A stretch of 64,000 nucleotides of DNA, taken from contig NZ_CP113524.1 of the NCBI RefSeq assembly GCF_026723765.1, positions 186,001 to 250,000 on the forward strand. Reading direction: 5' to 3'. The notes below the pieces were generated by a model. The model did not search any database. It had not been told where the DNA came from and was given only the letters and a program-made list of their open reading frames with translations. Position numbers and translations under genes: made by a program. Positions 1 through 64,000 of the stretch are shown piece by piece (within the stretch, counting starts at the first letter, position 1; each line of letters begins with the position of its first letter). Source of the DNA: Lacrimispora xylanolytica. Its GTDB lineage: Bacteria; Bacillota; Clostridia; Lachnospirales; Lachnospiraceae.

Positions 1-1266
1 AATGCTCATGTCATAGATCCTACAGACAAAACAGAAAAAAATGTGGATATCTGCATCAGTGACGGGAAAATAACTGCCATTGGCGAGCACCTGGAATTTA
101 CCGTAGCAAGAGAAGATGTTGTAATTGATGCTTCTGGCTACGTGGTAGCGCCTGGCCTTATGGATGTACATGTTCATTTCCGTGATCCCGGACTTACCTA
201 TAAAGAAGATATACAAACAGGAGCCAGGGCCGCCGCCAAGGGAGGCTTTACTACGGTTGTCTGCATGGCAAATACAAAACCGCCCATTGATAATGTAGAA
301 ACCTTAAAATACGTGCTGAAAGAGGGCGAGAAGACCGGAATACGGGTTCTTTCAGCCGCAACCGTATCCAAGGGGCTTATGGGCGCTGAATTAACGGATA
401 TGGAGGCATTAAAGGCCAATGGTGCCGCAGGATTTACCGATGACGGAATTCCTCTTTTAAACGAAACCCTTGTGAAAGACGCCATGGAAATGGCGGCAAA
501 GCTGAATCTGCCTTTAAGCTTTCACGAAGAGGATCCAGCATTTATTGTAAATAACGGCATTAACCATGGAAGCGTTTCAGAGCAGCTTGGAATCTATGGT
601 TCTCCAGCACTTGCAGAAGACAGTCTGGTAGCCAGAGATTTAATGATTGCCCTTCATACAAAAGCGCCCGTAAATATTCAGCATATCAGCTCAAAGAGTT
701 CTGTGAAGGCAGTGAAGTTTGCAAAGGAGCTGGGAGCAGAGGTGTATGCGGAAGTGACTCCTCACCATTTCTCTTTGACAGAGGAGGCGGTGTTAAAGCA
801 TGGGACTCTGGCGAAGATGAATCCCCCGCTTCGGACCGAAGAGGACAGACAAGCTCTCATTCAGGGATTAAAGGACGGAAGCATTGATATCATTGCTACG
901 GACCATGCGCCTCACAGCACTGAGGAGAAGGCGAAGGGGCTTAAGGAAGCGCCAAGCGGAATTATCGGCCTGGAAACCGCCCTTTCTCTGGGTGTGACCA
1001 ATCTGGTGCGTCCCGGTCATTTGACCATGATGGAGCTGATGGAAAAAATGAGCCTTAATCCTTCAAAGCTTTACCGGATACCATTTTCGGGAATTCAAAT
1101 GGATGGCCCGGCAGATCTGGTGATTTTTGACCCTGATGAAACATGGACGGTGGGAGAATACGTATCAAAGTCCGTCAATTCCCCGTTTACCGGTGAATCT
1201 TTGTATGGAAGGGTCAAATACACCATTTGTAAGGGTAAAATCGTATATCAGGATGAAAAAGACTGA
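1..1266 (+). CDS. pyrC: Dihydroorotase, 5' end cut by window edge
   Basis: Cyclises carbamoyl aspartate to dihydroorotate in pyrimidine synthesis, in the cytoplasm. The frame is open from base 1 (NAHVIDP...), so only a few N-terminal residues (typically MLIK-like) lie outside the window; the GTG at 43 is internal. The metal-binding DVHVHFRDPG motif follows residue 50, and the conserved AEVTPHH and ATDHAPH segments carry further metal and catalytic ligands. It ends 34 bases before the next gene. The other pyr genes are not visible. The family is clear; a hydantoinase or allantoinase is less likely because of the FRDPG and DHAPH signatures. Confidence 0.93.
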   Translation, partial: NAHVIDPTDKTEKNVDICISDGKITAIGEHLEFTVAREDVVIDASGYVVAPGLMDVHVHFRDPGLTYKEDIQTGARAAAKGGFTTVVCMANTKPPIDNVETLKYVLKEGEKTGIRVLSAATVSKGLMGAELTDMEALKANGAAGFTDDGIPLLNETLVKDAMEMAAKLNLPLSFHEEDPAFIVNNGINHGSVSEQLGIYGSPALAEDSLVARDLMIALHTKAPVNIQHISSKSSVKAVKFAKELGAEVYAEVTPHHFSLTEEAVLKHGTLAKMNPPLRTEEDRQALIQGLKDGSIDIIATDHAPHSTEEKAKGLKEAPSGIIGLETALSLGVTNLVRPGHLTMMELMEKMSLNPSKLYRIPFSGIQMDGPADLVIFDPDETWTVGEYVSKSVNSPFTGESLYGRVKYTICKGKIVYQDEKD

Positions 1267-1300
1267 CCGATAAGCAGAAGAAAGCATTTGGGGGAATTCA

Positions 1301-2935
1301 GTGAGAATAAATGAAATGGAGATCAAGGGAAAGGATCAGCCTCTTCTGGCAAAGGAAAATGATCCTTCTACCAGTGAGATCCGAAAAGCAGTGGAACAGG
1401 CAATGCTTAGAGAGACCATTGCAGCAGAGGCCAGCTTTATTGAAGAGGTTGGAGAGAATGTAAAGGCTTCTCAGACAGATGCCAGCAATGCTCCAAAAGA
1501 AGAAACCAGGGAGCCGGAAAAATCAACGGACCGGGCAGCCATTTCTGAGGAGGGGGATCCCTATAGGGACCGAAGGGATGGCAATGAAGAGCTTGACCGG
1601 ATACGGGAAGAAGAGAAGTTAAAAGAAGCACTGAAAGCTTTAAAGGATTGGATGCCATCTTTTAATAAGATGGTTGAAGATGAAATCAATGATCTTACAG
1701 CCATGTACCAGGAACTTCTTCGGTCTATTCTGGAACACATCCCGGTTGGCAGCAGAGAGGCACAGATTTCCACCTTAAATGAAAAGCTTTCAGAGCTTTT
1801 GTTAAAGCTGCTTAACAGCCGTCTGGGGGAGCTAAAGGCCCTCCTTGACACTTATGGCTCGAAAGAAGCGAAGGAAGCTGTAAGAAAGGCCCTGTATTAC
1901 AATGTCACCGGAAAGGCCATTGATAGAAAAGAACTTCTTATTATATTTAAAGATCTGTTCAATGCTGATATGGGATTAAAAGATGGGAAGGATTCGTTAA
2001 GTTCCTCTCAAAAATATTCACAGGGTCAGGAACGACAGGGAATGATTTACCAGCCGGATGGAAGCGGCAGGATAAAAAATGAACCAGGATATGCTGGACG
2101 GATTGCAAAGGAAGCTTATCTTCCCCAGCCTCATTGGACCAAAGAAATGGCGCTGGAAGTTAAAAACATTTCTGGAGCCCAGGTTTCTATTTCTCCTATG
2201 GCAGAAAAAAATGTATACACGATCCAAGACCTTGCTCTGGCAGAACGGTTCTCAGAATACATCAATCATTCTGGAAACTTATTTGGTGCTGCCGCTCTGT
2301 CTGGAAGCAGCGAAGAGCTATACGGCTTCCTTGCTGCCCTGATGACGATAAAGACTCAAGTATACTGTATTCGCTCTGGGCTGGATAAAGGCCTGGCCTC
2401 AGAACTGAGAGAGGCGGTAGACCGGCTCATTGATTTTTACATACAGGAAGAGTATAGAAGATCTTCGGAAAATGGAAGGCAAAGTCAGGGACAAAAACCA
2501 TTCTTTCAGCCAAAGGACGCCTATAAGATCTTTTATTATATTATGGGACTCTATCATACCAATGGAGACCTTAGTGAAAGCTTCAATAAGGGCATTCGCC
2601 AGGCATACCGCCAGTTCTTAAAGAAACAGGAAGGGATAAAGGCATCTGAGGAATCTTTTTGCTTTTTTTCCGGGGAGAAAAAGGATACAAGAGAAGACTG
2701 GAAGGCTGGCAAGCGGTATGTAGAGCAGGATTTTAAGGAATTTACAGCCCTTTTAAATGAGTCTGGAGAAAATATGCTGCCCATTGGTGTATTGGAGTTA
2801 AGTCCTTGGGGTATGTTTTTAGAGCCGGAACCCTCTGATAATAAAGAGAAAGGTTTGGCCCCGCCCCACCTTATTTGGGGCCTGGGTCTTATCCTTTTTG
2901 TATTTATTTTAAGCCTTATTATTTCAATAAGATAA
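1301..2935 (+). CDS. Tail-anchored protein of unknown function
   Basis: I do not recognise this 544-residue protein. It begins at a GTG preceded by a GGGGG ribosome site. The first about 110 residues are polar and acidic and probably disordered, followed by charged helical stretches with leucine-rich segments (for example EKLSELLLKLLNSRLGELK). A single hydrophobic helix (IWGLGLILFVFILSLII) closes the protein and is followed by only two or three residues, so it would be membrane-anchored by its tail with the bulk in the cytoplasm. There is no signal peptide. It lies 34 bases after pyrC in the same direction and may be co-transcribed with it. A structural or scaffold role is possible but unsupported. 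Confidence 0.7.
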   Translation: MRINEMEIKGKDQPLLAKENDPSTSEIRKAVEQAMLRETIAAEASFIEEVGENVKASQTDASNAPKEETREPEKSTDRAAISEEGDPYRDRRDGNEELDRIREEEKLKEALKALKDWMPSFNKMVEDEINDLTAMYQELLRSILEHIPVGSREAQISTLNEKLSELLLKLLNSRLGELKALLDTYGSKEAKEAVRKALYYNVTGKAIDRKELLIIFKDLFNADMGLKDGKDSLSSSQKYSQGQERQGMIYQPDGSGRIKNEPGYAGRIAKEAYLPQPHWTKEMALEVKNISGAQVSISPMAEKNVYTIQDLALAERFSEYINHSGNLFGAAALSGSSEELYGFLAALMTIKTQVYCIRSGLDKGLASELREAVDRLIDFYIQEEYRRSSENGRQSQGQKPFFQPKDAYKIFYYIMGLYHTNGDLSESFNKGIRQAYRQFLKKQEGIKASEESFCFFSGEKKDTREDWKAGKRYVEQDFKEFTALLNESGENMLPIGVLELSPWGMFLEPEPSDNKEKGLAPPHLIWGLGLILFVFILSLIISIR

Positions 2936-3019
2936 TTCTTACCAGTCATTTTCTTCTTTACAGAAATACTTTACTGTGCTACCATGGTAACACATGAAAT
3001 TAAAGAGGAGGATACAAGG

Positions 3020-3874
3020 ATGAAAAAAATAATGATAAAAGCAGCGCTGGTATTAGGGACACTGGCAATGCTTACCGGATGTTCTGGCAAAAAGGAGGCA
3101 GCTCCCACCAGTGCAGCAGAGGCAGGCAAGACAACGGAATCGGCTCAGGCAACTGAGGCAGGAAAGACTGCAGATGGAGAGGATACGTTTACTGTAGGAT
3201 TTGATCAGGATTTTCCTCCCATGGGCTTTAAGGCAGATAACGGAGAATACACTGGGTTTGATTTAGACCTGGCAAAGGAAGTAGCGAAACGTTTAGGAAA
3301 GAAATTCGTGGCACAGCCAATTGCCTGGGATGCCAAGGATATGGAGCTTCAGTCTGGAAATATTGATTGTATCTGGAATGGTTTTACCATAACGGGCAGG
3401 GAAGACGGTTATACCTGGTCCAAGCCTTATATGAAAAACAGTCAGGTATTTGTAGTGGGTAAGGATTCGGGCATTAAAACACTTTCTGACCTTTCGGGAA
3501 AGGTAGTTGAGGTTCAGGCAGATTCTTCTGCGGAAAAGGCCATTAAAGAAGATGATGCGTTATTAAAGACCTTTAAGACTTTGCAGACCACACCGGATTA
3601 TAACACTGCATTTATGGATCTTGAAATGGGAGCTGTAGATGCTGTGGCAATGGACGTCATTGTGGCGGCTTACCAGATTGAGCAGAGAAAAGCAGATTTC
3701 GTTATTTTAGAGGAATCCTTATCCGCCGAAGAGTACGGCGTTGGGTTTAAGAAAGGCAATGAAGCCTTAAGAGATCAGGTGCAGGAACAGTTAGAAGCCA
3801 TGGCAGCCGATGGCACATGTAAGAAGATTTCAGAGCAGTGGTTTGGAAAAGATGTTACCACTGTTGGAAAATAA
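3020..3874 (+). CDS. Amino-acid ABC transporter, substrate-binding lipoprotein
   Basis: Extracellular solute-binding protein, family 3 (polar amino acids; cystine or glutamine type). The start is the ATG at 3020, placed after AGAGGAGG; an in-frame ATG 36 bases earlier has no good ribosome site. The signal peptide ends in the lipobox LTGC, so the mature protein should be lipid-anchored outside the membrane. A Thr/Ala/Glu-rich linker of about 35 residues follows, then the binding domain with the typical GFDLDLAKEVAKRLG and LQSGNIDCIWNGFTIT segments. It is followed within 25 bases by its permease and then its ATPase, forming a complete importer. The exact ligand cannot be read from the sequence. 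Confidence 0.9.
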   Translation: MKKIMIKAALVLGTLAMLTGCSGKKEAAPTSAAEAGKTTESAQATEAGKTADGEDTFTVGFDQDFPPMGFKADNGEYTGFDLDLAKEVAKRLGKKFVAQPIAWDAKDMELQSGNIDCIWNGFTITGREDGYTWSKPYMKNSQVFVVGKDSGIKTLSDLSGKVVEVQADSSAEKAIKEDDALLKTFKTLQTTPDYNTAFMDLEMGAVDAVAMDVIVAAYQIEQRKADFVILEESLSAEEYGVGFKKGNEALRDQVQEQLEAMAADGTCKKISEQWFGKDVTTVGK

Positions 3875-3898
3875 GAGGATGTAATTGGAGGAGTAATC

Positions 3899-4549
3899 AT
3901 GACTTTTATACAGATACTTTCACAGCTGGCAGGCGGGATGTGGGTCAGCATCCAGATATTTGTGGTGACGCTGGTCTTTTCCCTGCCCCTGGGGCTTTTG
4001 GTTTCCTTTGGGCGAATGTCCAAGAACCGGGTCATACAGGCCATTGTAAAATTCTATATTTCAGTCATGAGGGGAACTCCCCTGATGCTGCAGCTGATGG
4101 TAGTTTATTTCGGTCCTTATTACCTGCTTGGGATTAAGGTGAGTAATGATTACCGTCTGATTGCTGCATTCATTGGCTTTGTGATCAATTATGCAGCCTA
4201 TTTTGCAGAGATCTACAGAAGCGGAATACAGTCGATGCCAGCTGGTCAATATGAGGCTTCAAAACTTCTTGGCTATTCCAAGGCACAGACCTTTGTAAGA
4301 ATCATTTTCCCTCAGGTGGTAAAACGGATTTTACCTTCTGTGACCAATGAGGTAATTACCCTGGTAAAGGATACCTCCCTTGCATTTACCATCAGCGTTC
4401 TGGAGATGTTTGCAGTGGCAAAGGCCATGGCGTCTTCTCAGACAAGCTTAATCCCCTTTGTGGCAGCAGGACTTTTTTACTATGTGTTCAACCTGGTTGT
4501 AGCTGTTGGGATGGAATACATAGAAAAACGAATGAATTACTACGAATAG
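3899..4549 (+). CDS. Amino-acid ABC transporter, permease
   Basis: HisM/GlnP-type inner-membrane permease of the polar amino-acid uptake family, 216 residues with about five transmembrane helices. The family's early [13 protein letters not shown] segment and the EAA loop ([19 protein letters not shown], the contact with the ATPase) are both present. It starts at ATG with GGAGG eight bases upstream and sits between the binding lipoprotein and the ATPase of the same importer, with an 7-10 base gap to the latter. Only one permease gene is present, so it should work as a homodimer. Confidence 0.93.
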
Positions 4550-4559
4550 GAGGATTATG

Positions 4560-5324
4560 ATGTATTTACTGGAAATGAACCACGTGCGAAAATCATTTAA
4601 CGGCCAGGAGGTTTTAAAGGATATCTCCCTGTCCGTAAAAGAAGGTGAAATCGTCTCCATCATCGGTCCCTCCGGTTCGGGGAAATCAACGTTGCTTCGC
4701 TGTGCCACCATGCTGGAACAAATGGACGGGGGAGAGCTTGTTTATCTGGGAGAAAAGGCGGCCTGGAATGAGGCTGGCGGAACAAGCATTTATGCAGATA
4801 AGGATAAATTAAAGAAGATTCAAAAGAACTACGGACTTGTATTTCAGAACTTTCACTTATTCCCTCACATTTCAGTTCTTCAAAATATTATGGATGCACC
4901 TCTTCATGTCCAGAAACGTAATAAGGAAGAGGTGTATGGAGAAGCGGTGAAGCTTTTAAAAAAGATGGGGCTTGAGGATAAGGCTAAAGCGTATCCGTGT
5001 CAGCTTTCCGGCGGTCAGTGCCAGAGAGTTGCCATTGCAAGGGCATTGGCGTTAAATCCTAAGATTCTCTTTTTTGACGAGCCCACCTCTGCTCTGGATC
5101 CGGAGCTTACTGGTGAGGTGTTAAAGGTGATTCGTTCTCTGGCGGATTTGCAGATCACCATGGTCATTGTTACTCATGAAATGGCGTTTGCAAGAGATAT
5201 CTCGGACCGTGTTATTTTTATGGCTGACGGTGTTATTGTAGAGGAAGGGACGCCGGAGGAAGTGTTTTCTTCTTCTAATGTTCGGACTCAGAGTTTTCTT
5301 GGAAGGTACGGAGAGAATATATAG
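4560..5324 (+). CDS. Amino-acid ABC transporter, ATPase
   Basis: Cytoplasmic ATPase that drives the importer encoded just upstream (GlnQ/HisP class). Visible motifs are Walker [10 protein letters not shown], the Q-loop [10 protein letters not shown], a signature [15 protein letters not shown] with Cys instead of the commoner Gln-Gln, Walker [15 protein letters not shown] and the H-loop VTHEMAFA. Two adjacent ATGs (4557 and 4560) follow AGGAGG; 4560 has the better spacing. The gene closes the operon. No clear intrinsic terminator follows, only a weak ATACCCC/GGGGTAT inverted repeat without a T-run. Confidence 0.94.
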
Positions 5325-5459
5325 GAATTAGGAATTTACAATAAAATAACTGAAGATTTTTCACATACCCCTGGAGATGATGGCTTATGCATTTTCGGGG
5401 GTATTGCGTTCTCATTCTTTATATTGAAGCAAAACAAATAATTTTAATCTCAAAAGCGT

Positions 5460-5860
5460 TTAGCCAAGATCAATGACTGCGAGTACACATAAATCATCTG
5501 CTATGAGAGAACTCTTGTTGGGAGTTGTGATAATTTGTAAATCAGCGTTAGAGTCAAAAACGATCCACACGTAGCCAACACCAAATAAAGACATCGCATT
5601 TCTTTTGATTTCGTTAAAAACTGTTCGACTGATCCGAGGCTTCTTTTGCTTGCAGGATATAAATACGCAGTCTGGTAGCAATCTGTAGGGTTGGACATAC
5701 CATTAAAGTATATGAGGTGATTATAAATAACACTGGCATTATTAATGACAGACTGTCGTATTATTTCGAACCTAGAGCTGGCCATGACCTGGAGTGTGCG
5801 CTGTATGTATCCGATCAGGAAGGGGTGCCGCTCATTGGAGAGTATCGAAATTAGTGAAAT
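5460..5860 (-). pseudogene. Degenerate Fe/Mn superoxide dismutase remnant
   Basis: Minus-strand translation gives recognisable superoxide dismutase blocks split over two frames. The first frame has VINNASVIYNHLIYFNGMS (compare NNAAQVWNHTFFW in iron SODs; about 5750-5690) and SLGSVEQF (about 5640-5618). The second continues exactly there with FNEIKRNAMSLFGVGYVWIV and DLQIITTPN. The frames meet at about 5618 in a run of five T, so one small indel separates them. The N-terminal metal-binding HxGKHH block is not recognisable, and the protein stops at AVIDLG, before the conserved DxWEHAYY metal-binding segment, so the product cannot be functional. The upstream limit is approximate. The remaining bases of the 5325-6097 gap hold nothing else that I can assign. 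Confidence 0.8.
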
Positions 5861-6097
5861 AGTGCTAAATTTGTTTGGAAAGTATACCAATTGCCCAGGT
5901 TGATATAAGATGATAATATAAATGCATTCTAAAACATAAATCAAGTGCTGAAATCCCAGAATACTATAATCGATTATATTGAAAAATTTACAGGTCATTT
6001 GTTACTCTCAGAGGGCTTTTTTTCTGCACTTTATTTATTGATTTGGATTAAGTATAACAGCAATAATTACAATAAAAAAATTTGGGAGGGGCATTGT

Positions 6098-7519
6098 ATG
6101 AAAAAAATAAGCAAATTATTAAGTTTCGCAATTGTATTAATGGCAGTAATAACATCCTATTCTTCTATTGGTTTTGCCGCAGTTACTAAACAATTAGATT
6201 TATCTAATTGGAAAAGTGTCATATTAGCAAATTCTAACGATCCACAACCTAATTGGAAATTAGACTCTTCTAAAACTACAGTAACACAAACGGTAAATGC
6301 TAAAGCGTCAGCCTTTCTAAGTGATATCGAGTGCAATAATGCTAAAATAAAAGGTAATTTTAGTGTTAATACTAATTCAGATGATGATTTCATAGGCTTT
6401 GTTTTTGGATACAAAGATGTAGGCCATTATTATTTGTTTGATTGGAAAAAAATAAGTCAAGACGCTGCAAAACAAGGAATGAGCGTTAAACTTATAAATA
6501 CAGATGATTCTGTTAGTGCCGGTGATTTGTGGATAACAACGGGAAGTGAAAATAAAGTTACTTCTTTGTATAATAATAATATTGGATATAAAGCAAATAC
6601 GGTATATAATTTTAATTTGAATTTTACAGGTGAGGGAAGTTTTAATATCGTTGTAAAAGAGGGAGATAAAATTTTAGCTAATATAACAATTAATGATAGC
6701 ACGTATACATCAGGTAAATTTGGATTTTATAATTTTTCTCAGAGTATGGTTAATTATAGTGGTTTTACAATGGAAGAATTACCATCAGCTTTAAAAACCA
6801 TTGGCGGCGATTCTAAAGTGAATTTAACATGGGACGCATTAACCGATGCTACAAGCTATATCGTTAAACGTTCCACAACCCCAGGAGGTCCATATACACC
6901 AATAGCAACAGATGTAAAAGATACTACATATACAGATACAGATGTTACTAATGGAACTACATACTATTATATTGTAACTGCGATAGTTGCTGGCAGGGAA
7001 AGTGGTAATTCGAATGAAGCCTTAGCTACTCCAGAGGCATCTCAAACACCTCCCGCAACCGAAGCTAAATTAAAAGTAGTTTTAGAAGTATCTGAAACTC
7101 TCCAATTGAGTGTAGATGATGACTTAAATATTAATACACAAATGATGTGGTCTTCTTCAGAACCAACAGTTGCTACAGTAAATGAAAAAGGTATAGTGAC
7201 AGCTTTGGTGCCTGGTAATACGGTTATAACAGTTAAAAGTACGGACGGATCGTATACAGATTACATAAATGTATTAGTTGTAGAAAATGCAGACGATTAC
7301 AGGCTTGCAATTGATTTAAAAATAGGAGAGACGGCCAGATTGACTGTAGATGATTTTACTAACACAGCAAATGTGACATGGGCTCCTATGGATTCATCAA
7401 TAGCGAACGTAACCAGTAAAGGAAAAGTTACAGCACTGAGTAAAGGATTGGTTTTAGTTAGTGCAAAGGATGCAGATGGAAATATCATTGGCCGTATCTA
7501 CGTAAGAGTAAGAGAATAA
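6098..7519 (+). CDS. Secreted protein: lectin-like, Fn3 and two Ig-like (BIG2) domains
   Basis: The start is the ATG at 6098 after TTTGGGAGGGG. A Sec signal peptide (MKKISKLLSF...GFAA, about 28 residues) opens a 473-residue protein. Residues about 30-220 resemble a jelly-roll or thrombospondin-C/LamG-like domain (GFVFGYKDVGHYYLFDWKK). A fibronectin type III repeat follows (NLTWDALTDATSYIVKRS ... GTTYYYIVTAI), then two bacterial Ig-like group 2 repeats (W.S.....ATV...G.VTAL..G...I). There is no sortase motif or transmembrane tail, so it is secreted or held non-covalently. Base composition is clearly more AT-rich than its neighbours, and it sits beside a decayed gene, which suggests acquired DNA. 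A role in adhesion or polymer binding is inference. Confidence 0.8.
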   Translation: MKKISKLLSFAIVLMAVITSYSSIGFAAVTKQLDLSNWKSVILANSNDPQPNWKLDSSKTTVTQTVNAKASAFLSDIECNNAKIKGNFSVNTNSDDDFIGFVFGYKDVGHYYLFDWKKISQDAAKQGMSVKLINTDDSVSAGDLWITTGSENKVTSLYNNNIGYKANTVYNFNLNFTGEGSFNIVVKEGDKILANITINDSTYTSGKFGFYNFSQSMVNYSGFTMEELPSALKTIGGDSKVNLTWDALTDATSYIVKRSTTPGGPYTPIATDVKDTTYTDTDVTNGTTYYYIVTAIVAGRESGNSNEALATPEASQTPPATEAKLKVVLEVSETLQLSVDDDLNINTQMMWSSSEPTVATVNEKGIVTALVPGNTVITVKSTDGSYTDYINVLVVENADDYRLAIDLKIGETARLTVDDFTNTANVTWAPMDSSIANVTSKGKVTALSKGLVLVSAKDADGNIIGRIYVRVRE

Positions 7520-7528
7520 CTTCATTTA

Positions 7529-7565
7529 GGGCAGGTATCCGGTTTTCCGGTCCTGCCCATTTATG
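7529..7565 (+). terminator. Weak intrinsic terminator after secreted protein gene
   Basis: GGGCAGG (7529-7535) can pair with CCTGCCC (7552-7558), with an inner CCGG/CCGG extension in the loop. It is followed by ATTTAT rather than a full T-run, so termination is plausible but not strong. Confidence 0.5.
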
Positions 7566-7785
7566 ATAGAGGAGATTATATCATTTTCTGACTGTATTTT
7601 GACTGCTTTAGATGGTGAAAGATGGTGAGATTAAAAGTCTCTAAAACCACGGTTTTAAGCGGAAAACTACCATTTTTAGGCAATCATTAAAATTATTTAA
7701 GAAAAAAGAAAAAGATTTTTCACAATCAGATGTTATACTAAAAGCGAAATCATAGGTGATTGAAAAAAGAAAGAAGAGGATGCTT

Positions 7786-8424
7786 ATGAAGAAAACTTTG
7801 ATTGCAGCATTGGTTCTCTGTGCTGCCCTTGTATTTACGGCCTGTGGAAAAAAAGCAAGTCAGACACAAAATACCGGAACGACTGCTGAGACCAAGAGCA
7901 CGGAGACAACGGCCCAGGTAAGCACAGAGGCTCCGGGAAATACCGGGGAATTTAAAATATTAACTGGCAAGGTGATAAGTGTAACTGATAACATGAAAGG
8001 CATTACCATTGAAAACGGGAGTGCAAAGACCGTTCTTGATTTAAACGACGCAGCGGTTGAAACATCCTATGCCTTAGACCAGGGAGTCGAGGTATCCGTA
8101 GTCTATAAGGGAGAGATTTCAGGGGCAGATGCAAAGAATGCCAAAATCCTTCTTGTATTAGATGCACAGGAGAACATGAAGACCTTGGAAGCCACCGGAA
8201 CGGTTGCTGACCAGGCAATGAGCACCTTTACCATTCAGACAGAGGACGGCAAAGAGCTTAGCTTTATGAAGAATAATGCAGAAGGTCTTGATTCTGATGT
8301 TTTAGGAACGGCTGATGATGACAGCAACGGAAGTAAGGCAAAGGTGAAGGTCACCTATGTATCGGTTACTTATGACGCTGGAAGCATATCCAATTACCCA
8401 TTAAAGGTAGAAGCTGCCAAGTAA
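7786..8424 (+). CDS. Small lipoprotein of unknown function
   Basis: Starts at the ATG at 7786, eight bases after GAAGAGG; GTG 7756 and ATG 7780 are in-frame alternatives with poorer context. The first 22 residues are a lipoprotein signal peptide ending in FTAC. A Thr/Ser/Glu-rich linker of about 40 residues follows, then a compact beta-rich region with two similar halves (ILTGKVISVTDNMKGITIENG and EATGTVADQAMSTFTIQTEDG), suggesting a duplicated OB-like or barrel unit. I do not know its function. It stands alone: the next gene begins 168 bases later. Confidence 0.72.
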   Translation: MKKTLIAALVLCAALVFTACGKKASQTQNTGTTAETKSTETTAQVSTEAPGNTGEFKILTGKVISVTDNMKGITIENGSAKTVLDLNDAAVETSYALDQGVEVSVVYKGEISGADAKNAKILLVLDAQENMKTLEATGTVADQAMSTFTIQTEDGKELSFMKNNAEGLDSDVLGTADDDSNGSKAKVKVTYVSVTYDAGSISNYPLKVEAAK

Positions 8425-8592
8425 GAAAGAAGATTCCAGGAAAATCCCGGATGGGCATGGCTTTTTTGATAAAAGGCTTGCAAATTCGGGATTTTCATGT
8501 AAAATAAGAGAGATGACAAAGTGAGGGGGTCCAATGCCCCTTTTTTTATGGTTTTTTTAATTAATACGCAGATCACAGAAAGGAAATTAAAG

Positions 8593-10233
8593 ATGATTAG
8601 TGCACATAACGTAACATTAAGAATCGGGAAGAAGGCTTTGTTTGAGGATGTAAACATTAAGTTTACAGAAGGAAACTGCTACGGCTTAATCGGCGCCAAT
8701 GGAGCCGGTAAATCCACATTCCTTAAGATTCTTTCCGGTGAACTGGAGACTACGGTCGGAGATATTGTTATAACACCAGGACAAAGACTATCCTTCTTAA
8801 AGCAGGATCATTTTAAATATGATGAATTCCAGGTACTTGATACCGTTATTATGGGTAATACAAGACTTTATGAGATTATGAAGGAAAAGGATGCCATCTA
8901 CATGAAGGAAGACTTCACGGATGAAGACGGCATCAAAGCAGCAGATTTAGAAGGTGAATTCGCTGCCATGAACGGCTGGGAAGCAGAGTCTGACGCAGCC
9001 AACCTGTTAAATGGACTTGGAATTGAGACTGATTTACATTATAAATACATGAGAGAGTTAAATGGTGCGGAGAAGGTTAAGGTTCTTCTTGCCCAGGCAC
9101 TCTTTGGCAATCCTGATATTCTTCTTCTGGATGAGCCTACCAACCATTTGGACTTAGATGCCATTGCCTGGTTGGAAGAGTTCCTTATTAACTTTGAGAA
9201 TACCGTAATCGTAGTATCCCATGACCGTTATTTCTTAAATAAGGTTTGTACCCATATTGCTGATATTGATTACAGCAAGATTCAGCTTTACGCAGGAAAC
9301 TATGATTTCTGGTATGAGTCCAGTCAGCTTATGGTGAAGCAGATGAAGGAGTCAAACCGCAAGAAGGAAGAGAAGATCAAAGAACTTCAGGAATTCGTTC
9401 AGCGATTCTCTGCCAATGCTTCCAAATCAAAGCAGGCGACTTCCAGAAAGCGTGCCCTTGAAAAGATCGAGTTAGATGACATTAAGCCATCCAGCCGTAA
9501 ATATCCATACATTGATTTCCGTCCGGCCCGTGAGATTGGAAATGAGGTTTTATCTGTAACCAATCTTTCTAAGACCATTGATGGAGTTAAGATTCTTGAT
9601 AATCTTTCCTTTACCATTAACCGTGAGGACAAGGTGGCTCTTGTAGGACCAAATGAACTTGCAAAAACCATTTTATTTAAGATTCTTGCAGGAGAGATGG
9701 AGCCTGATGAGGGTGAGTATAAGTGGGGAATTACGACGAGTCAAAGCTATTTCCCTAAGGATAACACAGCAGAATTTGATAACGATGATACCATTGCTGA
9801 CTGGCTGACCCAGTACTCTCCAGAAAAGGATGCTACCTATGTTCGAGGCTTCCTTGGACGTATGCTCTTTGCAGGAGAAGATGGCGTAAAGAAGGTCAAG
9901 GTATTATCCGGAGGTGAGAAGGTTCGTTGTATGCTTTCAAAGCTCATGATTTCTGCTTCCAATGTACTTCTGTTGGACGAGCCGACGGACCATTTGGACA
10001 TGGAATCCATTACTGCTTTAAACAACAGCCTTATCAAATTCCCGGGAGTGATTCTTTTCTCATCCCGTGACCACCAGATTGTACAGACAACAGCCAACCG
10101 CATTATGGAAATCGTAAACGGTCAGTTAATTGATAAGATCACTACCTATGACGAATATCTTGAAAGTGATGAGATGGCTCGTAAGAGACAGGTATTTACT
10201 TTGACAGAAGAACAGTCACAAGAGAATCAATAA
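8593..10233 (+). CDS. ABC-F ATPase with a degenerate second P-loop
   Basis: Soluble ABC-F protein (546 residues, two ATPase cassettes, no membrane domain); the family acts on ribosomes in translation or antibiotic protection. The start at 8593 follows AAAGGAAA. Cassette 1 has Walker A GANGAGKST and Walker B ILLLDEPTNHLD. The usual LSGGE signature is reduced to LNGAEKVKVLLAQAL. A basic linker (about 230-290) separates it from cassette 2, whose signature LSGGEKVRCML and VLLLDEPTDHLD are good but whose Walker A reads GPNELAKTI, lacking the final glycine of GxxxxGK. It resembles the YbiT/YkpA subgroup, where relaxed motifs may be normal. It is monocistronic, with a very strong terminator after it. 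Confidence 0.85.
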   Translation: MISAHNVTLRIGKKALFEDVNIKFTEGNCYGLIGANGAGKSTFLKILSGELETTVGDIVITPGQRLSFLKQDHFKYDEFQVLDTVIMGNTRLYEIMKEKDAIYMKEDFTDEDGIKAADLEGEFAAMNGWEAESDAANLLNGLGIETDLHYKYMRELNGAEKVKVLLAQALFGNPDILLLDEPTNHLDLDAIAWLEEFLINFENTVIVVSHDRYFLNKVCTHIADIDYSKIQLYAGNYDFWYESSQLMVKQMKESNRKKEEKIKELQEFVQRFSANASKSKQATSRKRALEKIELDDIKPSSRKYPYIDFRPAREIGNEVLSVTNLSKTIDGVKILDNLSFTINREDKVALVGPNELAKTILFKILAGEMEPDEGEYKWGITTSQSYFPKDNTAEFDNDDTIADWLTQYSPEKDATYVRGFLGRMLFAGEDGVKKVKVLSGGEKVRCMLSKLMISASNVLLLDEPTDHLDMESITALNNSLIKFPGVILFSSRDHQIVQTTANRIMEIVNGQLIDKITTYDEYLESDEMARKRQVFTLTEEQSQENQ

Positions 10234-10256
10234 TATAAAGACAAATTAAAATTAGA

Positions 10257-10336
10257 GACAAAGGGAGGTCAGCCGATTCAGTTCCGGCTGGCACGAGCAG
10301 CCGGTGCCTAGCCGGCCGTTCCCTTTGTCTTTTTTA
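10257..10336 (+). terminator. Large intrinsic terminator after ABC-F gene
   Basis: GACAAAGGGA (10257-10266) pairs perfectly with TCCCTTTGTC (10320-10329) and is followed by TTTTTTAT. The about 50-base interior is GC-rich and can itself fold (CAGCCG/CGGCTG and GCCGG/CCGGC arms), giving an unusually elaborate hairpin. Confidence 0.85.
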
Positions 10337-10413
10337 TGTTACAAAGCCAGGAGCCGACTCATTGGGATTGCATCAAAAGCGCATTAAGTGCTTTATGAGG
10401 ATTGTTTTCCTTG

Positions 10414-10443
10414 TTGCGTAATAAGGTTCTCTCGGCTTATAAT
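10414..10443 (+). promoter_or_regulatory. Putative sigma-A promoter for cbiQO
   Basis: TTGCGT, an 18-base spacer, then a perfect TATAAT at 10438-10443, 23 bases before the cbiQ start codon. It is read by eye only. The position is right, but the -35 box is weak. Confidence 0.45.
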
Positions 10444-10466
10444 CAGTTTGGAAAGGAGGTGAAAGG

Positions 10467-11234
10467 ATGGAGACAATTGATTCCTATGCCTATGAATCCC
10501 GTATGAGGGGAATCAGTCCTGGTTTTAAGACGGCAGTGGCAGCAGGAGCTTTGATATTCTGTATTGGAGCAAACCAACTGGGCATTTCCGTAGCGGTGCT
10601 TTTAAGCATGTCGTCAATTACGGTATGGTTTGGCGGCTTGCCTCTTTTTAAATATTTAAAGCTTCTTAAAATACCTCTTGGTTTTCTGATTCTTGGAACG
10701 GTTGCCATTGTAATTGAAATCTCTTCCAGGCCATATGGTCACGTGCTGTTTCATGGGTTTGGACATTATGTTTGGGTATCAGAAGAAGGAGGCATGACAG
10801 CTCTTAAACTGGTCTTAAAGGCAGTTGGGGCATTAAGTGCCATGTATATGCTGGTTCTATCTACTCCAGCCAGTGAGATTATCGGTGTTTTAAAATACCT
10901 TCGTGTACCAAAGTTAATCATAGAGCTGATGCACATGATCTATCGGTTCATTTTTGTCTTGACGGATACCCAGCGTCTTATGAAGCAGGCCGCTGTATCA
11001 AGACTTGGATACCGGGATTTTAAAACCTCATGCCGGACGTTTGGAAGCAGTGCTGGAAACCTGTTTGTGGTTTCCCTAAAGAGGGCAGGGACTTATTACG
11101 ATGCCATGACAGCCAGGTGTTACGATGGAGAGCTTTTATTTTTATCAGAGGAAAAAGGGGTCAGACCATGGCAGGTAATTGCTGCTCTAAGTTATTTCCT
11201 GATTCTCCTTCTGATTTACGTACTGGTACCATAA
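10467..11234 (+). CDS. cbiQ: Cobalt ECF transporter transmembrane protein CbiQ
   Basis: T-component (EcfT) of an energy-coupling-factor importer: couples the ATPase to the substrate-binding membrane proteins. 255 residues with about five to six transmembrane helices. The family coupling region with an Ala-Arg-Cys/Gly helix is seen near residue 210 (RAGTYYDAMTARCYDG) and around MKQAAVSRLGYRDF. AAAGGAGGTGAAAGG is a strong ribosome site. The gene is followed 17 bases later by the ATPase cbiO, and cbiMN lie 1.2 kb downstream, so cobalt or nickel is the likely substrate; cobalt is favoured because cbiMN is under a cobalamin riboswitch. Confidence 0.85.
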   Translation: METIDSYAYESRMRGISPGFKTAVAAGALIFCIGANQLGISVAVLLSMSSITVWFGGLPLFKYLKLLKIPLGFLILGTVAIVIEISSRPYGHVLFHGFGHYVWVSEEGGMTALKLVLKAVGALSAMYMLVLSTPASEIIGVLKYLRVPKLIIELMHMIYRFIFVLTDTQRLMKQAAVSRLGYRDFKTSCRTFGSSAGNLFVVSLKRAGTYYDAMTARCYDGELLFLSEEKGVRPWQVIAALSYFLILLLIYVLVP

Positions 11235-11251
11235 GAGAAAGAAGGTATGGG

Positions 11252-12091
11252 ATGGAAGATGTACTATTAAAGGCGGAGGGAATTCGCTATTCCTACGGTC
11301 AGGAAAAAGAGGCCTTAAAAGGGATTGACCTGACTGTGAAAAGAGGAGAAAAGGTTGCTGTGCTTGGTTCCAATGGAGCTGGAAAATCCACCTTATTTTT
11401 GACTCTTAACGGTGTTCTTACTCCGGATGGGGGAAGAATCACTTACCAGGGAAAAGAAATCGGGAGGAAGAACATTCAGGAGCTTCGTAAAAATGTTGGA
11501 ATCGTATTTCAGGATGCAGATAACCAGATCATAGCATCAACAGTTTTTTCAGAGGTTTCCTTTGGCCCCATGAATTTAAGGCTTCCAAAAGAGGAAGTTA
11601 AAAAGCGGGTTCATACTGCACTGGCGGCCATGAATTTAACCGGGATGGAGGAGAGGCCTCCCCACTATTTAAGCGGAGGGGAGAAAAAGCGGGTGAGCAT
11701 TGCGGATATCATTGCCATGGAACCAGAGGTGATTCTGTTTGATGAACCGACCGCTTCTCTTGATCCGGTCAATGTGGTGATGTTAAAAGAAGTTCTGGAT
11801 GAGTTATCTGATTTGGGGAAAACTCTTCTGATATCAACCCATGATGTGGATTTCGCCTTTCAGTGGGCAGAGCGTGCCCTGGTTTTTTCCGGAGGTCGAT
11901 TGATTGCAGACGGTCCCATAAGAGAGGTATTTAATTCTCCTGCGGTGCTGGAGGAAGCAAATTTAAGAAAGCCAGTGATTTTAGAGGTATTTGAAAGTCT
12001 GGTAAGATATGGAGTCTTACAAAAGGATGCCATCTGTCCCAGGCATCCAAAGGAGCTTGAGGTGATGTTGGCAGCAGGATCTGGCAAATGA
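11252..12091 (+). CDS. cbiO: Cobalt ECF transporter ATPase CbiO
   Basis: ATPase (A-component) of the cobalt importer. The start is the ATG at 11252 after GAAAGAAGG, 17 bases past cbiQ. It has Walker A GSNGAGKST, Q-loop VFQDADNQI (typical of ECF ATPases), signature LSGGEKKRVSIADI, Walker B VILFDEPTASLDP and H-loop STHDVDF. The about 40-residue tail after the cassette is usual in CbiO. Only one ATPase gene is present, so it should form a homodimer. The stop codon lies eight bases before the -35 box of the following riboswitch transcript. Confidence 0.92.
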   Translation: MEDVLLKAEGIRYSYGQEKEALKGIDLTVKRGEKVAVLGSNGAGKSTLFLTLNGVLTPDGGRITYQGKEIGRKNIQELRKNVGIVFQDADNQIIASTVFSEVSFGPMNLRLPKEEVKKRVHTALAAMNLTGMEERPPHYLSGGEKKRVSIADIIAMEPEVILFDEPTASLDPVNVVMLKEVLDELSDLGKTLLISTHDVDFAFQWAERALVFSGGRLIADGPIREVFNSPAVLEEANLRKPVILEVFESLVRYGVLQKDAICPRHPKELEVMLAAGSGK

Positions 12092-12098
12092 AAATAAT

Positions 12099-12127
12099 TT
12101 GACAGAATATGGTATTAAGGCTAAAAT
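12099..12127 (+). promoter_or_regulatory. Promoter of the riboswitch-cbiMN transcript
   Basis: TTGACA (12099-12104), exactly 17 bases, then TAAAAT (12122-12127). It starts a separate transcript a few bases after cbiO and just before the cobalamin riboswitch. This is close to the sigma-A consensus. Confidence 0.75.
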
Positions 12128-12138
12128 AAGAGAGTATT

Positions 12139-12350
12139 TTGTGAAAGGTGCCTGTGAAAATTCTCCGCAGGATAATAGGGAAAAGGGTGAGAATCCCTTA
12201 CGGTCCCGCCGCTGTAAATGTGGAGCACAGTTCCATACATCACTGGGTAACTGGGAAGAGGAGCTGTTGTGAGGATGCATGAGTCAGAAGACCTGCCTTT
12301 CATTTCGCTGCGCGCCGGTTACGAGCGATGACCGGTGCGGGGGATTTTTT
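12139..12350 (+). promoter_or_regulatory. Cobalamin (B12) riboswitch with terminator expression platform
   Basis: Classical AdoCbl-type leader. In order: GGTGCCTGTG, AATAGGGAA, GGTGAGAATCCCTTACGG, the B12-box core GCCGCTGTA, CACTGGGTAACTGGGAAG and GATGCATGAGTCAGAAGACC. It is followed by GCGCCGGT (12312-12319) pairing with ACCGGTGC (12331-12338), then GGGGGATTTTTTG. The last hairpin is a terminator that ligand binding would favour, so cbiMN should be off when cobalamin is plentiful. Confidence 0.95.
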
Positions 12351-12441
12351 GTGGTACAAAGGATTCCCTTAGAGAGCGCCTGTCTGATGAGTGGGAATCG
12401 TCGGATGTAAGGTGCTTATTTTATTGGAAGGAGAATAACAA

Positions 12442-13191
12442 ATGAGTAAGAGAGAAAAAAGTATCATGAAGCTTGCAACCGCATTTGCACTGGCTTTTGG
12501 AATTGTTCCAAGCGCCTTTGCCATGCATATTATGGAGGGATATCTGCCGGTAAAATACTGTATTGCCTGGGGAGCAATCTGTGTACCATTTCTGGCAGCG
12601 GGATTTTTCTCCATAAAGAAGACCCTTCGGGATAATAGGAAAGCGATGACGATTCTAGCCATGTCAGGTGCCTTTGTCTTTGTCATTTCCTCCTTAAAGA
12701 TTCCGTCTGTCACAGGGAGCTGCTCTCATATGACAGGGACCGGACTTGGAGCTATCCTCTTTGGGCCGTCGGCGGTCAGCATACTTGGAATCATCGTTTT
12801 GATCTTCCAGGCTATTTTGCTGGCGCACGGAGGACTTACCACCCTCGGGGCCAATACCTTTTCCATGGCGATTGCAGGACCGTTCGTGTCTTTTGGAATA
12901 TATAAATTATGCAGAGGCTTAAAGGTCAATAAGCTTGTCAGCGTGTTCCTGGCTGCCATGCTGGGCGATCTCTTTACATACTGTGTGACCAGCATTCAGC
13001 TTGCCCTTGCCTACCCATCAGAGGTTGGGGGTGTAGGGGCTTCTGCCATTAAGTTCTTAGGGGTATTTGCACCGACTCAGCTTCCTCTTGCAATCATTGA
13101 GGGAATCCTGACGGCAGTTATTGTTATGACTCTTGAGACTTATGCCCTTCCAGAGTTAAAATCCATTGGATTTTCCAAGGAGGTGGGTTGA
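12442..13191 (+). CDS. cbiM: Cobalt ECF transporter substrate-specific protein CbiM
   Basis: S-component that binds Co2+. An N-terminal signal-like segment ends just before MHIMEGYLP; the exposed Met-His after cleavage is the family's metal-coordinating N-terminus. 249 residues with about six to seven transmembrane helices. Start at ATG with GGAAGGAG nine bases upstream. It is the first gene after the cobalamin riboswitch and is followed immediately by cbiN. It would combine with CbiQ and CbiO, encoded upstream from a different promoter. Confidence 0.95.
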
Positions 13192-13192
13192 G

Positions 13193-13510
13193 ATGACAAA
13201 GAAGAATAAAATGATTATGGCCGTTCTGTTACTTCTCGTGTGTCTCATTGCAGTTATTCCTCTCTTTGCAGTAAAGGGAGCGGAGTTTGGTGGTTCTGAT
13301 GATGCAGGAAGCCAGATGATTTCTGAGATTCGGGGAACAGAATATGAGCCTTGGTTTACTCCAGTGCTTGAGACCATGATTGGTGGAGAGCTTCCGGGAG
13401 AAGTGGAGAGCCTTATTTTCTGTCTTCAGACAGGAATAGGAGTAGGCGTACTGGCATTTTTCATGGGTCGGTTTGTGGAACGGAAAAAATGGCAGGAAAA
13501 GCAGAGCTAA
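13193..13510 (+). CDS. cbiN: Cobalt transport protein CbiN
   Basis: Small auxiliary membrane subunit of the CbiMNQO importer, 105 residues with one transmembrane helix at each end and an acidic extracytoplasmic loop (FGGSDDAGSQMISEIRGTEYEPW). The start is the ATG at 13193, one base after the cbiM stop and after GGAGGTGGG, so it is translationally coupled to cbiM. A GC-rich terminator follows. Confidence 0.92.
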   Translation: MTKKNKMIMAVLLLLVCLIAVIPLFAVKGAEFGGSDDAGSQMISEIRGTEYEPWFTPVLETMIGGELPGEVESLIFCLQTGIGVGVLAFFMGRFVERKKWQEKQS

Positions 13511-13533
13511 AGAATAAAAATATTTATAAATCA

Positions 13534-13568
13534 GGGGGTTATCGCAGTTTATGCGGTGCCCCCTTTTC
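13534..13568 (+). terminator. Intrinsic terminator after cbiMN
   Basis: GGGGG (13534-13538) pairs with CCCCC (13559-13563), with inner CGCA/TGCG pairing, followed by TTTTC. Confidence 0.7.
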
Positions 13569-13619
13569 GAAACTACAGGAAAATGGTATACTATTCCTAT
13601 CTTTAATTTGAGGTGATGA

Positions 13620-14378
13620 ATGATGAAAAAAATGATTTCCTGGAATGTAAATGGCCTTCGTGCCTGCGTGGAGAAGGGATTTTTGGATTATTTTAATGAA
13701 GTGGATGCAGATGTATTTTGTATTCAGGAAAGTAAGCTGCAGGAAGGACAGATCGACCTTCCGACTCCAGGCTATTATCAGTACTGGAATTATGCAGAGA
13801 AAAAGGGCTATTCTGGAACTGCCATTTATACAAAGGAAGAGCCTATTTCCGTTGCCTACGGAATTGGGGAAGAGGAGCACGATAAAGAGGGCAGAGTTAT
13901 TGCAGCAGAATTTGAAGATTATTACGTGGTTACCTGTTATACTCCTAATTCCCAGAATGAGCTGGCACGTCTTCCTTACCGCATGACCTGGGAGGAAGCA
14001 TTTCTTGCTTATTTGAAAAAGCTGGAGGAGAAAAAGCCAGTGATCTTCTGCGGGGACTTAAATGTGGCCCATAAAGAGATTGACTTAAAAAACCCAAAGA
14101 CTAACCGGAAAAATGCAGGCTTTACCGATGAGGAGAGAGAGAAGTTCTCTAATCTCATTGGTGCAGGCTTTATTGATACGTACCGCTATTTTTATCCGGA
14201 TCAGGAGGAAGTGTATTCCTGGTGGTCTTATCGGTTCAGTGCCAGACAAAAAAATGCAGGGTGGCGCATTGACTATTTCTGCGTTTCAGAAAGCTTAGAG
14301 GACAGGCTTGTAAGTGCAGCCATCCATACAGAGGTACTTGGTTCAGACCACTGCCCGGTGGAGCTTGTGATCCGCTAA
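13620..14378 (+). CDS. Exodeoxyribonuclease III / AP endonuclease
   Basis: Mg2+-dependent AP endonuclease and 3'-5' exonuclease of the ExoA/XthA family, base-excision repair, 252 residues as usual. Family motifs in order: [24 protein letters not shown] (metal Glu), [28 protein letters not shown] (catalytic Asp and Asn), and the C-terminal [11 protein letters not shown]. Two adjacent ATGs (13620, 13623) follow GAGGTGATG. It is followed 27 bases later by an ABC-F gene in the same direction. Confidence 0.94.
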
Positions 14379-14405
14379 AGGACAGACAGGAGAAAAGGAT
14401 AAGGA

Positions 14406-16217
14406 ATGAATTTACTGACGATTGAGCATTTAACAAAATCATATACAGAACGGCTGTTGTTTGATGACACCAGCTTCAGCATTAACGAAGGGGAGAAGAT
14501 TGGCCTGATCGGCATCAATGGCACGGGAAAATCCACGCTTCTTAAAATTGTTGCCGGACTTGAGGTGCCGGATGAGGGAAATGTGGTGAAGGGAAGGAAC
14601 TTGGACATTCGGTTTTTATCCCAGAATCCTATTTTTCACGAAGGGGATACCATCATAGAAAGCATTGTCCGGGAAAATGAAGGGCATGACCACGTGTGGG
14701 ATTTAGAGAGCCAGGCAAAGGCGATGCTGACCAGACTGGGTTTTACTGACTTTGATTCTAAAGTGGAGACATTATCCGGGGGACAGAGAAAAAGGGTCGC
14801 TTTAGTAAGCGTTCTTCTGTCTACAGTGGATATTTTAGTACTTGACGAGCCGACCAACCACTTGGACAGCAGCATGGCAGACTGGCTGGAGGATTATCTG
14901 CGCCGCTTTAAAGGGGCGCTTCTTATGGTAACCCATGACCGGTATTTTCTTGACAGTGTGACCAACCGGATCGTTGAGCTGGATAAGGGAAAGCTATACA
15001 GCTATCAGGCCAATTACGAAGGCTATTTAAAGCTTAAGGCAGAGCGTATGGATATGGCTGTTGCCAGTGAGAGAAAGCGCCAGTCCATACTTCGAGTAGA
15101 GCTTGAATGGATGCAGCGTGGAGCAAGAGCCCGTTCCACCAAGCAGAAGGCGCATATTGAACGGTATGAGACACTCCGTGACCAGAAAGGCCTGGAGTTT
15201 GATCAGACCGTGGAGCTGGATTCCATTTCCAGCCGTCTGGGACGGACTACGGTGGAGCTTGAAAATATTTGTAAGGCTTATGGAGATAAGGTTCTTATGA
15301 AGGACTTTACCTATATCTTCTTAAAGAATGACCGTATCGGCATCATTGGGCCAAACGGAAGTGGAAAATCTACCCTGATGAAGATTATCGCTGGATGGCA
15401 GGAAGCGGATTCCGGCACCGTTACCGTGGGACAGACGGTTAAAATGGGGTATTTCTCCCAGGAGAGCGAAGATATGGATGGCAGCGTTAAGGTCATCGAT
15501 TACATTCGAAATGTGGCTGAGTATGTAAAGACCAAGGACGGAAGCATCAGCGCTTCTCAGATGCTGGAGCGTTTCCTGTTCCCGTCAAGCGTTCAGTATA
15601 CCACCGTGGAAAAGCTCTCAGGTGGAGAAAAACGACGACTTTATCTCTTACGGATTCTTATGGAAGCGCCCAATGTACTGCTTCTTGATGAGCCCACCAA
15701 TGACCTTGATATCCAGACCCTGACCATCTTAGAGGATTATCTGGACAGCTTTTTAGGAATTGTAATTACCGTTTCCCATGACCGGTATTTCCTGGACCGT
15801 GTGGTGCGCCGTATCTTTGCCTTTGAAGGCGATGGCCGGGTGACTCAGTATGAGGGTGGATTTACCGATTACCAGGCGGCTTATGAAGCAAAGAATCCAG
15901 AGGGAACGGAACCAAAGGATGGAGCGTTAAAGAAGGCTGAAAACGGCGAGAAAAAGAAGCAGGAAAAGCCAAAATCAGAACGAAAGCTTAAATTCTCCTT
16001 CAAGGAACAAAAGGAATGGGATACCGTTGAAGATGAAATCGGGGCCTTGGAAGAGGCTTTGGAGGGGCTGGAGATATTGATGGCTGAGGCAGCCAGAGAT
16101 TACAGCAAGCTAAATGCCCTGATGAAGGAAAAGACGGAAAAAGAACAGCTTCTGGAAGAGAAAATGGAACGCTGGATGTACTTAAATGAGCTGGCGGAGC
16201 AAATCAAGAACCAGTAA
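14406..16217 (+). CDS. ABC-F ATPase, Uup-like
   Basis: Second ABC-F protein of the window (603 residues). Both cassettes are intact: Walker A GINGTGKST and GPNGSGKST; signatures LSGGQRKRVALV and LSGGEKRRLYLL; Walker B ILVLDEPTNHLD and VLLLDEPTNDLD; both VTHDRYFLD and VSHDRYFLD H-loops. The last about 90 residues form a charged coiled coil after a Lys/Glu linker, the C-terminal domain typical of Uup, which in other bacteria binds DNA or ribosomes. It begins 27 bases after the exonuclease gene. The EttA linker signature was not sought in detail. Confidence 0.9.
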   Translation: MNLLTIEHLTKSYTERLLFDDTSFSINEGEKIGLIGINGTGKSTLLKIVAGLEVPDEGNVVKGRNLDIRFLSQNPIFHEGDTIIESIVRENEGHDHVWDLESQAKAMLTRLGFTDFDSKVETLSGGQRKRVALVSVLLSTVDILVLDEPTNHLDSSMADWLEDYLRRFKGALLMVTHDRYFLDSVTNRIVELDKGKLYSYQANYEGYLKLKAERMDMAVASERKRQSILRVELEWMQRGARARSTKQKAHIERYETLRDQKGLEFDQTVELDSISSRLGRTTVELENICKAYGDKVLMKDFTYIFLKNDRIGIIGPNGSGKSTLMKIIAGWQEADSGTVTVGQTVKMGYFSQESEDMDGSVKVIDYIRNVAEYVKTKDGSISASQMLERFLFPSSVQYTTVEKLSGGEKRRLYLLRILMEAPNVLLLDEPTNDLDIQTLTILEDYLDSFLGIVITVSHDRYFLDRVVRRIFAFEGDGRVTQYEGGFTDYQAAYEAKNPEGTEPKDGALKKAENGEKKKQEKPKSERKLKFSFKEQKEWDTVEDEIGALEEALEGLEILMAEAARDYSKLNALMKEKTEKEQLLEEKMERWMYLNELAEQIKNQ

Positions 16218-16246
16218 AAGGGACGAAGTGGCAGAGGAGAAGATGT

Positions 16247-18079
16247 ATGGAACAGTACAGGATTAAGGCCGGAAATGAAAACTATCCCATGGGGCTCCAT
16301 ATGGTGCCCGGTGGGATCCATCTTTGCACAGCCGCAGAAGGAGATAGCGTAAGCCTTTTGCTGTTTAAAGAGGGAGAGAAGGAGCCGATCTGCAGTCTTC
16401 CCTTTCCTAAGGAAACAAGAAGAGGAAATGTCTATTCTATGACTGTGCTAGGAGATGATTTTTCCGGCCTTTCCTACTGTTTTGAAATGGATGGCAAACG
16501 CTTTTCTGATCCTTATGGGAAGCGGTTCTTAAACCGGGATACCTGGGGAGATTTGGAACATGTCCAGAATATCTTACTTTCACCAGTGGAATCCGTGGAC
16601 TTTGACTGGCAGGGAGATCGGCTGCCACTTATTCCTTATGAAGATACCATCATCTACCGCATGCATTGCCGTGGGTTTACAAACCATAGCTCCTCTGGTG
16701 TGAAGGAAAAAGGGACATTTCAGGGGATCATAGAAAAGATTCCGTACTTAAAAGAACTGGGAATTACAACGGTGGAGCTTATGCCGGTCAATGAGTTTCA
16801 GGAGGTAATTCTGCCGGAACGTGTGCTCGGGAACCCCTTTGGTGTGGATAAGCCTACCGGAAAAATCAATTATTGGGGATACGGGCCTGGATTTTACTTT
16901 TCTCCGAAATCATCTTATGCTTCTGGGGGGACGAATCCGGGGACGGAATTAAAAAGTCTGGTCAAGGCCCTTCATAAAGAGGGGATGGAGTTAATTGCAG
17001 AGCTTTACTTTACCGGTAAAGAGCCTGCCTCCTTTGTTCTTGATGTGGTTCGTTTCTGGGCGGAGGAATTTCATTTAGACGGAATCCATTTGTCAGGCTT
17101 TCTGCCTCTGGAGCTGTTGAGAAATGACCCTTACCTAAGCCGTTTAAAGCTTTTGGCTCATTCCTGGGAGGAAAAGAAGGAAGGCGGAAGAAAACATCTG
17201 GCAGATTGCAATGACGGCTTCCTTATTGATATGCGCAGGGTGCTTAAGGGGGATGAAGACCAGATGAAGAACCTGGCTTTTCGCTTAAGGAACAATCCAC
17301 CTGACCGGGGAGTGATTAACTTTATGGCATCTACCAATGGGTTTACCATGATGGACATGGTTTCCTATGATACCAAGCACAATGAAGGGAACGGGGAGAA
17401 CAATCAGGATGGAACTCCTTATAACTACTCCTGGAATTGTGGAACGGAAGGGCCTACCAGGAAAAAGGCTGTGATGGAGCTTAGAAAAAAGCAGCTGAGG
17501 AATGCATTTTTACTTCTGTTCTTAAGTCAGGGAACGCCTCTTATCAAGGCGGGAGATGAGTTTGGACATACCCAGTCAGGTAATAACAATGCGTATTGTC
17601 AGGATAACGAGATATCATGGCTTAACTGGAATCTCTTAAAGAAGAATCAGGATATGTTTGAGTTCGTGAAAGCGCTGATTGCGTTTCGGAAGTCTCACTC
17701 CGTGTTTCATATGGAAAAGGAACCTAAGTTAATGGATTATCTTGTCTGCGGTCTACCGGATATGTCTTATCATGGTGTAAGAGCATGGTGCCCGAAGTAT
17801 GAGAATTTCAGGCGTCAGCTTGGTATATTCTACTGGGGTGAATACGGGAAAAAGGCGGACGGGACAAAGGATGACAGTTTCTATGTAGCCTTCAACATGC
17901 ATTGGGAACCTCATCAGTTTGATCTGCCAAGTCTGAAGGAAGGAAAGTCCTGGCACGTGGTATTTCATACCGATGAAAAAGAGATCAATGGGATGTATGA
18001 CTCTGGGAAAGAACCGAAAGCAGAGGGAAGACAATTTATGGTTCCACCAAGGACGATTGTTGTGTTCATGGGGAAATAA
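16247..18079 (+). CDS. GlgX/isoamylase-like protein lacking all GH13 catalytic residues
   Basis: A full-length homologue (610 residues) of glycogen debranching enzymes: an N-terminal CBM48/isoamylase-type domain to about residue 125, then a (beta/alpha)8 GH13 region with well-kept structural segments (INYWGYGPGFYFSPKSSYA, SYDTKHNEGNGENNQDG, YNYSWNCGTEGPT, GDEFGHTQSGNNNAYCQDN). The active site is gone. Region I DVVYNHT reads AELYFTG. Region II GFRFD reads GIHLS, so the nucleophile Asp is Ser283. Region III AEPW reads AHSW, so the acid/base Glu is His305. Region IV HDG reads TNG, so the third Asp is Asn364. The frame is intact, so this looks like a selected pseudoenzyme, perhaps a glycogen-binding or regulatory protein. 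Start at ATG after GGCAGAGGAGAAG. Confidence 0.85.
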   Translation: MEQYRIKAGNENYPMGLHMVPGGIHLCTAAEGDSVSLLLFKEGEKEPICSLPFPKETRRGNVYSMTVLGDDFSGLSYCFEMDGKRFSDPYGKRFLNRDTWGDLEHVQNILLSPVESVDFDWQGDRLPLIPYEDTIIYRMHCRGFTNHSSSGVKEKGTFQGIIEKIPYLKELGITTVELMPVNEFQEVILPERVLGNPFGVDKPTGKINYWGYGPGFYFSPKSSYASGGTNPGTELKSLVKALHKEGMELIAELYFTGKEPASFVLDVVRFWAEEFHLDGIHLSGFLPLELLRNDPYLSRLKLLAHSWEEKKEGGRKHLADCNDGFLIDMRRVLKGDEDQMKNLAFRLRNNPPDRGVINFMASTNGFTMMDMVSYDTKHNEGNGENNQDGTPYNYSWNCGTEGPTRKKAVMELRKKQLRNAFLLLFLSQGTPLIKAGDEFGHTQSGNNNAYCQDNEISWLNWNLLKKNQDMFEFVKALIAFRKSHSVFHMEKEPKLMDYLVCGLPDMSYHGVRAWCPKYENFRRQLGIFYWGEYGKKADGTKDDSFYVAFNMHWEPHQFDLPSLKEGKSWHVVFHTDEKEINGMYDSGKEPKAEGRQFMVPPRTIVVFMGK

Positions 18080-18080
18080 G

Positions 18081-18245
18081 GTGTTGGAGATTTTGGATGT
18101 TGGTACCAATGAACCGGAAGATACCTGTTACTACCCGGAGGAAGATATGTATATGCAGAAATCCAATGGCGAAAGACGGTGTTTTAGTGGAAAGGATATT
18201 AGTAACACGTGGTATCCGGATCCTAATCCATTAAGGGAGAATTGA
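18081..18245 (+). CDS. Possible short hypothetical protein
   Basis: A 54-codon frame from GTG 18081 (GGGG seven bases upstream), one base after the preceding stop. The sequence (EPEDTCYYPEEDMYM ... DISNTWYPDPNPL) is protein-like, but I do not recognise it. It could be a real small protein or the tail of a lost gene. Confidence 0.35.
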   Translation: MLEILDVGTNEPEDTCYYPEEDMYMQKSNGERRCFSGKDISNTWYPDPNPLREN

Positions 18246-18305
18246 AATGATCTGAAAATAAAGGTAAGGTTTACGCTGAGTAAAAATGACTGGGTGTGGG
18301 AGAAA

Positions 18306-19052
18306 ATGGAAAATCGGGTGGTTGAGTATTATAAGAACTATGATGAAGATGGTAGGCTTAAGCGACATAAATTTGAGTATTTAACAACAGTAGAATATTT
18401 CAACAAAGTATTGAAACCGGGCAGCAAAATTTTAGATGCCTGTGCAGGAACAGGAATTTATTCCTTTTATTTGGCAGAACAGGGTCATAAAGTGACCTCC
18501 TGTGATTTAGTGCCTCATAATGTGGAGCTAATGAAAAAGCATGAGAAGTCCACTTTGCTGGAAGGCATTCAAGTGGCGAATGTGCTTGATTTGTCTAGAT
18601 TTGGTGATGAGAGCTTTGATGTAGTCCTCTGTATGGGTGCGTTGTATCATTTAGGGGAAGAAGAGAGATTAAGAACCGTACAGGAATGTAAACGGCTCTT
18701 AAAGCCGGGTGGGGTTTTAGTACTTTCCTATATCAATCGTTTCGCCCAATTTTTTGTATACATAGAGGAAGAGTTGAAAAACATTGGAGATGGGATTCGT
18801 ATATTTCAGGATAAAACAGATTCCATTTTTACATTTACAACACCAGAAGAAATTGAGAAGCTAACCAGCCAGTGTGGCATCAGGAAAATACATCATATTG
18901 GGCAAGACGGTATGATGTATGCTTTGGGTAAAAAAATGCATGAGGCATCGGAAAAGAGCCTGGAACAATTGTATCAGTATCACCTTACAACTTGTGAAGA
19001 GCCTTCAATTTTAGGCGCTAGTGTGCATGGGATGTATATAGGAATGAAATAG
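18306..19052 (+). CDS. Class I SAM-dependent methyltransferase
   Basis: Methyltransferase with the Rossmann SAM-binding motif ILDACAGTGIYSFYLAEQGH near residue 45, motif II VTSCDLVPHNVEL and motif IV/post-I FDVVLCMGALYHL, ending with LLKPGGVLVLSY. 248 residues. The start is the ATG at 18306 after GGGTGTGGGAG; an in-frame GTG lies 12 bases earlier. The substrate is unknown: family members act on small molecules. Two acetyltransferase genes follow in the same direction. Confidence 0.85.
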   Translation: MENRVVEYYKNYDEDGRLKRHKFEYLTTVEYFNKVLKPGSKILDACAGTGIYSFYLAEQGHKVTSCDLVPHNVELMKKHEKSTLLEGIQVANVLDLSRFGDESFDVVLCMGALYHLGEEERLRTVQECKRLLKPGGVLVLSYINRFAQFFVYIEEELKNIGDGIRIFQDKTDSIFTFTTPEEIEKLTSQCGIRKIHHIGQDGMMYALGKKMHEASEKSLEQLYQYHLTTCEEPSILGASVHGMYIGMK

Positions 19053-19087
19053 TTTAAGTAACTGTTTTGGGGAGGAAAGCGTGGATT

Positions 19088-19705
19088 ATGAATGATATCA
19101 TTCGCATTGAGGAAGAAAAAGACTATTTTGAGGTGGAAAATCTTATACGGGAAGCTTTCTGGAATGTTTACCACCCAGGGTGCAACGAACATTTAATCGC
19201 TCATAAATTAAGAAAGAGTTCTGAATTTATTCAGGAGCTTGATCTGGTCATCGAGAGAAATGGAGAAATCGTTGGCTCTATCATGTATTCTTATGTAACT
19301 TTACATAAAGACAGTGGGGAAACAAAAAAGTTTATTGGTTTTGGACCTGTGGCTATAAGACCTGACTGCCAGGGGCAGGGGCTTGGTAAGAACTTAATTC
19401 TCCATAGTATGAAAATGGCGGAACAGCTTTCTCATGAGGCTGTGTTCATCACTGGTAGCTCTAAGCATTATCATAAGCTCGGTTTTGAATCAGCAAGTAA
19501 ATATGGGATTTATCTGGATGAGAACAGAGATGGGGAATTTACATTTTTTATGGTGAAGCCATTGGTTCATGGGGCACTGAAAGATATGGAAGGAATCCTT
19601 AAGTTTGATGAATCCTTTGAGCCTTCTAATGAGGAGACAGAAGAATTTGACAAAGATTTTCCAGAGAAGATAAAGGAAAAGCGACCTGGACAGTTATCCC
19701 ATTAA
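19088..19705 (+). CDS. GNAT family N-acetyltransferase
   Basis: Acetyl-CoA-dependent acyltransferase of the GNAT superfamily, 205 residues. The acetyl-CoA pyrophosphate loop is RPDCQGQGLGKNLI; the following ITGSSKHYHKLGFESASKYGI matches the YjhQ/YhbS-like group. The start at ATG 19088 lies after GGGGAGGAAAGC; upstream in-frame codons lack a better site. The acidic C-terminal tail is unremarkable. The acceptor is unknown. Confidence 0.85.
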   Translation: MNDIIRIEEEKDYFEVENLIREAFWNVYHPGCNEHLIAHKLRKSSEFIQELDLVIERNGEIVGSIMYSYVTLHKDSGETKKFIGFGPVAIRPDCQGQGLGKNLILHSMKMAEQLSHEAVFITGSSKHYHKLGFESASKYGIYLDENRDGEFTFFMVKPLVHGALKDMEGILKFDESFEPSNEETEEFDKDFPEKIKEKRPGQLSH

Positions 19706-19737
19706 CATATTCAGTTGAATAGAAATGGAGGTATGAA

Positions 19738-20172
19738 ATGTATCAAATTCGCTTAATGAAGATAGAAGATTATGATTTGGTGAACCATTTATGGTGTACC
19801 ACATCTGGAATGGGAATGCGCAGTTTAGATGACTCTAGGGAAGGAATCAACCAGTTCTTGTTGCGAAATCCATACACTTGTTTTGTGGCTGAGTATGAAG
19901 GTGATTTGGCAGGAGTGATTTTATGCGGTCATGATGGACGAAGAGGCTATATCTATCATACTGCCGTTAAAGAAAACTATCGGAAAAAAGGAATCGGAAG
20001 TGCTTTGGTGAATCGGGTGCTTGAAGCATTGAAACAGCAGAATATAAATAAGGCTGCACTGGTCGTGTATTCCACCAATGAGCTAGGGAATCAATTCTGG
20101 GAAGGTCTGGGATTTGAGACACGAGATGATTTGACTTACAGGAATACTAGTTTGAACCAGGATAACAACTAA
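19738..20172 (+). CDS. GNAT family N-acetyltransferase (YpeA-like)
   Basis: A 144-residue GNAT protein with core motif VKENYRKKGIGSALVNRVLEAL and the terminal NQFWEGLGFETRDDLTYR, closest in layout to small YpeA/RimI-like acetyltransferases. Start ATG with GGAGG seven bases upstream. Last gene of the plus-strand run, followed by a convergent-type terminator. Confidence 0.87.
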   Translation: MYQIRLMKIEDYDLVNHLWCTTSGMGMRSLDDSREGINQFLLRNPYTCFVAEYEGDLAGVILCGHDGRRGYIYHTAVKENYRKKGIGSALVNRVLEALKQQNINKAALVVYSTNELGNQFWEGLGFETRDDLTYRNTSLNQDNN

Positions 20173-20221
20173 ATCGCATATCATAGGAAAGATATTATTG
20201 CTTCATAAGATATTTATCTAC

Positions 20222-20262
20222 AAACGGCTGACTATCTCTATTTTTTCGCCAGCCGTTTTTTT
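20222..20262 (+). terminator. Intrinsic terminator after GNAT gene
   Basis: AAACGGCTG (20222-20230) pairs perfectly with CAGCCGTTT (20250-20258), followed by a T-run to 20262. The loop carries TTTTTT as well. It lies between the plus-strand run and the converging minus-strand sugar cluster. Confidence 0.85.
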
Positions 20263-20395
20263 GTATGATTTTTTGGGATACAGAATAAAAAATATGCGGC
20301 TGTTATGAAACAGTTTACATAAATAAATGCCAATGAAGATGTAGCTGTAGCTACAGCTGAAAATACAACCATATCTATTTCAATTTCTTATAATC

Positions 20396-21115
20396 TTATG
20401 TTTCATTTAAATGTTCAGGTACCCCATTTTTTAAAAGCAGCTCCGCCAGATAAAACTCATACTCATCGTCAATATCAATGGAATGTAGCGGGTCCATAAA
20501 ATAAGGATAGGTGGTCCCTGCATAAAAGCTTTTGTGCTTTAAATAAAATGGCACAGAGGTAAGATAGACAGCCCCATTCAACCGATATCCTGATGAGACA
20601 TCCTGTCTTCTTATCTGTCTATCATGAAGAGATGGAATCCCAATTTCACCAGATTCCTTAAGGGTCACAGCCAGATAACAGTTACAGTCAAAGGGACATA
20701 CGCTGACTATGGTGTCTGCCCCTGTTTTAAAGTAACGTTTCACGCTATCCCTTATATGCATTTCATTTCTCAAGGGAGATGTAGGCTGGAGCAGCATGAT
20801 ATAATCATACGTCTTTCCCAGTCGTTCCATCTCTTTGATTCCATGAATGATCACGTCCTTTGTGGCAGCTTTATCCCCTGAAAGCCATGCAGGCCTTAAA
20901 AATGGGGCAGATGCGCCCCATTGATTCGCGATATCCCTATACTGCTCCGAGTCTGTAGAGACAACAATATCGTCAAAAATTCCGGCTTTTTTACAGGCCT
21001 CTATGGTATATGCCATGAGTGGCTTATGATTTAGCTCCAGAATGTTCTTATTGGGCAGTCCCTTGGAACCGCTTCTGGCTGGTATAAATGCTAAAAACCG
21101 TTTATTCTCATACAT
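20396..21115 (-). CDS. legF: CMP-N,N'-diacetyllegionaminate synthase (NeuA family)
   Basis: Cytidylyltransferase that activates a nonulosonic acid with CTP, the last step before transfer. The N-terminal nucleotide motif FIPARSGSKGLPNKNI and the LQPTSPLR and IDIDDEYEFYLAE blocks are diagnostic of NeuA-like enzymes. The start ATG at 21115 overlaps the legG stop (TAATG), so translation is coupled. It is the last gene of a long minus-strand operon. The family alone cannot separate legionaminate, sialate and pseudaminate; the GDP-sugar genes upstream favour legionaminate. Confidence 0.88.
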   Translation of the reverse strand: MYENKRFLAFIPARSGSKGLPNKNILELNHKPLMAYTIEACKKAGIFDDIVVSTDSEQYRDIANQWGASAPFLRPAWLSGDKAATKDVIIHGIKEMERLGKTYDYIMLLQPTSPLRNEMHIRDSVKRYFKTGADTIVSVCPFDCNCYLAVTLKESGEIGIPSLHDRQIRRQDVSSGYRLNGAVYLTSVPFYLKHKSFYAGTTYPYFMDPLHSIDIDDEYEFYLAELLLKNGVPEHLNET

Positions 21116-22278
21116 TACAAACTCCAATCGATATCATAAAATTCCTTCTCCAGTTGAATCCCATTTTGAAACGCCTTCTTTATTTCAGAAATTATTCTTC
21201 CGCTGGTACTCGGACATTCATAAGGATTATGGAGGGAGGGATTTACCCAGTCAACTTCCATTGCTTTGTGAATGGCTGATAGAATGCCGTCATAAGTATC
21301 ATCACAACTGATCACAGAATCTGCCATCACCCGCCCCATTTGTCTGGTACCGATGTTCACGGTCGGGACCTTAAGGCTGGGAGCCTCGATAATTCCGCTG
21401 GAAGAGTTTCCGATGACCACCTGACAGTGGCTCATAAGACTTAAATACCGAAGTGAGCCAAGAGACGTAAAAAAAGCAGCCCGTTCCGGGTGGCATTTTG
21501 CATAATCGGCAGCCAATTCATTGATACGACTTCCACCTGTATCTGAATTGCTTCCAGTAAATATGGTAAACAAAGAGGGAAGAGAATCCAGGGCTTGAAA
21601 CAGTGGCTTAATTTGTTCTTCGACACTCTTTGATTCCAGTGTGGCAGGATGAAATGTGATCAGGGCAAGTTCAGATCCAAGGGAAAGATTTAAGGACTCC
21701 TCCAGTTCCTTTTTGGAGAGGAAAGACAGCTCCTTAAGCCTTTCCACACCCAGAGCTCCAACGTAAAAGACTCTCTCCGGCGCTTCTCCCAGTTGTATCA
21801 CCCGTTTCCTATATTCCATTGTACTGGTGAAATGAAGGTAGCTCATTTTGGTAATTCCATGCCTCATGCAGTCATCAAAAGCGCCCCTTGTCAGCTCCCC
21901 GCCATGAATATGGGCAATGGGAATCCGGCAAATGGCGGCAGCGCTTGCAGCGGTAAAGATCTCATAGCGGTCTCCTAAAAGCAGCATCATATCCGGCTTT
22001 AACCTCTCATACGCCTTAGAAATACCAATGAGCTCAAGGCCCATTGACTTACAGATTCCATAGGAAGTGTCGCTGGCCAGATTCATTTCCACGGTTTCAT
22101 CTATGGTTATCCCGTCCAGCTCCATGTCCCGGTAAGGGGAACTAAATCTGGAATCCATGTGAGCACCGGTTACTACCATTTGAAGCTTTATATCAGGATC
22201 GGCCATGGCTTTACGGATGACTGGAGTTAATAGACCGTACTCCGCCCGGCTGCCTGTTACCACGCATAACCGCTTCAT
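21115..22278 (-). CDS. legG: UDP/GDP-sugar 2-epimerase, hydrolysing (NeuC/LegG family)
   Basis: Removes the nucleotide and inverts C2 to give the free mannosamine-type sugar used by the synthase. 387 residues with the NeuC hallmarks TGSRAEYGLL at the N-terminus, LLLGDRYEIF, IAHIHGGELTRGAFDD followed by RHGITKMSYLHF, and IGNSSSGIIEAP. It overlaps the legI stop by four bases and the legF start by one. In the legionaminate pathway the substrate would be a GDP-linked diacetamido sugar. Confidence 0.88.
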   Translation of the reverse strand: MKRLCVVTGSRAEYGLLTPVIRKAMADPDIKLQMVVTGAHMDSRFSSPYRDMELDGITIDETVEMNLASDTSYGICKSMGLELIGISKAYERLKPDMMLLLGDRYEIFTAASAAAICRIPIAHIHGGELTRGAFDDCMRHGITKMSYLHFTSTMEYRKRVIQLGEAPERVFYVGALGVERLKELSFLSKKELEESLNLSLGSELALITFHPATLESKSVEEQIKPLFQALDSLPSLFTIFTGSNSDTGGSRINELAADYAKCHPERAAFFTSLGSLRYLSLMSHCQVVIGNSSSGIIEAPSLKVPTVNIGTRQMGRVMADSVISCDDTYDGILSAIHKAMEVDWVNPSLHNPYECPSTSGRIISEIKKAFQNGIQLEKEFYDIDWSL

Positions 22279-23270
22279 TTAATAATCCTTTCATCCATTT
22301 TATAATCCCTGTCAGAAGGCGTCCCAAGGAGGGCTTTAAGCCTCATGGGAGAGATTCCAGGGGAACAGCGCTTGGCGCATAGATTATCCATGGTAAACGG
22401 CTCCCCTTTTTTTATGTCCCTGGAGGCTACCAGAAACTTTCTCACCTGGTCCCGGTTTTTACATTCTTCCTTCGATGGTTCCTTATATCCGTTTCCCAAA
22501 GCTATCTCAATGTTTCTTATGCTGTCTGTCATAAGTCTGAATTCAGCTGGCTCCAGGCTCAGTCTGTGGTCTGGTCCGGGCATGGTCTTATCTAGGGTCA
22601 TATGCTTTTCAATGACGCAGGCACCCAGGGCAGCAGCGGCAATGGCGACCTCGATTCCCATGGTATGGTCGGAGTAGCCAATATTTCTTGAAAATTCTTG
22701 CCTAATATGGGACATGGCATTTAAGTTCACTTCCTCCATTGGAGTGGGATAAGCGCTGGTGCAGTGGAGCAGAGTGATATCCTGACCGCTCTCATCAAGA
22801 AGATTCAGTGCCTCCCCAATCTCTTCCATGGTAGACATGCCAGTGGAGAGAATGATTGGTTTTTGTAAGGAAGCAGCTTTCTTTAAGTACCCATAATTCG
22901 TAATTTCTCCGGAGGGGATTTTTATGATTTCAACTCCTAGCTGATCCAGATATTCCATGCTTGTTTCGTCAAATGGGGAAGATAAGAACATGATATTGCG
23001 GGAAGTACAATAAAGAGAAAGTTCTTTGAAGCTGTCATAGGATAGTTCCAGTTCTTTCAGCATTTCATATTGGGAGAGATTTTTCCCTGTGTTCCGGTAC
23101 TGATACTCTGCTTTTATTGCGTCCCTGACAGCCAAAAGCTCGGTGCGGTAGGTCTGAAATTTCACTGCATCTGCTCCCGCTTCCCTTGCTGCATCCACCA
23201 GCCCTTTGGCTGTATCCAAATCTCCATTATGGTTTACCCCTGCTTCGGCGATAATCATAACTCTGTTCAT
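22275..23270 (-). CDS. legI: N,N'-diacetyllegionaminate synthase (NeuB family)
   Basis: Condenses the free hexosamine with phosphoenolpyruvate to the nine-carbon acid. The N-terminal TIM barrel starts IIAEAGVNHNGD and includes VKFQTYRTE, IPSGEITNYGYL, LSTGMSTMEEI and CTSAYPTP; the C-terminal antifreeze-like (SAF) domain carries RSLxA-type sequence LVASRDIKKGEPF. The start is the ATG at 23270, placed by AAAGGAGGT; it lies 44 bases inside the end of legH, an unusually long overlap. Confidence 0.92.
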   Translation of the reverse strand: MNRVMIIAEAGVNHNGDLDTAKGLVDAAREAGADAVKFQTYRTELLAVRDAIKAEYQYRNTGKNLSQYEMLKELELSYDSFKELSLYCTSRNIMFLSSPFDETSMEYLDQLGVEIIKIPSGEITNYGYLKKAASLQKPIILSTGMSTMEEIGEALNLLDESGQDITLLHCTSAYPTPMEEVNLNAMSHIRQEFSRNIGYSDHTMGIEVAIAAAALGACVIEKHMTLDKTMPGPDHRLSLEPAEFRLMTDSIRNIEIALGNGYKEPSKEECKNRDQVRKFLVASRDIKKGEPFTMDNLCAKRCSPGISPMRLKALLGTPSDRDYKMDERIIK

Positions 23271-23910
23271 AAACACCGACCTCCTTTGCAGGCTTTCCGA
23301 AAGCCAGAGTATGGGAAGAAATATTCCTTAATACGAGACTTCCGGCCCCGATCATGGTATTGTCTCCTATGGTGATATTTTGAATGACTGTGGTTCCGGC
23401 TCCAATGTGAGTATGTTCCCCCACGGACACATTGCCGCACAGAACGCAGCCAGGGGCTATGTGAACAAAATCTCCGATGCTTGCACCATGCTCTATAATT
23501 GCTCCTGTGTTAATGATGCAGCCTTTACCAAGAACCGCCCCGGCCCCAATGATAACACCCTTGCCAATAAAGCTGCCTTCCCCCATTGATACATTCTGAG
23601 ATAGAACTGCACTTTTATCTATGATGTTAGGCAACACTAACCCGTTTTGCTTTAAGGTCTCATAAATCCGGATTCTTGGACGGGGGTCTCCCAGACTACC
23701 TACGGCTATGACACCGTAAGAAATTCCTTGATGGCAAAGGTCAGACAGGAGTTCATCGGTTCCCAGAACTGGAACGCCTGAAATGGCTGTGCCTGCCTCA
23801 AGGGTTTGGTCCAGAATACCAATGATATCGTATTCATTGGCAGAACGAATGGAATCAATGACGCTTTCTCCATGGCCGCCTCCCCCAATCAGTATCAGCT
23901 TTTTTTTCAT
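23227..23910 (-). CDS. legH: Sugar O/N-acetyltransferase (PglD/NeuD/LegH family)
   Basis: N-acetyltransferase for the 4-amino sugar in the pathway. It has an N-terminal Rossmann-like nucleotide-sugar domain (LILIGGGGHGESVIDSI) and a C-terminal left-handed beta helix of hexapeptide repeats (ACCEPT: GKGVIIGAGAVLGKGCIINT, IEHGASIGDFVHIAPG). 227 residues, as expected for PglD. The conserved catalytic His is the one in IEHGASIGD. It overlaps ptmE upstream by four bases and legI downstream by 44. Confidence 0.88.
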   Translation of the reverse strand: MKKKLILIGGGGHGESVIDSIRSANEYDIIGILDQTLEAGTAISGVPVLGTDELLSDLCHQGISYGVIAVGSLGDPRPRIRIYETLKQNGLVLPNIIDKSAVLSQNVSMGEGSFIGKGVIIGAGAVLGKGCIINTGAIIEHGASIGDFVHIAPGCVLCGNVSVGEHTHIGAGTTVIQNITIGDNTMIGAGSLVLRNISSHTLAFGKPAKEVGVYEQSYDYRRSRGKP

Positions 23911-24953
23911 AGCTTCATACGCTCCGCCATTTTTCTCATTTCACTGAATTCCCCCATGTCAAGCCAGGTGCTGTCCATTACCGGATACGCACCTGCTTTC
24001 TTCCCGTTTTGCAGACAGAGGCGGATCAGATCCGGCATATCAAATGGGGCTCCTTCCGGGAGAGTGTTTAAAACACCTTTTTCCAGAACGTACAGACCGG
24101 TGCTGACGAGAAATTCATAGCTGGGCTTTTCATTTAAGGCCTGTATGCGGCCTTCTTCATCCAGTGAAACTACACCATAAGGAACTTCATAATTTTTCAT
24201 AGCAGTGACTACGGTGATCTGATTTTCATTTTTGATATGATGGTCAAGGAGCTTTTCGTAATTTACGTCTACTAAAATATCACAGTTGCTGACAAAGAAG
24301 CTGTCTGTAATTTTGTCTTTTAAAAGTGAGAGAGAGCCAGCGGTGCCAAGTGGCTCCTTTTCTTCTATAAAGTTAAGATGATAACGGTCATCATCGTTAA
24401 AATACGCTTTAATCAGTTCTTTTCGGTAGTTCACCGTGAGATAGAATTCCGTAAAACCGTAAGACATCATCTGATTCATGATTCGTTCCACGATGGGGGT
24501 ATCCCCAATGGGAATTAAGGGTTTTGGTATGATTTTAGTATAAGGATAGAGTCTGGAGCCCTTTCCTCCTGCCATGATGACCACAGGAACCTTTTTGCCC
24601 TCTGTTATCCTTTCCTTGGAGGAATTCAGTTCGTTCCAGAATAAAATATCCACAACCTCCATGTGTTCATTTACAAGTGGAAGTCCTTCAATCTTTTTCT
24701 CTCTCATGATATCAAGGGCCAGGGGAGTTTCTGACCGTGTAATAACGATAGGAGAGGTGTTCATAATGCGGCTTACGGCCATGGATAGATTTTCGTTTTT
24801 TAGGATCCAGCGCCGGATGTCTCCGTCCGTAATTACCCCCACCAGCTTGTCATTTCGAACTACCACCAGGAGTTTCTTCGCCGTTTTATCTAACTGACGG
24901 ATTGCTGTTTTGATGGAATCATCTGGTGAAATTGAGAATTTCTTTACGTCCAT
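23907..24953 (-). CDS. ptmE: CBS-domain nucleotidyltransferase (PtmE-like GDP-sugar synthase)
   Basis: Two N-terminal CBS repeats (about residues 1-115) precede a sugar-phosphate nucleotidyltransferase domain with the signature VVIMAGGKGSRLYPYTKIIPKPLIPI split across residues 120-145. This architecture is that of PtmE, the glucosamine-1-phosphate guanylyltransferase that commits GDP-GlcNAc to legionaminic acid in Campylobacter. The start ATG at 24953 is nine bases after GGAGG. Partner genes ptmF/ptmA/pgmL are not in the window. A role as a mannose-1-phosphate type transferase cannot be excluded by sequence alone. Confidence 0.82.
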   Translation of the reverse strand: MDVKKFSISPDDSIKTAIRQLDKTAKKLLVVVRNDKLVGVITDGDIRRWILKNENLSMAVSRIMNTSPIVITRSETPLALDIMREKKIEGLPLVNEHMEVVDILFWNELNSSKERITEGKKVPVVIMAGGKGSRLYPYTKIIPKPLIPIGDTPIVERIMNQMMSYGFTEFYLTVNYRKELIKAYFNDDDRYHLNFIEEKEPLGTAGSLSLLKDKITDSFFVSNCDILVDVNYEKLLDHHIKNENQITVVTAMKNYEVPYGVVSLDEEGRIQALNEKPSYEFLVSTGLYVLEKGVLNTLPEGAPFDMPDLIRLCLQNGKKAGAYPVMDSTWLDMGEFSEMRKMAERMKL

Positions 24954-24976
24954 GTAAACCATCCTCCTTCCGGTAA

Positions 24977-26125
24977 TCACCCTTCATTCAGGGTCTTAAC
25001 AATAAAATTCATGTCAGCTTCCTTAAGGTTTACGCTGCAAGGAAGATTGATCAAATTGCTCTGGTAAAAGGGTGCTTTCTCAATATAATACGCCTGACAG
25101 TCCTTATACATGGTCTGGGTGTGAATAAGCTTCCAGATGGGTCTTGTTTCAATGCCGGATTCCCTTAACCTGGTCATAAGTTCATCCCGCCCAGATTTGT
25201 GGTTATTTAAGAGCAGGGAATAAAACCAATGGTTATTTCTGGCCTTTTCGCAAAATGAAAGAAGTGAGACATCGTCTCTGTCCTTTAATAAGCTTTTGTA
25301 ATAACCGTAGTTCTCTCTCTTTTTTTCAATGTACTCTTCCAGACATTCCAGCTGTCCCACGCCTAAGGCTGCCTGGAGATTGGTCATACGGTAGTTATAA
25401 CCGACTTCATGATGAATGTAGTGGAAGGGATCATCCTTAGCCTGTGCCGATAAATATACAGCCTTTTTTAAATCCTCCTCATTTCTGGCAGTGATCATAC
25501 CGCCTCCGCCAGTGGTGATTATCTTATTGCCGTTAAAGGAATAAGCGCCAAAATCTCCTATGGTGCCTGCAAACCTGCCTTTTAAGCTTCCTTCAGTGTA
25601 TTTGGTTCCAAGTGCTTCCGTTGCATCTTCAATCAGCTTTAGACGGTACTCCTTACACAAGCTCAGAAGGGTTTCCATATCAGCCATGCTGCCAAAGACA
25701 TGAACAATGACAACAGCCTTTATGATCCGCCCCGTAGAACGGTTTAAAAGGCCTTCCTGAGTTTTGGTGCACTCTGTTTTTAGAAACATCTCCAGCTTTT
25801 CCAAGTCCATATTCAGGGTATGGTCGCAGTCCATAAAGATGGGATGAGCGCCTAAGTATGTCACAGGATTGACTGCGGCAATAAAGGTGAGTGTGGGAAC
25901 GATGACCTCCTCATCCCTTTTAATGCCGGAAAGAAGCATAGCCAGGTGGAGGGCTGCCGTACCGCTTTGTACTGCGGCGGTGTTTGGAACCTTTAAGTAG
26001 TCTGCCATTTCCCTTTCAAAACGGGTCACATAGCTGCCAGCGGTAGAGACCCAGCCGCTTGTGATGGCATCGTCCAGATATTTCTTTTCATTTCCTTTTA
26101 AAACAGGAACGGATAACGGTATCAT
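24977..26125 (-). CDS. legC: PLP-dependent sugar aminotransferase (LegC)
   Basis: DegT/DnrJ/EryC1 family aminotransferase that aminates the 4-keto sugar made by LegB. Conserved blocks: the N-terminal SGWVSTAGSYVTRFE, VQSGTAALHLAM, VPTLTFIAAVNPVTY, IEDATEALGT, and the PLP-lysine segment AYSFNGNKIITTGGGGMI. The sequence matches LegC more than PseC by these segments. The true start is the ATG at 26125 after AAAGGGAG; reading further upstream runs into legB coding sequence. Confidence 0.9.
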   Translation of the reverse strand: MIPLSVPVLKGNEKKYLDDAITSGWVSTAGSYVTRFEREMADYLKVPNTAAVQSGTAALHLAMLLSGIKRDEEVIVPTLTFIAAVNPVTYLGAHPIFMDCDHTLNMDLEKLEMFLKTECTKTQEGLLNRSTGRIIKAVVIVHVFGSMADMETLLSLCKEYRLKLIEDATEALGTKYTEGSLKGRFAGTIGDFGAYSFNGNKIITTGGGGMITARNEEDLKKAVYLSAQAKDDPFHYIHHEVGYNYRMTNLQAALGVGQLECLEEYIEKKRENYGYYKSLLKDRDDVSLLSFCEKARNNHWFYSLLLNNHKSGRDELMTRLRESGIETRPIWKLIHTQTMYKDCQAYYIEKAPFYQSNLINLPCSVNLKEADMNFIVKTLNEG

Positions 26126-26145
26126 ATGACTCCCTTTCGACTGGT

Positions 26146-27126
26146 CTAAACAATGTACTGGTCTGTCCGGAAACGGTCCCCATTCTCTTTGATCCACTGA
26201 ATGGTATTTTGAAGACCAACGGAGAGAGGGTATTCCTGCTTCCATTGGGTGAGACGGGTCAGCTTTTCATTGGAGCCAAGAAGCCTTGTTACCTCACTCT
26301 TTTCCGGTCGAAGCCTTTGATCCTCGCAAAGGATTCTGGCTTCTGGATTGATCTGGCGTATGAGTTCCTCTGCCAGGTCCCCGATGGAGATTTCCTTGCC
26401 GCTTGCTATGTTGATTTCTTCTCCCATGGTTTCAGGGGAGCGTTCTATTTCTATGAAGCCGTTTACTGTATCCTTTACATAATTAAAATCTCTGGTAGGC
26501 GTAAGGCTGCCCAGATAAATCTCTTTTTTTCCAGCCAGAAGCTGGCTGATAATGGTTGGTATTACAGCTCTGGCCGATTGCCTTGGTCCGTAGGTATTAA
26601 AGGGACGGACAATGGTCACCGGCAGGGAAAAGCTGCGGTAAAAGGACAGAGCAAGCTGGTCTGCCCCTATTTTCGTAGCGGCATAGGGGGATTGGGCCTT
26701 TTTTGGATGAGCTTCATCAATGGGAACGTAGTCCGCACTTCCGTAGACCTCTGAGGTTGAGGTAATGAGCACCTTACCGGTCCCCAGGCTTTTGGCTGCC
26801 TGAAGGACATTTAAGGTCCCTTTTACATTGGTATCTACATAGGAATCTGGAGACTGATAGCTGTAGGGAATGGCAATGAGGGCTGCCAGATGAAAGACAG
26901 AATCAATACTGGAAAGACAGGCCCTTACCCCATTGGGGTCTCTGATATCTCCGCTTATAATCTCGATTTCATTTCTTATAGAAGCTGGCAGGGTATCCAG
27001 CCAGCCATAGCTGTTAAAGGAGTTGTAATAAGCAAGTACCCTGACTTTAAACCCCTTTAAGACCAGCTCTTCGGTAAGATGGCTTCCGATAAAACCATCG
27101 GCTCCGGTGACCAGCACCTTTTTCAT
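26146..27126 (-). CDS. legB: NAD-dependent 4,6-dehydratase (LegB)
   Basis: Extended short-chain dehydrogenase: NAD motif VTGADGFIGSHL, a STSEVYG block and the catalytic SPYAATKIGAD (YxxxK) with the RPFNTYGPRQ segment. LegB converts GDP-GlcNAc to its 4-keto-6-deoxy form. 326 residues. Its start overlaps the stop of the mini-protein gene upstream (27123) by four bases, which directly ties the sugar pathway to the small transthyretin-like proteins. Confidence 0.9.
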   Translation of the reverse strand: MKKVLVTGADGFIGSHLTEELVLKGFKVRVLAYYNSFNSYGWLDTLPASIRNEIEIISGDIRDPNGVRACLSSIDSVFHLAALIAIPYSYQSPDSYVDTNVKGTLNVLQAAKSLGTGKVLITSTSEVYGSADYVPIDEAHPKKAQSPYAATKIGADQLALSFYRSFSLPVTIVRPFNTYGPRQSARAVIPTIISQLLAGKKEIYLGSLTPTRDFNYVKDTVNGFIEIERSPETMGEEINIASGKEISIGDLAEELIRQINPEARILCEDQRLRPEKSEVTRLLGSNEKLTRLTQWKQEYPLSVGLQNTIQWIKENGDRFRTDQYIV

Positions 27127-27374
27127 GGATTTCTCCCTTCTCCGTGGCTGTTATCAAATATTTTGACACGATACGTGCTCGTTCTGTCAGAAACGGCAAA
27201 GCAGAATTCTCCATACCGATTGGTCAGGGTATGCCCCAGATAAACGCTTGATAAGTCTTCTTCCTTTCGTTCCTCGTTAAACACAGGGACCAGCCGCTCC
27301 AGGATCACTACGGCTCCCACAACAGGGGCGCGGTTGGTGTGCCGGACCAGGCCGCGAATGATTGCATGTGCCAT
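27123..27374 (-). CDS. Mini transthyretin-like protein A
   Basis: An 83-residue protein that consists almost entirely of one carboxypeptidase-regulatory/transthyretin-like beta-sandwich: GLVRHTNRAPVVGAVVIL, then LGHTLTNRYGEFCFAV, then YRVKIF. There is no signal peptide or transmembrane helix. It is one of four paralogues in this cluster (others at 27389, 27685 and 29997). The stop overlaps the legB start by four bases. Its role is unknown; I infer a cytoplasm-made structural protein that may be glycosylated by the neighbouring Maf-type enzyme. Confidence 0.78.
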   Translation of the reverse strand: MAHAIIRGLVRHTNRAPVVGAVVILERLVPVFNEERKEEDLSSVYLGHTLTNRYGEFCFAVSDRTSTYRVKIFDNSHGEGRNP

Positions 27375-27388
27375 AAGACTCCCCCTTC

Positions 27389-27688
27389 TTAAATGCTCTG
27401 AACCGGCTCAAACATATCAAGCTGATAATCAATCTGGGGATTTTTTAAAACAGCAACCGCAAATTCGCCGAACTGGTTGGTTAAGACATAACCGAGAAGC
27501 GTTTTCTGCTTTAAGATGCTGATCGCAGTGATGCGGACTACGGCACCTTCAATAGCCTGGCATTGTGGATTTAATACAGTACCCGTTAATAATACTTCAC
27601 AGGAGGCTTCCATGGTGATTACCGCCTGAGCCACGTTACGATTATTAAATTTGTCTGGTGGAATAATCAGTTCAGTATAACCGCTCAA
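27389..27688 (-). CDS. Mini transthyretin-like protein B
   Basis: 99 residues. A 33-residue lead (MSGYTELIIPPDKFNNRN...) precedes one transthyretin-like unit: LLTGTVLNPQCQAIEGAVVRI, LLGYVLTNQFGEFAVAV, YQLDMFEP. No export signal is present. The start overlaps the stop of paralogue C by four bases and the gap to paralogue A is 14 bases, so these are co-translated. The function is unknown. Confidence 0.8.
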   Translation of the reverse strand: MSGYTELIIPPDKFNNRNVAQAVITMEASCEVLLTGTVLNPQCQAIEGAVVRITAISILKQKTLLGYVLTNQFGEFAVAVLKNPQIDYQLDMFEPVQSI

Positions 27689-28011
27689 GAAGAGTCCTCC
27701 TTCTGGTTTGTTATGAGGGGAGCATAGACCGTCAGCTCATACTTCATCTGCGGCTTTGCTTCAAGGGAAAAAAGATACTGCCCGGCCTCATCGGTCACGG
27801 CATAGCCAAGGACAAGACGTTCCTGGTTGGCTTCATCGATTTGAGTAAGCATGATGGAAGCACCGGCGCAGGGGGTCCCCTCCTCTGAATATACCGTTCC
27901 TTTTATGATCTGGTGATGATCCCGGCTTAGATGAAAATTATAGTGATTTTCCCTCCATGGCAGAAGCTTGGAGCCCCGGATCATAAATGTGTTCCTTCTG
28001 GGACCGTCCAT
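27685..28011 (-). CDS. Mini transthyretin-like protein C
   Basis: 108 residues with a basic lead (MDGPRRNTFMIRG...) and one transthyretin-like unit: IIKGTVYSEEGTPCAGASIML, LVLGYAVTDEAGQYLFSL, YELTVYAP. No signal peptide. GGAGGGGGG lies just ahead of the ATG. Overlaps paralogue B by four bases. The spacing of G-V, P-x-x-G-A, L-G, T, G-x-Y/F and Y-x-x-x-x-F/Y is the same in all four paralogues. Confidence 0.8.
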   Translation of the reverse strand: MDGPRRNTFMIRGSKLLPWRENHYNFHLSRDHHQIIKGTVYSEEGTPCAGASIMLTQIDEANQERLVLGYAVTDEAGQYLFSLEAKPQMKYELTVYAPLITNQKEDSS

Positions 28012-28035
28012 TGAAACTCCCCCCTCCTTACACCC

Positions 28036-28200
28036 TTACTCGTTTTGGGTATAAACCGTTACATTTAATTCCTGCAGGTTTTTGGTGTCCTCCCCGCGAA
28101 TGATATTGCCTTCCTGCTCTTTGCCGTTTACGATCATTTTATTGATCTTTATTTCTTTGTATTTACCATCGATGATCTCGTTCTTATTTTCCTGTTCCAT
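28036..28200 (-). CDS. 54-residue hypothetical protein
   Basis: A short gene easily missed: ATG at 28200, stop TAA at 28038-28036, MEQENKNEIIDGKYKEI ... ELNVTVYTQNE. It is hydrophilic with beta propensity at the C-terminus, and the ending LNVTVYTQNE resembles the YELTVYAP end of the neighbouring mini-proteins. It fills the gap between the Maf gene (30 bases) and paralogue C (24 bases), with AAGGAGGGG after it for the next gene. The function is unknown. Confidence 0.62.
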   Translation of the reverse strand: MEQENKNEIIDGKYKEIKINKMIVNGKEQEGNIIRGEDTKNLQELNVTVYTQNE

Positions 28201-28229
28201 ACAAATCCTCTTTCCTTCCGGCAGATTTA

Positions 28230-29960
28230 TTAAACTATATGCGATTCATAAAATTCTGATACCGTAGAACGGGCAGTATCCCTGATCTCTGTTAAAATCT
28301 CATGGAGCTTTGAAAAATACTCATAGAAGAAGTTGGCCTGATATTGAAGGTCAGAAGTCAGATGTTCAAAGTCCTTTGCCAGCATGGAATTATGCTCCTC
28401 CTTTATTTCATACAGAAATTCACTGTAATATCCCCCAAGGTAACTGGTGTAGGGGTGGTTCTCAAAGCTGTTTACCAGATGCAGGATATAGAGGATACGC
28501 TGAAGGTCAATGTCATCCTCCTCAACTTCAACAAGAGATTTGGTCTCATTCTCCAGACGTATGGTCTCACATAGCTCCAGGCCCTGTTCTGTCTTGATGA
28601 TAGAATCCTCTAAAAACTCCAACAGGGACTTAATAATATCCTTTGAATCCAGGGTCAGTTCATGACTGGGAAGAAAAGGTACCTTTTTCTTTGAGAAATC
28701 ACCGTGACCTAGCATCTCATCAAGCTCCTTGTGAGGGGCCCCTTTTATTTCAGCACCGTAGGAGCAGTTAATGAAGCGGATAAAGGGATGGTCCTTGTAT
28801 TGATTGATATAAAGCTCTAAGTTTTTTCTGAAATAATCAAGAGTCACTGTAGAACCAACCCATTGACCGTTTATGTCCTTTGCCAGGGTCTGGGGTGCAT
28901 AGTTTATGGTGCTGTCATAGAGAAAGGTAGCACTGTCCGCATGATGCTTCTGGTCCGTATATGCCAGGTCCTGACCGATCAGCAAAATGGGAGAGCAGCC
29001 AAGCATAGCAGCGATGTCAATGCAGGCATGTGAAACAGAGCCGCCGCAGTAGACGGCCTTTAAATGCTCCATTCCTTTTACGGTGTGGGAAAGCAGCAGG
29101 GAGATAAAGATTTTTTCTCCCTTATAATGTTTCATAAGATACCGGTTGCTGTACTCATAAAAGGCAAGAGGCACCGTAAGATCCAAATGCTCCTTCATCA
29201 TATCAAAGTTGGCATCCACCGGATCCACCGACACAATGAGATCAGGGGTAATTCCATTTTTGATCAGCGCATCTACGGTTCTGCTTCCCGTAATAATAAA
29301 GCAATCCTTTAACCTGTCTTTGTGTTTTTTCATGACCTCTATGTTCTGATCAAGAGAAGGCCCTCCCGATACCACGATGGCTGGTACCCCTGCATTGGAA
29401 AACAGGTAGTGGTGAATGGGGGTGGACTGGTCAATTATCTTCATGTTGGCAATCATATTTTTAATAAATACTTTCTTAAAGCGCCTGGCTAAGGATACCT
29501 GGGAAGCGGATTTTATAATCGTCCAGTCCAGATGCTCAATAAGCCTGTCGTGCTCCTTTTTATATACGGTACTGTAATTACCAAAGGAAAAGAAATAAAT
29601 ATTGTTAATGTTCTTTAAGTTAATACTTTCTTCAAATATCTTTTTTACCACATCTTCCTTATAGTACACCAGCTTTATGTTGTCCCCCGGATCATTGGAA
29701 AAGCTGCGGTATATGGTGAGATTCGGTTCAAATATAATGACTTGATTCTTTGGGCATAGCACCTTTTTTAATTCCGGCAGATAATCGCCTGTATCAATTC
29801 CAAATAAAAAAATCAGGGAATCAAATTTTAAATCACTTAGTGTATTTAAAAGATCCTTAATGCTGTTTCTGTAGCTGGCACTGTCTGCCAGTAAATGATA
29901 CTGCCGGTCTTTTTTTATACGGTAGACGAAGTATCCATCTGAAGTTTTGACTTTTTTCAT
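28230..29960 (-). CDS. Maf/DUF115-type glycosyltransferase
   Basis: 576 residues with the central DUF115 (MptE-like) fold: VSGGPSLDQNIEVMKKH, FIITGSRTVDALIKNGITPDLIVSVDP and LIGQDLAYTDQKHHAD. Proteins of this class (motility-associated factors) transfer pseudaminic or legionaminic acid to Ser/Thr of flagellin in the cytoplasm. The start ATG at 29960 is five bases after GGAGG. No flagellar gene is in the window; the neighbours are mini transthyretin-like proteins and the legionaminate pathway, so its acceptor is probably not flagellin here. This is inference from context. Confidence 0.85.
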   Translation of the reverse strand: MKKVKTSDGYFVYRIKKDRQYHLLADSASYRNSIKDLLNTLSDLKFDSLIFLFGIDTGDYLPELKKVLCPKNQVIIFEPNLTIYRSFSNDPGDNIKLVYYKEDVVKKIFEESINLKNINNIYFFSFGNYSTVYKKEHDRLIEHLDWTIIKSASQVSLARRFKKVFIKNMIANMKIIDQSTPIHHYLFSNAGVPAIVVSGGPSLDQNIEVMKKHKDRLKDCFIITGSRTVDALIKNGITPDLIVSVDPVDANFDMMKEHLDLTVPLAFYEYSNRYLMKHYKGEKIFISLLLSHTVKGMEHLKAVYCGGSVSHACIDIAAMLGCSPILLIGQDLAYTDQKHHADSATFLYDSTINYAPQTLAKDINGQWVGSTVTLDYFRKNLELYINQYKDHPFIRFINCSYGAEIKGAPHKELDEMLGHGDFSKKKVPFLPSHELTLDSKDIIKSLLEFLEDSIIKTEQGLELCETIRLENETKSLVEVEEDDIDLQRILYILHLVNSFENHPYTSYLGGYYSEFLYEIKEEHNSMLAKDFEHLTSDLQYQANFFYEYFSKLHEILTEIRDTARSTVSEFYESHIV

Positions 29961-29996
29961 AGTATCCTCCATAAAATGTCGCCCTTTTGGCTTTTT

Positions 29997-30284
29997 TCAT
30001 ATGGACGAAAATGCCCGAAGTTCATATTGTCTGCCGGGAATTCTGGGAAGAGAGAGTGCATAGGTTCCGTCTGAAAGGGTAAAGGAGAGTCCCAACCGGA
30101 CCACTTCATCAGGATTGTCAGGATGGTAGGATAGAATTTCAACTGCGGCTCCGGAAAGAGGGATTCCTGATGGACTGTAAACGGTTCCCGTAAGAAGCAG
30201 TAAAGAACTGCCGGGAGCCACTGCATCAGCGGTCACAACTCCGGAACAGATGAGCTGACCGCCTGTAAAACATAAGTTTGACAA
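29997..30284 (-). CDS. Mini transthyretin-like protein D
   Basis: 95 residues from a TTG start (AAGGAGGT nine bases upstream). It has a short lead and one transthyretin-like unit: LLTGTVYSPSGIPLSGAAVEI, RLGLSFTLSDGTYALSL, YELRAFSSI. No signal peptide. It is separated from paralogues A-C by the Maf gene, so the enzyme is flanked on both sides by its proposed acceptors. The TTG start is the least certain part of the call. Confidence 0.75.
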   Translation of the reverse strand: MSNLCFTGGQLICSGVVTADAVAPGSSLLLLTGTVYSPSGIPLSGAAVEILSYHPDNPDEVVRLGLSFTLSDGTYALSLPRIPGRQYELRAFSSI

Positions 30285-30303
30285 CGTTCTCTACCTCCTT
30301 AAT

Positions 30304-30336
30304 AGGGGTGTCCTTACACCGTGACTGGACACCCCT
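30304..30336 (-). other. Intercistronic hairpin
   Basis: AGGGGTGTCC (30304-30313) and GGACACCCCT (30327-30336) form a perfect 10-bp stem with a 13-base loop between the first and second genes of the minus-strand cluster. No T-run follows in the direction of transcription; the next gene's ribosome site does. It may stabilise the upstream message or trim read-through, so the first gene could be made in excess. Confidence 0.6.
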
Positions 30337-30342
30337 AAGTGA

Positions 30343-30627
30343 TTACTTACTGTAAAATTTCAACCGAAGTATGACGCCGGCTCTGGTTGTGATACCATAG
30401 TTTGCGTTAGCATCTGTAAATGTTACAAGATCTGGCTCTTCTGTGGTTGGTTTTGTGCTCTCCCAAATGGCAACAGCACCGCTCCTTAAAATGGTATTGC
30501 TAAAGACAGCAGTACCTCTAAGCAACAAAAGACCCCAGCTGGTTGTGGAAAGTTTTGCAACAATCACTTGTCCGGAATCTGCAACAGAGGCCAAAATAGT
30601 TTTCGCAATCGGTTTATAGTTAGCCAT
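30343..30627 (-). CDS. 94-residue Ser/Thr-rich protein heading the glycan cluster
   Basis: First gene of the long minus-strand run. The 94 residues are rich in Ser, Thr and Ala (KLSTTSWG, ESTKPTTEEPD) with alternating beta-type hydrophobics and no export signal. I do not recognise the family. The ribosome site is GAGGGGG. It sits directly behind a sigma-K-like promoter and a perfect palindrome, and is set off from the following genes by a strong hairpin. It is a candidate abundant structural protein or glycosylation target. Confidence 0.7.
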   Translation of the reverse strand: MANYKPIAKTILASVADSGQVIVAKLSTTSWGLLLLRGTAVFSNTILRSGAVAIWESTKPTTEEPDLVTFTDANANYGITTRAGVILRLKFYSK

Positions 30628-30652
30628 AAAAACGCCCCCTCACATTCTCATT

Positions 30653-30668
30653 AGAAATACGTATTTCT
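30653..30668. promoter_or_regulatory. Perfect 16-bp palindrome at the cluster's transcription start
   Basis: AGAAATAC immediately followed by its complement GTATTTCT, with no spacer. It lies between the -10-like box (30673-30681) and the first start codon, about where transcription should begin. This is an operator-like arrangement; the binding protein is unknown. Confidence 0.5.
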
Positions 30669-30672
30669 ATGT

Positions 30673-30700
30673 TATAGTATGTCTTTTATGAAATAGAGTG
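30673..30700 (-). promoter_or_regulatory. Putative sigma-K-type sporulation promoter
   Basis: On the minus strand CATACTATA (30681-30673) matches the sigma-K -10 form CATANNNTA. An AC dinucleotide (30699-30698) stands exactly 16 bases upstream, matching the short -35 of that sigma factor. The -10 also resembles sigma-E, but no sigma-E -35 was seen. It is 46 bases ahead of the first start codon of the glycan cluster. Short motifs occur by chance, so this is suggestive only. Confidence 0.45.
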
Positions 30701-30748
30701 ACTAGGCAGTCCAAGGCCTGTGTTCTGGCCATTTAAGCATAACATAAC

Positions 30749-30791
30749 GAAAAAATACGGCAGGCATGAATGGTTTCATGCCTGCCGTATT
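30749..30791 (-). terminator. Strong intrinsic terminator (minus strand)
   Basis: TACGGCAGGCATGAA pairs with TTCATGCCTGCCGTA (15 bp, 4-base loop) and is followed on the minus strand by TTTTTTCG. It ends the small membrane-protein transcript and insulates the glycan cluster's promoter. Confidence 0.88.
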
Positions 30792-30797
30792 ATCCTG

Positions 30798-30965
30798 TTA
30801 CCGTTTCTTAAAGAACCCCTTGTCATAGAGCAATCCCAGGGAAAGACCGAATATCAACCCTATTCCAAGATTATTAATCACTGCCCCAATAATCAGACCA
30901 ATACAAAGGCCTGTAGCTAAGCCATACTGATAAGAATCATCTTTATTCCGATAGAAATTTGACAT
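30798..30965 (-). CDS. 55-residue membrane protein
   Basis: A short gene with ATG at 30965, preceded by AAGGGG, and a stop just ahead of a strong terminator. The product, MSNFYRNKDDSYQYG followed by two glycine-rich hydrophobic segments (LCIGLIIGAVINNLGIG, IFGLSLGLLY) and a basic end KGFFKKR, is probably a small two-pass or hairpin membrane protein resembling the glycine-zipper type. The function is unknown. Confidence 0.72.
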   Translation of the reverse strand: MSNFYRNKDDSYQYGLATGLCIGLIIGAVINNLGIGLIFGLSLGLLYDKGFFKKR

Positions 30966-31133
30966 TGTATGTACCCCTTATTTTTTTAGTTTATTGTACC
31001 TCACCACAGGGGGCAAGTACACTGGTATTTTCTGAGAGTGACTGTGATGGGGGGAGGCCTTACCTTGCATGCGTTACGAAAAAATGGTATACTCTTTGAA
31101 ATCTTACAAAAGAGGAATACAAGGAGAAAAAGC

Positions 31134-31595
31134 ATGAACAGAATAGAAAAAGTCAGAGAATACGTAGATGAAATGCTGCTTAAGATACCGGACCCAGAAT
31201 ACAGAAGGTGCGGTTACATGCATTTATACGGAGTCTCTCAGGCCTGTACCCTAATTGCCATGAAACGGAAAGAAAATGCAGAGCTGGCAGCAATTGCAGG
31301 TATGCTTCATGATATCTATTCCTATACCACCATGGATACCAGGGACCACGCCCATAAAGGCTCAGTCATGGCAAGGGAGATTTTGGAGTCTTTTTCCGCG
31401 TTTGAACCACAGGAAATGGACTTGATATGCAATGCTATCTATCATCACAGCAGCAAAGGAAAGACCCATGATTCTTTTTCTGAAGTATTGATTGATGGGG
31501 ATGTGATGCAGCATTGCTTTTACAATCCTCTTTTCGAGGTGGCTGAGAAAGAAAAAGCCAGATATGAGAAGTTAAAGGCAGAGTTCGAGCTTTAA
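31134..31595 (+). CDS. HD-domain protein, putative phosphohydrolase
   Basis: 153 residues. The start ATG at 31134 follows AAGGAGAAA. Metal-binding HD features are present: GVSQACTLIA (the usual first His is replaced), MLHDIYSY (HD), and NAIYHHSSKGKTHDSF, DGDVMQH (distal Asp). It belongs to the small stand-alone HD hydrolases whose substrates (nucleotides or others) vary. It stands alone between two terminators. Confidence 0.75.
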   Translation: MNRIEKVREYVDEMLLKIPDPEYRRCGYMHLYGVSQACTLIAMKRKENAELAAIAGMLHDIYSYTTMDTRDHAHKGSVMAREILESFSAFEPQEMDLICNAIYHHSSKGKTHDSFSEVLIDGDVMQHCFYNPLFEVAEKEKARYEKLKAEFEL

Positions 31596-31620
31596 GGGAT
31601 AAGGTTAATGATAACAAAAT

Positions 31621-31671
31621 GCCCCTATAGAGGATTTTTTATATTGTCCTCTATAGGGGCGGATTTTCTTT
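31621..31671. terminator. Bidirectional intrinsic terminator
   Basis: GCCCCTATAGAGGA (31621-31634) pairs perfectly with TCCTCTATAGGGGC (31647-31660), 14 bp. GGATTTTCTTT follows on the plus side and ATTTTGTT on the minus side. It serves both the HD gene and the converging CO dehydrogenase operon. Confidence 0.88.
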
Positions 31672-32899
31672 AAATCCCTGCCGCCTGATACGTAAACTGC
31701 CCGGTCCCATCAATCCCATAAAAATCCGCAAAGGAAAGATGGAAGATATCGGTCTTTACAGAATCCAGGCAAATACGATTCTTAATCAGGTACTGATATA
31801 TCCCGGAGTAATCAATAGGGCCTTGAATTAGAATACTCGTTAAGCAGCCATCCCTAAGAATGGCCTTCTTATAGCTTTCAGAATCTTCCCGAACAATAAC
31901 CTGATCTCCCTCTTTCGCAATGCCGTCTCCAAGAGAAAGAGTGGTGAGTCCATAAAAATTCATGGTGTTTTTCATACCGTATTTGTCTTCGTAAATCATG
32001 CTCTGACCGCACATATTATAAGCAGCAGTCTTACCCTGTTTCATGGCATTCGGCCAGATTCCGGCGATTCCGTTCACATCTCCCGCAGCATACACATGGT
32101 CACAGGAAGTCCTTAAATAATCATCCACCTGAATAAACCGGTCAATTGCAATGTCACTTCCTTTGATACAGGAAACCGAAGGACTGACACCAGCAGCCAC
32201 CACAACCATATCGCATTCAATGAGAGATCCGTCATCAAGCATGACAGAGGTGATCTCATCGGTTTCCGGCATGGTGCTTAAAACGGTTTTCCTGCCAAGG
32301 ATGAATTTGCACCCATGCTCTTCAAACAGCTTCTGATAGGCTTTTCCAGCCGTCTCATCAAGCTGCTTTGGAAGAATCCTGTCTGCCATTTCAAGCACGG
32401 TCACGTCCTTTCCCTGTTCCAGGAAGGCATAAGCCGCATCCATACCAACAAGCCCGGAGCCCACAATCAGGATTTTGCTGGCTTTTTCGGAACAGGCTCT
32501 GATGTTCTGAGCATCGGAAAGATTACGAAGTCCAAATACATTTTTGGCCTCCCTGAAATTCATAATAGGAGGGATCACGCTATCAGCACCAGTGGCGATG
32601 AGGAGACGGTCGTATGCAGTTCTTGATTCATCCTCAAGTATCACCTCCTGACGGGCCGTATCAATGGATACTGCCTTTTTCTGAATCCAGTTGATGCGGG
32701 AAGCATCAAAAAAGTTTTCCGGTATAAATGAAAGAGTTTTTTCATCCCGTTCATGGCTTAAATATTTATGAAGCATACACCGGGAGTGCACATATTCATC
32801 TGGAGATATCATAATGATCCTGGCATCAGGCTCCAGCTCTCGGATGGTCTTTGCTGCGGTGATTCCGGCAGCCCCTACACCGATAATTACATGAGTCAT
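31670..32899 (-). CDS. FAD/NAD(P)-dependent oxidoreductase of the CODH operon
   Basis: 409 residues. The FAD-binding GVGAAGITAAKTI opens the protein; a second dinucleotide motif VGSGLVGMDAAYAFLEQG binds NAD(P)H, and VYAAGDVNGIAG closes the FAD site. The first Met in context is at 32899, overlapping the cooF stop as ATGA. It belongs to the NADH-oxidase/rubredoxin-reductase class that accompanies cooS and cooF in many anaerobes and would move electrons from CO via CooF to NAD(P)+. The last about 70 residues form a dimerisation-type domain. Confidence 0.85.
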   Translation of the reverse strand: MTHVIIGVGAAGITAAKTIRELEPDARIIMISPDEYVHSRCMLHKYLSHERDEKTLSFIPENFFDASRINWIQKKAVSIDTARQEVILEDESRTAYDRLLIATGADSVIPPIMNFREAKNVFGLRNLSDAQNIRACSEKASKILIVGSGLVGMDAAYAFLEQGKDVTVLEMADRILPKQLDETAGKAYQKLFEEHGCKFILGRKTVLSTMPETDEITSVMLDDGSLIECDMVVVAAGVSPSVSCIKGSDIAIDRFIQVDDYLRTSCDHVYAAGDVNGIAGIWPNAMKQGKTAAYNMCGQSMIYEDKYGMKNTMNFYGLTTLSLGDGIAKEGDQVIVREDSESYKKAILRDGCLTSILIQGPIDYSGIYQYLIKNRICLDSVKTDIFHLSFADFYGIDGTGQFTYQAAGI

Positions 32900-33348
32900 C
32901 CCTGCACCTCCTCTACATAGATCGCACCCGTTGGGCATGATTTTACGCAGCTGGGAGAAAATCCCTTGTCTGCACAGAAATCGCATTTAATTACCTTAGT
33001 CTTTGTGCTGGTGTCCGCCTTTAACACTCCGTAAGGGCAGTTCATCACGCACATAAAGCAGGAACCGCATGCGGATTCATCATAAAGCACCAGTCCTGTT
33101 TCCCTATCCTTTGTAAGTGCCCCGCTCATACAGGACATCACGCATTCCGGCTGGTCACAATGACGGCAAAAGATTGGGGTGTAGCCCCCGTTTCTGCCTT
33201 TTTCGATGTGATTGCGGGATTCATTATGAGGATCGGAAAGCTTTAAGTCGTAGACGGAACCCCCATCCGTCCGGTGTGCCTGCATGCAAGCTATAAAACA
33301 ATTCTTGCAGCCGTCGCATTTGGCTGCATCAATGAATATCCGTTTCAT
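32896..33348 (-). CDS. cooF: 4Fe-4S ferredoxin, CooF-like
   Basis: Electron-transfer partner of CO dehydrogenase, 150 residues. Four cysteine clusters are visible: CDGCKNCFIACMQAH, CRHCDQPECVMSCMSGA, CGSCFMCVMNCPYG and CDFCADKGFSPSCVKSCPTGA, giving four [4Fe-4S] sites as in HycB/CooF proteins. It lies 11 bases after cooS and overlaps the oxidoreductase by four. Cytoplasmic. Confidence 0.9.
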   Translation of the reverse strand: MKRIFIDAAKCDGCKNCFIACMQAHRTDGGSVYDLKLSDPHNESRNHIEKGRNGGYTPIFCRHCDQPECVMSCMSGALTKDRETGLVLYDESACGSCFMCVMNCPYGVLKADTSTKTKVIKCDFCADKGFSPSCVKSCPTGAIYVEEVQG

Positions 33349-33359
33349 AAGCCAACCTC

Positions 33360-35243
33360 CTATATATTAAGACCCTCACGCTTCTCCATGATGATTGTTT
33401 CCAGGATATCAGCACTTTCCTTTGCATCCGGATTAATGATCACCTGTCCGCCAGTCAGGCTCTTCATGCCTTCTGTCAGGACCTTAACAGCTACGTCACT
33501 TCCGGTTACAAATGGCGGTAAGCCTAAGTGAAGAGGAAGTCCAAGGGCAAGGCCAAAGCAGCCGTCTGCAATTGCCTGCTCTTCCAGCCACTGGGCAGCA
33601 GAAAGAACCAGAGGAAGCTTCGGAAGATCTACGCCAAGCTCAGCCGCAATTTCCGTCGCCACGATTTCCAGACGTCCGATGGCAAGACAAGGGCCGAAGT
33701 TCAGTACAGGAGGAATTCCAAGAGATTTACATACCTCTCTTAAATTAGGACCGGCAAGCTCAGCCGCTTCCGGAGTCATAAGACCGCAGTTTTCAATACC
33801 GCCGGAAGAACAGCCGGCAGTCAGGACAATGATATCTCTTTTGATCAGTTCCTTTGTCAGCTCCACCGTCAGCACATCATGGCCGCCAGCGGTTAAGTTA
33901 GAACAGCCTACAATGCCTGCAATTCCTTTGATCTTACCAGCCACAATAAGGTCGATGAGCGGCTTCCAGTTTCCGCCTAAGAAGTTTCGAAGGGAACCCT
34001 CGCTGACACCGGTTAAGGTATTGTCGTTTCCGTGTTCCGGTAATAAATTAAGAGGAACGATACCACGTCTTTCCGTATAAGCTTCAATGACCTTATCAAT
34101 GATCTTTTCGCTCTGTTCTTCCCTGTGCTCGAAATCAAATTTCATCAGCTCTGCATTTGATTTCTTAGCCACATCATCAAGGCAGATCTGCTTGATCTTT
34201 AATTCATCACAAATCGGCTCAATGCCAGGAAGGGTACAGTTGAATTCAGAGAGGACTGCATCAATGGCACCAGTGGCAAGAACGGCTTCGCTGGTGTAGT
34301 TATTGCCTGCATGGCCGTCAAATACTTCTGGATAAAGCGCGCCTCTTAACTGGAGATCCTGACCCACACAGGTACAGCCGACCAGCTTAAAGCCCTTGGC
34401 ACCAACCGCCTTTGCCTTAGCCACAGCCTCAGGAGAGATGAGCTTTTCCTGTAAATCCACAAAAATGGTATGCTGATGGCCGGTAATCATGATATTTATG
34501 TAATCCGGATTAATGACACGAAGACCAACAGGAGCCATACGAAGCTGCGGCTGTCCCAGCAAAACGTCATTTAACAGGTTTGTCAGTGTAAGTCCGTAGA
34601 TACCGGTGGAAATACCAAGGCGTAAACAGTCAACCAGCATATCAAGAGGATCGGAGTTTAAGTTGGTGGAGCATTTAACAACCCCTTTAAACACTTCACT
34701 TTTAGCACCTCCTGGCATAATGCCAAGCTCTTTCCAGCGTGCTACGCGGGGAGCATAGGCAACCTTTTCGGTCAGCTCCATTTCCACGTATTCCGGCTTG
34801 TAGAGATCAGAGAGAACCGCATCGGCAATCTTTTCTGCCTTCTTGTAAACATCTGCCTCATCAACGCCAAAAAGCTCCGCCAAATGCTCTAAGGATTCCA
34901 TTCCCTTTAGTTCGCCTTTTGCCTGAGCTGTCTTCTTTAAATTGAGTGCAGTGTTTTCCACTACATGTATGTAGCAGCCGCTTCCTGAGGCAACCGCTCT
35001 TAAAAAGTTTCTTGCCACGATGGTGTCCGCATCAGCACCGCAGATTCCTCTAGGAGCATTTGGAGTAATCCGGCATGGGCCGTTGGCACAAAGGCGGCAG
35101 CATACGCCCTGGAGTCCGAAACCGCATTTCGTACTCTGTTTTTCCACACGGTGATGGGATGTTTCCATCGGCAGTGCGGAAATAAATTTTTCCAGTGGCT
35201 TGTCAGCGCTTTCACACGTGTTGCATCCATAACATTGATTCAT
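33360..35243 (-). CDS. cooS: Anaerobic carbon monoxide dehydrogenase catalytic subunit
   Basis: Ni-Fe-S enzyme oxidising CO to CO2 (or the reverse), 627 residues. The N-terminal B/D-cluster cysteines are seen in MNQCYGCNTC and KCGFGLQGVCCRLCANGPC. C-cluster ligands follow in order: GHQHT (His), VGCTCVGQD, GCSNLTAGG, TAGCSSGGI and FGPCLAIGR. No cooC nickel-insertion gene is next to it, and no acetyl-CoA synthase genes appear, so it probably serves redox balance with CooF and the FAD/NAD oxidoreductase rather than the Wood-Ljungdahl core. ATG start after GGAGGAAG. Confidence 0.93.
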   Translation of the reverse strand: MNQCYGCNTCESADKPLEKFISALPMETSHHRVEKQSTKCGFGLQGVCCRLCANGPCRITPNAPRGICGADADTIVARNFLRAVASGSGCYIHVVENTALNLKKTAQAKGELKGMESLEHLAELFGVDEADVYKKAEKIADAVLSDLYKPEYVEMELTEKVAYAPRVARWKELGIMPGGAKSEVFKGVVKCSTNLNSDPLDMLVDCLRLGISTGIYGLTLTNLLNDVLLGQPQLRMAPVGLRVINPDYINIMITGHQHTIFVDLQEKLISPEAVAKAKAVGAKGFKLVGCTCVGQDLQLRGALYPEVFDGHAGNNYTSEAVLATGAIDAVLSEFNCTLPGIEPICDELKIKQICLDDVAKKSNAELMKFDFEHREEQSEKIIDKVIEAYTERRGIVPLNLLPEHGNDNTLTGVSEGSLRNFLGGNWKPLIDLIVAGKIKGIAGIVGCSNLTAGGHDVLTVELTKELIKRDIIVLTAGCSSGGIENCGLMTPEAAELAGPNLREVCKSLGIPPVLNFGPCLAIGRLEIVATEIAAELGVDLPKLPLVLSAAQWLEEQAIADGCFGLALGLPLHLGLPPFVTGSDVAVKVLTEGMKSLTGGQVIINPDAKESADILETIIMEKREGLNI

Positions 35244-35265
35244 TTTCTTCCTCCTTGTGAAACTT

Positions 35266-35278
35266 TACTATTTTAGTA
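35266..35278. promoter_or_regulatory. Short inverted repeat ahead of cooS
   Basis: TACTA-TTT-TAGTA in the 52-base gap between the Rrf2 gene and cooS, about 25 bases ahead of the cooS start codon. It could be a regulator site or a minor mRNA hairpin. Evidence is positional only. Confidence 0.3.
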
Positions 35279-35295
35279 TAGATTCGGCCAAAAAA

Positions 35296-35697
35296 TTATT
35301 CAGCCAAAATTTTAGCCAGGGAAAATTTCTTTAAATCCTGGTTTAAATTCTTTTGGATTCTTGCGAATTCCCGATGGACGTGACATGGGCGTTTATGGGA
35401 ATGGACAGGGCAATCGTAACCGGCCTGCATGCATTCAATCAGCACCATCTTTGGGTCAATCACTGTGATAATATCGTATAAAGTTGTTGTTTCCAAATCG
35501 CAATTTAAGGCATATCCCCCTGCACTTCCGCGAAAGCTTTTAATATAACCCGATTTTTCAAGCTTTCTGGCAATCTTGTAGGCATTGGCAGGAGTAATCT
35601 GTTCTCTCTCACTGATGGATGGAATGCTGTCTGTCTCCCCATTTGACAGTGCCCGGATAATGCGTATTGCGTAGTCACATTCTTTCGTTATCAGCAT
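35296..35697 (-). CDS. Rrf2-family Fe-S/redox-sensing regulator
   Basis: 133 residues, winged-helix DNA-binding domain at the N-terminus (YAIRIIRALSNGETDSIPSIS, ANAYKIARKLEKSGYIKSFRGSAGGY). Three cysteines (CMQAGYDCPVHSHKRPC) lie where IscR and its relatives bind a [2Fe-2S] or [4Fe-4S] cluster. It is the first gene of the cooS operon, 52 bases upstream, so it probably senses redox state, iron or CO and controls its own operon. The effector cannot be told from the sequence. Confidence 0.88.
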   Translation of the reverse strand: MLITKECDYAIRIIRALSNGETDSIPSISEREQITPANAYKIARKLEKSGYIKSFRGSAGGYALNCDLETTTLYDIITVIDPKMVLIECMQAGYDCPVHSHKRPCHVHREFARIQKNLNQDLKKFSLAKILAE

Positions 35698-35716
35698 GTA
35701 ACACCTCCACGTTATA

Positions 35717-35745
35717 AGATTAACATACTGTACCTAAATGGTCAA
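35717..35745 (-). promoter_or_regulatory. Promoter and possible operator of the Rrf2-cooS operon
   Basis: On the minus strand TTGACC (35745-35740), 17 bases, then TAATCT (35722-35717). The imperfect dyad ACCTAAATGGT (35732-35742) overlaps the -35 end and spacer, a good place for autoregulation by the Rrf2 protein. Confidence 0.5.
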
Positions 35746-35756
35746 GTTTTATCAGT

Positions 35757-35789
35757 TACAAAAATTCCCCCGCCGAAGCGGGGAGAATG
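35757..35789 (-). terminator. Intrinsic terminator after luxS
   Basis: On the minus strand CCCCGC-TTCG-GCGGGG followed by GAATTTTTG, an ultrastable tetraloop hairpin, directly after the luxS stop codon. Confidence 0.85.
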
Positions 35790-35791
35790 GA

Positions 35792-36274
35792 TTATGATTC
35801 CGGATAAAGAAGATGTTCATCTTCAATCCCATAAAGGACAGTATCAAGGAACTTTCTGGCTAAGTATTTCGCCATGTTAAGGTTCATATCGTAATAGTTT
35901 CCACAGTCTCTTGCAGAAGCTCCTGGAACCTCTCCTTCAAAATCACGGATAAATTCATACATCTCTGTGATAAGAGGTACAATATCTCTTGATTTATAAT
36001 CTCCGCTAAGAAGAAGATAAAAGCCGGTGCGGCATCCCATTGGTCCAAAGTAGATTACTTTTTCGCTGTAGGTTTCATGATTTCTTAAAAAGGTAGCACC
36101 CAGGTGTTCAATGGTGTGAATCTCTGCGGTATTCATCACCGGTTCAAAATTAGGGCGGGTCATGCGGATATCAAATGTAGTAATAAGCGCGTCCCCAGCC
36201 TGGTCTTTTCTGGAGACGTAGATGCCAGGAAGAAGCTTTAAATGGTTAATGGTAAAGCTTGTGATCTTTTCCAT
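35792..36274 (-). CDS. luxS: S-ribosylhomocysteine lyase
   Basis: Cleaves S-ribosylhomocysteine to homocysteine and the autoinducer-2 precursor DPD in the activated methyl cycle. 160 residues, full length. The metal-binding HTIEHLGA (HxxxH), the catalytic Cys in GPMGCRTGFYLLL and the third metal ligand in DCGNYYDMN are all present. Start ATG after GAAAGGA. Monocistronic, with its own terminator. Confidence 0.96.
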   Translation of the reverse strand: MEKITSFTINHLKLLPGIYVSRKDQAGDALITTFDIRMTRPNFEPVMNTAEIHTIEHLGATFLRNHETYSEKVIYFGPMGCRTGFYLLLSGDYKSRDIVPLITEMYEFIRDFEGEVPGASARDCGNYYDMNLNMAKYLARKFLDTVLYGIEDEHLLYPES

Positions 36275-36507
36275 ATTGTCATATCCTTTCTTATATGGTG
36301 ATGGGTTCCATTGGTTTCATTTATGGTTTCTTATGGTGAAATTATAATAAAAATTCCGATTTTCTGCAACCGTTAATGCAAATACATGTAAAATAAAGTG
36401 ATTTTTAGATAAAAGCAATAAAGCGTAGCAAAAATGCAACGGTAAGGTCATGTAAGAACGGCACCGCTCTATGATAATATATTAAAAAAGCGAGGAGGTA
36501 AGTTCCA

Positions 36508-36984
36508 GTGATTTTTTCAGAAAAATTATTTGTATTAAGAAAGAGTAAGGGTCTCACTCAGGAGGATCTGGCAGAGCATCTAAATGTATCCAGGCAGGCC
36601 ATTGCAAAGTGGGAGAGCGGGCAGGCATATCCTGATATCTCAAATATCATTGCAATTTCAGAATATTTCAGGGTGACCATCGACCATCTGGTGAAGGATA
36701 ACAACAACTGTACCACCGCTTTGGTCACTCAGGTTCCATATGAAAAAGAAGAAGTAGTCAAATTCATGATTCAGGCAAAAAAGGAAACCTATGCGGCAAA
36801 AGCAGCTCTCCTTCTGGTTCCGGAAGATAAGCCATTTCGCGGGCCAGCCTTTTATCAGGAAAATGATTATATCTATCGTTGCAAGCTGACTGGTGATATG
36901 GATTGGTTTCAGGGCCACGAAGAAATCAGTTATAAAAATCAGCCTGTATATGAATGCTATTTCCATGGTGGAGCAATAAAATAA
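36508..36984 (+). CDS. Xre-family regulator with a C-terminal DUF5680-like domain
   Basis: 158 residues from GTG 36508, with GAGGAGG nine bases upstream. Residues 1-60 are a clear lambda-repressor-like helix-turn-helix (SKGLTQEDLAEHLNVSRQAIAKWESG). The C-terminal part (ATYAAKAALL ... YIYRCKLTGDMDWFQGHEEI, PVYECYFHGGAI) matches the small domain found after HTH in many Clostridial proteins, probably sensing a ligand. It precedes the siderophore transporter, but a separate promoter lies between them. Confidence 0.8.
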   Translation: MIFSEKLFVLRKSKGLTQEDLAEHLNVSRQAIAKWESGQAYPDISNIIAISEYFRVTIDHLVKDNNNCTTALVTQVPYEKEEVVKFMIQAKKETYAAKAALLLVPEDKPFRGPAFYQENDYIYRCKLTGDMDWFQGHEEISYKNQPVYECYFHGGAIK

Positions 36985-37003
36985 GGGGAAGAAAAGCGGG
37001 CGG

Positions 37004-37032
37004 TTGACAATTATGGTCTGATATGGTAAACT
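37004..37032 (+). promoter_or_regulatory. Promoter of the iron-siderophore transporter operon
   Basis: TTGACA (37004-37009), a 17-base spacer, and TAAACT (37027-37032), near consensus, 89 bases before the start codon of the binding protein. Confidence 0.7.
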
Positions 37033-37049
37033 GCGGAATGAGTTAGTTG

Positions 37050-37069
37050 AGACTAATATAAATTAGTCT
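37050..37069. promoter_or_regulatory. Perfect inverted repeat, probable metal-regulator operator
   Basis: AGACTAAT-ATAA-ATTAGTCT, 8-bp arms without mismatch, centred about 27 bases after the -10 box. The outer bases AGTT...AACT extend the symmetry. Its position, overlapping or just after the transcription start, fits an iron-responsive repressor (Fur or DtxR type). It does not closely match either textbook consensus. Confidence 0.55.
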
Positions 37070-37120
37070 ATAAAACTGCAAGTCGTAATTTACCCATGAT
37101 AACATAATTAGGAGGATATT

Positions 37121-38167
37121 ATGAGAAAATCATTTTTACCCAAGTTAACTGTCTTAGCAGCAGTATTTGCTTTAGCACTTACGGGTTGTCAAAGCAAGAG
37201 TAATAACACAACTTCTACGGAAACCAGCGCAAGTGAATCCGCTGAAACAACAGCAGCAGAAACCACAGCAGCAGAAGCGAAAACGGTGGAAGTTACTGAT
37301 ATTCATGGAACGGTTACTGTTCCAGTCAATCCAAAGACAGTGGTAGCATTGGATAACAGAACCTTTGAAACCTTATCCGATTGGGGAATTAAGTTAGCAG
37401 CAGTTCCAAAAGGAGTTATGCCTGCAGATTCCTCCTATGTAGCAGACAGTGAGGTTCAGGATATTGGAAACCACAGTGAGCCTAATCTTGAAATCATAGC
37501 AGCAGCAGATCCTGAGCTTGTAATCGTGGGTCAAAGATTTTCCAGTTATTATGAAGAGATAAAGAAATTGGTACCAAATGCTGCGGTAGTTGATCTTAGC
37601 TTCCAGATTTCAAAAGAAGCCGGTAAGTCTGGCGAAAGTTTTACAAATGGTCTGAAAGATTCCACCATCACATTAGGTAAGATTTTTAATAAGAATGAAG
37701 AAGCGGAAAAATTGAATGCTGATTTTGACCAGGCAATTGAGAAGGCAAAATCTGCCTATAATGGAACCGACAAAATTATGAGTGTTGTAGTTTCCGGTGG
37801 AGACATTGGTTTTTCAGCACCTGTTTCCGGTCGTGTATGGGGTCCTTTGTATGAGGTCTTTGGCTGGACATCAGCCTTAGAAGTGAGCGGTGCCACATCT
37901 GACCATCAGGGAGATGATATATCTGTGGAAGCAATTGCACAGAGCAATCCTGACTGGATCTTTGTACTGGACCGTGATGCAGCAATCTCTTCTACAAAGG
38001 ATGCAGTTCCCGCTCAGGATGTAATAAACAATTCTCCAGCGCTTCAAAACACAACAGCTATTACCAAGGGACAGGTAGTATATGCACCAAATGATACATA
38101 TACCAACGAATCCATACAGACTTTTATAGAGTTATTTGATAACCTTGCCAAATCTTTAACCAAGTAG
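37121..38167 (+). CDS. Iron-siderophore ABC transporter, substrate-binding lipoprotein
   Basis: 348 residues. The signal peptide ends in the lipobox LTGC; a Ser/Thr/Glu/Ala-rich linker of about 45 residues follows. The periplasmic-binding (TroA-like/FatB) domain has VTVPVNPKTVVALD, IAAADPELVIVGQRFSSYY and the C-terminal lobe (YEVFGWTSALEV, IAQSNPDWIFVLDRD). It most resembles the YclQ/CeuE/FatB group that binds catecholate siderophores. Start ATG after AGGAGG. Heads a four-gene importer operon behind an inverted-repeat operator. Confidence 0.9.
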   Translation: MRKSFLPKLTVLAAVFALALTGCQSKSNNTTSTETSASESAETTAAETTAAEAKTVEVTDIHGTVTVPVNPKTVVALDNRTFETLSDWGIKLAAVPKGVMPADSSYVADSEVQDIGNHSEPNLEIIAAADPELVIVGQRFSSYYEEIKKLVPNAAVVDLSFQISKEAGKSGESFTNGLKDSTITLGKIFNKNEEAEKLNADFDQAIEKAKSAYNGTDKIMSVVVSGGDIGFSAPVSGRVWGPLYEVFGWTSALEVSGATSDHQGDDISVEAIAQSNPDWIFVLDRDAAISSTKDAVPAQDVINNSPALQNTTAITKGQVVYAPNDTYTNESIQTFIELFDNLAKSLTK

Positions 38168-38175
38168 GATAAAGG

Positions 38176-39198
38176 ATGTATACCAAAATGCGGAAAAATC
38201 AAATCAATAAAATGACAGGGGCTGAGAATTCTCAGCCCCAGAATTGTTCTAATAAGACATGGACAAAATCTTTTACATTGGCAGTCATCTGTGTCCTCAT
38301 GTTAGGAATCATATCACTTTTTACAGGGGTATATGACATCAAGGGGCAAGAGGACGGACTTCAGATGTTTTTTATTACACGCGTTCCAAGAACGGCAGCG
38401 CTCATGCTCACGGGAGCAGCCATGTCCATGGCTGGACTGGTAACACAGCTGATTACACAGAATCGTATGGTGGAGCCTACCACAACGGGCACCATTGAAT
38501 GGGCAGGCCTTGGGCTTGTTTTTGTTTATCTGGTAATACCGGCACCGACTCTGATGCAGAGAATGGCGGGTGCGATCCTTTTTTCCTTTGTAGGTACCAT
38601 GATCTTCTTTCTTTTCTTAAGAAAGGTCAAGCTTCGCTCGTCTTTAATCGTTCCTATCATAGGAATGATGCTGGGAGCCGTCATATCCTCAATTTCCACC
38701 TTTATTGGTCTCCTTTTTCAAATGACACAAAGCATTCAAACCTGGTTCGTAGGTTCCTTTGCCCCGGTCCAAATCGGACGCTATGAGTATTTATGGCTCA
38801 TTGTCATTATTAATATCATCATCTTTTTCTATGCGGATCGGTTGACCTTAGCCGGATTAGGAGAAGATGTGGCAACAAGCCTTGGGGTAAATTACAATAA
38901 GATTGTAATACTTGGCACGGGTCTTATTTCGGCTGCCGTTGGTATTGTTGCGGCTGTAATCGGAAATCTTCCGTTTTTAGGCTTAATTGTTCCAAATATT
39001 GTTTCCATGTATCGAGGGGATGATCTAAAGAGCAATCTGCCCTGGGTATGCGTGCTTGGAATGGGAGCAATTACTCTATGTGACATTATTTCCCGTACAC
39101 TTATCATGCCTTTTGAAGTCCCTGTCTCTTTAATCCTTGGAACTGTGGGTGCGGTAATCTTTATCGTGATTTTATTGAAACAAAGGAAGTTAAGATGA
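38176..39198 (+). CDS. Iron-siderophore ABC transporter, permease 1
   Basis: FecCD-family membrane permease (YclN/FatD-like), 340 residues, about nine helices; RVPRTAALMLTGAAMSMAGLVTQ and the GNLPFLGLIVPNIVSMYRGDD segment are typical. The ATG at 38176 is eight bases past the binding-protein stop; ATG 38188 is an alternative. The first codons span a 22-bp perfect palindrome. The stop overlaps the second permease by four bases. Confidence 0.9.
   Translation: MYTKMRKNQINKMTGAENSQPQNCSNKTWTKSFTLAVICVLMLGIISLFTGVYDIKGQEDGLQMFFITRVPRTAALMLTGAAMSMAGLVTQLITQNRMVEPTTTGTIEWAGLGLVFVYLVIPAPTLMQRMAGAILFSFVGTMIFFLFLRKVKLRSSLIVPIIGMMLGAVISSISTFIGLLFQMTQSIQTWFVGSFAPVQIGRYEYLWLIVIINIIIFFYADRLTLAGLGEDVATSLGVNYNKIVILGTGLISAAVGIVAAVIGNLPFLGLIVPNIVSMYRGDDLKSNLPWVCVLGMGAITLCDIISRTLIMPFEVPVSLILGTVGAVIFIVILLKQRKLR
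38218..38239. repeat. 22-bp perfect palindrome inside the start of permease 1
   Basis: GGGGCTGAGAA followed directly by TTCTCAGCCCC: two 11-base arms with no spacer. It lies about 42 bases into the permease gene and encodes GAENSQP. As RNA it would form a stable hairpin near the initiation region. It could limit permease synthesis relative to the binding protein or protect the upstream message. Confidence 0.7.
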
Positions 39199-40256
39199 GC
39201 GAATTTATAGATAAGAATAAAAATACCGGGCTGAATCCCGGAGTTGATAATAGAAACAGATCGGCCAAAGCGTTTCGTTCCAGGAAAGAGGAGACGCGTT
39301 ATTGGATCTTGCTGATAACACTTTTTGTTTTAGGTTCTCTTGCCACCTATGGACTTTTGGTTTATAACAATCCGGTTCCCATGGGTTCTCCCTCTTTTGT
39401 TCCCATTGTGAAACGGAGGCTGACCGCCATTGTTGCGATGGTCATCGCTGCTGTTTGTCAGAGCTTAGCGACCGTTGCATTCCAGTCCAGTACCAATAAC
39501 CGGATTCTCACGCCCTCGCTTTTAGGGTTTGAGGCACTTTACTCCACCATACATACCAGTACCATGTTCTTTTTTGGTGCCGGTGTATTTATAAAATTCA
39601 AAGGGACTGGACCGTTTCTGTTTCAGGTAGCGATTATGGTACTCATGTGCTTAATCCTTTATGGCTGGCTGCTATCCGGAAAGTATGGCAATTTGCAGCT
39701 TATGCTTTTGGTGGGAATTATTATTGGAACCGGGCTTAAGTCGGTATCCTCCTTTATGAGAAAGCTTCTGGCACCTTCTGAGTTTGATGTGCTGCAGGCA
39801 AGATTGTTTGGTTCTGTGAATAATGCGGATGCGGAGTATTTTCCGGTAGCCATACCCATCGTCATCATTACTGCCATATTGCTTCTTGCTTATTCAAAAA
39901 AATTAAATGTACTGTCCCTTGGAAAAGGTACCAGCACTTCCCTTGGGGTTCATCATAAGTCAGGAGTCATTTATACTCTTGTATTAGTATCTGTTCTGAT
40001 GTCTATTTCAACCTCATTGGTAGGCCCCCTTACGTTCTTCGGATTTTTAGTCGCTACCATGACATATCAGGCAGTGCCGACCTATGATCATCGATATGTG
40101 TTTCCAATGGCTCTTGCCATAGGCTTTTTGGTTTTAACTGGCTCATACTTTTTCATGTATCATGTATTCAGAGCCCAGGGGGTTGTATCTATCATCATCG
40201 AATTGTTTGGTGGAATTACATTTTTAGTCGTCATGCTAAGAAAGGGAACGTTATGA
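39195..40256 (+). CDS. Iron-siderophore ABC transporter, permease 2
   Basis: Second FecCD-family permease (YclO/FatC-like), 353 residues including a polar N-terminal extension of about 35 residues. It has RRLTAIVAMVIAAVCQSLATVAFQS and VGPLTFFGFLVATMTYQ. It overlaps permease 1 and the ATPase by four bases each (ATGA), so the three are translated together. The pair forms the heterodimeric channel. Confidence 0.9.
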   Translation: MSEFIDKNKNTGLNPGVDNRNRSAKAFRSRKEETRYWILLITLFVLGSLATYGLLVYNNPVPMGSPSFVPIVKRRLTAIVAMVIAAVCQSLATVAFQSSTNNRILTPSLLGFEALYSTIHTSTMFFFGAGVFIKFKGTGPFLFQVAIMVLMCLILYGWLLSGKYGNLQLMLLVGIIIGTGLKSVSSFMRKLLAPSEFDVLQARLFGSVNNADAEYFPVAIPIVIITAILLLAYSKKLNVLSLGKGTSTSLGVHHKSGVIYTLVLVSVLMSISTSLVGPLTFFGFLVATMTYQAVPTYDHRYVFPMALAIGFLVLTGSYFFMYHVFRAQGVVSIIIELFGGITFLVVMLRKGTL

Positions 40257-41005
40257 TTGAGATTCTTAATGTTGAAAAAAAGTATTCAGATGAAGTAAAA
40301 ATAGGACCTTTAAATATTCAAATTCCAAAAGCCGGTCTTACCTCCTTAATCGGGCCAAACGGCGCTGGAAAATCTACGGCGCTGTTAATGATTGGTAGAC
40401 TTTTGAATCTGGATGAAGGCCAGATCAAGGTAGCCAATCTGAATGTTTCACAATCCAAATCAGAGGACCTGGCAAAAATTCTCACGATTTTACGACAAGA
40501 AAATCATTTTGTGACCAGACTGACGGTAAGACAGTTGGCGGGCTTTGGACGTTTTCCTTATTCCAAGGGGAGATTAACAAAGGAAGATGAAATGATTATC
40601 TCCAAATATATTGATTTTTTAGATCTGGGTGATTTGGAGAACCGGTATTTAGACGAGCTTTCCGGAGGTCAAAGGCAAAGAGCTTATGTGGCAATGGTTT
40701 TATGTCAGGAGACGGAATATGTGCTTCTTGATGAGCCTTTGAACAATTTAGATGTTGCCCGTTCCGTGCAGATGATGAAGCATTTAAGGCATGCCGCCAA
40801 TGAATTTGGACGAACCATCCTGACCGTGATCCACGACATCAATTTTGCAGCCCAATATTCGGATCGGATCTGTGCCATGAAAAACGGACAAATTGCCGCT
40901 TTTGGAGCGGTGGAAGATATTATGAAGCCGGAGCTTCTGACGGATATCTTTGAAACGGACATAAATATTATAGAAGGTCCTCGCGGGCCAATCGCAATTT
41001 ATTGA
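40253..41005 (+). CDS. Iron-siderophore ABC transporter, ATPase
   Basis: 250-residue FepC/YclP-type ATPase. Walker A GPNGAGKST, signature LSGGQRQRAYVAMVL, Walker B YVLLDEPLNNLD and H-loop VIHDINFAAQYSD are intact. It ends the operon; no clear terminator follows before the P-ATPase gene 68 bases later. Confidence 0.93.
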   Translation: MIEILNVEKKYSDEVKIGPLNIQIPKAGLTSLIGPNGAGKSTALLMIGRLLNLDEGQIKVANLNVSQSKSEDLAKILTILRQENHFVTRLTVRQLAGFGRFPYSKGRLTKEDEMIISKYIDFLDLGDLENRYLDELSGGQRQRAYVAMVLCQETEYVLLDEPLNNLDVARSVQMMKHLRHAANEFGRTILTVIHDINFAAQYSDRICAMKNGQIAAFGAVEDIMKPELLTDIFETDINIIEGPRGPIAIY

Positions 41006-41073
41006 TTCTATCATTCATGAAATTAAGGGGGAGGCTCATACCATAGTATGAGTAGTGGGAAGGAGCGTCATGA

Positions 41074-43680
41074 ATGGAAGAATGGTTTCGATTATCGGAG
41101 GATGAAGCCCTGTCTCAGCTTCAGGCAAAGTGGTCAGGTCTGGATTCCGCTGAAATTATAAAGCGCAGAGAGAAGTATGGGGAGAACGCACTGTTAAAGG
41201 CAGAACGAAAAAGTGCATTCCAGGTCTTTTTGGACCAGTTTAAAGATTTGCTGGTCATTATCCTGATTATAGCGGCGGTTATTTCTATGATATCCGGGGA
41301 TGTGGAGAGCACCGGAGTCATTTTTGCAGTTCTTTTGCTGAATGCGGTGCTAGGGACCGTAGAAAATCAAAAGGCAGAGAAATCCTTAGACAGCCTGATG
41401 GCCTTATCCGCACCGGTAGCCGTAGTCATTCGGGAGGGCACCATACAGCAGGTGCTGTCCGCAGAGCTGGTGCCTGGAGATATTCTTCTTCTGGAAGCAG
41501 GAGATATGGTGGCCGCCGACGGAAGAATGCTTGAAAATTACTCACTTTTGGTCAATGAAAGCTCCTTAACAGGAGAATCCATCAATGTAGAGAAAAAAAC
41601 AGGAAGAATCCGGGAAGAAAAGGTACCCCTTGCCGAACAGAGCAATATGGTCTTTTCCGGCTCTCTGGTAGCGGCAGGCAGGGCAAAGGTTCTGGTCACC
41701 GGAACCGGAATGAATACAGAAATCGGCAGAATTGCTTCCTTAATGAACGACACAGGAGAGAAAAAGACACCTCTTCAGGTAAGCTTAGATCAGTTTGGCA
41801 GCAGGCTGGCAGCAGGGATATTATTGATCTGCGTCCTCGTCTTCGGCTTGAGTATATACCGGAAGATGCCGGTTCTCGATTCCCTCATGTTTGCCGTGGC
41901 TCTGGCAGTAGCCGCCATTCCTGAGGCATTAAGCTCCATTGTCACCATCGTTCAGGCTATGGGAACCCAGAAAATGGCCCGTGAAAATGCCATTATCAAG
42001 GACTTAAAGGCAGTGGAAAGTCTTGGCTGCGTCTCTGTCATCTGTTCCGATAAAACAGGAACCCTGACCCAGAACCGAATGACAGTCCAGCAGGTCTATG
42101 TCAACAACCGCCTGTATCCCCCGGAGATGTTAAACCCGGAAGTTCCAGTACATAAATATCTGCTCTACGATGCCGTTTTAAACAATGATTCCGCATACCA
42201 TGACGGAAAGCTTCTGGGGGATCCTACGGAAGCAGCCCTCCTTCAGATGGCAGAGCGGGCCGGGGCAGAGGAAGCCGTCATTAAGTCTCATTATCCAAGA
42301 ATCGGAGAAATTCCCTTTGATTCAGATCGAAAGCTGATGAGCACCCTTCACCCGATTGAGGGTAAGAAAATGCTGTTTACCAAAGGTGCCCAGGAAGTCC
42401 TTCTTCCCAGGATCAAAAGCATCTGGACCAGTGAAGGCATCCGCCCGGTCCGGGAAGGAGACCTTCATGCCCTCAAAGAGCAGAACATGGATTTTTCTGC
42501 CCAGGGCTTAAGAGTCCTCACTTTTGTATGCCGGGAAATCGATGACAATGAGTCACTGACGGAGAAATCCGAAAACGGATACATCTTCTTAGGCATGGCA
42601 GCCATGATGGACCCTCCAAGACCTGAGACAAAGAATGCCGTTTTAAATGCAAAGAAAGCTGGCATCCGCCCGGTGATGATTACCGGAGACCATAAAGTAA
42701 CGGCCTCCTCCATAGCAGAAAAAATCGGCATTATGAGTGACGGGGATGTGGCACTCAGCGGCCCGGAGCTTGATGATATGACGGATGAGGAGCTTGACGG
42801 ACGACTGGAACGGATCAGTGTTTATGCCAGAGTCTCTCCGGAGCACAAGATAAGAATTGTCCGCGCCTGGCAGAAAAAGGGCCATATTGTAGCCATGACC
42901 GGGGACGGAGTCAACGATGCTCCCGCCCTAAAGCAGGCAGACATTGGCGTTGCCATGGGTAAAATGGGAACCGAGGTTTCTAAGGATGCCTCAGCCATGA
43001 TTCTGACCGATGATAACTTTGCAACCATTATAAAAGCTGTTGCCAATGGACGGAATGTGTACCGGAACATAAGAAATGCCATTAAGTTTCTCTTATCCGG
43101 AAACATGGCGGGAATCCTTTGTGTTCTATATACCTCCCTTAGGGGTCTGCCCCTTCCCTTTGCTCCGGTGCACTTGTTATTCATTAACCTGCTGACCGAC
43201 TCTCTGCCTGCCATAGCCATTGGCATGGAACGGGCTGAGGCGGATCTTCTGGCCCAAAAGCCCAGGAATCCAAAGGAAGGGATCTTAACCATGAGGTTTG
43301 TCCTTCAGCTTCTCTTTCAGGGAGCCTTAATAGCCATCTTTACCATGGGAGCTTACGCAACCGGCCTGGTCACCGGAAGTGAAGCCGCAGCCAGCACCAT
43401 GGCATTTTCTACCTTAACCCTGGCAAGACTTTTCCATGGGTTTAACTGCCGAAGCAGCCATTCCATTTTTAAAATCGGCTTAAGGAGCAATCTATGGAGT
43501 ATTATGGCCTTTGAAGCAGGAGCTGTGCTTCTTGCAGCCGTACTGTTTATTCCCGGCCTTCACACCCTTTTTTATGTGGCAGATTTAACGGGAAGACAGT
43601 TTCTCACGATTTTAATATTTGCTTTTATTCCCACCCTTATTATCCAGGCATTAAAGACCATAAGGGAAAGCCTTTATTGA
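41074..43680 (+). CDS. Ca2+-type cation-transporting P-type ATPase
   Basis: 868-residue P-type ATPase of the SERCA/PMR1-like class, the pump for Ca2+ (or Mn2+) export across the cell membrane. An N-terminal cation-ATPase domain precedes four helices; the actuator has LTGESINVEK; the TM4 ion motif reads AAIPEALS; Asp326 of CSDKTGTLTQN is phosphorylated; TGDGVNDAPALKQADIGVAMG forms the hinge. Six C-terminal helices follow with TM6 NLLTDSLPAIAIG. The start ATG follows GGGAAGGAG. A 7-bp hairpin (CTCATAC/GTATGAG, 41036-41053) precedes it. Most like LMCA1/YloB pumps. Confidence 0.92.
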   Translation: MEEWFRLSEDEALSQLQAKWSGLDSAEIIKRREKYGENALLKAERKSAFQVFLDQFKDLLVIILIIAAVISMISGDVESTGVIFAVLLLNAVLGTVENQKAEKSLDSLMALSAPVAVVIREGTIQQVLSAELVPGDILLLEAGDMVAADGRMLENYSLLVNESSLTGESINVEKKTGRIREEKVPLAEQSNMVFSGSLVAAGRAKVLVTGTGMNTEIGRIASLMNDTGEKKTPLQVSLDQFGSRLAAGILLICVLVFGLSIYRKMPVLDSLMFAVALAVAAIPEALSSIVTIVQAMGTQKMARENAIIKDLKAVESLGCVSVICSDKTGTLTQNRMTVQQVYVNNRLYPPEMLNPEVPVHKYLLYDAVLNNDSAYHDGKLLGDPTEAALLQMAERAGAEEAVIKSHYPRIGEIPFDSDRKLMSTLHPIEGKKMLFTKGAQEVLLPRIKSIWTSEGIRPVREGDLHALKEQNMDFSAQGLRVLTFVCREIDDNESLTEKSENGYIFLGMAAMMDPPRPETKNAVLNAKKAGIRPVMITGDHKVTASSIAEKIGIMSDGDVALSGPELDDMTDEELDGRLERISVYARVSPEHKIRIVRAWQKKGHIVAMTGDGVNDAPALKQADIGVAMGKMGTEVSKDASAMILTDDNFATIIKAVANGRNVYRNIRNAIKFLLSGNMAGILCVLYTSLRGLPLPFAPVHLLFINLLTDSLPAIAIGMERAEADLLAQKPRNPKEGILTMRFVLQLLFQGALIAIFTMGAYATGLVTGSEAAASTMAFSTLTLARLFHGFNCRSSHSIFKIGLRSNLWSIMAFEAGAVLLAAVLFIPGLHTLFYVADLTGRQFLTILIFAFIPTLIIQALKTIRESLY

Positions 43681-43700
43681 TAAAATAACGCTCTTAAAAC

Positions 43701-43729
43701 TTGACATCATATACGGGGCATGTTACTAT
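43701..43729 (+). promoter_or_regulatory. glpK promoter
   Basis: TTGACA (43701-43706), exactly 17 bases, TACTAT (43724-43729). It is followed about 20 bases later by the structured leader. Confidence 0.7.
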
Positions 43730-43750
43730 TAAAAATATATTAATAAATAG

Positions 43751-43815
43751 CCTAAGAGATGAAAGAGCCAGGTGATGAGTGCGGGGAACCGTTCATTTCC
43801 GAGGCTCTTTCTTTG
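43751..43815 (+). promoter_or_regulatory. glpK leader: putative GlpP antitermination site and terminator
   Basis: The motif CCTAAGAGATGAAAGAGCC (43751-43769) and following GGTGAT recurs, with the same spacing, in the leader at 45431. GAAAGAGCC (43761-43769) pairs perfectly with GGCTCTTTC (43803-43811), and a T-rich tract follows. The motif overlaps the 5' arm of that stem, so a protein binding it would block the terminator. GlpP, encoded at 48798, is the expected binder. Confidence 0.72.
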
Positions 43816-43875
43816 CTGCTTGAGAAAATTTTAACAGACAGGCAAAAAAAGGTGTAATTGGAAGGGGAAGTTAAT

Positions 43876-45375
43876 ATGGGAAGTTACGTTATTGCCCTGG
43901 ATCAGGGTACCACAAGCTCCAGGTGTATTCTGTTCGATGAACAGGGAAACATCTGCAGTGTAGCACAAAAGGAGTTTACACAGATTTTTCCAAAGCCGGG
44001 CTGGGTCGAGCACGACCCCATGGAAATCTGGTCCTCACAGCTTTCTGTAACCATGGAGGCCATGGGAAAGATTGGTGCCCATAACAGCGATATTGCTGCC
44101 ATTGGTATCACCAATCAGAGAGAGACTACCATCGTATGGGATAAAGAGACAGGGGAGCCGGTCTACCATGCCATTGTCTGGCAGTGCAGAAGAACCTCGG
44201 ACAGAATTGAACGTCTAAAGGAGGATGGCCTGGAGAGTCTTATCATTGACCGTACCGGACTGATTCCGGATGCTTATTTCTCCGGAAGCAAGATTGAATG
44301 GATTCTGGACCATGTAGAGGGGGCCAGGGAACGGGCAGAACGTGGGGAGCTTCTGTTTGGTACCGTGGATACATGGCTGATCTGGAATCTGACGAAGGGC
44401 TGCATTCACGTTACCGATTATACCAATGCCTCCAGAACCATGCTTTATGATATTCATAAAAAATGCTGGGACGAAGACATATTAAATTATTTCAGAATAC
44501 CAAAATCCATGCTGCCGGATGTCAAACCATCAAGCTGCGTGTATGGCTATACCTCTTCCGATGTCATGGGCGGAAAGATTCCCATCGCCGGAGCAGCCGG
44601 AGATCAGCAGGCCGCCCTTTTTGGCCAGTGCTGCTTTGAAGCCGGAGAAGTTAAGAATACCTATGGAACCGGTTGTTTCCTGCTTATGAACACGGGAGAA
44701 AAGGCCGTTCGTTCCGAACACGGACTCCTTACCACCATTGCAGCCAGCGACCAGGAACAGATTCAGTACGCTCTGGAAGGCAGTGTCTTTGTAGCTGGAG
44801 CCGCTGTCCAGTGGCTCAGGGATGAGATGAGAATGGTCCGCTCTGCGGCTCAGACAGAGGAATACTGCCGGGCGGTAGAGGATACTGGCGGCGTTTACAT
44901 GGTCCCTGCCTTTGCAGGCCTTGGCGCCCCATACTGGGACCAGTACGCCAGAGGAACCATTGTAGGGGTCACCAGAGGTACCAGCAAGGAACAGTTCATC
45001 CGCGCCACCGTGGAATCCATGGCTTATCAGGTATCCGACGTAATCGAAGCCATGGAGCAGGATTCTGAGATTCACTTAAAGCAGTTAAAGGTAGATGGAG
45101 GAGCCTGTGCCAATAACTTTTTGATGCAGTTCCAGTCTGACTTATTAAACACTCAGATTTTAAGGCCGGAGTGCATTGAGACTACAGCCCTTGGAGCCGC
45201 CTACTTAGCAGGTCTTGCAGTGGGCTACTGGAAGGACAAAGAGGAAATTAAAAAGAACTGGAAGGTGTCAAAGGTCTTTGAAACCCAGATGGAGGAAGAG
45301 TGCCGGAAAAAACGGATCAAAGGCTGGAAAAAGGCCATTAAATGCGCTCTTATCTGGTCCCAGGATGAGGATTAG
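43876..45375 (+). CDS. glpK: Glycerol kinase
   Basis: ATP-dependent phosphorylation of glycerol to sn-glycerol 3-phosphate, in the cytoplasm. 499 residues, the usual length. FGGY-kinase motifs: [40 protein letters not shown] (substrate contacts), [27 protein letters not shown] phosphate loop ([10 protein letters not shown]) and [15 protein letters not shown]. The ATG at 43876 follows AAGGGGAAG; an in-frame TTG 18 bases earlier is less likely. No glycerol facilitator gene is present next to it. Confidence 0.96.
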
Positions 45376-45381
45376 AAACAC

Positions 45382-45410
45382 TTGACACCTGGTCTTACCT
45401 GTGATAGCAT
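45382..45410 (+). promoter_or_regulatory. Promoter of the glpA-like operon
   Basis: TTGACA (45382-45387), exactly 17 bases, TAGCAT (45405-45410), starting seven bases after the glpK stop codon. Confidence 0.65.
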
Positions 45411-45430
45411 GAAATTAATTAAATAACAAA

Positions 45431-45495
45431 CCTTTGAGACGAGAGAGTAAGGAGATAACACGGATTAATCCGTTTATTTTCCTTGCTCTTTTTTA
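45431..45495 (+). promoter_or_regulatory. glpA-like leader: putative GlpP antitermination site and terminator
   Basis: CCTTTGAGACGAGAGAGTAA (45431-45450) followed by GGAGAT matches the glpK leader motif at about 18 of 26 positions. GAGTAAGG (45445-45452) pairs with CCTTGCTC (45481-45488), with one G-U, followed by TTTTTT: a good terminator 40 bases ahead of the start codon. The motif again overlaps the 5' arm. Confidence 0.75.
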
Positions 45496-45537
45496 CATTC
45501 TAAAATGAATATTCATTGGGCATATGGAGGAGAAAAC

Positions 45538-46998
45538 ATGAAGGAAATGCATTACGATGCGGCAATTATCGGCGGCGGTGTCATCGGATCGGCAATCGCA
45601 AGAGAGCTGGCCCGTTATGACATGAAAATCTGTGTGGCGGATCGGGAGGAGGATGTCTGTTCCGGTACGTCAAAGGCAAACAGTGCCATCGTCCATGCGG
45701 GATTTGACGCATACCCAGGGTCCTTAAAAGCAAAGTTTAACCTGGAAGGCAATCGCATGATGGAAGAACTTTCTAAGGAGCTTGATTTTTCCTTTATTAA
45801 GAATGGTTCCCTTGTTCTCTGTTTTTCAGAAGAGGATAGGAAGGGCTTACAGGAACTCTACGAAAAAGGGGTTAAAAACGGTGTAGAAGGGCTTTCTATC
45901 CTGTCGGGAGATGAAGTCCGTAAGATGGAGCCTAATGTTACAGAACAGGTGGTAGGGGCACTCTATGCGCCGACTGGCGGCATCGTCTGTCCGTTTGGTC
46001 TTACCATTGCCCTGGCTGAAAATGCCTGTGACAACGGAGTGGAATTTCTTTTAAACACAGAGGTAACTGGCATTGAAAAGACCTCTGAGGGCTATGATCT
46101 AACGACAAATGAAGGAATCATCCATGCCACATACGTCATCAATGCGGCTGGCGTATATGCAGATGAGTTCCACAACATGGTCAGTGAAGAAAAGCTCACC
46201 ATTATCCCTAGAAAGGGAGATTACCTTCTTCTTGATAAAGAAGCAGGAACCCATGTATCCCACACGATTTTCCAGCTTCCCGGAAAGATGGGAAAAGGAG
46301 TCCTTGTCACTCCTACGGTTCACGGAAACCTTCTTGCCGGGCCTACAGCTTCTGATGTGGAAAGCAAGGAAGATGTAAGCACTACGGCAGGGGAGCTTTC
46401 TGATATTTTAACAAAGGCAGCATTCGGCGTTAAGAACATCCCATTTCGCCAGGTCATCACCTCCTTTTCCGGCTTAAGAGCTCATGAGGCAGGCAATGAT
46501 TTCGTTATTGGAGAAGTAAAAGATGCTCATGGATTTTTTGATGCCGCTGGCATTGAATCCCCAGGGCTTACCAGCGCTCCTGCCATTGGAGTCTATGTGG
46601 CAAAACTGGTGGCAGAGAAAGCCGGCGCAAAAAAGAAAGCTGACTTTAACCCTGTCCGCAAGGGAATCATTGATACAAGAAAGCTGACTCTGGAAGAACG
46701 GAGTAAGTTAATTAAGGAAGATCCAAGATACGGTACCATTATCTGCCGCTGTGAAGGCGTCAGTGAAGGAGAAATCGTAGATTCCATTACCCGTACTCTG
46801 GGAGCTGTTTCCTTAGACGGAATCAAGCGCAGGGTACGTGCCGGTATGGGACGGTGTCAGGCAGGATTTTGCGGGCCTAAGACCATGGAAATTCTGGCAA
46901 GAGAGACTGGCAGAGACATTGAAGACATCTGTAAGAACCGGCCAGGTTCCAATATGCTTGAAAGAGAAGAGGGAGGCGCAGCTAATGAGAGAGCATGA
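45538..46998 (+). CDS. Anaerobic glycerol-3-phosphate dehydrogenase-type FAD oxidoreductase
   Basis: 486 residues. FAD site IIGGGVIGSAIARELARYD; DAO/GlpA-type core (TSKANSAIVHAGFDAYPGSLKAKFN); C-terminal BFD-like [2Fe-2S] domain with cysteines in IICRCEGVSEGEIV and GRCQAGFCGPKTME. This architecture equals GlpA of the anaerobic dehydrogenase, oxidising glycerol 3-phosphate to dihydroxyacetone phosphate. The start ATG at 45538 is after GGAGGAG. It overlaps the next gene by 14 bases. Placement after glpK and behind a GlpP-type leader supports the substrate assignment. Confidence 0.88.
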   Translation: MKEMHYDAAIIGGGVIGSAIARELARYDMKICVADREEDVCSGTSKANSAIVHAGFDAYPGSLKAKFNLEGNRMMEELSKELDFSFIKNGSLVLCFSEEDRKGLQELYEKGVKNGVEGLSILSGDEVRKMEPNVTEQVVGALYAPTGGIVCPFGLTIALAENACDNGVEFLLNTEVTGIEKTSEGYDLTTNEGIIHATYVINAAGVYADEFHNMVSEEKLTIIPRKGDYLLLDKEAGTHVSHTIFQLPGKMGKGVLVTPTVHGNLLAGPTASDVESKEDVSTTAGELSDILTKAAFGVKNIPFRQVITSFSGLRAHEAGNDFVIGEVKDAHGFFDAAGIESPGLTSAPAIGVYVAKLVAEKAGAKKKADFNPVRKGIIDTRKLTLEERSKLIKEDPRYGTIICRCEGVSEGEIVDSITRTLGAVSLDGIKRRVRAGMGRCQAGFCGPKTMEILARETGRDIEDICKNRPGSNMLEREEGGAANERA

Positions 46999-48247
46999 CA
47001 TTGTAATCATAGGAGGAGGTCCTGCAGGCCTTGCAGCAGCCGTTGCCGCCAGAAAAGAAGGGATCAAAGATATCCTCATTCTGGAGAGGGACGGAGTCTT
47101 AGGAGGAATCTTAAACCAGTGCATTCACAACGGTTTTGGGCTTCATACCTTTAAAGAAGAGCTGACCGGCCCGGAATATGCCGCCCGCTTTATTGATATG
47201 GTAGAAGCTGAGAACATCCCTTATCTTTTAAATACCATGGTACTCGATATTAATAAGGACAAAGAAGTGACCTTAATAAACCGGGAAGAAGGTCTTACGG
47301 TGATTAAGGCACGTGCCATCATCTTAGCCATGGGCTGCAGAGAGCGTCCAAGAGGAGCCTTAAACATACCTGGCTACCGCCCGGCAGGAATCTATTCCGC
47401 AGGAACTGCCCAACGCTTTGTGAACATGGAAGGCAAAACCGTAGGAAAGGAAGTGGTCATTCTTGGTTCCGGTGATATCGGCCTGATTATGGCAAGACGT
47501 ATGACCTTAGAGGGAGCCAAGGTAAAGGTGGTGGCAGAGCTGATGCCATATTCCGGCGGCTTAAAGAGAAATATTGTCCAGTGCCTTGATGACTATGGAA
47601 TTCCACTGAAATTAAGCCACACCATAGTGGATATTCAGGGAAAAGAACGGGTCACCGGTGTCACCCTAGCGAAAGTAGATGAAAACCGCAGGCCAATTCC
47701 AGGGACAGAGGAAACCATAAGCTGCGATACCTTACTGCTTTCCGTTGGCCTTTTGCCGGAAAATGAGCTTTCCAGAAGTGCCGGGGTAGATTTAAACCCT
47801 GTGACTTCGGGGCCACTGGTAGATGACAGCCTGGAGACCAGCACGGAAGGCATTTTTGCCTGCGGCAACGTACTTCATGTCCATGACCTTGTTGACTATG
47901 TATCGGAAGAGGCAGCCATGGCAGGTGTCAGTGCGGCTTCCTTTGTAACGGTTGGGCAGAGAACCAGGACTGATTTTGTGGAAATAGCGGCGGAACAAGG
48001 GGTTCGTTATACCGTACCTCAAAGGCTTGATATAGAGCACATGAAAGATCAGATCACCGTAAGGTTCCGTGTGGCTGATGTTTATAAGGATCGTTACATC
48101 AGTGTCTATTACGACGGGAAGCGGGTATCCCACAAAAAGAAACGGGTGCTGGCACCTGGTGAGATGGAACAGGTGATTATAAAGAAGGAAAGCTTAAGTG
48201 AATTTCCAGAGCTTAAAAAAATCGTGATCTGTACGGAGGTGGAATAA
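46985..48247 (+). CDS. NAD(P)/FAD-dependent oxidoreductase, partner of the GlpA-like enzyme
   Basis: 420 residues. FAD motif VIIGGGPAGLAAAVAARK; NAD(P) motif VILGSGDIGLIMARRM; FAD closing motif GIFACGNVLHVHDLVDYV. Conserved LGGILNQCIHNGFG near residue 45 is typical of this GlpB-equivalent of Firmicutes. Its ATG lies 14 bases inside the preceding gene. It probably passes electrons from the GlpA-like subunit to NAD(P)+ or another carrier, but the direction is not known. Confidence 0.85.
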   Translation: MREHDIVIIGGGPAGLAAAVAARKEGIKDILILERDGVLGGILNQCIHNGFGLHTFKEELTGPEYAARFIDMVEAENIPYLLNTMVLDINKDKEVTLINREEGLTVIKARAIILAMGCRERPRGALNIPGYRPAGIYSAGTAQRFVNMEGKTVGKEVVILGSGDIGLIMARRMTLEGAKVKVVAELMPYSGGLKRNIVQCLDDYGIPLKLSHTIVDIQGKERVTGVTLAKVDENRRPIPGTEETISCDTLLLSVGLLPENELSRSAGVDLNPVTSGPLVDDSLETSTEGIFACGNVLHVHDLVDYVSEEAAMAGVSAASFVTVGQRTRTDFVEIAAEQGVRYTVPQRLDIEHMKDQITVRFRVADVYKDRYISVYYDGKRVSHKKKRVLAPGEMEQVIIKKESLSEFPELKKIVICTEVE

Positions 48248-48248
48248 C

Positions 48249-48614
48249 ATGGAGACGAGAGAACTGACCTGTATCCGCTGTCCACTTGGATGTCAGCTGA
48301 AGGTTACCATAGAAGAAAATGAGATTAGCGTAACAGGCAACTCCTGTAACCGGGGCATTGAATACGGGAAAAAGGAAGTCTTAAGCCCCACCAGAATGGT
48401 CACCTCCTCGGTTCGTGTCAAGGGAGGAGAACATATCATGGTCTCCGTTAAGACCAGCCAGGATATTCCAAAGGATAAAATCTTTGACTGCATGGAAGAA
48501 ATCCGTAAGGTTACAGTCCATGCGCCGGTTGCCATCGGCGATGTAATCATTAAGGACTGCGCCGGGACCGGCGTGTCCATTGTGGCAACCAGGAATGTAG
48601 ATACGAAATCATAA
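48249..48614 (+). CDS. DUF1667 protein, third subunit of the dehydrogenase operon
   Basis: 121 residues. The N-terminal LTCIRCPLGCQLKV with a later Cys in GNSCNRGIEYG suggests an Fe-S or metal site, as in DUF1667 proteins, which are regularly encoded after the two flavoproteins seen here. It starts one base after the stop of the preceding gene. The role is probably in electron transfer within the glycerol-3-phosphate dehydrogenase; this is inferred from context. Confidence 0.85.
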   Translation: METRELTCIRCPLGCQLKVTIEENEISVTGNSCNRGIEYGKKEVLSPTRMVTSSVRVKGGEHIMVSVKTSQDIPKDKIFDCMEEIRKVTVHAPVAIGDVIIKDCAGTGVSIVATRNVDTKS

Positions 48615-48630
48615 AGCGACCGAGAAAATA

Positions 48631-48696
48631 CCCGGCAGGCACAGGAAGAAATGAGAGATTTTTCGCTCCATTCTCCCTCTTGCCGGGACTTTTATT
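48631..48696 (+). terminator. Intrinsic terminator after the dehydrogenase operon
   Basis: CCCGGCA (48631-48637) pairs with TGCCGGG (48681-48687), followed by ACTTTTATTT. The loop is long (43 bases) and contains GAGAGA...TCTCCCTC which can extend the structure. Confidence 0.65.
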
Positions 48697-48729
48697 TCCA
48701 AAGAAAATGGTCAAAGGTCAAAAATAGCC

Positions 48730-48758
48730 TTGACGGTGGGGGAAAGGATTGATAAAGT
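48730..48758 (+). promoter_or_regulatory. glpP promoter
   Basis: TTGACG (48730-48735), 17 bases, TAAAGT (48753-48758), 39 bases before the glpP start. No glp-type leader motif is seen here, so glpP appears not to be under its own antitermination. Confidence 0.6.
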
Positions 48759-48797
48759 AGAACAAGATCCATATTTTGTGGGTGTGGAGGAATATTG

Positions 48798-49358
48798 ATG
48801 AAAGCAATGGAACTGTTGGAGACATCTCCAGTAATTGCAGCGGTTAAGGATGAAAACGGACTTCATAAATGCTTTGAATCAGACTGCCAGATGGTATTTG
48901 TCCTGTATGGAAATATTATTAATATCGGTGGAATCGTACGGCAGATAAAAGAACACGGAAAGTATGCGATTGTACATGCGGATCTGGCCCAGGGACTAAG
49001 CTCCAAAGAGATTGCTGTGGATTTTTTAAAGCAGAATACCTTCGCAGATGGAATTATCAGTACAAAGCCTCTTTTGGTGAAGCGGGCCGTAGAGCTTGGC
49101 TTAATCGGGGTACAGAGAACCTTTATCATAGATTCTCTTGCCATGAGCACCATGAAGAAGCAGATTGATACCTTCCATCCCGATGTAGTTGAAGTGATGC
49201 CTGGTGTCATGCCCAAGGTGTTAAAAGAGATTCGTGCCTATACAAATATTCCCATTATTGCAGGCGGGCTGATATCTGATAAAAAGGATATTATTGCGGC
49301 TTTTTCCGCAGGTGCGGATGCAATCTCCACTACCAAGGAAGAGTTATGGTTCATGTAA
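48798..49358 (+). CDS. glpP: Glycerol-3-phosphate-responsive antiterminator
   Basis: 186-residue TIM-barrel protein of the GlpP family: MELLETSPVIAAVKDE at the start, IVHADLAQGLSSKEIAVDFL, GIISTKPLLVKRA, VEVMPGVMPKVLKEI, IIAGGLISDKKDI. In Bacillus subtilis GlpP with glycerol 3-phosphate prevents termination in glp leaders. Two matching leaders precede glpK and the glpA-like gene in this window. ATG 48798 is preferred over TTG 48795. It is followed 12 bases later by a FAH-family gene. Confidence 0.93.
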   Translation: MKAMELLETSPVIAAVKDENGLHKCFESDCQMVFVLYGNIINIGGIVRQIKEHGKYAIVHADLAQGLSSKEIAVDFLKQNTFADGIISTKPLLVKRAVELGLIGVQRTFIIDSLAMSTMKKQIDTFHPDVVEVMPGVMPKVLKEIRAYTNIPIIAGGLISDKKDIIAAFSAGADAISTTKEELWFM

Positions 49359-49370
49359 AAGGAGGATGCA

Positions 49371-50270
49371 ATGAAATTAGTTACATACGAGGTTGACCGG
49401 AGAAGAGATATCGGGGTCATGAGTAAGGATGAGACATGGGTCTTTCCTCTCAGGGCTTTTGGTATGGAGTACAAGGAGATGCTGGAGGTTGTAAAAGGAC
49501 TGAGCCAGTCAGAACTTGATTTACTGGAGCATGCTTCCGGGCTAGACCCATACAGCAACAACATTGTGGGAGCTGCTATGAGAAAAGAAGTAAAGCTTAT
49601 GGCTCCAATCTGCAGACCAGAGCAGGATATCATCTGTCTGGGGATCAATTACATGGAACATGCTGAGGAATCCGCACGCTTTAAAAAAGAACAATTCGAT
49701 GGAACACGCGCCAATGCGGTTTATTTCTCCAAACGGGTGAATGAGGCCGTTGGCCCTTATGGAGACATAGAAAGCCACAGTGACATGGTGGATAGCCTGG
49801 ATTATGAGGCAGAGCTGGCCGTGATCATTGGAAAAGACGCGAAAAATGTACCGGCAGAAAAAGCCAGAGATTATATCTTTGGTTATACCATCATCAACGA
49901 TGTAAGCGCCCGCAACGTGCAGAACAAACACAAACAGTGGTATTTTGGAAAGAGCCTTGACGGTTTTACGCCTATGGGTCCTTGCATTTTGACAGCAGCA
50001 TCCCTTTCCTATCCTCCGGAGCTTAGCATTCAGTCTAAGGTAAACGGAGAGCTGAGACAGGACAGTAACACAAAGCTTATGATCTTTCACATTGATCAGA
50101 TTATCAGTGAATTATCAAAGGGAATGACTCTTCGTGCGGGAACCATTATCTCCACCGGAACTCCAAAAGGAGTTGGGATGGGATTTGAACCTCCTAAGTT
50201 TCTACAGGTCGGAGACGAAGTGGAATGTAAGATCGAGGGCATCGGTTCCATCATTAATAAAGTAGTTTAA
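49371..50270 (+). CDS. Fumarylacetoacetate hydrolase family protein
   Basis: 299 residues with the FAH C-terminal catalytic domain: IICLGINYMEHAEES, metal ligands in DYEAELAVIIGKDAKN and IFGYTIINDVSARN, and STGTPKGVGMG. The N-terminal part (MKLVTYEVDRRRDIGV) is the usual DUF2437-like cap. Members are acylpyruvate hydrolases, oxaloacetate decarboxylases or decarboxylase/isomerases; the substrate is not readable. It is 12 bases after glpP and probably co-transcribed. Confidence 0.85.
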   Translation: MKLVTYEVDRRRDIGVMSKDETWVFPLRAFGMEYKEMLEVVKGLSQSELDLLEHASGLDPYSNNIVGAAMRKEVKLMAPICRPEQDIICLGINYMEHAEESARFKKEQFDGTRANAVYFSKRVNEAVGPYGDIESHSDMVDSLDYEAELAVIIGKDAKNVPAEKARDYIFGYTIINDVSARNVQNKHKQWYFGKSLDGFTPMGPCILTAASLSYPPELSIQSKVNGELRQDSNTKLMIFHIDQIISELSKGMTLRAGTIISTGTPKGVGMGFEPPKFLQVGDEVECKIEGIGSIINKVV

Positions 50271-50293
50271 CAAAGAAAGTACGTTTACTTTAG

Positions 50294-50389
50294 AATCCTC
50301 CAATAAGGATGTTTACGAAAATCATAATTGTTTAGAGCATTCAGACGATTACCGATAACATGTAAATAATCATATTTGGAGGATTTTTT
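50294..50389 (+). terminator. Intrinsic terminator with long loop
   Basis: AATCCTCCAA (50294-50303) pairs perfectly with TTGGAGGATT (50376-50385), followed by TTTTC. The loop of about 70 bases is AT-rich; I see no riboswitch signature in it. Confidence 0.6.
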
Positions 50390-50525
50390 CTATCTGAAAT
50401 GCGCATGCAACTGGTATGTATTTTACTGGTTTTCTGTCTGTATAATGCACCTTGTCCCGGTGGTCATGATGTTATAATGTTCCTGTCTGAAAGAACAGGT
50501 AGATGAACGAGGCAGGAGGAACATT

Positions 50526-51719
50526 ATGTACACATTGGTAATTAACTGCGGAAGCTCTTCCCTTAAATTCCAGTTAATCGAGAAGGAATCAGAGGAAGTG
50601 ATGGCAATTGGACTTTGCGAACGGATTGGAATTGAAGGAAGCATGGTCACGTACCAGAGAAAGGGCGAAGAAAAGAGTGTGATGAAAGCTTCTATGCCCA
50701 CGCACAAAGAAGCAGTTAACATGATGCAGAAATTGCTTACCGATGAACAGTCGGGTTTGATAAAGAGTTTAAACGAAGTGGGCGCCGTGGGACACAGAGT
50801 GGCCCATGGAGGAGAGATTTTTACATCCTCCGCGCTCATCACAGAGGAGACATTAAAAGCCATTGAAGAGTGCTGTGCATTAGCTCCCCTTCATAATCCA
50901 GCCAGTCTGACCGGAATTCGTGCCTGCAAAGAGCTGATGCCAGACACTCCCATGGTAGCAGTATTTGATACGGCATTCCATCAGACCATGCCGGAGATGT
51001 CTTATCTCTATGGGATTCCATATGAATATTATGAGAAATACAAGGTACGAAGATATGGATTTCACGGAACCAGTCACAGCTATGTTTCCATGAGGGCGGC
51101 AGAGTATCTGAACAGGAATTATGAGGACATGAAGATTGTCGTATGTCATCTGGGGAACGGTTCCAGTATTTCAGCCGTACAAAATGGAAAGTCCGTGGAT
51201 ACAAGCATGGGATTTACTCCTTTGGAAGGGCTCTTAATGGGAACCAGGAGCGGAGACATTGATCCTGGTGCCATACAGTTTCTCATGATGAAAGAGGAGC
51301 TGACCATTGCTGAGATGCTTGACGTATTAAACAGAAAATCTGGTGTGCTTGGTGTGTCCGGAGTATCCAGTGATTTTCGTGATATTATGAAGGCAGCAGA
51401 AGAAGGAAATCACAGAGCGCAGACAGCCCTTAATTCCTTTACATACCGGGTCGTAAAATATATTGGGGCCTATGCGGCAGCTATGGGGGGAATCGATGCC
51501 ATTGTGTTCACCGCAGGCGTTGGAGAAAATGATGGAAGTATAAGAAAGAAGATTTGTAATCAGCTTGCATTTTTAGGAATTGGTTTGAATGAAGAGGCGA
51601 ATTCAAAGAGAGGAAGCGAGCAGTTAATCTCAACCTCTGATTCAAACGTAGCAGTCTTAGTGATTCCTACCAATGAAGAATTAGCAATTGCCAGAGAGAC
51701 AATTTCTATTGTTCAGTAA
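50526..51719 (+). CDS. ackA: Acetate kinase
   Basis: Forms ATP from acetyl phosphate (also propionyl phosphate in many strains). 397 residues, full length: VINCGSSSLKFQLIE, HRVAHGGE, VFDTAFHQTMP, RRYGFHGTSH, VVCHLGNGSSISAV, GLLMGTRSGDIDPG and FTAGVGENDGSIR are all in place. No pta gene is adjacent; its acyl phosphate could come from the PduL-type enzyme encoded 11 kb downstream. GCAGGAGG ribosome site. Confidence 0.96.
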   Translation: MYTLVINCGSSSLKFQLIEKESEEVMAIGLCERIGIEGSMVTYQRKGEEKSVMKASMPTHKEAVNMMQKLLTDEQSGLIKSLNEVGAVGHRVAHGGEIFTSSALITEETLKAIEECCALAPLHNPASLTGIRACKELMPDTPMVAVFDTAFHQTMPEMSYLYGIPYEYYEKYKVRRYGFHGTSHSYVSMRAAEYLNRNYEDMKIVVCHLGNGSSISAVQNGKSVDTSMGFTPLEGLLMGTRSGDIDPGAIQFLMMKEELTIAEMLDVLNRKSGVLGVSGVSSDFRDIMKAAEEGNHRAQTALNSFTYRVVKYIGAYAAAMGGIDAIVFTAGVGENDGSIRKKICNQLAFLGIGLNEEANSKRGSEQLISTSDSNVAVLVIPTNEELAIARETISIVQ

Positions 51720-51768
51720 TCCATGTATCAATGGATACTAATAAATAAGCAAAAGGAGAAGGAAAGAA

Positions 51769-52653
51769 ATGAGTATTTTTGCTTTAATCGGGGCGTTTGG
51801 CGGAGGCGTTATTGGGGCTTATTTAGGAGCACTTCCAGCATTTATACTAACTGGAGTACTTGCACTTGCAGGAGCGGCGGTGGCAATGGCAGGAGGAGCG
51901 GATGTAACCTTAAGCTACGTTACATTTGGTTCTTATCTGGGTCCTCATGTTGCCTTTGCAGGCGGAGTTGCGGCTGCAGCTTACGCAGGAAAAAAGAAGC
52001 TTTTAAAAAGCGGCACGGATATTTTAACCCCTCTCTTCGGATTGTCTGATCCTATGACCCTCATTGTGGGCGGAGTGTTTGGAATCCTTGGATTTGTCAT
52101 TCATTATCTTGCAGGAGGCGTCCTAAAGTTAAATACGGATCTTCCGGGTATTACGGTTATTGTATCCGCTCTCATCGCACGTTTTGCATTTGGAAGCACT
52201 GGTCTCATGGGAAAGGTGCAGCAAGGGGAAAAAAGGACCTATATCTCAGGAGGAAAAGAACTTTCCTGCCTGATACTGCTTGGTGCCGGAATCGGGACTG
52301 CCACTGGATTTGTGTATCAGACCATGGCAGCAGCAGGAGCACCGGAAGCAGTGACTGGAAACTTTCCCGTCCTTTGTTTTGGGATCGCAGCACTTTCTTT
52401 AATATTTGCCCAGACAGGTTTTGGTGTTCCCTCCACCCATCACATTGCCCTGGTCTCCGCGTTAGCGGCAGTGCTATCCGGCAATCCCCTGATGGGAGTG
52501 TTGTTTGGTATTTTGACCGCGCTGTTTGGTGATTTTGTGGGAAGGACATTTAACAGTCATTGTGATACCCATGTGGATCCTCCTGCATGTACCATTTTTA
52601 TCTTCACCTTTCTTGTAAATATATTATTTGGAAACGGTTTTTTCCTGACCTAA
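51769..52653 (+). CDS. Multi-pass membrane protein of unknown function
   Basis: 294 residues, about nine glycine- and alanine-rich transmembrane helices starting immediately at the N-terminus (FALIGAFGGGVIGAYLGALPAF). Recognisable conserved-looking polar sites are GADVTLSYVTFGSYLGPHVAF, GVPSTHHIAL and SHCDTHVDPPAC near the end, which could form a substrate or metal site. I cannot name a family with confidence. The gene is 49 bases after ackA and may be co-transcribed, so a carboxylate transporter is conceivable but unproven. Confidence 0.7.
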   Translation: MSIFALIGAFGGGVIGAYLGALPAFILTGVLALAGAAVAMAGGADVTLSYVTFGSYLGPHVAFAGGVAAAAYAGKKKLLKSGTDILTPLFGLSDPMTLIVGGVFGILGFVIHYLAGGVLKLNTDLPGITVIVSALIARFAFGSTGLMGKVQQGEKRTYISGGKELSCLILLGAGIGTATGFVYQTMAAAGAPEAVTGNFPVLCFGIAALSLIFAQTGFGVPSTHHIALVSALAAVLSGNPLMGVLFGILTALFGDFVGRTFNSHCDTHVDPPACTIFIFTFLVNILFGNGFFLT

Positions 52654-52663
52654 TCCGTAAAAA

Positions 52664-52703
52664 AATAAGCATGACCTGTTTAGCAGCGGGTCATGCTTAT
52701 TTT
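52664..52703. terminator. Bidirectional intrinsic terminator
   Basis: AATAAGCATGACC (52664-52676) pairs perfectly with GGTCATGCTTATT (52689-52701), flanked by an A-run on the left and T residues on the right, between convergent genes. Confidence 0.85.
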
Positions 52704-52706
52704 GCG

Positions 52707-53168
52707 TTATGGGCAGCTGGCCGCAGCGTGTCTGGCTACGGCAATATCCTGCTCTGTTGTGCCGCCTGACACACCTAGTCCGCCAAGGAAGCGACCGCCA
52801 CTGGTCAAGGGGACACCGCCTCCAAAGACGCAGAATTTTCCGGGGTGGGTCTGCTGGAGACCGTAAAGAGGCTGTCCCGGAAGAACGGTCCTGCCCGCTT
52901 CTTCGGTGGAGATGCGCAGGGCAGCCGCAGTATATGCTTTTGCATGGGAAACCGATATTGCGGCAAGGAGGGAATCATCCATACGGTGCATGGCAACCAT
53001 GTTTCCTCCGTCATCCACCACGGTAAATACCATGGCAACGTGAAGTGACCTTGCCATCTCTTCCCCTCGCTTCATAATACTTAAAGCCTCTTCTAAAGTC
53101 ATGCGCTCACTTTTTAAGGCTTCAATGACAGCCGCTGCAATTTCTCCCGCCATTTGGGAATCACTCAC
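52707..53168 (-). CDS. HbpS/GlcG-like protein (PduO C-terminal family)
   Basis: 153 residues from GTG 53168 (AAGGAGGT six bases upstream). The fold signature is FTVVDDGGNMVAMHRMDDS, ISVSHAKAYTAA, GGVPLTSGGRFLGGLGVSGG. This domain occurs at the end of PduO, in HbpS (heme binding) and in many diol-utilisation loci. It is divergent from the microcompartment operon beginning 505 bases away and probably belongs to it functionally. The ligand (heme or cobalamin-related) is not shown by the sequence. Confidence 0.85.
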   Translation of the reverse strand: MSDSQMAGEIAAAVIEALKSERMTLEEALSIMKRGEEMARSLHVAMVFTVVDDGGNMVAMHRMDDSLLAAISVSHAKAYTAAALRISTEEAGRTVLPGQPLYGLQQTHPGKFCVFGGGVPLTSGGRFLGGLGVSGGTTEQDIAVARHAAASCP

Positions 53169-53335
53169 AAGAATACCTCCTTATAGGGACTTTCATGGAC
53201 TTAACATCATTATATAAGGGAAGCCTTTTGCTTTCAATTACAGTACAATCCGAAAAAAGGGACAATCCAATACAGATGATGTAAAATGCGGAGGTTTCAA
53301 AAATACATGAAATCAGTCTGTAGATTACTGGAATC

Positions 53336-53576
53336 TTAAGTCTCATTGTCAGGGGTTGTCTGAACGCTCATTGCCCCAATCTCCACGCCCCGCTTCGTCA
53401 CCTTCATATGAAGCAAATCTCCCACAAAGTGACGTACATCTTGAAACAGGCAGTTTTCAGACACCCCTAAGATGAACATATGAGACAAAAGGTTCTGGCA
53501 CCTTAAGCCCTGATTTAAGAGGGGTTAAAAGCATGGATATCAGGTCAGGATAGAAGAAGTCTGGATTGTACAACTT
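53336..53576 (-). pseudogene. Possible frameshifted gene remnant upstream of the diol dehydratase
   Basis: Two overlapping minus-strand frames look protein-like: one gives YNPDFFYPDLISMLLTPL and runs to a stop near 53458; the other gives SENCLFQDVRHFVGDLLH, then MKVTKRGVEIGAMSVQ, ending at 53338. Joined near 53460 they read as one C-terminal stretch of about 78 residues with no start codon context. I do not recognise the family. It lies where a regulator of the locus might be expected. The rest of the 53169-53673 gap holds only a weak promoter-like pair (TTGTAC, 16 bases, TAATAT at 53566-53593). Confidence 0.4.
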
Positions 53577-53673
53577 TTATGTTTTAATAATATTTCAGTA
53601 TTTTCACCTGGATGGGATATGATGTGGACAGAGGAATCAGCCAAAAACTTATTAGGTAGAAGGAGGATATTTT

Positions 53674-56196
53674 ATGCTTGCAAAAGGGTTTACAGAGCCA
53701 ACGGAGCGTATAAAAAAACTGAAAAGAGCTATTGTGGATGCAATTCCATATGTTGAATCAGAACGAGCTGTTTTAGTAACAGAATCTTATAAAGAGACGG
53801 AAGGGCTGTCTCCGATTATGAGGAGAGCAAAGGCCGCGGAGAAGATTTTTAACAGTCTTCCAATCACCATTCATGACAATGAACTGATTGTGGGTGCAAT
53901 TACAAAGAACCTCCGTTCCACCGAAATCTGCCCTGAATTTTCCTATGATTGGGTAGAGAAAGAATTTGATACCATGGCAACCAGAATCGCGGACCCATTT
54001 CAGATTCCAAAGGAGACTGCAGCAGAGTTAAAGGAAGCATTTAAGTACTGGGATGGAAAGACTACCAGTGCCCTGGCAGATTCCTATATGTCCCAGGAGA
54101 CAAAAGACTGCATCAGCAATGGTGTATTTACCGTAGGAAACTATTTCTATGGCGGCGTGGGACACGTGTGCGTGGATTATGGCAAAGTTTTAAAAATCGG
54201 ATTTACCGGTATTATCCGTCAGGTCATGGAAGCAATGGCAAAGCTTGATACCAGTGATCCGGATTATATTAAGAAGAAAAATTTCTATGAAGCCCTCATC
54301 ATTACATATACGGCAGCCACTCGGTTCGCACATCGTTATGCAGAAAAAGCAAGAGAGATGGCAGCGGTTTGTCTCGATGCGAAAAGAAAAGCAGAACTGC
54401 TTCAGATTGCAGCAAACTGCGACAAGGTTCCCAAGCAGGGTGCAACGAACTTCTATGAGGCATGCCAGTCCTTCTGGTTTGTACAGATTCTGCTTCAGAT
54501 TGAAGCCAATGGACATTCCATCTCACCAGGACGTTTTGACCAGTACATGAATCCCTATCTTGCCATGGATAAAGACATTTCCCATGAGTTTGCACAGGAA
54601 CTGGTAGACTGTGTATGGGTCAAGTTAAATGATATCAATAAGACCAGAGATGAAGTTTCTGCCCAGGCATTTGCTGGATACGCAGTATTCCAGAACTTAA
54701 TTGTAGGCGGTCAGACAGAAGACGGACTGGATGCAACGAATGAAATGTCTTATATGTGTATGGAGGCGGTTGCACATGTTAAACTCCCTGCACCATCATT
54801 CTCCATTCGTGTGCATCAGAACACACCGGACGAATTCCTTTACCGCGCCTGTGAGCTTACCCGTTTAGGCCTTGGTGTCCCTGCCATGTATAACGACGAA
54901 GTAATTATTCCTGCACTCTGCAACAGAGGCGTATCCTTAGCAGATGCAAGAAATTACTGTATCATCGGTTGTGTGGAGCCACAGTGTCCTCATAAAACAG
55001 AAGGTTGGCACGATGCCGCATTCTTTAATATTGCAAAGGTCCTTGAAATCACTCTGAATAACGGAAAAGTTGGGGATAAGCAGTTAGGTCCTGTAACAGG
55101 AGATATTACCTCCTTTACCAATTTAGAGCAGCTTTTCGAGGCCTACAAAAAGCAGATGGAGTATTTTGTTTACCATCTTGCAGAGGCAGATAGCTGTGTG
55201 GATTATGCCCATGCAGAACGTGCACCCCTTCCATTCTTATCTGCTTTGGTGGATGACTGTATTGGCCGTGGTAAGAGTGTTCAGGAAGGCGGGGCAATCT
55301 ATAACTTTACCGGACCACAGGCGTTTGGTGTTGCTGATGCAGGAGATTCCCTTTGTGCGATCAAGAAGCATGTGTTTGAAAACAAAGAGATTACCATGGC
55401 ACAGTTAAAAGAAGCGCTTGATCATAACTTTGGCAACTGCTGTGACAAGACTTGTTCTTTAGCGGAATCTACGGATGAAGACAGAATTTATGAAGCAGTA
55501 AAGAGAATTTTAAGCAATAACGGTTCCATCAATCTTGCTGATTTACAGGCACAGTTGAGCAAGCCTCAAAAAGAAGCTTCAGGCAGCAAGGAAGACTATG
55601 CGCAGATTAAGAGAATTCTTGAGAATACGCCATGGTTTGGTAACGATGAAGACGAAGTGGATATGATTGCAAGACGCTGCGGACAGATTTATTCCTATGA
55701 AGTTGAGAAATACAAAAACCCAAGAGGCGGTCAGTTCCAGGCAGGATGCTATCCTGTATCCGCCAATGTATTGTTTGGTAAGGATGTAGGAGCCCTTCCT
55801 GACGGAAGACTGGCGAAAGCACCTCTTGCAGACGGAGTATCCCCAAGACAGGGAAAAGATACCAATGGTCCCACTGCGGCTGCCATGTCAGTTTCTAAAC
55901 TGGATCATGCAAACTATTCAAACGGAACCTTATATAACCAGAAATTCCTTCCATCAGCCCTTGCTGGAGATGAAGGCTTAAAGCATTTTGCTTCCATTGT
56001 ACGTTCTTACTTTGATCACAAGGGAATGCATGTGCAGTTTAACGTAATCGACCGTGATACCCTTCTTGCGGCTCAGAAGGATCCGGATCAGTACAAGGAT
56101 CTTGTAGTCCGAGTCGCTGGCTACAGTGCGCAGTTTACTGTGCTTGCAAAAGAAGTTCAGGATGACATTATAAGCCGTACCGAGCAGACGTTATAA
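53674..56196 (+). CDS. Glycyl radical diol dehydratase (B12-independent)
   Basis: Signature enzyme of the microcompartment, 840 residues. Active-site positions coincide in number with Clostridium butyricum glycerol dehydratase: His164 (GGVGHVCVDY), His281-Ser282 (NGHSISPGRFD), Cys433 and Glu435 (IIGCVEPQ), Asp447 (TEGWHD). The glycyl radical is Gly816 in RVAGYSA. The TEGWHD segment distinguishes it from choline TMA-lyase. It should dehydrate 1,2-propanediol to propionaldehyde, or glycerol to 3-hydroxypropionaldehyde; the sequence cannot decide. It carries about 53 extra residues at about 592-645 relative to the shorter enzyme. Start ATG after GGAGGATA. Confidence 0.92.
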   Translation: MLAKGFTEPTERIKKLKRAIVDAIPYVESERAVLVTESYKETEGLSPIMRRAKAAEKIFNSLPITIHDNELIVGAITKNLRSTEICPEFSYDWVEKEFDTMATRIADPFQIPKETAAELKEAFKYWDGKTTSALADSYMSQETKDCISNGVFTVGNYFYGGVGHVCVDYGKVLKIGFTGIIRQVMEAMAKLDTSDPDYIKKKNFYEALIITYTAATRFAHRYAEKAREMAAVCLDAKRKAELLQIAANCDKVPKQGATNFYEACQSFWFVQILLQIEANGHSISPGRFDQYMNPYLAMDKDISHEFAQELVDCVWVKLNDINKTRDEVSAQAFAGYAVFQNLIVGGQTEDGLDATNEMSYMCMEAVAHVKLPAPSFSIRVHQNTPDEFLYRACELTRLGLGVPAMYNDEVIIPALCNRGVSLADARNYCIIGCVEPQCPHKTEGWHDAAFFNIAKVLEITLNNGKVGDKQLGPVTGDITSFTNLEQLFEAYKKQMEYFVYHLAEADSCVDYAHAERAPLPFLSALVDDCIGRGKSVQEGGAIYNFTGPQAFGVADAGDSLCAIKKHVFENKEITMAQLKEALDHNFGNCCDKTCSLAESTDEDRIYEAVKRILSNNGSINLADLQAQLSKPQKEASGSKEDYAQIKRILENTPWFGNDEDEVDMIARRCGQIYSYEVEKYKNPRGGQFQAGCYPVSANVLFGKDVGALPDGRLAKAPLADGVSPRQGKDTNGPTAAAMSVSKLDHANYSNGTLYNQKFLPSALAGDEGLKHFASIVRSYFDHKGMHVQFNVIDRDTLLAAQKDPDQYKDLVVRVAGYSAQFTVLAKEVQDDIISRTEQTL

Positions 56197-56229
56197 AGGG
56201 TTCCGGCATAGAAAAAGAAGGGAGTCGGC

Positions 56230-57147
56230 ATGGAGTCAATTAATTATAATCTGACGGGAACCGTATTTGATATCCAGCGGTTTTCCCTGCACGATGGTCC
56301 GGGAATCCGAACAATCGTATTTTTAAAGGGTTGTCCTCTCTCCTGCCAGTGGTGCAGTAATCCGGAATCCCAGAGTATGAAGCCGGTCATGATGTATAAA
56401 AAAGATGAGTGCATTCATTGCGGACGCTGTATCAATGTGTGCAAAGCAGGAGCCATCAGCACGGAAAATGAAAACTGGATAGACAGAAAAATATGCATCA
56501 GCTGCGGAGAATGCGCCAATGCATGTCCGGCAGGAGCCCTTGTTTCTAAAGGAAAGACCATGTCCGTTCAGCAGGTGATACGGGAGTTAAAAAAAGATGC
56601 CACTACTTACCGCCGCTCCGGAGGGGGAGTCACCCTCTCTGGCGGTGAGCCACTGGTGCAGTATGAGTTTGCAGCAGAGATTTTAAAAGCCAGTAAGGGG
56701 CAGGGCTGGAACACTGCCATTGAGACCACCGGAATCGGAACGGAAGAAGCGGTAGAACAGGTTATCCCATATGTAGATACGGTTCTTTTGGATATCAAGC
56801 ATATGGACCCGGAACAGCATAAGCGGTTTACGGGAGCGGACAATGATGTGGTATTAAAAAATGCTCCCCATATTACCCAGATATCAGATACGGTAATCCG
56901 GGTTCCTGTGATTCCAGGTTTTAATGATTCCCTGGAGGCAATTGGTGAAATTGCAGCATATGCAAAGACCCTGACAGGTATCAGAACCATACACCTTCTT
57001 CCCTACCATTCCTTTGGAGAAAACAAATATGAGCTGTTAGGGAAGAAGTACGAACTGGAACATGTTAAGCCACTGAATCCGGAAGATCTTACAGAGTGTA
57101 AGGAAGTTGTGGAAAAGTACGGTTTTCGGTGCGTAATTGGTGGATAA
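56230..57147 (+). CDS. Glycyl radical enzyme activase (radical SAM)
   Basis: Installs the glycyl radical on the diol dehydratase using S-adenosylmethionine. 305 residues. The radical SAM motif is CPLSCQWC (Cys35, Cys39, Cys42). A ferredoxin-like insert holds two more [4Fe-4S] sets, CIHCGRCINVCKAG and CISCGECANACPAG. GGGVTLSGGEPLVQ is the SAM-contacting segment. It starts 33 bases after the dehydratase and resembles PflA/DhaB2-type activases. Confidence 0.94.
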   Translation: MESINYNLTGTVFDIQRFSLHDGPGIRTIVFLKGCPLSCQWCSNPESQSMKPVMMYKKDECIHCGRCINVCKAGAISTENENWIDRKICISCGECANACPAGALVSKGKTMSVQQVIRELKKDATTYRRSGGGVTLSGGEPLVQYEFAAEILKASKGQGWNTAIETTGIGTEEAVEQVIPYVDTVLLDIKHMDPEQHKRFTGADNDVVLKNAPHITQISDTVIRVPVIPGFNDSLEAIGEIAAYAKTLTGIRTIHLLPYHSFGENKYELLGKKYELEHVKPLNPEDLTECKEVVEKYGFRCVIGG

Positions 57148-57173
57148 ATTCAAATTGAGAATGGAGGAAAAGA

Positions 57174-57947
57174 ATGGATCAGCAGTTAATTGAAAAAGTA
57201 ATGAAACAAGTATCTGATGAGCTTGGAATCAAGAAAGAAACAACACGTCCGGCAGCAAACGGAATCGGGATGACTGAATTTGTGGGAACTGCCATTGGCG
57301 ATACCATAGGACTTGTAATTGCCAGTGTTGACCCAATGCTTGCCGGGGCTATGAAATTAGGCAAGTACCGTTCGGTTGGTATTATTGGGGGCAGAGTCGG
57401 AGCCGGCCCCCAGATATGGGCTGTAGATGAAGCAGTAAAGGCAACCAATACAGAGATTATTTCTGTAGAGCTTCCAAGAGATACCAAAGGCGGAGCCGGA
57501 CACGGAAGTTTAATCTATATCGGTGCAGAAGATGTATCTGATGCCAGAAGAGCAGTGGAAATCGCACTTCAGGTACTGCCAAAATACTTTGGAGATGTTT
57601 ACTCCAATGATGCAGGACATCTGGAATTCCAGTATACGGCAAGAGCCAGCTACTGTCTGGAAAAGGCACTTGGAGCACCAGTAGGCAAGGCATTTGGAAT
57701 GACCTGTGCAGGTCCCGCAGCCATTGGTACTGTTTTAGCAGATATTGCAGTAAAAGCAGCCAATGTTGAAGTGGTAGGCTATAGCTCTCCGGCATCAGGA
57801 ACCAGCTATTCCAACGAGGTAATCCTAACCTTTACCGGAGATTCCGGAGCAGTAAGGCAGGCCGTGCGGGCCGCCATCGAAGCAGGCAAGAAAATGCTTG
57901 GAGCCTTGGGAGATGAACCAAAGACCTCTGAGACCCCTTACATTTAA
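57174..57947 (+). CDS. Microcompartment shell protein, BMC-T (PduB-like)
   Basis: 257 residues with two tandem BMC folds: GLVIASVDPMLAGAMKLGKYRSVGIIG and, in the second half, the GKAFGMTCAGPAAIGTVLADIAVKAANVEVVGYSS region. It forms pseudohexameric trimers in the shell. The first about 40 residues (DQQLIEKVMKQVSDELG) form an amphipathic helix and linker, as in PduB, where the N-terminus links shell and cargo. The ATG follows GGAGGAAAAG, 26 bases after the activase. Confidence 0.92.
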   Translation: MDQQLIEKVMKQVSDELGIKKETTRPAANGIGMTEFVGTAIGDTIGLVIASVDPMLAGAMKLGKYRSVGIIGGRVGAGPQIWAVDEAVKATNTEIISVELPRDTKGGAGHGSLIYIGAEDVSDARRAVEIALQVLPKYFGDVYSNDAGHLEFQYTARASYCLEKALGAPVGKAFGMTCAGPAAIGTVLADIAVKAANVEVVGYSSPASGTSYSNEVILTFTGDSGAVRQAVRAAIEAGKKMLGALGDEPKTSETPYI

Positions 57948-57984
57948 CTAAAAAAACATTCAGGAATCATAAGGAGGCTTTACA

Positions 57985-58263
57985 ATGAGCGCAGATGCAT
58001 TAGGTATGGTAGAGACAAAAGGCTTAATAGGAGCAATTGAAGCAGCAGATGCAATGGTAAAATCAGCAAACGTGACATTAGTTGGATATGAAAAAATCGG
58101 TTCAGGACTTGTAACTGTTATGGTAAGAGGAGATGTTGGAGCTGTAAAGGCAGCAACAGATGCAGGGGCTTCCGCAGCAGCATCCGTAGGCGAGCTTGTT
58201 TCTACTCATGTAATTCCACGTCCTCATACTGATGTTGAAAAGGTTCTTCCAACTCTTCAGTAA
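57985..58263 (+). CDS. Microcompartment shell protein, BMC-H (PduA-like) 1
   Basis: 92-residue single-domain hexameric shell protein: [55 protein letters not shown]. It is about 80 percent identical by eye to the BMC-H at 62716, so one is a recent duplicate. The pore loop carries the KIGSGL motif of PduA-type hexamers. GGAGG ribosome site. Confidence 0.95.
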
Positions 58264-58305
58264 ATATGGTTATGGGGCGATGATAGCCCCGTTACCAGAA
58301 ATGAG

Positions 58306-59040
58306 GTGGATGAATTGACGATCAGTGAAGAGCAGCTAAAGCAGCTGGTGCTAAAAATCTTAAAGAGACTGGAAGAAGAGGAAAAAAGAGAAAAGAAACT
58401 CTTGTATATGGTCTGTACCTCAGCCTGGGATGAAAGATATTACAAATTTTTAGAAGAAATACAGAAAACAGGTGAATACCGTGTCTGCCCTGTCATTCCT
58501 GATGAATGGCAGGCGGAGGGACGGGAAGCCTGTTTTAGAGATTTTTCGTCCTGTGAAGGAGTACGGTATGTTTCTCAGGGGATTCCGGCAGATTTAGAAG
58601 AGGCAGTCACGGTTTTTCCGGTGGTTGCCACAGAGGTGGCGGTAAAGACCGCTCTGTGCATTCACGATACCTTTGAGACTACCTGGTTGGCAGCCTGTTT
58701 TCGGGCGGGAAGCCGGATCCTGTTTTTACAGTCCGGGCTTACTCCATTTTCAGGAAAGGAACAGCCAGCCTATCAGGAACAGATTTTATCTTATTACAGA
58801 AAGCTTTTAGAATATGGAATAGAAATCGGTTCCTGTAAAAGTCTTTCCCGGTCAGATTCCTTTAAGAGCGTTAATGAAAAGGAAAAGACCAGTAAATGTG
58901 AAACCCATGGGAAAAGGCTCATAACGGCATCCAATGTAGAAGAACATGCATCAGATGGAGTACTTCTTTTAAAAGAGGGGGACATCATTACAGATTTAGC
59001 AAAAGACAGGGCAAGGTTATTAAACATTGTCTTACAGTAA
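58306..59040 (+). CDS. Microcompartment-associated flavoprotein-like protein
   Basis: 244 residues from GTG 58306; the TTG at 58315 has better spacing from GAGG. The first about 28 residues (ISEEQLKQLVLKILKRLEEE) form an amphipathic helix of the encapsulation-peptide kind, suggesting cargo. The body resembles the flavoprotein-like proteins of glycyl radical microcompartment loci (FPVVATEVAVKTALCIHDTFET, LAACFRAGSRILF). The enzymatic role is unknown; binding of flavin or a coenzyme A-type cofactor is inference. Confidence 0.65.
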   Translation: MDELTISEEQLKQLVLKILKRLEEEEKREKKLLYMVCTSAWDERYYKFLEEIQKTGEYRVCPVIPDEWQAEGREACFRDFSSCEGVRYVSQGIPADLEEAVTVFPVVATEVAVKTALCIHDTFETTWLAACFRAGSRILFLQSGLTPFSGKEQPAYQEQILSYYRKLLEYGIEIGSCKSLSRSDSFKSVNEKEKTSKCETHGKRLITASNVEEHASDGVLLLKEGDIITDLAKDRARLLNIVLQ

Positions 59041-59062
59041 ACATAAGTTGTGAGGTGATTCA

Positions 59063-59770
59063 ATGAAACAGGCATTAGGATTGGTAGAAATCCAGGGATT
59101 GTCAACGGCAGTGCTGGTAGCAGATACCATGGTCAAAGCAGCCAATGTAACAATTCTGGAGATTGAAAACTCCAAAGGTCAAGGCTATATGACCGTTAAG
59201 GTTGCCGGAGATGTGGGAGCAGTCAATGCGGCTGTAAGCGCAGGAAAGCAGACAGGATTGGAAAACCAGAAGCTGGTGTCCTTTAAGGTCATTGCCCGGC
59301 CTGCAGATTCTGTGGAACAGATTTTTGGAGCTGCTAAAAACACAAAAACAGATGCGCCCATACAGCCGTCCGATTCTGCTCATGTGCAAACGCAGACAGA
59401 AAAGGAAGATGCGATAACAGGGAAGACAGTCGTAAAAGTAGCTATAAAAGAGACGGTAGAACCAGAAGTAGAAGAAAAATCAGAAGTTCAAATAGAAGTT
59501 AAACCAGAAGTTAAACCAAAAGCTGAATCAGCATTTAAAGCAGAAATTAAACCAGTAGTTGAACCCGCAGTTGAATCAGCAGTTCAACTAGAAGATAAAT
59601 TAGAAGAAAAACCAGCATTAGTGGAACAGGCAGCAGAAGAAAAATCAGCTCAGGAACCACAGGCTGGAGCTCAGTCTGAATTACAGACTGAACCGCAGGC
59701 GGGAAAAGAGAAATCTTCTGCAACCCCATCCGGAACGAAAAAAACGGCTGGACATAAAACAAAAAATTAA
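59063..59770 (+). CDS. BMC-H shell protein with a long acidic C-terminal extension
   Basis: 235 residues. Residues 1-90 are one BMC fold (ALGLVEIQGLSTAVLVADTM, GYMTVKVAGDVGAVNAAV, VIARPADSVEQIF). The remaining about 145 residues are low-complexity, rich in Glu, Lys, Pro, Val and Ala with irregular short repeats (VKPEVKPK, EIKPVVEPAVESAV), ending in a basic tail. A comparable extension exists on some GRM and PduK-type shell proteins, but here there is no Fe-S cysteine motif. It might face the cytosol and link or position compartments; this is inference. Confidence 0.88.
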   Translation: MKQALGLVEIQGLSTAVLVADTMVKAANVTILEIENSKGQGYMTVKVAGDVGAVNAAVSAGKQTGLENQKLVSFKVIARPADSVEQIFGAAKNTKTDAPIQPSDSAHVQTQTEKEDAITGKTVVKVAIKETVEPEVEEKSEVQIEVKPEVKPKAESAFKAEIKPVVEPAVESAVQLEDKLEEKPALVEQAAEEKSAQEPQAGAQSELQTEPQAGKEKSSATPSGTKKTAGHKTKN

Positions 59771-59839
59771 TCTCAGGATTTAGGCGGTACACAAAGTTCG
59801 TGGGGAATTTTTGTGGCCGGGAAAGGAAAGGGAACGTAA

Positions 59840-60103
59840 GTGAGACTGGCAAAGATTACAGGTACTGTTGTAGCGACCAGGAAAGATGAGACCTTAACGG
59901 GCTACAAGCTGATGATCGTTCGCAGGATTGATTCCCAAGGTAATTTCATAGATTCTGAAGAAGTGGCAGTAGATTATGTAGGGGCAGGAGTGGGCGAAAT
60001 CGTTTTAATTGGCCAGGGTTCTTCTGTCCGCGTAGATAAGAAGAAGCGGGAAGCTGTGATTGACATGGCGATTATTGGAATCGTTGATACCGTCGTAGGT
60101 TAA
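59840..60103 (+). CDS. Microcompartment vertex protein, BMC-P (EutN/CcmL family)
   Basis: 87-residue pentameric vertex protein from a GTG start: RLAKITGTVVATRKDETLTGYKLMIVR, AVDYVGAGVGEIVLIGQGSSVR, and the terminal MAIIGIVDTVV. It closes the shell's corners. It is the only BMC-P gene visible in the window. Confidence 0.93.
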   Translation: MRLAKITGTVVATRKDETLTGYKLMIVRRIDSQGNFIDSEEVAVDYVGAGVGEIVLIGQGSSVRVDKKKREAVIDMAIIGIVDTVVG

Positions 60104-60148
60104 AAGGCTCTCCTTATCAGCTTTAAAGGAAAGGAGGTAAGAATTCAT

Positions 60149-61462
60149 ATGATTAGCAGTATTTACTCCAGTGTAACGGCTGCGGTATCAGCAGCAAAGA
60201 CCGCATCCGCAAAATATGCAGAGTTGACTTTAAATGAGCGGCGTGAAGTCGTAGAAGCCGTAAGAGCGGCACTTCGTCCCATGGCAGGAGAACTGGCGGC
60301 ACTGACTGTGGCAGAGACCTGTATGGGAAATGAAGCGGATAAGACGGAGAAAATTCGTCTTGCCATAGAAAAAACTCCAGGTGTGGAGGATCTCATTTCA
60401 GAAATCAACACAGGGGATCACGGCATGACTCTATATGAGCTTGCTCCCGTAGGCGTTGTGTGTGCGGTTTTGCCCTCCACCAGCCCTTGCGCGACCCTCA
60501 TTAATAATACCATCGGTATGCTTGCAGCAGGAAACAGCGTGATACATTGCCCTCATCCCAGAGCACTGCGGGTATCCCAGCTGGTGACGGCGGTAATTAG
60601 CAATGCCGTATTCACCACCTGTAATATTCCGGATCTTGTGGTAACGCTCCATGAAAGTCTTATGGGATATACAAAAGAGATTATGAGTCACCCGGATGTA
60701 GACCTGGTGGTGTGCACCGGATGTGCGGACTCTCTGAATCAGGCAATGGCTTCCGGTAAACGGGTGATTGCAGCAGGACCGGCAAACCCGGTTGCGATTG
60801 TAGATGAGACGGCTGATATCAGGCAGGCAGCGTATGACATTGTCCGCGGTGCAGCCTTTGATCACAATTTAATGTGTACCTCCGAAAAGTGCATGATTGT
60901 GACAGAGCAGGCAGCAGACGCTTTTATTTATCAGCTTTTAAAGAACGGGGTCTATTATGTAAAGAGCGAGGAAGAGATTCAAAAGCTTCTTAAAGCTGCT
61001 GTAACAGAAGACTTAATGGTGAATAAAAAGCTGGAAGGAAAAAGTGCTGATAAGATACTTGCCAGCGCAGGAATTTCCTGTTCATCTCCTGTAAAGCTGA
61101 TTGTGGCAGAAACGGATAAGACCCATCCCTTTGTGACTCTTGAGCTTTTAATGCCCCTGGTCCCTCTGATTAAGGTTACTGATTTTGATGAAGCATTGGA
61201 GACGGCTCTTGAAGTGGAGCAGGGACTTAGGCACACAGCCACCATTCATTCCCAGTGTATTGGACATTTAAGCCGTGCAGCAAAAAAGATGCAGACCTCT
61301 GTATTTGTAAAAAACGGTCCGTCTTTACTGGGAGTTGGATTTGATCTGGAAGGGCACGCCAGTTTTACGGTTGCAACCACGACCGGAGAGGGAACTGCCA
61401 CTGCAAGGCATTTTACCCGGAGGAGAAGGTGTACACTGACCGACGGCTTCGCCCTCCGTTAA
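60149..61462 (+). CDS. CoA-acylating aldehyde dehydrogenase 1, without N-terminal targeting helix
   Basis: 437 residues, PduP/EutE family: oxidises the aldehyde with NAD+ and CoA to acyl-CoA. The catalytic Cys is Cys243 (DHNLMCTSEK); the nucleotide-binding LMGYTKEIMSHPDVDLVVCTG and the end EGTATARHFTRRRRCTL are typical. The strong AAAGGAGG site fixes the start, so the protein begins at the catalytic domain (ISSIYSSVTAAVSAAKTA) and lacks the encapsulation helix seen on the second copy at 63723. It may stay outside, or ride on a partner. Confidence 0.9.
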   Translation: MISSIYSSVTAAVSAAKTASAKYAELTLNERREVVEAVRAALRPMAGELAALTVAETCMGNEADKTEKIRLAIEKTPGVEDLISEINTGDHGMTLYELAPVGVVCAVLPSTSPCATLINNTIGMLAAGNSVIHCPHPRALRVSQLVTAVISNAVFTTCNIPDLVVTLHESLMGYTKEIMSHPDVDLVVCTGCADSLNQAMASGKRVIAAGPANPVAIVDETADIRQAAYDIVRGAAFDHNLMCTSEKCMIVTEQAADAFIYQLLKNGVYYVKSEEEIQKLLKAAVTEDLMVNKKLEGKSADKILASAGISCSSPVKLIVAETDKTHPFVTLELLMPLVPLIKVTDFDEALETALEVEQGLRHTATIHSQCIGHLSRAAKKMQTSVFVKNGPSLLGVGFDLEGHASFTVATTTGEGTATARHFTRRRRCTLTDGFALR

Positions 61463-61486
61463 TCATCGAGAAAGCAGGTTGAAGGA

Positions 61487-62671
61487 ATGTTTGAAAGGTG
61501 CGAGGATAGAACCTATTTGGTGACCTCTGAATCCGTTACAAAGGGGCATCCGGATAAAGTCTGTGACCAGATTGCAGATGGGATTTTAGATGCGTATTTG
61601 AAGGAAGACCCAGCATCCAGAGTGGCAGTAGAGGTCATGGCTTCTACGAACACCCTTATGCTGGCAGGAGAAGTCACCTCAACCGCCCGGATTGATGTGG
61701 TGGAAACCGCCAGGGAGGTTATCAGAGACATTGGATATGTGGAACCTGGAAAAGGGTTTGATGCAGATACCTGCATGATATTTACCAATATACATAATCA
61801 GTCTCCAGACATTTCCCTTGGTGTCACCAAAGGCAAAGAAGGGGAGAAGGAAGTGCTTGGCGGAGGAGACCAGGGTGTCATGTACGGCTATGCGGTCAAT
61901 GAGACAGAGAGCCTGATGCCTCTGCCCTGTTATCTGGCAAACCGTCTGGCAGAGCGGCTTGATTTTGTCAGAAAGACCCAGGGAGCATCTTTTTTATATC
62001 CGGATGGAAAGACCCAGGTTACAGTGCGCTACAACCAGGCAGGTGAACCTGTGGGAATTCACAGCATTGTTGTATCTGCCCAGCACAGCGAAGCAGTTAG
62101 CCGGGAGGTACTTCATGCATTCATCCGCTGTATGGTCATTGAGCCGTTGATAGATTCCGGCCTTATAACACCTGAGACAAGAATCCATATCAATCCTACG
62201 GGACGTTTTGTCATAGGAGGTCCGGCTGGGGATACGGGAGTCACCGGAAGAAAGATTATGGTGGATACCTATGGTACCATTGGAAAGCATGGCGGAGGTG
62301 CTTTTTCTGGCAAAGATCCTACGAAAGTAGACCGCTCGGCAGCCTATATGGCTCGCTATGTGGCAAAGAACATTGTTGCCTCAGGTCTGGCAGACAGATG
62401 TGAAGTAGCGCTTGCATATGTCATCGGAGGTATCGAGCCAGAGGCAATTACGGTCAACACCTTTGGAACCGGTACCATTTCCGATCATCAGATGGAAGCG
62501 CTTGTAAAAAATGTGTTCTCTTTTGGCGTCTCCGATTGCATTTCCAAATTAAAGCTTCTAAGGCCCCAATACCAAAAGACAGCCGCTTACGGGCATTTTG
62601 GAAGAACAAATCAGGGATTTTGCTGGGAAGAAACAGATAAGGCATGGATATTAAGACAGTTAGCATTTTAA
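61487..62671 (+). CDS. metK: S-adenosylmethionine synthetase inside the microcompartment operon
   Basis: Makes S-adenosylmethionine from methionine and ATP. 394 residues with intact motifs: TSESVTKGHPDKVCDQIADGILD, GGGDQGVMYGYAVNETE, GGGAFSGKDPTKVDRSAAY and IGGIEPEAITVNTFGTG. It lies 24 bases after aldehyde dehydrogenase 1 and 44 before a shell gene, same strand. It probably duplicates a housekeeping metK elsewhere and supplies SAM for the radical activase of this locus. No targeting helix is obvious at either end. Confidence 0.93.
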   Translation: MFERCEDRTYLVTSESVTKGHPDKVCDQIADGILDAYLKEDPASRVAVEVMASTNTLMLAGEVTSTARIDVVETAREVIRDIGYVEPGKGFDADTCMIFTNIHNQSPDISLGVTKGKEGEKEVLGGGDQGVMYGYAVNETESLMPLPCYLANRLAERLDFVRKTQGASFLYPDGKTQVTVRYNQAGEPVGIHSIVVSAQHSEAVSREVLHAFIRCMVIEPLIDSGLITPETRIHINPTGRFVIGGPAGDTGVTGRKIMVDTYGTIGKHGGGAFSGKDPTKVDRSAAYMARYVAKNIVASGLADRCEVALAYVIGGIEPEAITVNTFGTGTISDHQMEALVKNVFSFGVSDCISKLKLLRPQYQKTAAYGHFGRTNQGFCWEETDKAWILRQLAF

Positions 62672-62715
62672 TTTTAATAGATGGTTCGTATAACAAAAAA
62701 CAGGAGGTATAACAA

Positions 62716-62991
62716 ATGTCTAATGAAGCATTAGGAATGGTGGAAACAAAAGGTCTGGTAGGTGCAATTGAAGCTGCAGACGCAATGACGAAAGCAGCAA
62801 ATGTAACGATGATAGGATACGAGAAAATCGGTTCTGGTCTTGTAACAATTATGGTTCGCGGAGACGTAGGTGCTGTAAAAGCATCCGTAGACGCAGGTGC
62901 AGCGGCTGCGGCAAATGTAGGGGAAGTGGTATCCTGCCATGTCATTCCAAGACCTCATACAGATGTGGAGAAGATTTTGCCAAAATTATAA
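62716..62991 (+). CDS. Microcompartment shell protein, BMC-H (PduA-like) 2
   Basis: 91 residues, near-duplicate of the BMC-H at 57985 ([55 protein letters not shown]). The main differences are around the mid-helix ([10 protein letters not shown] against [10 protein letters not shown]) and TH/CH near the C-terminus. Probably a major facet hexamer. AGGAGG ribosome site. Confidence 0.95.
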
Positions 62992-63028
62992 TAAGGAGTA
63001 AAAACCAGTTCAAAAGGAAAAGGGAATC

Positions 63029-63670
63029 ATGGATAAAGAAGAATTAATCAAGCTTGTTACCAGGCGGGTAATGGAGAAAATGAAAGATTATGACATACAT
63101 AAAGTTCCCATTGGGGTATCGAACCGGCATGTCCATGTATCCAGACAGGATTTAGACATACTTTACGGAAAGGATTATGAACTGACCAGGAAAAGCGACT
63201 TAAAACAGCCGGGACAGTTTGCAGGCAATGAGACAGTAACAATACGAGGCCCTAAGGGAGAATTTGAACGGGTACGGATTCTTGGACCAGTGAGAAAACA
63301 AAGTCAGGTCGAAGTATCAAAGACCGACAGCTTCCGTCTTGGAATCCGTCCTCTCATAAAGGAATCCGGAGACTTAACAGGAACCCCGGGACTGGATTTA
63401 ATCGGTCCCAAAGGCATTGTTTCTCTTTCGAATGGTGCGATTGTTGCTTTACGCCATATCCATATGACGCCTGCACAGGCAGATGCTCTGGGGCTGAAGG
63501 ACAAAGATATGGTAGAAGTAGAGACATTTGGCGAAAGACGGGGTGTATTTGGAGATGTTCTGGTTCGTGTATCGGATCAGTTTGCATTGGAAATGCACGT
63601 AGACGTTGATGAAGCCAATGCCTTTTCATTAAGCAACGGTGATCATGTAATCATTAGAAAAGAACGGTAA
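63029..63670 (+). CDS. pduL: Phosphate propanoyltransferase PduL
   Basis: Converts propionyl-CoA (or acetyl-CoA) and phosphate to acyl phosphate, recycling CoA inside the compartment. 213 residues. The N-terminal helix DKEELIKLVTRRVMEKMKD is an encapsulation-type peptide. Zinc-binding histidines appear in GVSNRHVHVSRQD and LRHIHMTPAQAD, the two PduL repeats. ATG start; it lies 37 bases after BMC-H 2. Confidence 0.94.
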   Translation: MDKEELIKLVTRRVMEKMKDYDIHKVPIGVSNRHVHVSRQDLDILYGKDYELTRKSDLKQPGQFAGNETVTIRGPKGEFERVRILGPVRKQSQVEVSKTDSFRLGIRPLIKESGDLTGTPGLDLIGPKGIVSLSNGAIVALRHIHMTPAQADALGLKDKDMVEVETFGERRGVFGDVLVRVSDQFALEMHVDVDEANAFSLSNGDHVIIRKER

Positions 63671-63722
63671 GGATTTCTAAAACAGATTCACAATAAGGGA
63701 AAGAAGGTAGAGACACTTGGAT

Positions 63723-64000
63723 ATGGATTTAAAAGCAATTGAACAAATGGTAGAACAGGTTTTACGTGAGATTCAGTCAGAGCAGATGATAAATGTAACA
63801 GAGCAAAGAAAAGAAGGATACGGTCTTTTCTCAACAATAGAGGAAGCGATAGAAGCTTCTGAAAAGGCACAGAAAAAACTTCTTTATACCGGCATGGCTG
63901 ACCGCCAGAAATATGTGGATGTGATCCGAAAAACGGTCCTAAACAAAGAAAACTTAGAGCTGATCTCAAGACTGGCAGTGGAAGAGACAGAGATAGGCTG
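63723..64000 (+). CDS. CoA-acylating aldehyde dehydrogenase 2, 3' end cut by window edge
   Basis: The first 92 codons of a second PduP-type enzyme. An encapsulation helix (DLKAIEQMVEQVLREIQ) and linker precede the catalytic start YGLFSTIEEAIEASEKAQKKL. Unlike aldehyde dehydrogenase 1 it is clearly built as lumen cargo. It starts at ATG 63723 and continues past the right edge. Confidence 0.85.
   Translation, partial: MDLKAIEQMVEQVLREIQSEQMINVTEQRKEGYGLFSTIEEAIEASEKAQKKLLYTGMADRQKYVDVIRKTVLNKENLELISRLAVEETEIG

Follow-up and report, generated by a model that had tools for sequence, protein, structure and literature searches.

A putative sigma-K-timed glycosylation operon with a Maf transferase and small transthyretin-like proteins in Lacrimispora xylanolytica

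The stretch of Lacrimispora xylanolytica DNA analyzed here (64,000 nucleotides, hereafter the window) carries what is probably a mother-cell sporulation operon devoted to a glycoprotein layer of the spore surface, a reading whose timing, sugar and acceptor are all deduced from sequence. The operon occupies positions 20396-30627 of the minus strand, where 14 genes run in a single direction, and it joins a CMP-legionaminate-type pathway to a Maf/DUF115 transferase, four transthyretin-like (TTR-like) mini-proteins and two further small proteins, p94 and p54. In the proposed mechanism, sigma-K RNA polymerase would transcribe the whole operon in the mother cell late in sporulation, as its conserved promoter suggests. 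Seven enzymes, recognized by family matches, would then make CMP-legionaminate or a close relative, and the Maf, whose orthologue group lies apart from the flagellin-linked Mafs, would move this sugar to serine or threonine residues of at least one of the co-encoded leaderless small proteins. Gene order and co-conservation make p94 and the TTR-like mini-proteins the foremost acceptor candidates, with p54 perhaps an adaptor or an extra acceptor. Once glycosylated, the small proteins could be deposited on the forespore directly from the mother-cell cytoplasm, without export, the resulting layer being part of the coat, exosporium or appendage and lending the spore a charged, sialic-acid-like surface. 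If true, the Maf family would reach beyond flagellar biology. Sialic-acid-like sugars on anaerobe spores would also bear on spore adhesion and recognition.

Genes and small proteins of the operon

The features are as follows, in the order in which the minus strand is read:
30754..30791, minus strand: intrinsic terminator-like site, a 17-pair stem with a T-rich tail, 3' of an upstream 55-aa ORF that it parts from the operon
30673..30700, minus strand: sigma-K-type promoter CAC-N16-CATACTATA, matching the consensus
30654..30667, minus strand: perfect palindrome of 14 bp, GAAATACGTATTTC, close to where transcription is expected to begin
30343..30627, minus strand: p94, first gene, 94 aa, Thr/Ser-rich, diverged TTR-like; candidate acceptor
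29997..30284, minus strand: TTR-D, single-domain CarboxypepD_reg-like mini-protein, leaderless, with an N-terminal extension
28230..29972, minus strand: Maf/DUF115 (PF01973) NulO transferase of a non-flagellar group
28036..28200, minus strand: p54, 54-aa protein; candidate adaptor or acceptor
27685..28011, minus strand: TTR-C mini-protein (PF13620, E 3.7e-7, under the gathering score)
27389..27688, minus strand: TTR-B mini-protein (PF13620 match under the gathering score)
27123..27374, minus strand: TTR-A mini-protein, N-terminal extension small or absent
26146..27126, minus strand: legB, NAD-dependent 4,6-dehydratase (TIGR04180, 493 bits; cut-off 475)
24977..26125, minus strand: legC aminotransferase (TIGR04181, 481 bits; cut-off 420); start approximate, set at the conserved MIPLSVP, the open frame extending to 26245
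23907..24980, minus strand: CBS plus nucleotidyltransferase protein (PF00483, PF00571)
23227..23910, minus strand: neuD-type sugar acetyltransferase (TIGR03570, 218 bits; cut-off 160.8)
22275..23276, minus strand: legI/neuB nonulosonate synthase (TIGR03569, 464 bits; cut-off 399.65)
21115..22278, minus strand: legG/neuC hydrolysing 2-epimerase (TIGR03568, 434 bits; cut-off 235.9)
20396..21127, minus strand: legF-type CMP-nonulosonate transferase (PseF model TIGR03584, 176 bits, below the cut-off of 205.7), named from context

A sequence-only reading of this DNA had described about 14 co-directional minus-strand genes with TTR-A overlapping legB; the ORF list of the window has them in place and in that order, and the overlap is of 4 bases. 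The near-complete CMP-legionaminate pathway that it claimed agrees with the family matches as well. LegB, LegC, NeuB/LegI, NeuC/LegG and a CMP-transferase occur all together, and LegB, LegC, NeuC, NeuB and NeuD exceed their NCBIfam cut-offs. LegI and LegG match neuraminate-named models and the CMP-transferase stays under the cut-off of PseF, its closest family, so that legionaminate is the predicted identity of the sugar. The CBS-nucleotidyltransferase is presumably a PtmE-like sugar-1-phosphate nucleotidyltransferase, and no NulO synthase besides the legI/neuB product turned up in the genome.

The four mini-proteins match PF13620 with 14.4-30.8 bits, all under the gathering score of 32.3, TTR-C coming closest at 30.8; among TTR-C relatives, 6 of 9 rows match at E<=0.01. 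On these sub-threshold Pfam matches, which also suggest the fold, they resemble the CarboxypepD_reg/TTR-like family without being filed as members, and by our own reading of the sequences they appear to be leaderless. The earlier count of four TTR-like mini-proteins was right for these but missed a fifth, p94, which had been set apart as a Ser/Thr-rich protein. Its composition stands (20 S+T among 94 residues), but the separation does not: hhalign gives 39.7 for p94 against TTR-D, whereas 60 column shuffles never exceed 15.2 and the reversed profile reaches 15.6. Profile comparison also gives a weak match with TTR-C and, with a smaller profile, none with TTR-B. By this homology to another member of the set, p94 is, on profile evidence, a fifth, diverged TTR-like protein. 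The loop that follows the conserved VW/IW of p94, here ESTKPTT, is a first candidate for the glycosylated site. Sequence searches of the PDB returned nothing credible for p94 (best E 0.064) or TTR-D (best E 0.093). As for p54, it is longer in several relatives, with a basic C-terminal tail in some and a Ser-bearing repeat in one. Against a relative from the genus (78% Maf identity), the six small proteins have dN/dS of 0.03-0.34, p94 standing at 0.03; these ratios are rough, dS being 0.9-1.7 and close to saturation, and they mark the small ORFs as real genes and not chance ones.

Promoter and leader

Sigma-K is active late, in the sporulating mother cell, and Mafs act in the cytoplasm. A sigma-K-type promoter ahead of p94, overlooked by the earlier reading, would place the whole cassette in that compartment, and such timing would explain a Maf working on mini-proteins without any need for export. 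The consensus used, AC-N16/17-CATANNNTA, comes from PMC5749712 and PMC3789822; in C. difficile, a -35 AC (sigma-K) as opposed to ATA (sigma-E) tells the two apart (PMC3789822). This motif stands 71-75 nt upstream of the p94 ATG in 22/22 distinct upstream regions, many of them from one genus and not independent, and several of them otherwise barely align. The chance of a match averages 1.7% per region in mononucleotide shuffles, and by its promoter sequence the operon is a predicted member of the sigma-K regulon. Two genomes of another family with a different gene order (G486 and G797) also carry the motif before p94, while a third distant genome, G781, has no perfect match there and one before p54 instead.

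By itself the motif is weakly specific. Its looser form has 34 matches in 269 kb of fetched loci, and CAC-N16-CATANNATA has 17 copies in the genome against 10 for a backward control, a background that makes the genome-wide motif uninformative as a positive control. One genome-wide match precedes, by 18 nt, a 90-aa ORF rich in Cys and Asn, whose composition was read as coat-like. Could the match before p94 then be fortuitous, the glycosylated mini-proteins forming a vegetative surface layer or an intracellular assembly? A short motif with a near form at 17 places in the genome leaves some room for this, but its single distance across regions that hardly align speaks against it, and a vegetative surface layer would have no evident exit route, since neither a signal peptide nor an exporter gene was seen in the cassette. 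The chance that this alternative is correct seems very slight.

The palindrome GAAATACGTATTTC is exact in 20/22 upstream regions and may be either an operator or a 5' mRNA hairpin; the whole leader gives a z of -2.43. The genome holds one exact copy, the one here, and four with one mismatch, while the backward control occurs at three places, so the element looks operon-specific. A regulator binding it genome-wide was rejected on these counts. Terminator-like sites are no more numerous in the region than in shuffles, but the stem at 30754..30791 is the longest by far.

Conservation, acceptors and the flagellin question

The full 14-gene set is found in identical order in 6/8 named relatives' loci, the exceptions being one without legC (L058) and one without TTR-A and legB (L059), and the flanks of the cassette differ in most of them. 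A Maf orthologue is present in 23/25 genomes of the genus, the two without it indicating that the system is dispensable. Further afield, p94 was found in 6/397 family genomes (one match weak, in G350 at E 0.009), 5/391 class genomes and 1/398 phylum genomes, these sets overlapping, and every strong match whose surroundings were viewed is accompanied by the cassette Maf. The neighborhood is thus conserved, which favors the self-contained glycosylation unit first imagined for this locus and, together with gene order, its mini-proteins as the likeliest acceptor candidates.

The sugar module can apparently be pseudaminate, as one distant cassette has a pseudaminate pathway (PseB, C, G, I) in place of the legionaminate one. 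Where sugar genes change, Maf, p94, p54 and TTR-like proteins remain together, with just two TTR-like proteins seen in G781. A constant core with differing legionaminate and pseudaminate modules would make the specificity of Mafs for donor and acceptor readily testable. It is quite possible, if somewhat less likely than not, that this is a modular non-flagellar Maf system with a sigma-K-timed core made up of a single Maf, p54 and as many as five TTR-like subunits; these leaderless subunits would assemble through N-terminal extensions into a glycosylated spore fiber or shell, the legionaminate or pseudaminate module being exchangeable. Protein O-glycosylation would then have a system reserved for spores, one that provides a spore nonulosonate transferase along with its acceptors.

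The acceptor might also lie elsewhere in a sporulation operon of this kind, as a coat or exosporium protein encoded at another locus or a polysaccharide, with the mini-proteins serving as chaperones or adaptors, or forming an unrelated layer of the spore under the same promoter. The p54 gene lies directly behind maf, Maf-2 type enzymes are described as using a small co-encoded adaptor, GlfM (PMC13317340), and the final acceptor of B. subtilis legionaminate is unidentified in PMC7439481. However, an adaptor role would not call for six small proteins, and the Maf, p94, p54 and TTR-like proteins persist together through changes of sugar genes. We consider this alternative unlikely, and retain the co-encoded small proteins as the probable acceptors.

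PMC13317340 describes Mafs as enzymes that transfer NulO to flagellin, and flagellins are present in this genome; the locus might therefore be a flagellin glycosylation island in which Maf and CMP-Leg modify flagellin, with the small proteins as chaperones. The cassette protein does belong to the Maf/DUF115 family (153 bits for PF01973; gathering score 34.6), has 5mu5 as its sole sequence match in the PDB (profile match E 2.9e-5), and is the sole Maf found in the genome. Yet cassette Mafs form one group (100/100; 17 of 46 rows in the tree) apart from the other Mafs of the family, 22/27 of whose fetched loci have flagellin nearby. Flagellin matches were found in 0/12 cassette loci, and relatives of TTR, p94 or p54 in 0/27 of the other family Maf loci fetched. 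The cassette Maf is therefore neither adjacent to flagellin nor grouped with the flagellin-linked enzymes, in keeping with the non-flagellar Maf proposed earlier. The statement that no flagellar gene lies here is true of the cassette and the window, neither of which has a flagellin-like ORF, but two flagellin_N matches lie elsewhere in the genome. Galacturonibacter (taken as genome G144) has the cassette plus a second Maf that adjoins flagellin, and no sigma-D-like match was found in 8 upstream regions. The separate Maf group, the cassette loci free of flagellin and the sigma-K-type promoter rule out flagellin glycosylation as the main reading and make it very unlikely overall.

Comparison with known systems

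Flagellin nonulosonate transferases of the Maf type share with the cassette enzyme the PF01973 family, the donor class and the cytoplasmic site of action; the cassette Maf differs in its tree group, sigma-K-type promoter and small TTR-like partners, and in having no flagellin nearby. The leg/ptm flagellar genes of Campylobacter jejuni presumably have in common with the cassette the LegB, LegC, LegI, LegG and LegF types and the CBS-nucleotidyltransferase. They differ from it in transferase target (predicted here), regulation and partners, and the cassette has a NeuD-type acetyltransferase; the Leg enzyme names follow PMC13317340.

The spore appendage locus of Clostridium taeniosporum has sigma-K consensus promoters and encodes, in a cluster, related repeat proteins of a structure on the spore surface. 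One of these is a glycoprotein, but they are larger, DUF11 and collagen-like proteins (PMC5749712). The main text of that article does not contain the words legionaminic, sialic, glycosyl or carboxypeptidase. Queries of the open-licence PMC literature, some of them perhaps too narrow, listed no title or abstract that reports a Maf in sporulation or such a cassette.

The closest likeness is to the sps genes of B. subtilis, which make legionaminate (crust legionaminic acid) during sporulation, the product going from the mother cell to the spore surface, as is predicted here (PMC7439481). The sps precursors are UDP-linked, SpsA and SpsB were ruled out as the transferase, and transferase and acceptor are both unidentified in that 2020 account (PMC7439481); the control genomes with a PF01973 match do not include B. 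subtilis. The cassette, by contrast, co-encodes a transferase and candidate acceptors. If the reading is true, a candidate spore nonulosonate transferase and its acceptors, both missing for B. subtilis in PMC7439481, would stand in one operon of sporulating anaerobes.

Cassette layout and sugar genes

The genome carrying the window is a single contig of 4.52 Mb, of which the window covers bases 186001-250000. The sequence-only reading had placed 14 genes here, all on the minus strand (20396-30627), and our reading of the ORFs finds them all.

30754-30791: terminator-like stem of 17 pairs, between the 14-gene block and an upstream 55-residue ORF
30343-30627, minus strand: p94, a 94-residue protein, first gene of the cassette
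28230-29972, minus strand: Maf, a PF01973 transferase
28036-28200, minus strand: p54, a 54-residue protein

The glycine-rich, hydrophobic 55-residue ORF (30798-30965) immediately upstream of the cassette is also present in the relatives' loci L052 and L053, and absent in L054-L059.

The cassette's LegB, LegC, NeuC, NeuB, and NeuD reach their NCBIfam cut-offs; its CMP-transferase is closest to the PseF model, with a score under that model's cut-off. This NeuB is the sole one found in the genome, the other PF03102 match being a DAHP synthase. The product of 23907-24980 unites CBS domains and a nucleotidyltransferase in one protein, the arrangement of C. jejuni PtmE. Such a pairing points to a pathway running via the GDP route, and the exact sugar would be of CMP-Leg type. 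Elsewhere in the window, at 53674-63670, several BMC shell-type proteins accompany a large glycyl-radical enzyme, an activating enzyme, and an aldehyde dehydrogenase by ORF reading; the stretch looks like a microcompartment operon.

Conservation of the cassette and its small proteins

The neighborhood of Maf, mini-proteins and leg genes, proposed from the sequence alone as a glycosylation operon, is conserved in relatives. A scan of a one-genome-per-species collection, able to detect places having one of two short peptide patterns, yielded eight named loci with the cassette, and at six of these all 14 are present in unchanged order. Flanks mostly differ from locus to locus, those of the window being shared with Clostridium sp. 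12(A), which with [Clostridium] aerotolerans is the closest named relative by Maf identity (99 and 95%; the more distant Lacrimispora celerecrescens has 63%). These identities suggest that the window's genome belongs to Lacrimispora. The [C.] fimetarium locus (L058) lacks legC, the stretch from legB to the nucleotidyltransferase gene at that locus being 14112-14215, and a MAG contig (L059) lacks legB and TTR-A, one of the four transthyretin-like mini-proteins (TTR-A to TTR-D).

Maf is found in 23 of the 25 genomes of the genus. In G322 (89% complete, 6% contaminated) it lies in three overlapping pieces in three frames (G322:C1:1336230-1337968), reflecting either decay or sequencing errors. The small proteins were sought at 20 genus loci (the window and 19 others; G306, G307, and G322 gave no locus): p94 and TTR-D are present in 19, the exception being a contig that begins at maf (L071), as are TTR-C, TTR-B, and TTR-A, the exception being a locus cut off by the end of its contig (L070). 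Farther away, p94 (E<=0.01) occurs in 6/397 family genomes (one weakly), 5/391 of the class and 1/398 of the phylum, the window's genome being counted in each. Three class genomes are new. In G486 and G797, both of family f43, TTR-D, p94, Maf, p54, TTR-C, B, and A are still clustered, slightly reordered; G486 yields matches to LegB, LegC, NeuB, and NeuC and none to NeuD, and G797 has similar sugar genes but neither NeuB nor NeuC in the fetched stretch. G781 (family f60) retains p94, Maf, and p54; its two TTR-like proteins are closest to TTR-C and TTR-D, and it carries PseB, PseC, PseG, and PseI, all over their cut-offs, in place of the leg genes. Upstream within this pseudaminate version lies a 564-residue Big_2 protein (L094 7763-9457), in which a signal peptide is not evident.

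TTR-A to TTR-D are 83-108 residues long and leaderless by inspection, and their PF13620 matches all fall short of the gathering score; several detect one another in profile searches (TTR-D vs. TTR-C, E 1.7e-19). The window's p94 has no match in a Pfam search, and its profile detects TTR-D with a score of 39.7 (60 column shuffles, at most 15.2; reversed profile, 15.6) and TTR-C weakly (23.2); a smaller p94 profile found no match to TTR-B. In a comparison with a single genus relative, with dS near saturation, constraint among the small proteins is strongest on p94 (dN/dS 0.03), followed by p54 (0.05, equal to Maf) and TTR-A to TTR-D (0.10-0.34). The p94 rows hold 16-26 Ser+Thr per 94-122 residues, the 122-residue row having too early a start, and most keep a Ser/Thr-bearing loop behind a conserved VW or IW. 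The [C.] fimetarium p54 (L058 11663-12232) is enlarged to 185-189 residues by a 15-nt repeat (QESDA/QESEP) with 19 QES motifs, which would suit an O-glycosylated stalk.

A Maf distinct from flagellar Mafs

The cassette Maf is the only PF01973 match in its genome. Among 27 fetched loci of other family Mafs, a sample of the family's matches, flagellin lies within the stretch in 22, and relatives of TTR, p94 or p54 in none; flagellin is found at none of 12 cassette loci. All 17 cassette rows group together (100/100) in a 46-sequence Maf tree; the branch leading to them measures 1.78 changes per column, and the program flags a meeting of long branches at that point. Galacturonibacter (probably G144) has both the cassette and a second Maf elsewhere, adjoining flagellin. 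The flagellin at C1:152074 in the window's genome has other sugar-related genes among its neighbors by ORF reading, and the PF01973 search of the genome finds no Maf near it.

Promoter, mother cell and sigma-K

From 29 loci scanned upstream of p94, removal of one lacking p94 and six with duplicate upstream regions left 22, including many close relatives and thus not 22 independent events. All 22 contain AC-N16/17-CATANNNTA (N17 in two), the AC lying 71 to 75 nt ahead of the p94 ATG; outside the motif, the L054 to L058 regions are scarcely alignable with the window's. The motif matches the clostridial sigma-K consensus in passages of PMC5749712, and in C. difficile a -35 AC (sigma-K) rather than ATA (sigma-E) tells the two apart (passages of PMC3789822). 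Alone it is weak evidence, with 17 occurrences in the genome vs. 10 in a backward control. G486 and G797 carry CAC-N16 or N17-CATATAATA ahead of p94; G781 has no perfect match there and one ahead of p54. Near the expected transcription start, after the motif, lies a perfect 14-bp palindrome (30654-30667), exact in 20/22 regions, with one exact copy in the genome; visual inspection did not reveal it in the f43 relatives.

How could leaderless acceptors serve a cytoplasmic Maf, the puzzle left by the sequence-only reading? The cassette may be expressed in the mother cell, where the sugar module would supply CMP-Leg, Maf would transfer the sugar to Ser/Thr of the small proteins, and these would be deposited on the forespore. 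Since enzyme and acceptors then share a compartment with the forespore exterior, an exporter is unnecessary, and the mother-cell reading resolves the puzzle. Legionaminate is present in B. subtilis spores as a product of the sps genes, according to passages of PMC7439481. Literature searches, judged by titles and displayed abstracts, brought up no report of a sporulation Maf or of this cassette.

The SigK family model matches in 31/31 genomes examined, paralogues included, and exceeds its curated cut-off in three; the best whole match in the window's genome is probably SigE. The SigK-like gene there is broken into two parts separated by some 4.3 kb (G000:C1:2134583-2139448; L117 781-5667); the intervening DNA encodes a large serine recombinase, adjoining the 3′ half, and looks like a skin-like element that splits the gene. 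Among the matches listed, partial first-half matches occur in at least 24 of 25 genus genomes and second-half matches in at least 22. The gene appears intact in G144 and G324, and the SigK model search shows no clear SigK in the incomplete assemblies G170 and G308. The split gene resembles the arrangement at the C. difficile skin element. It also resembles the sigK interruption by the B. subtilis skin element (PMC5025042).
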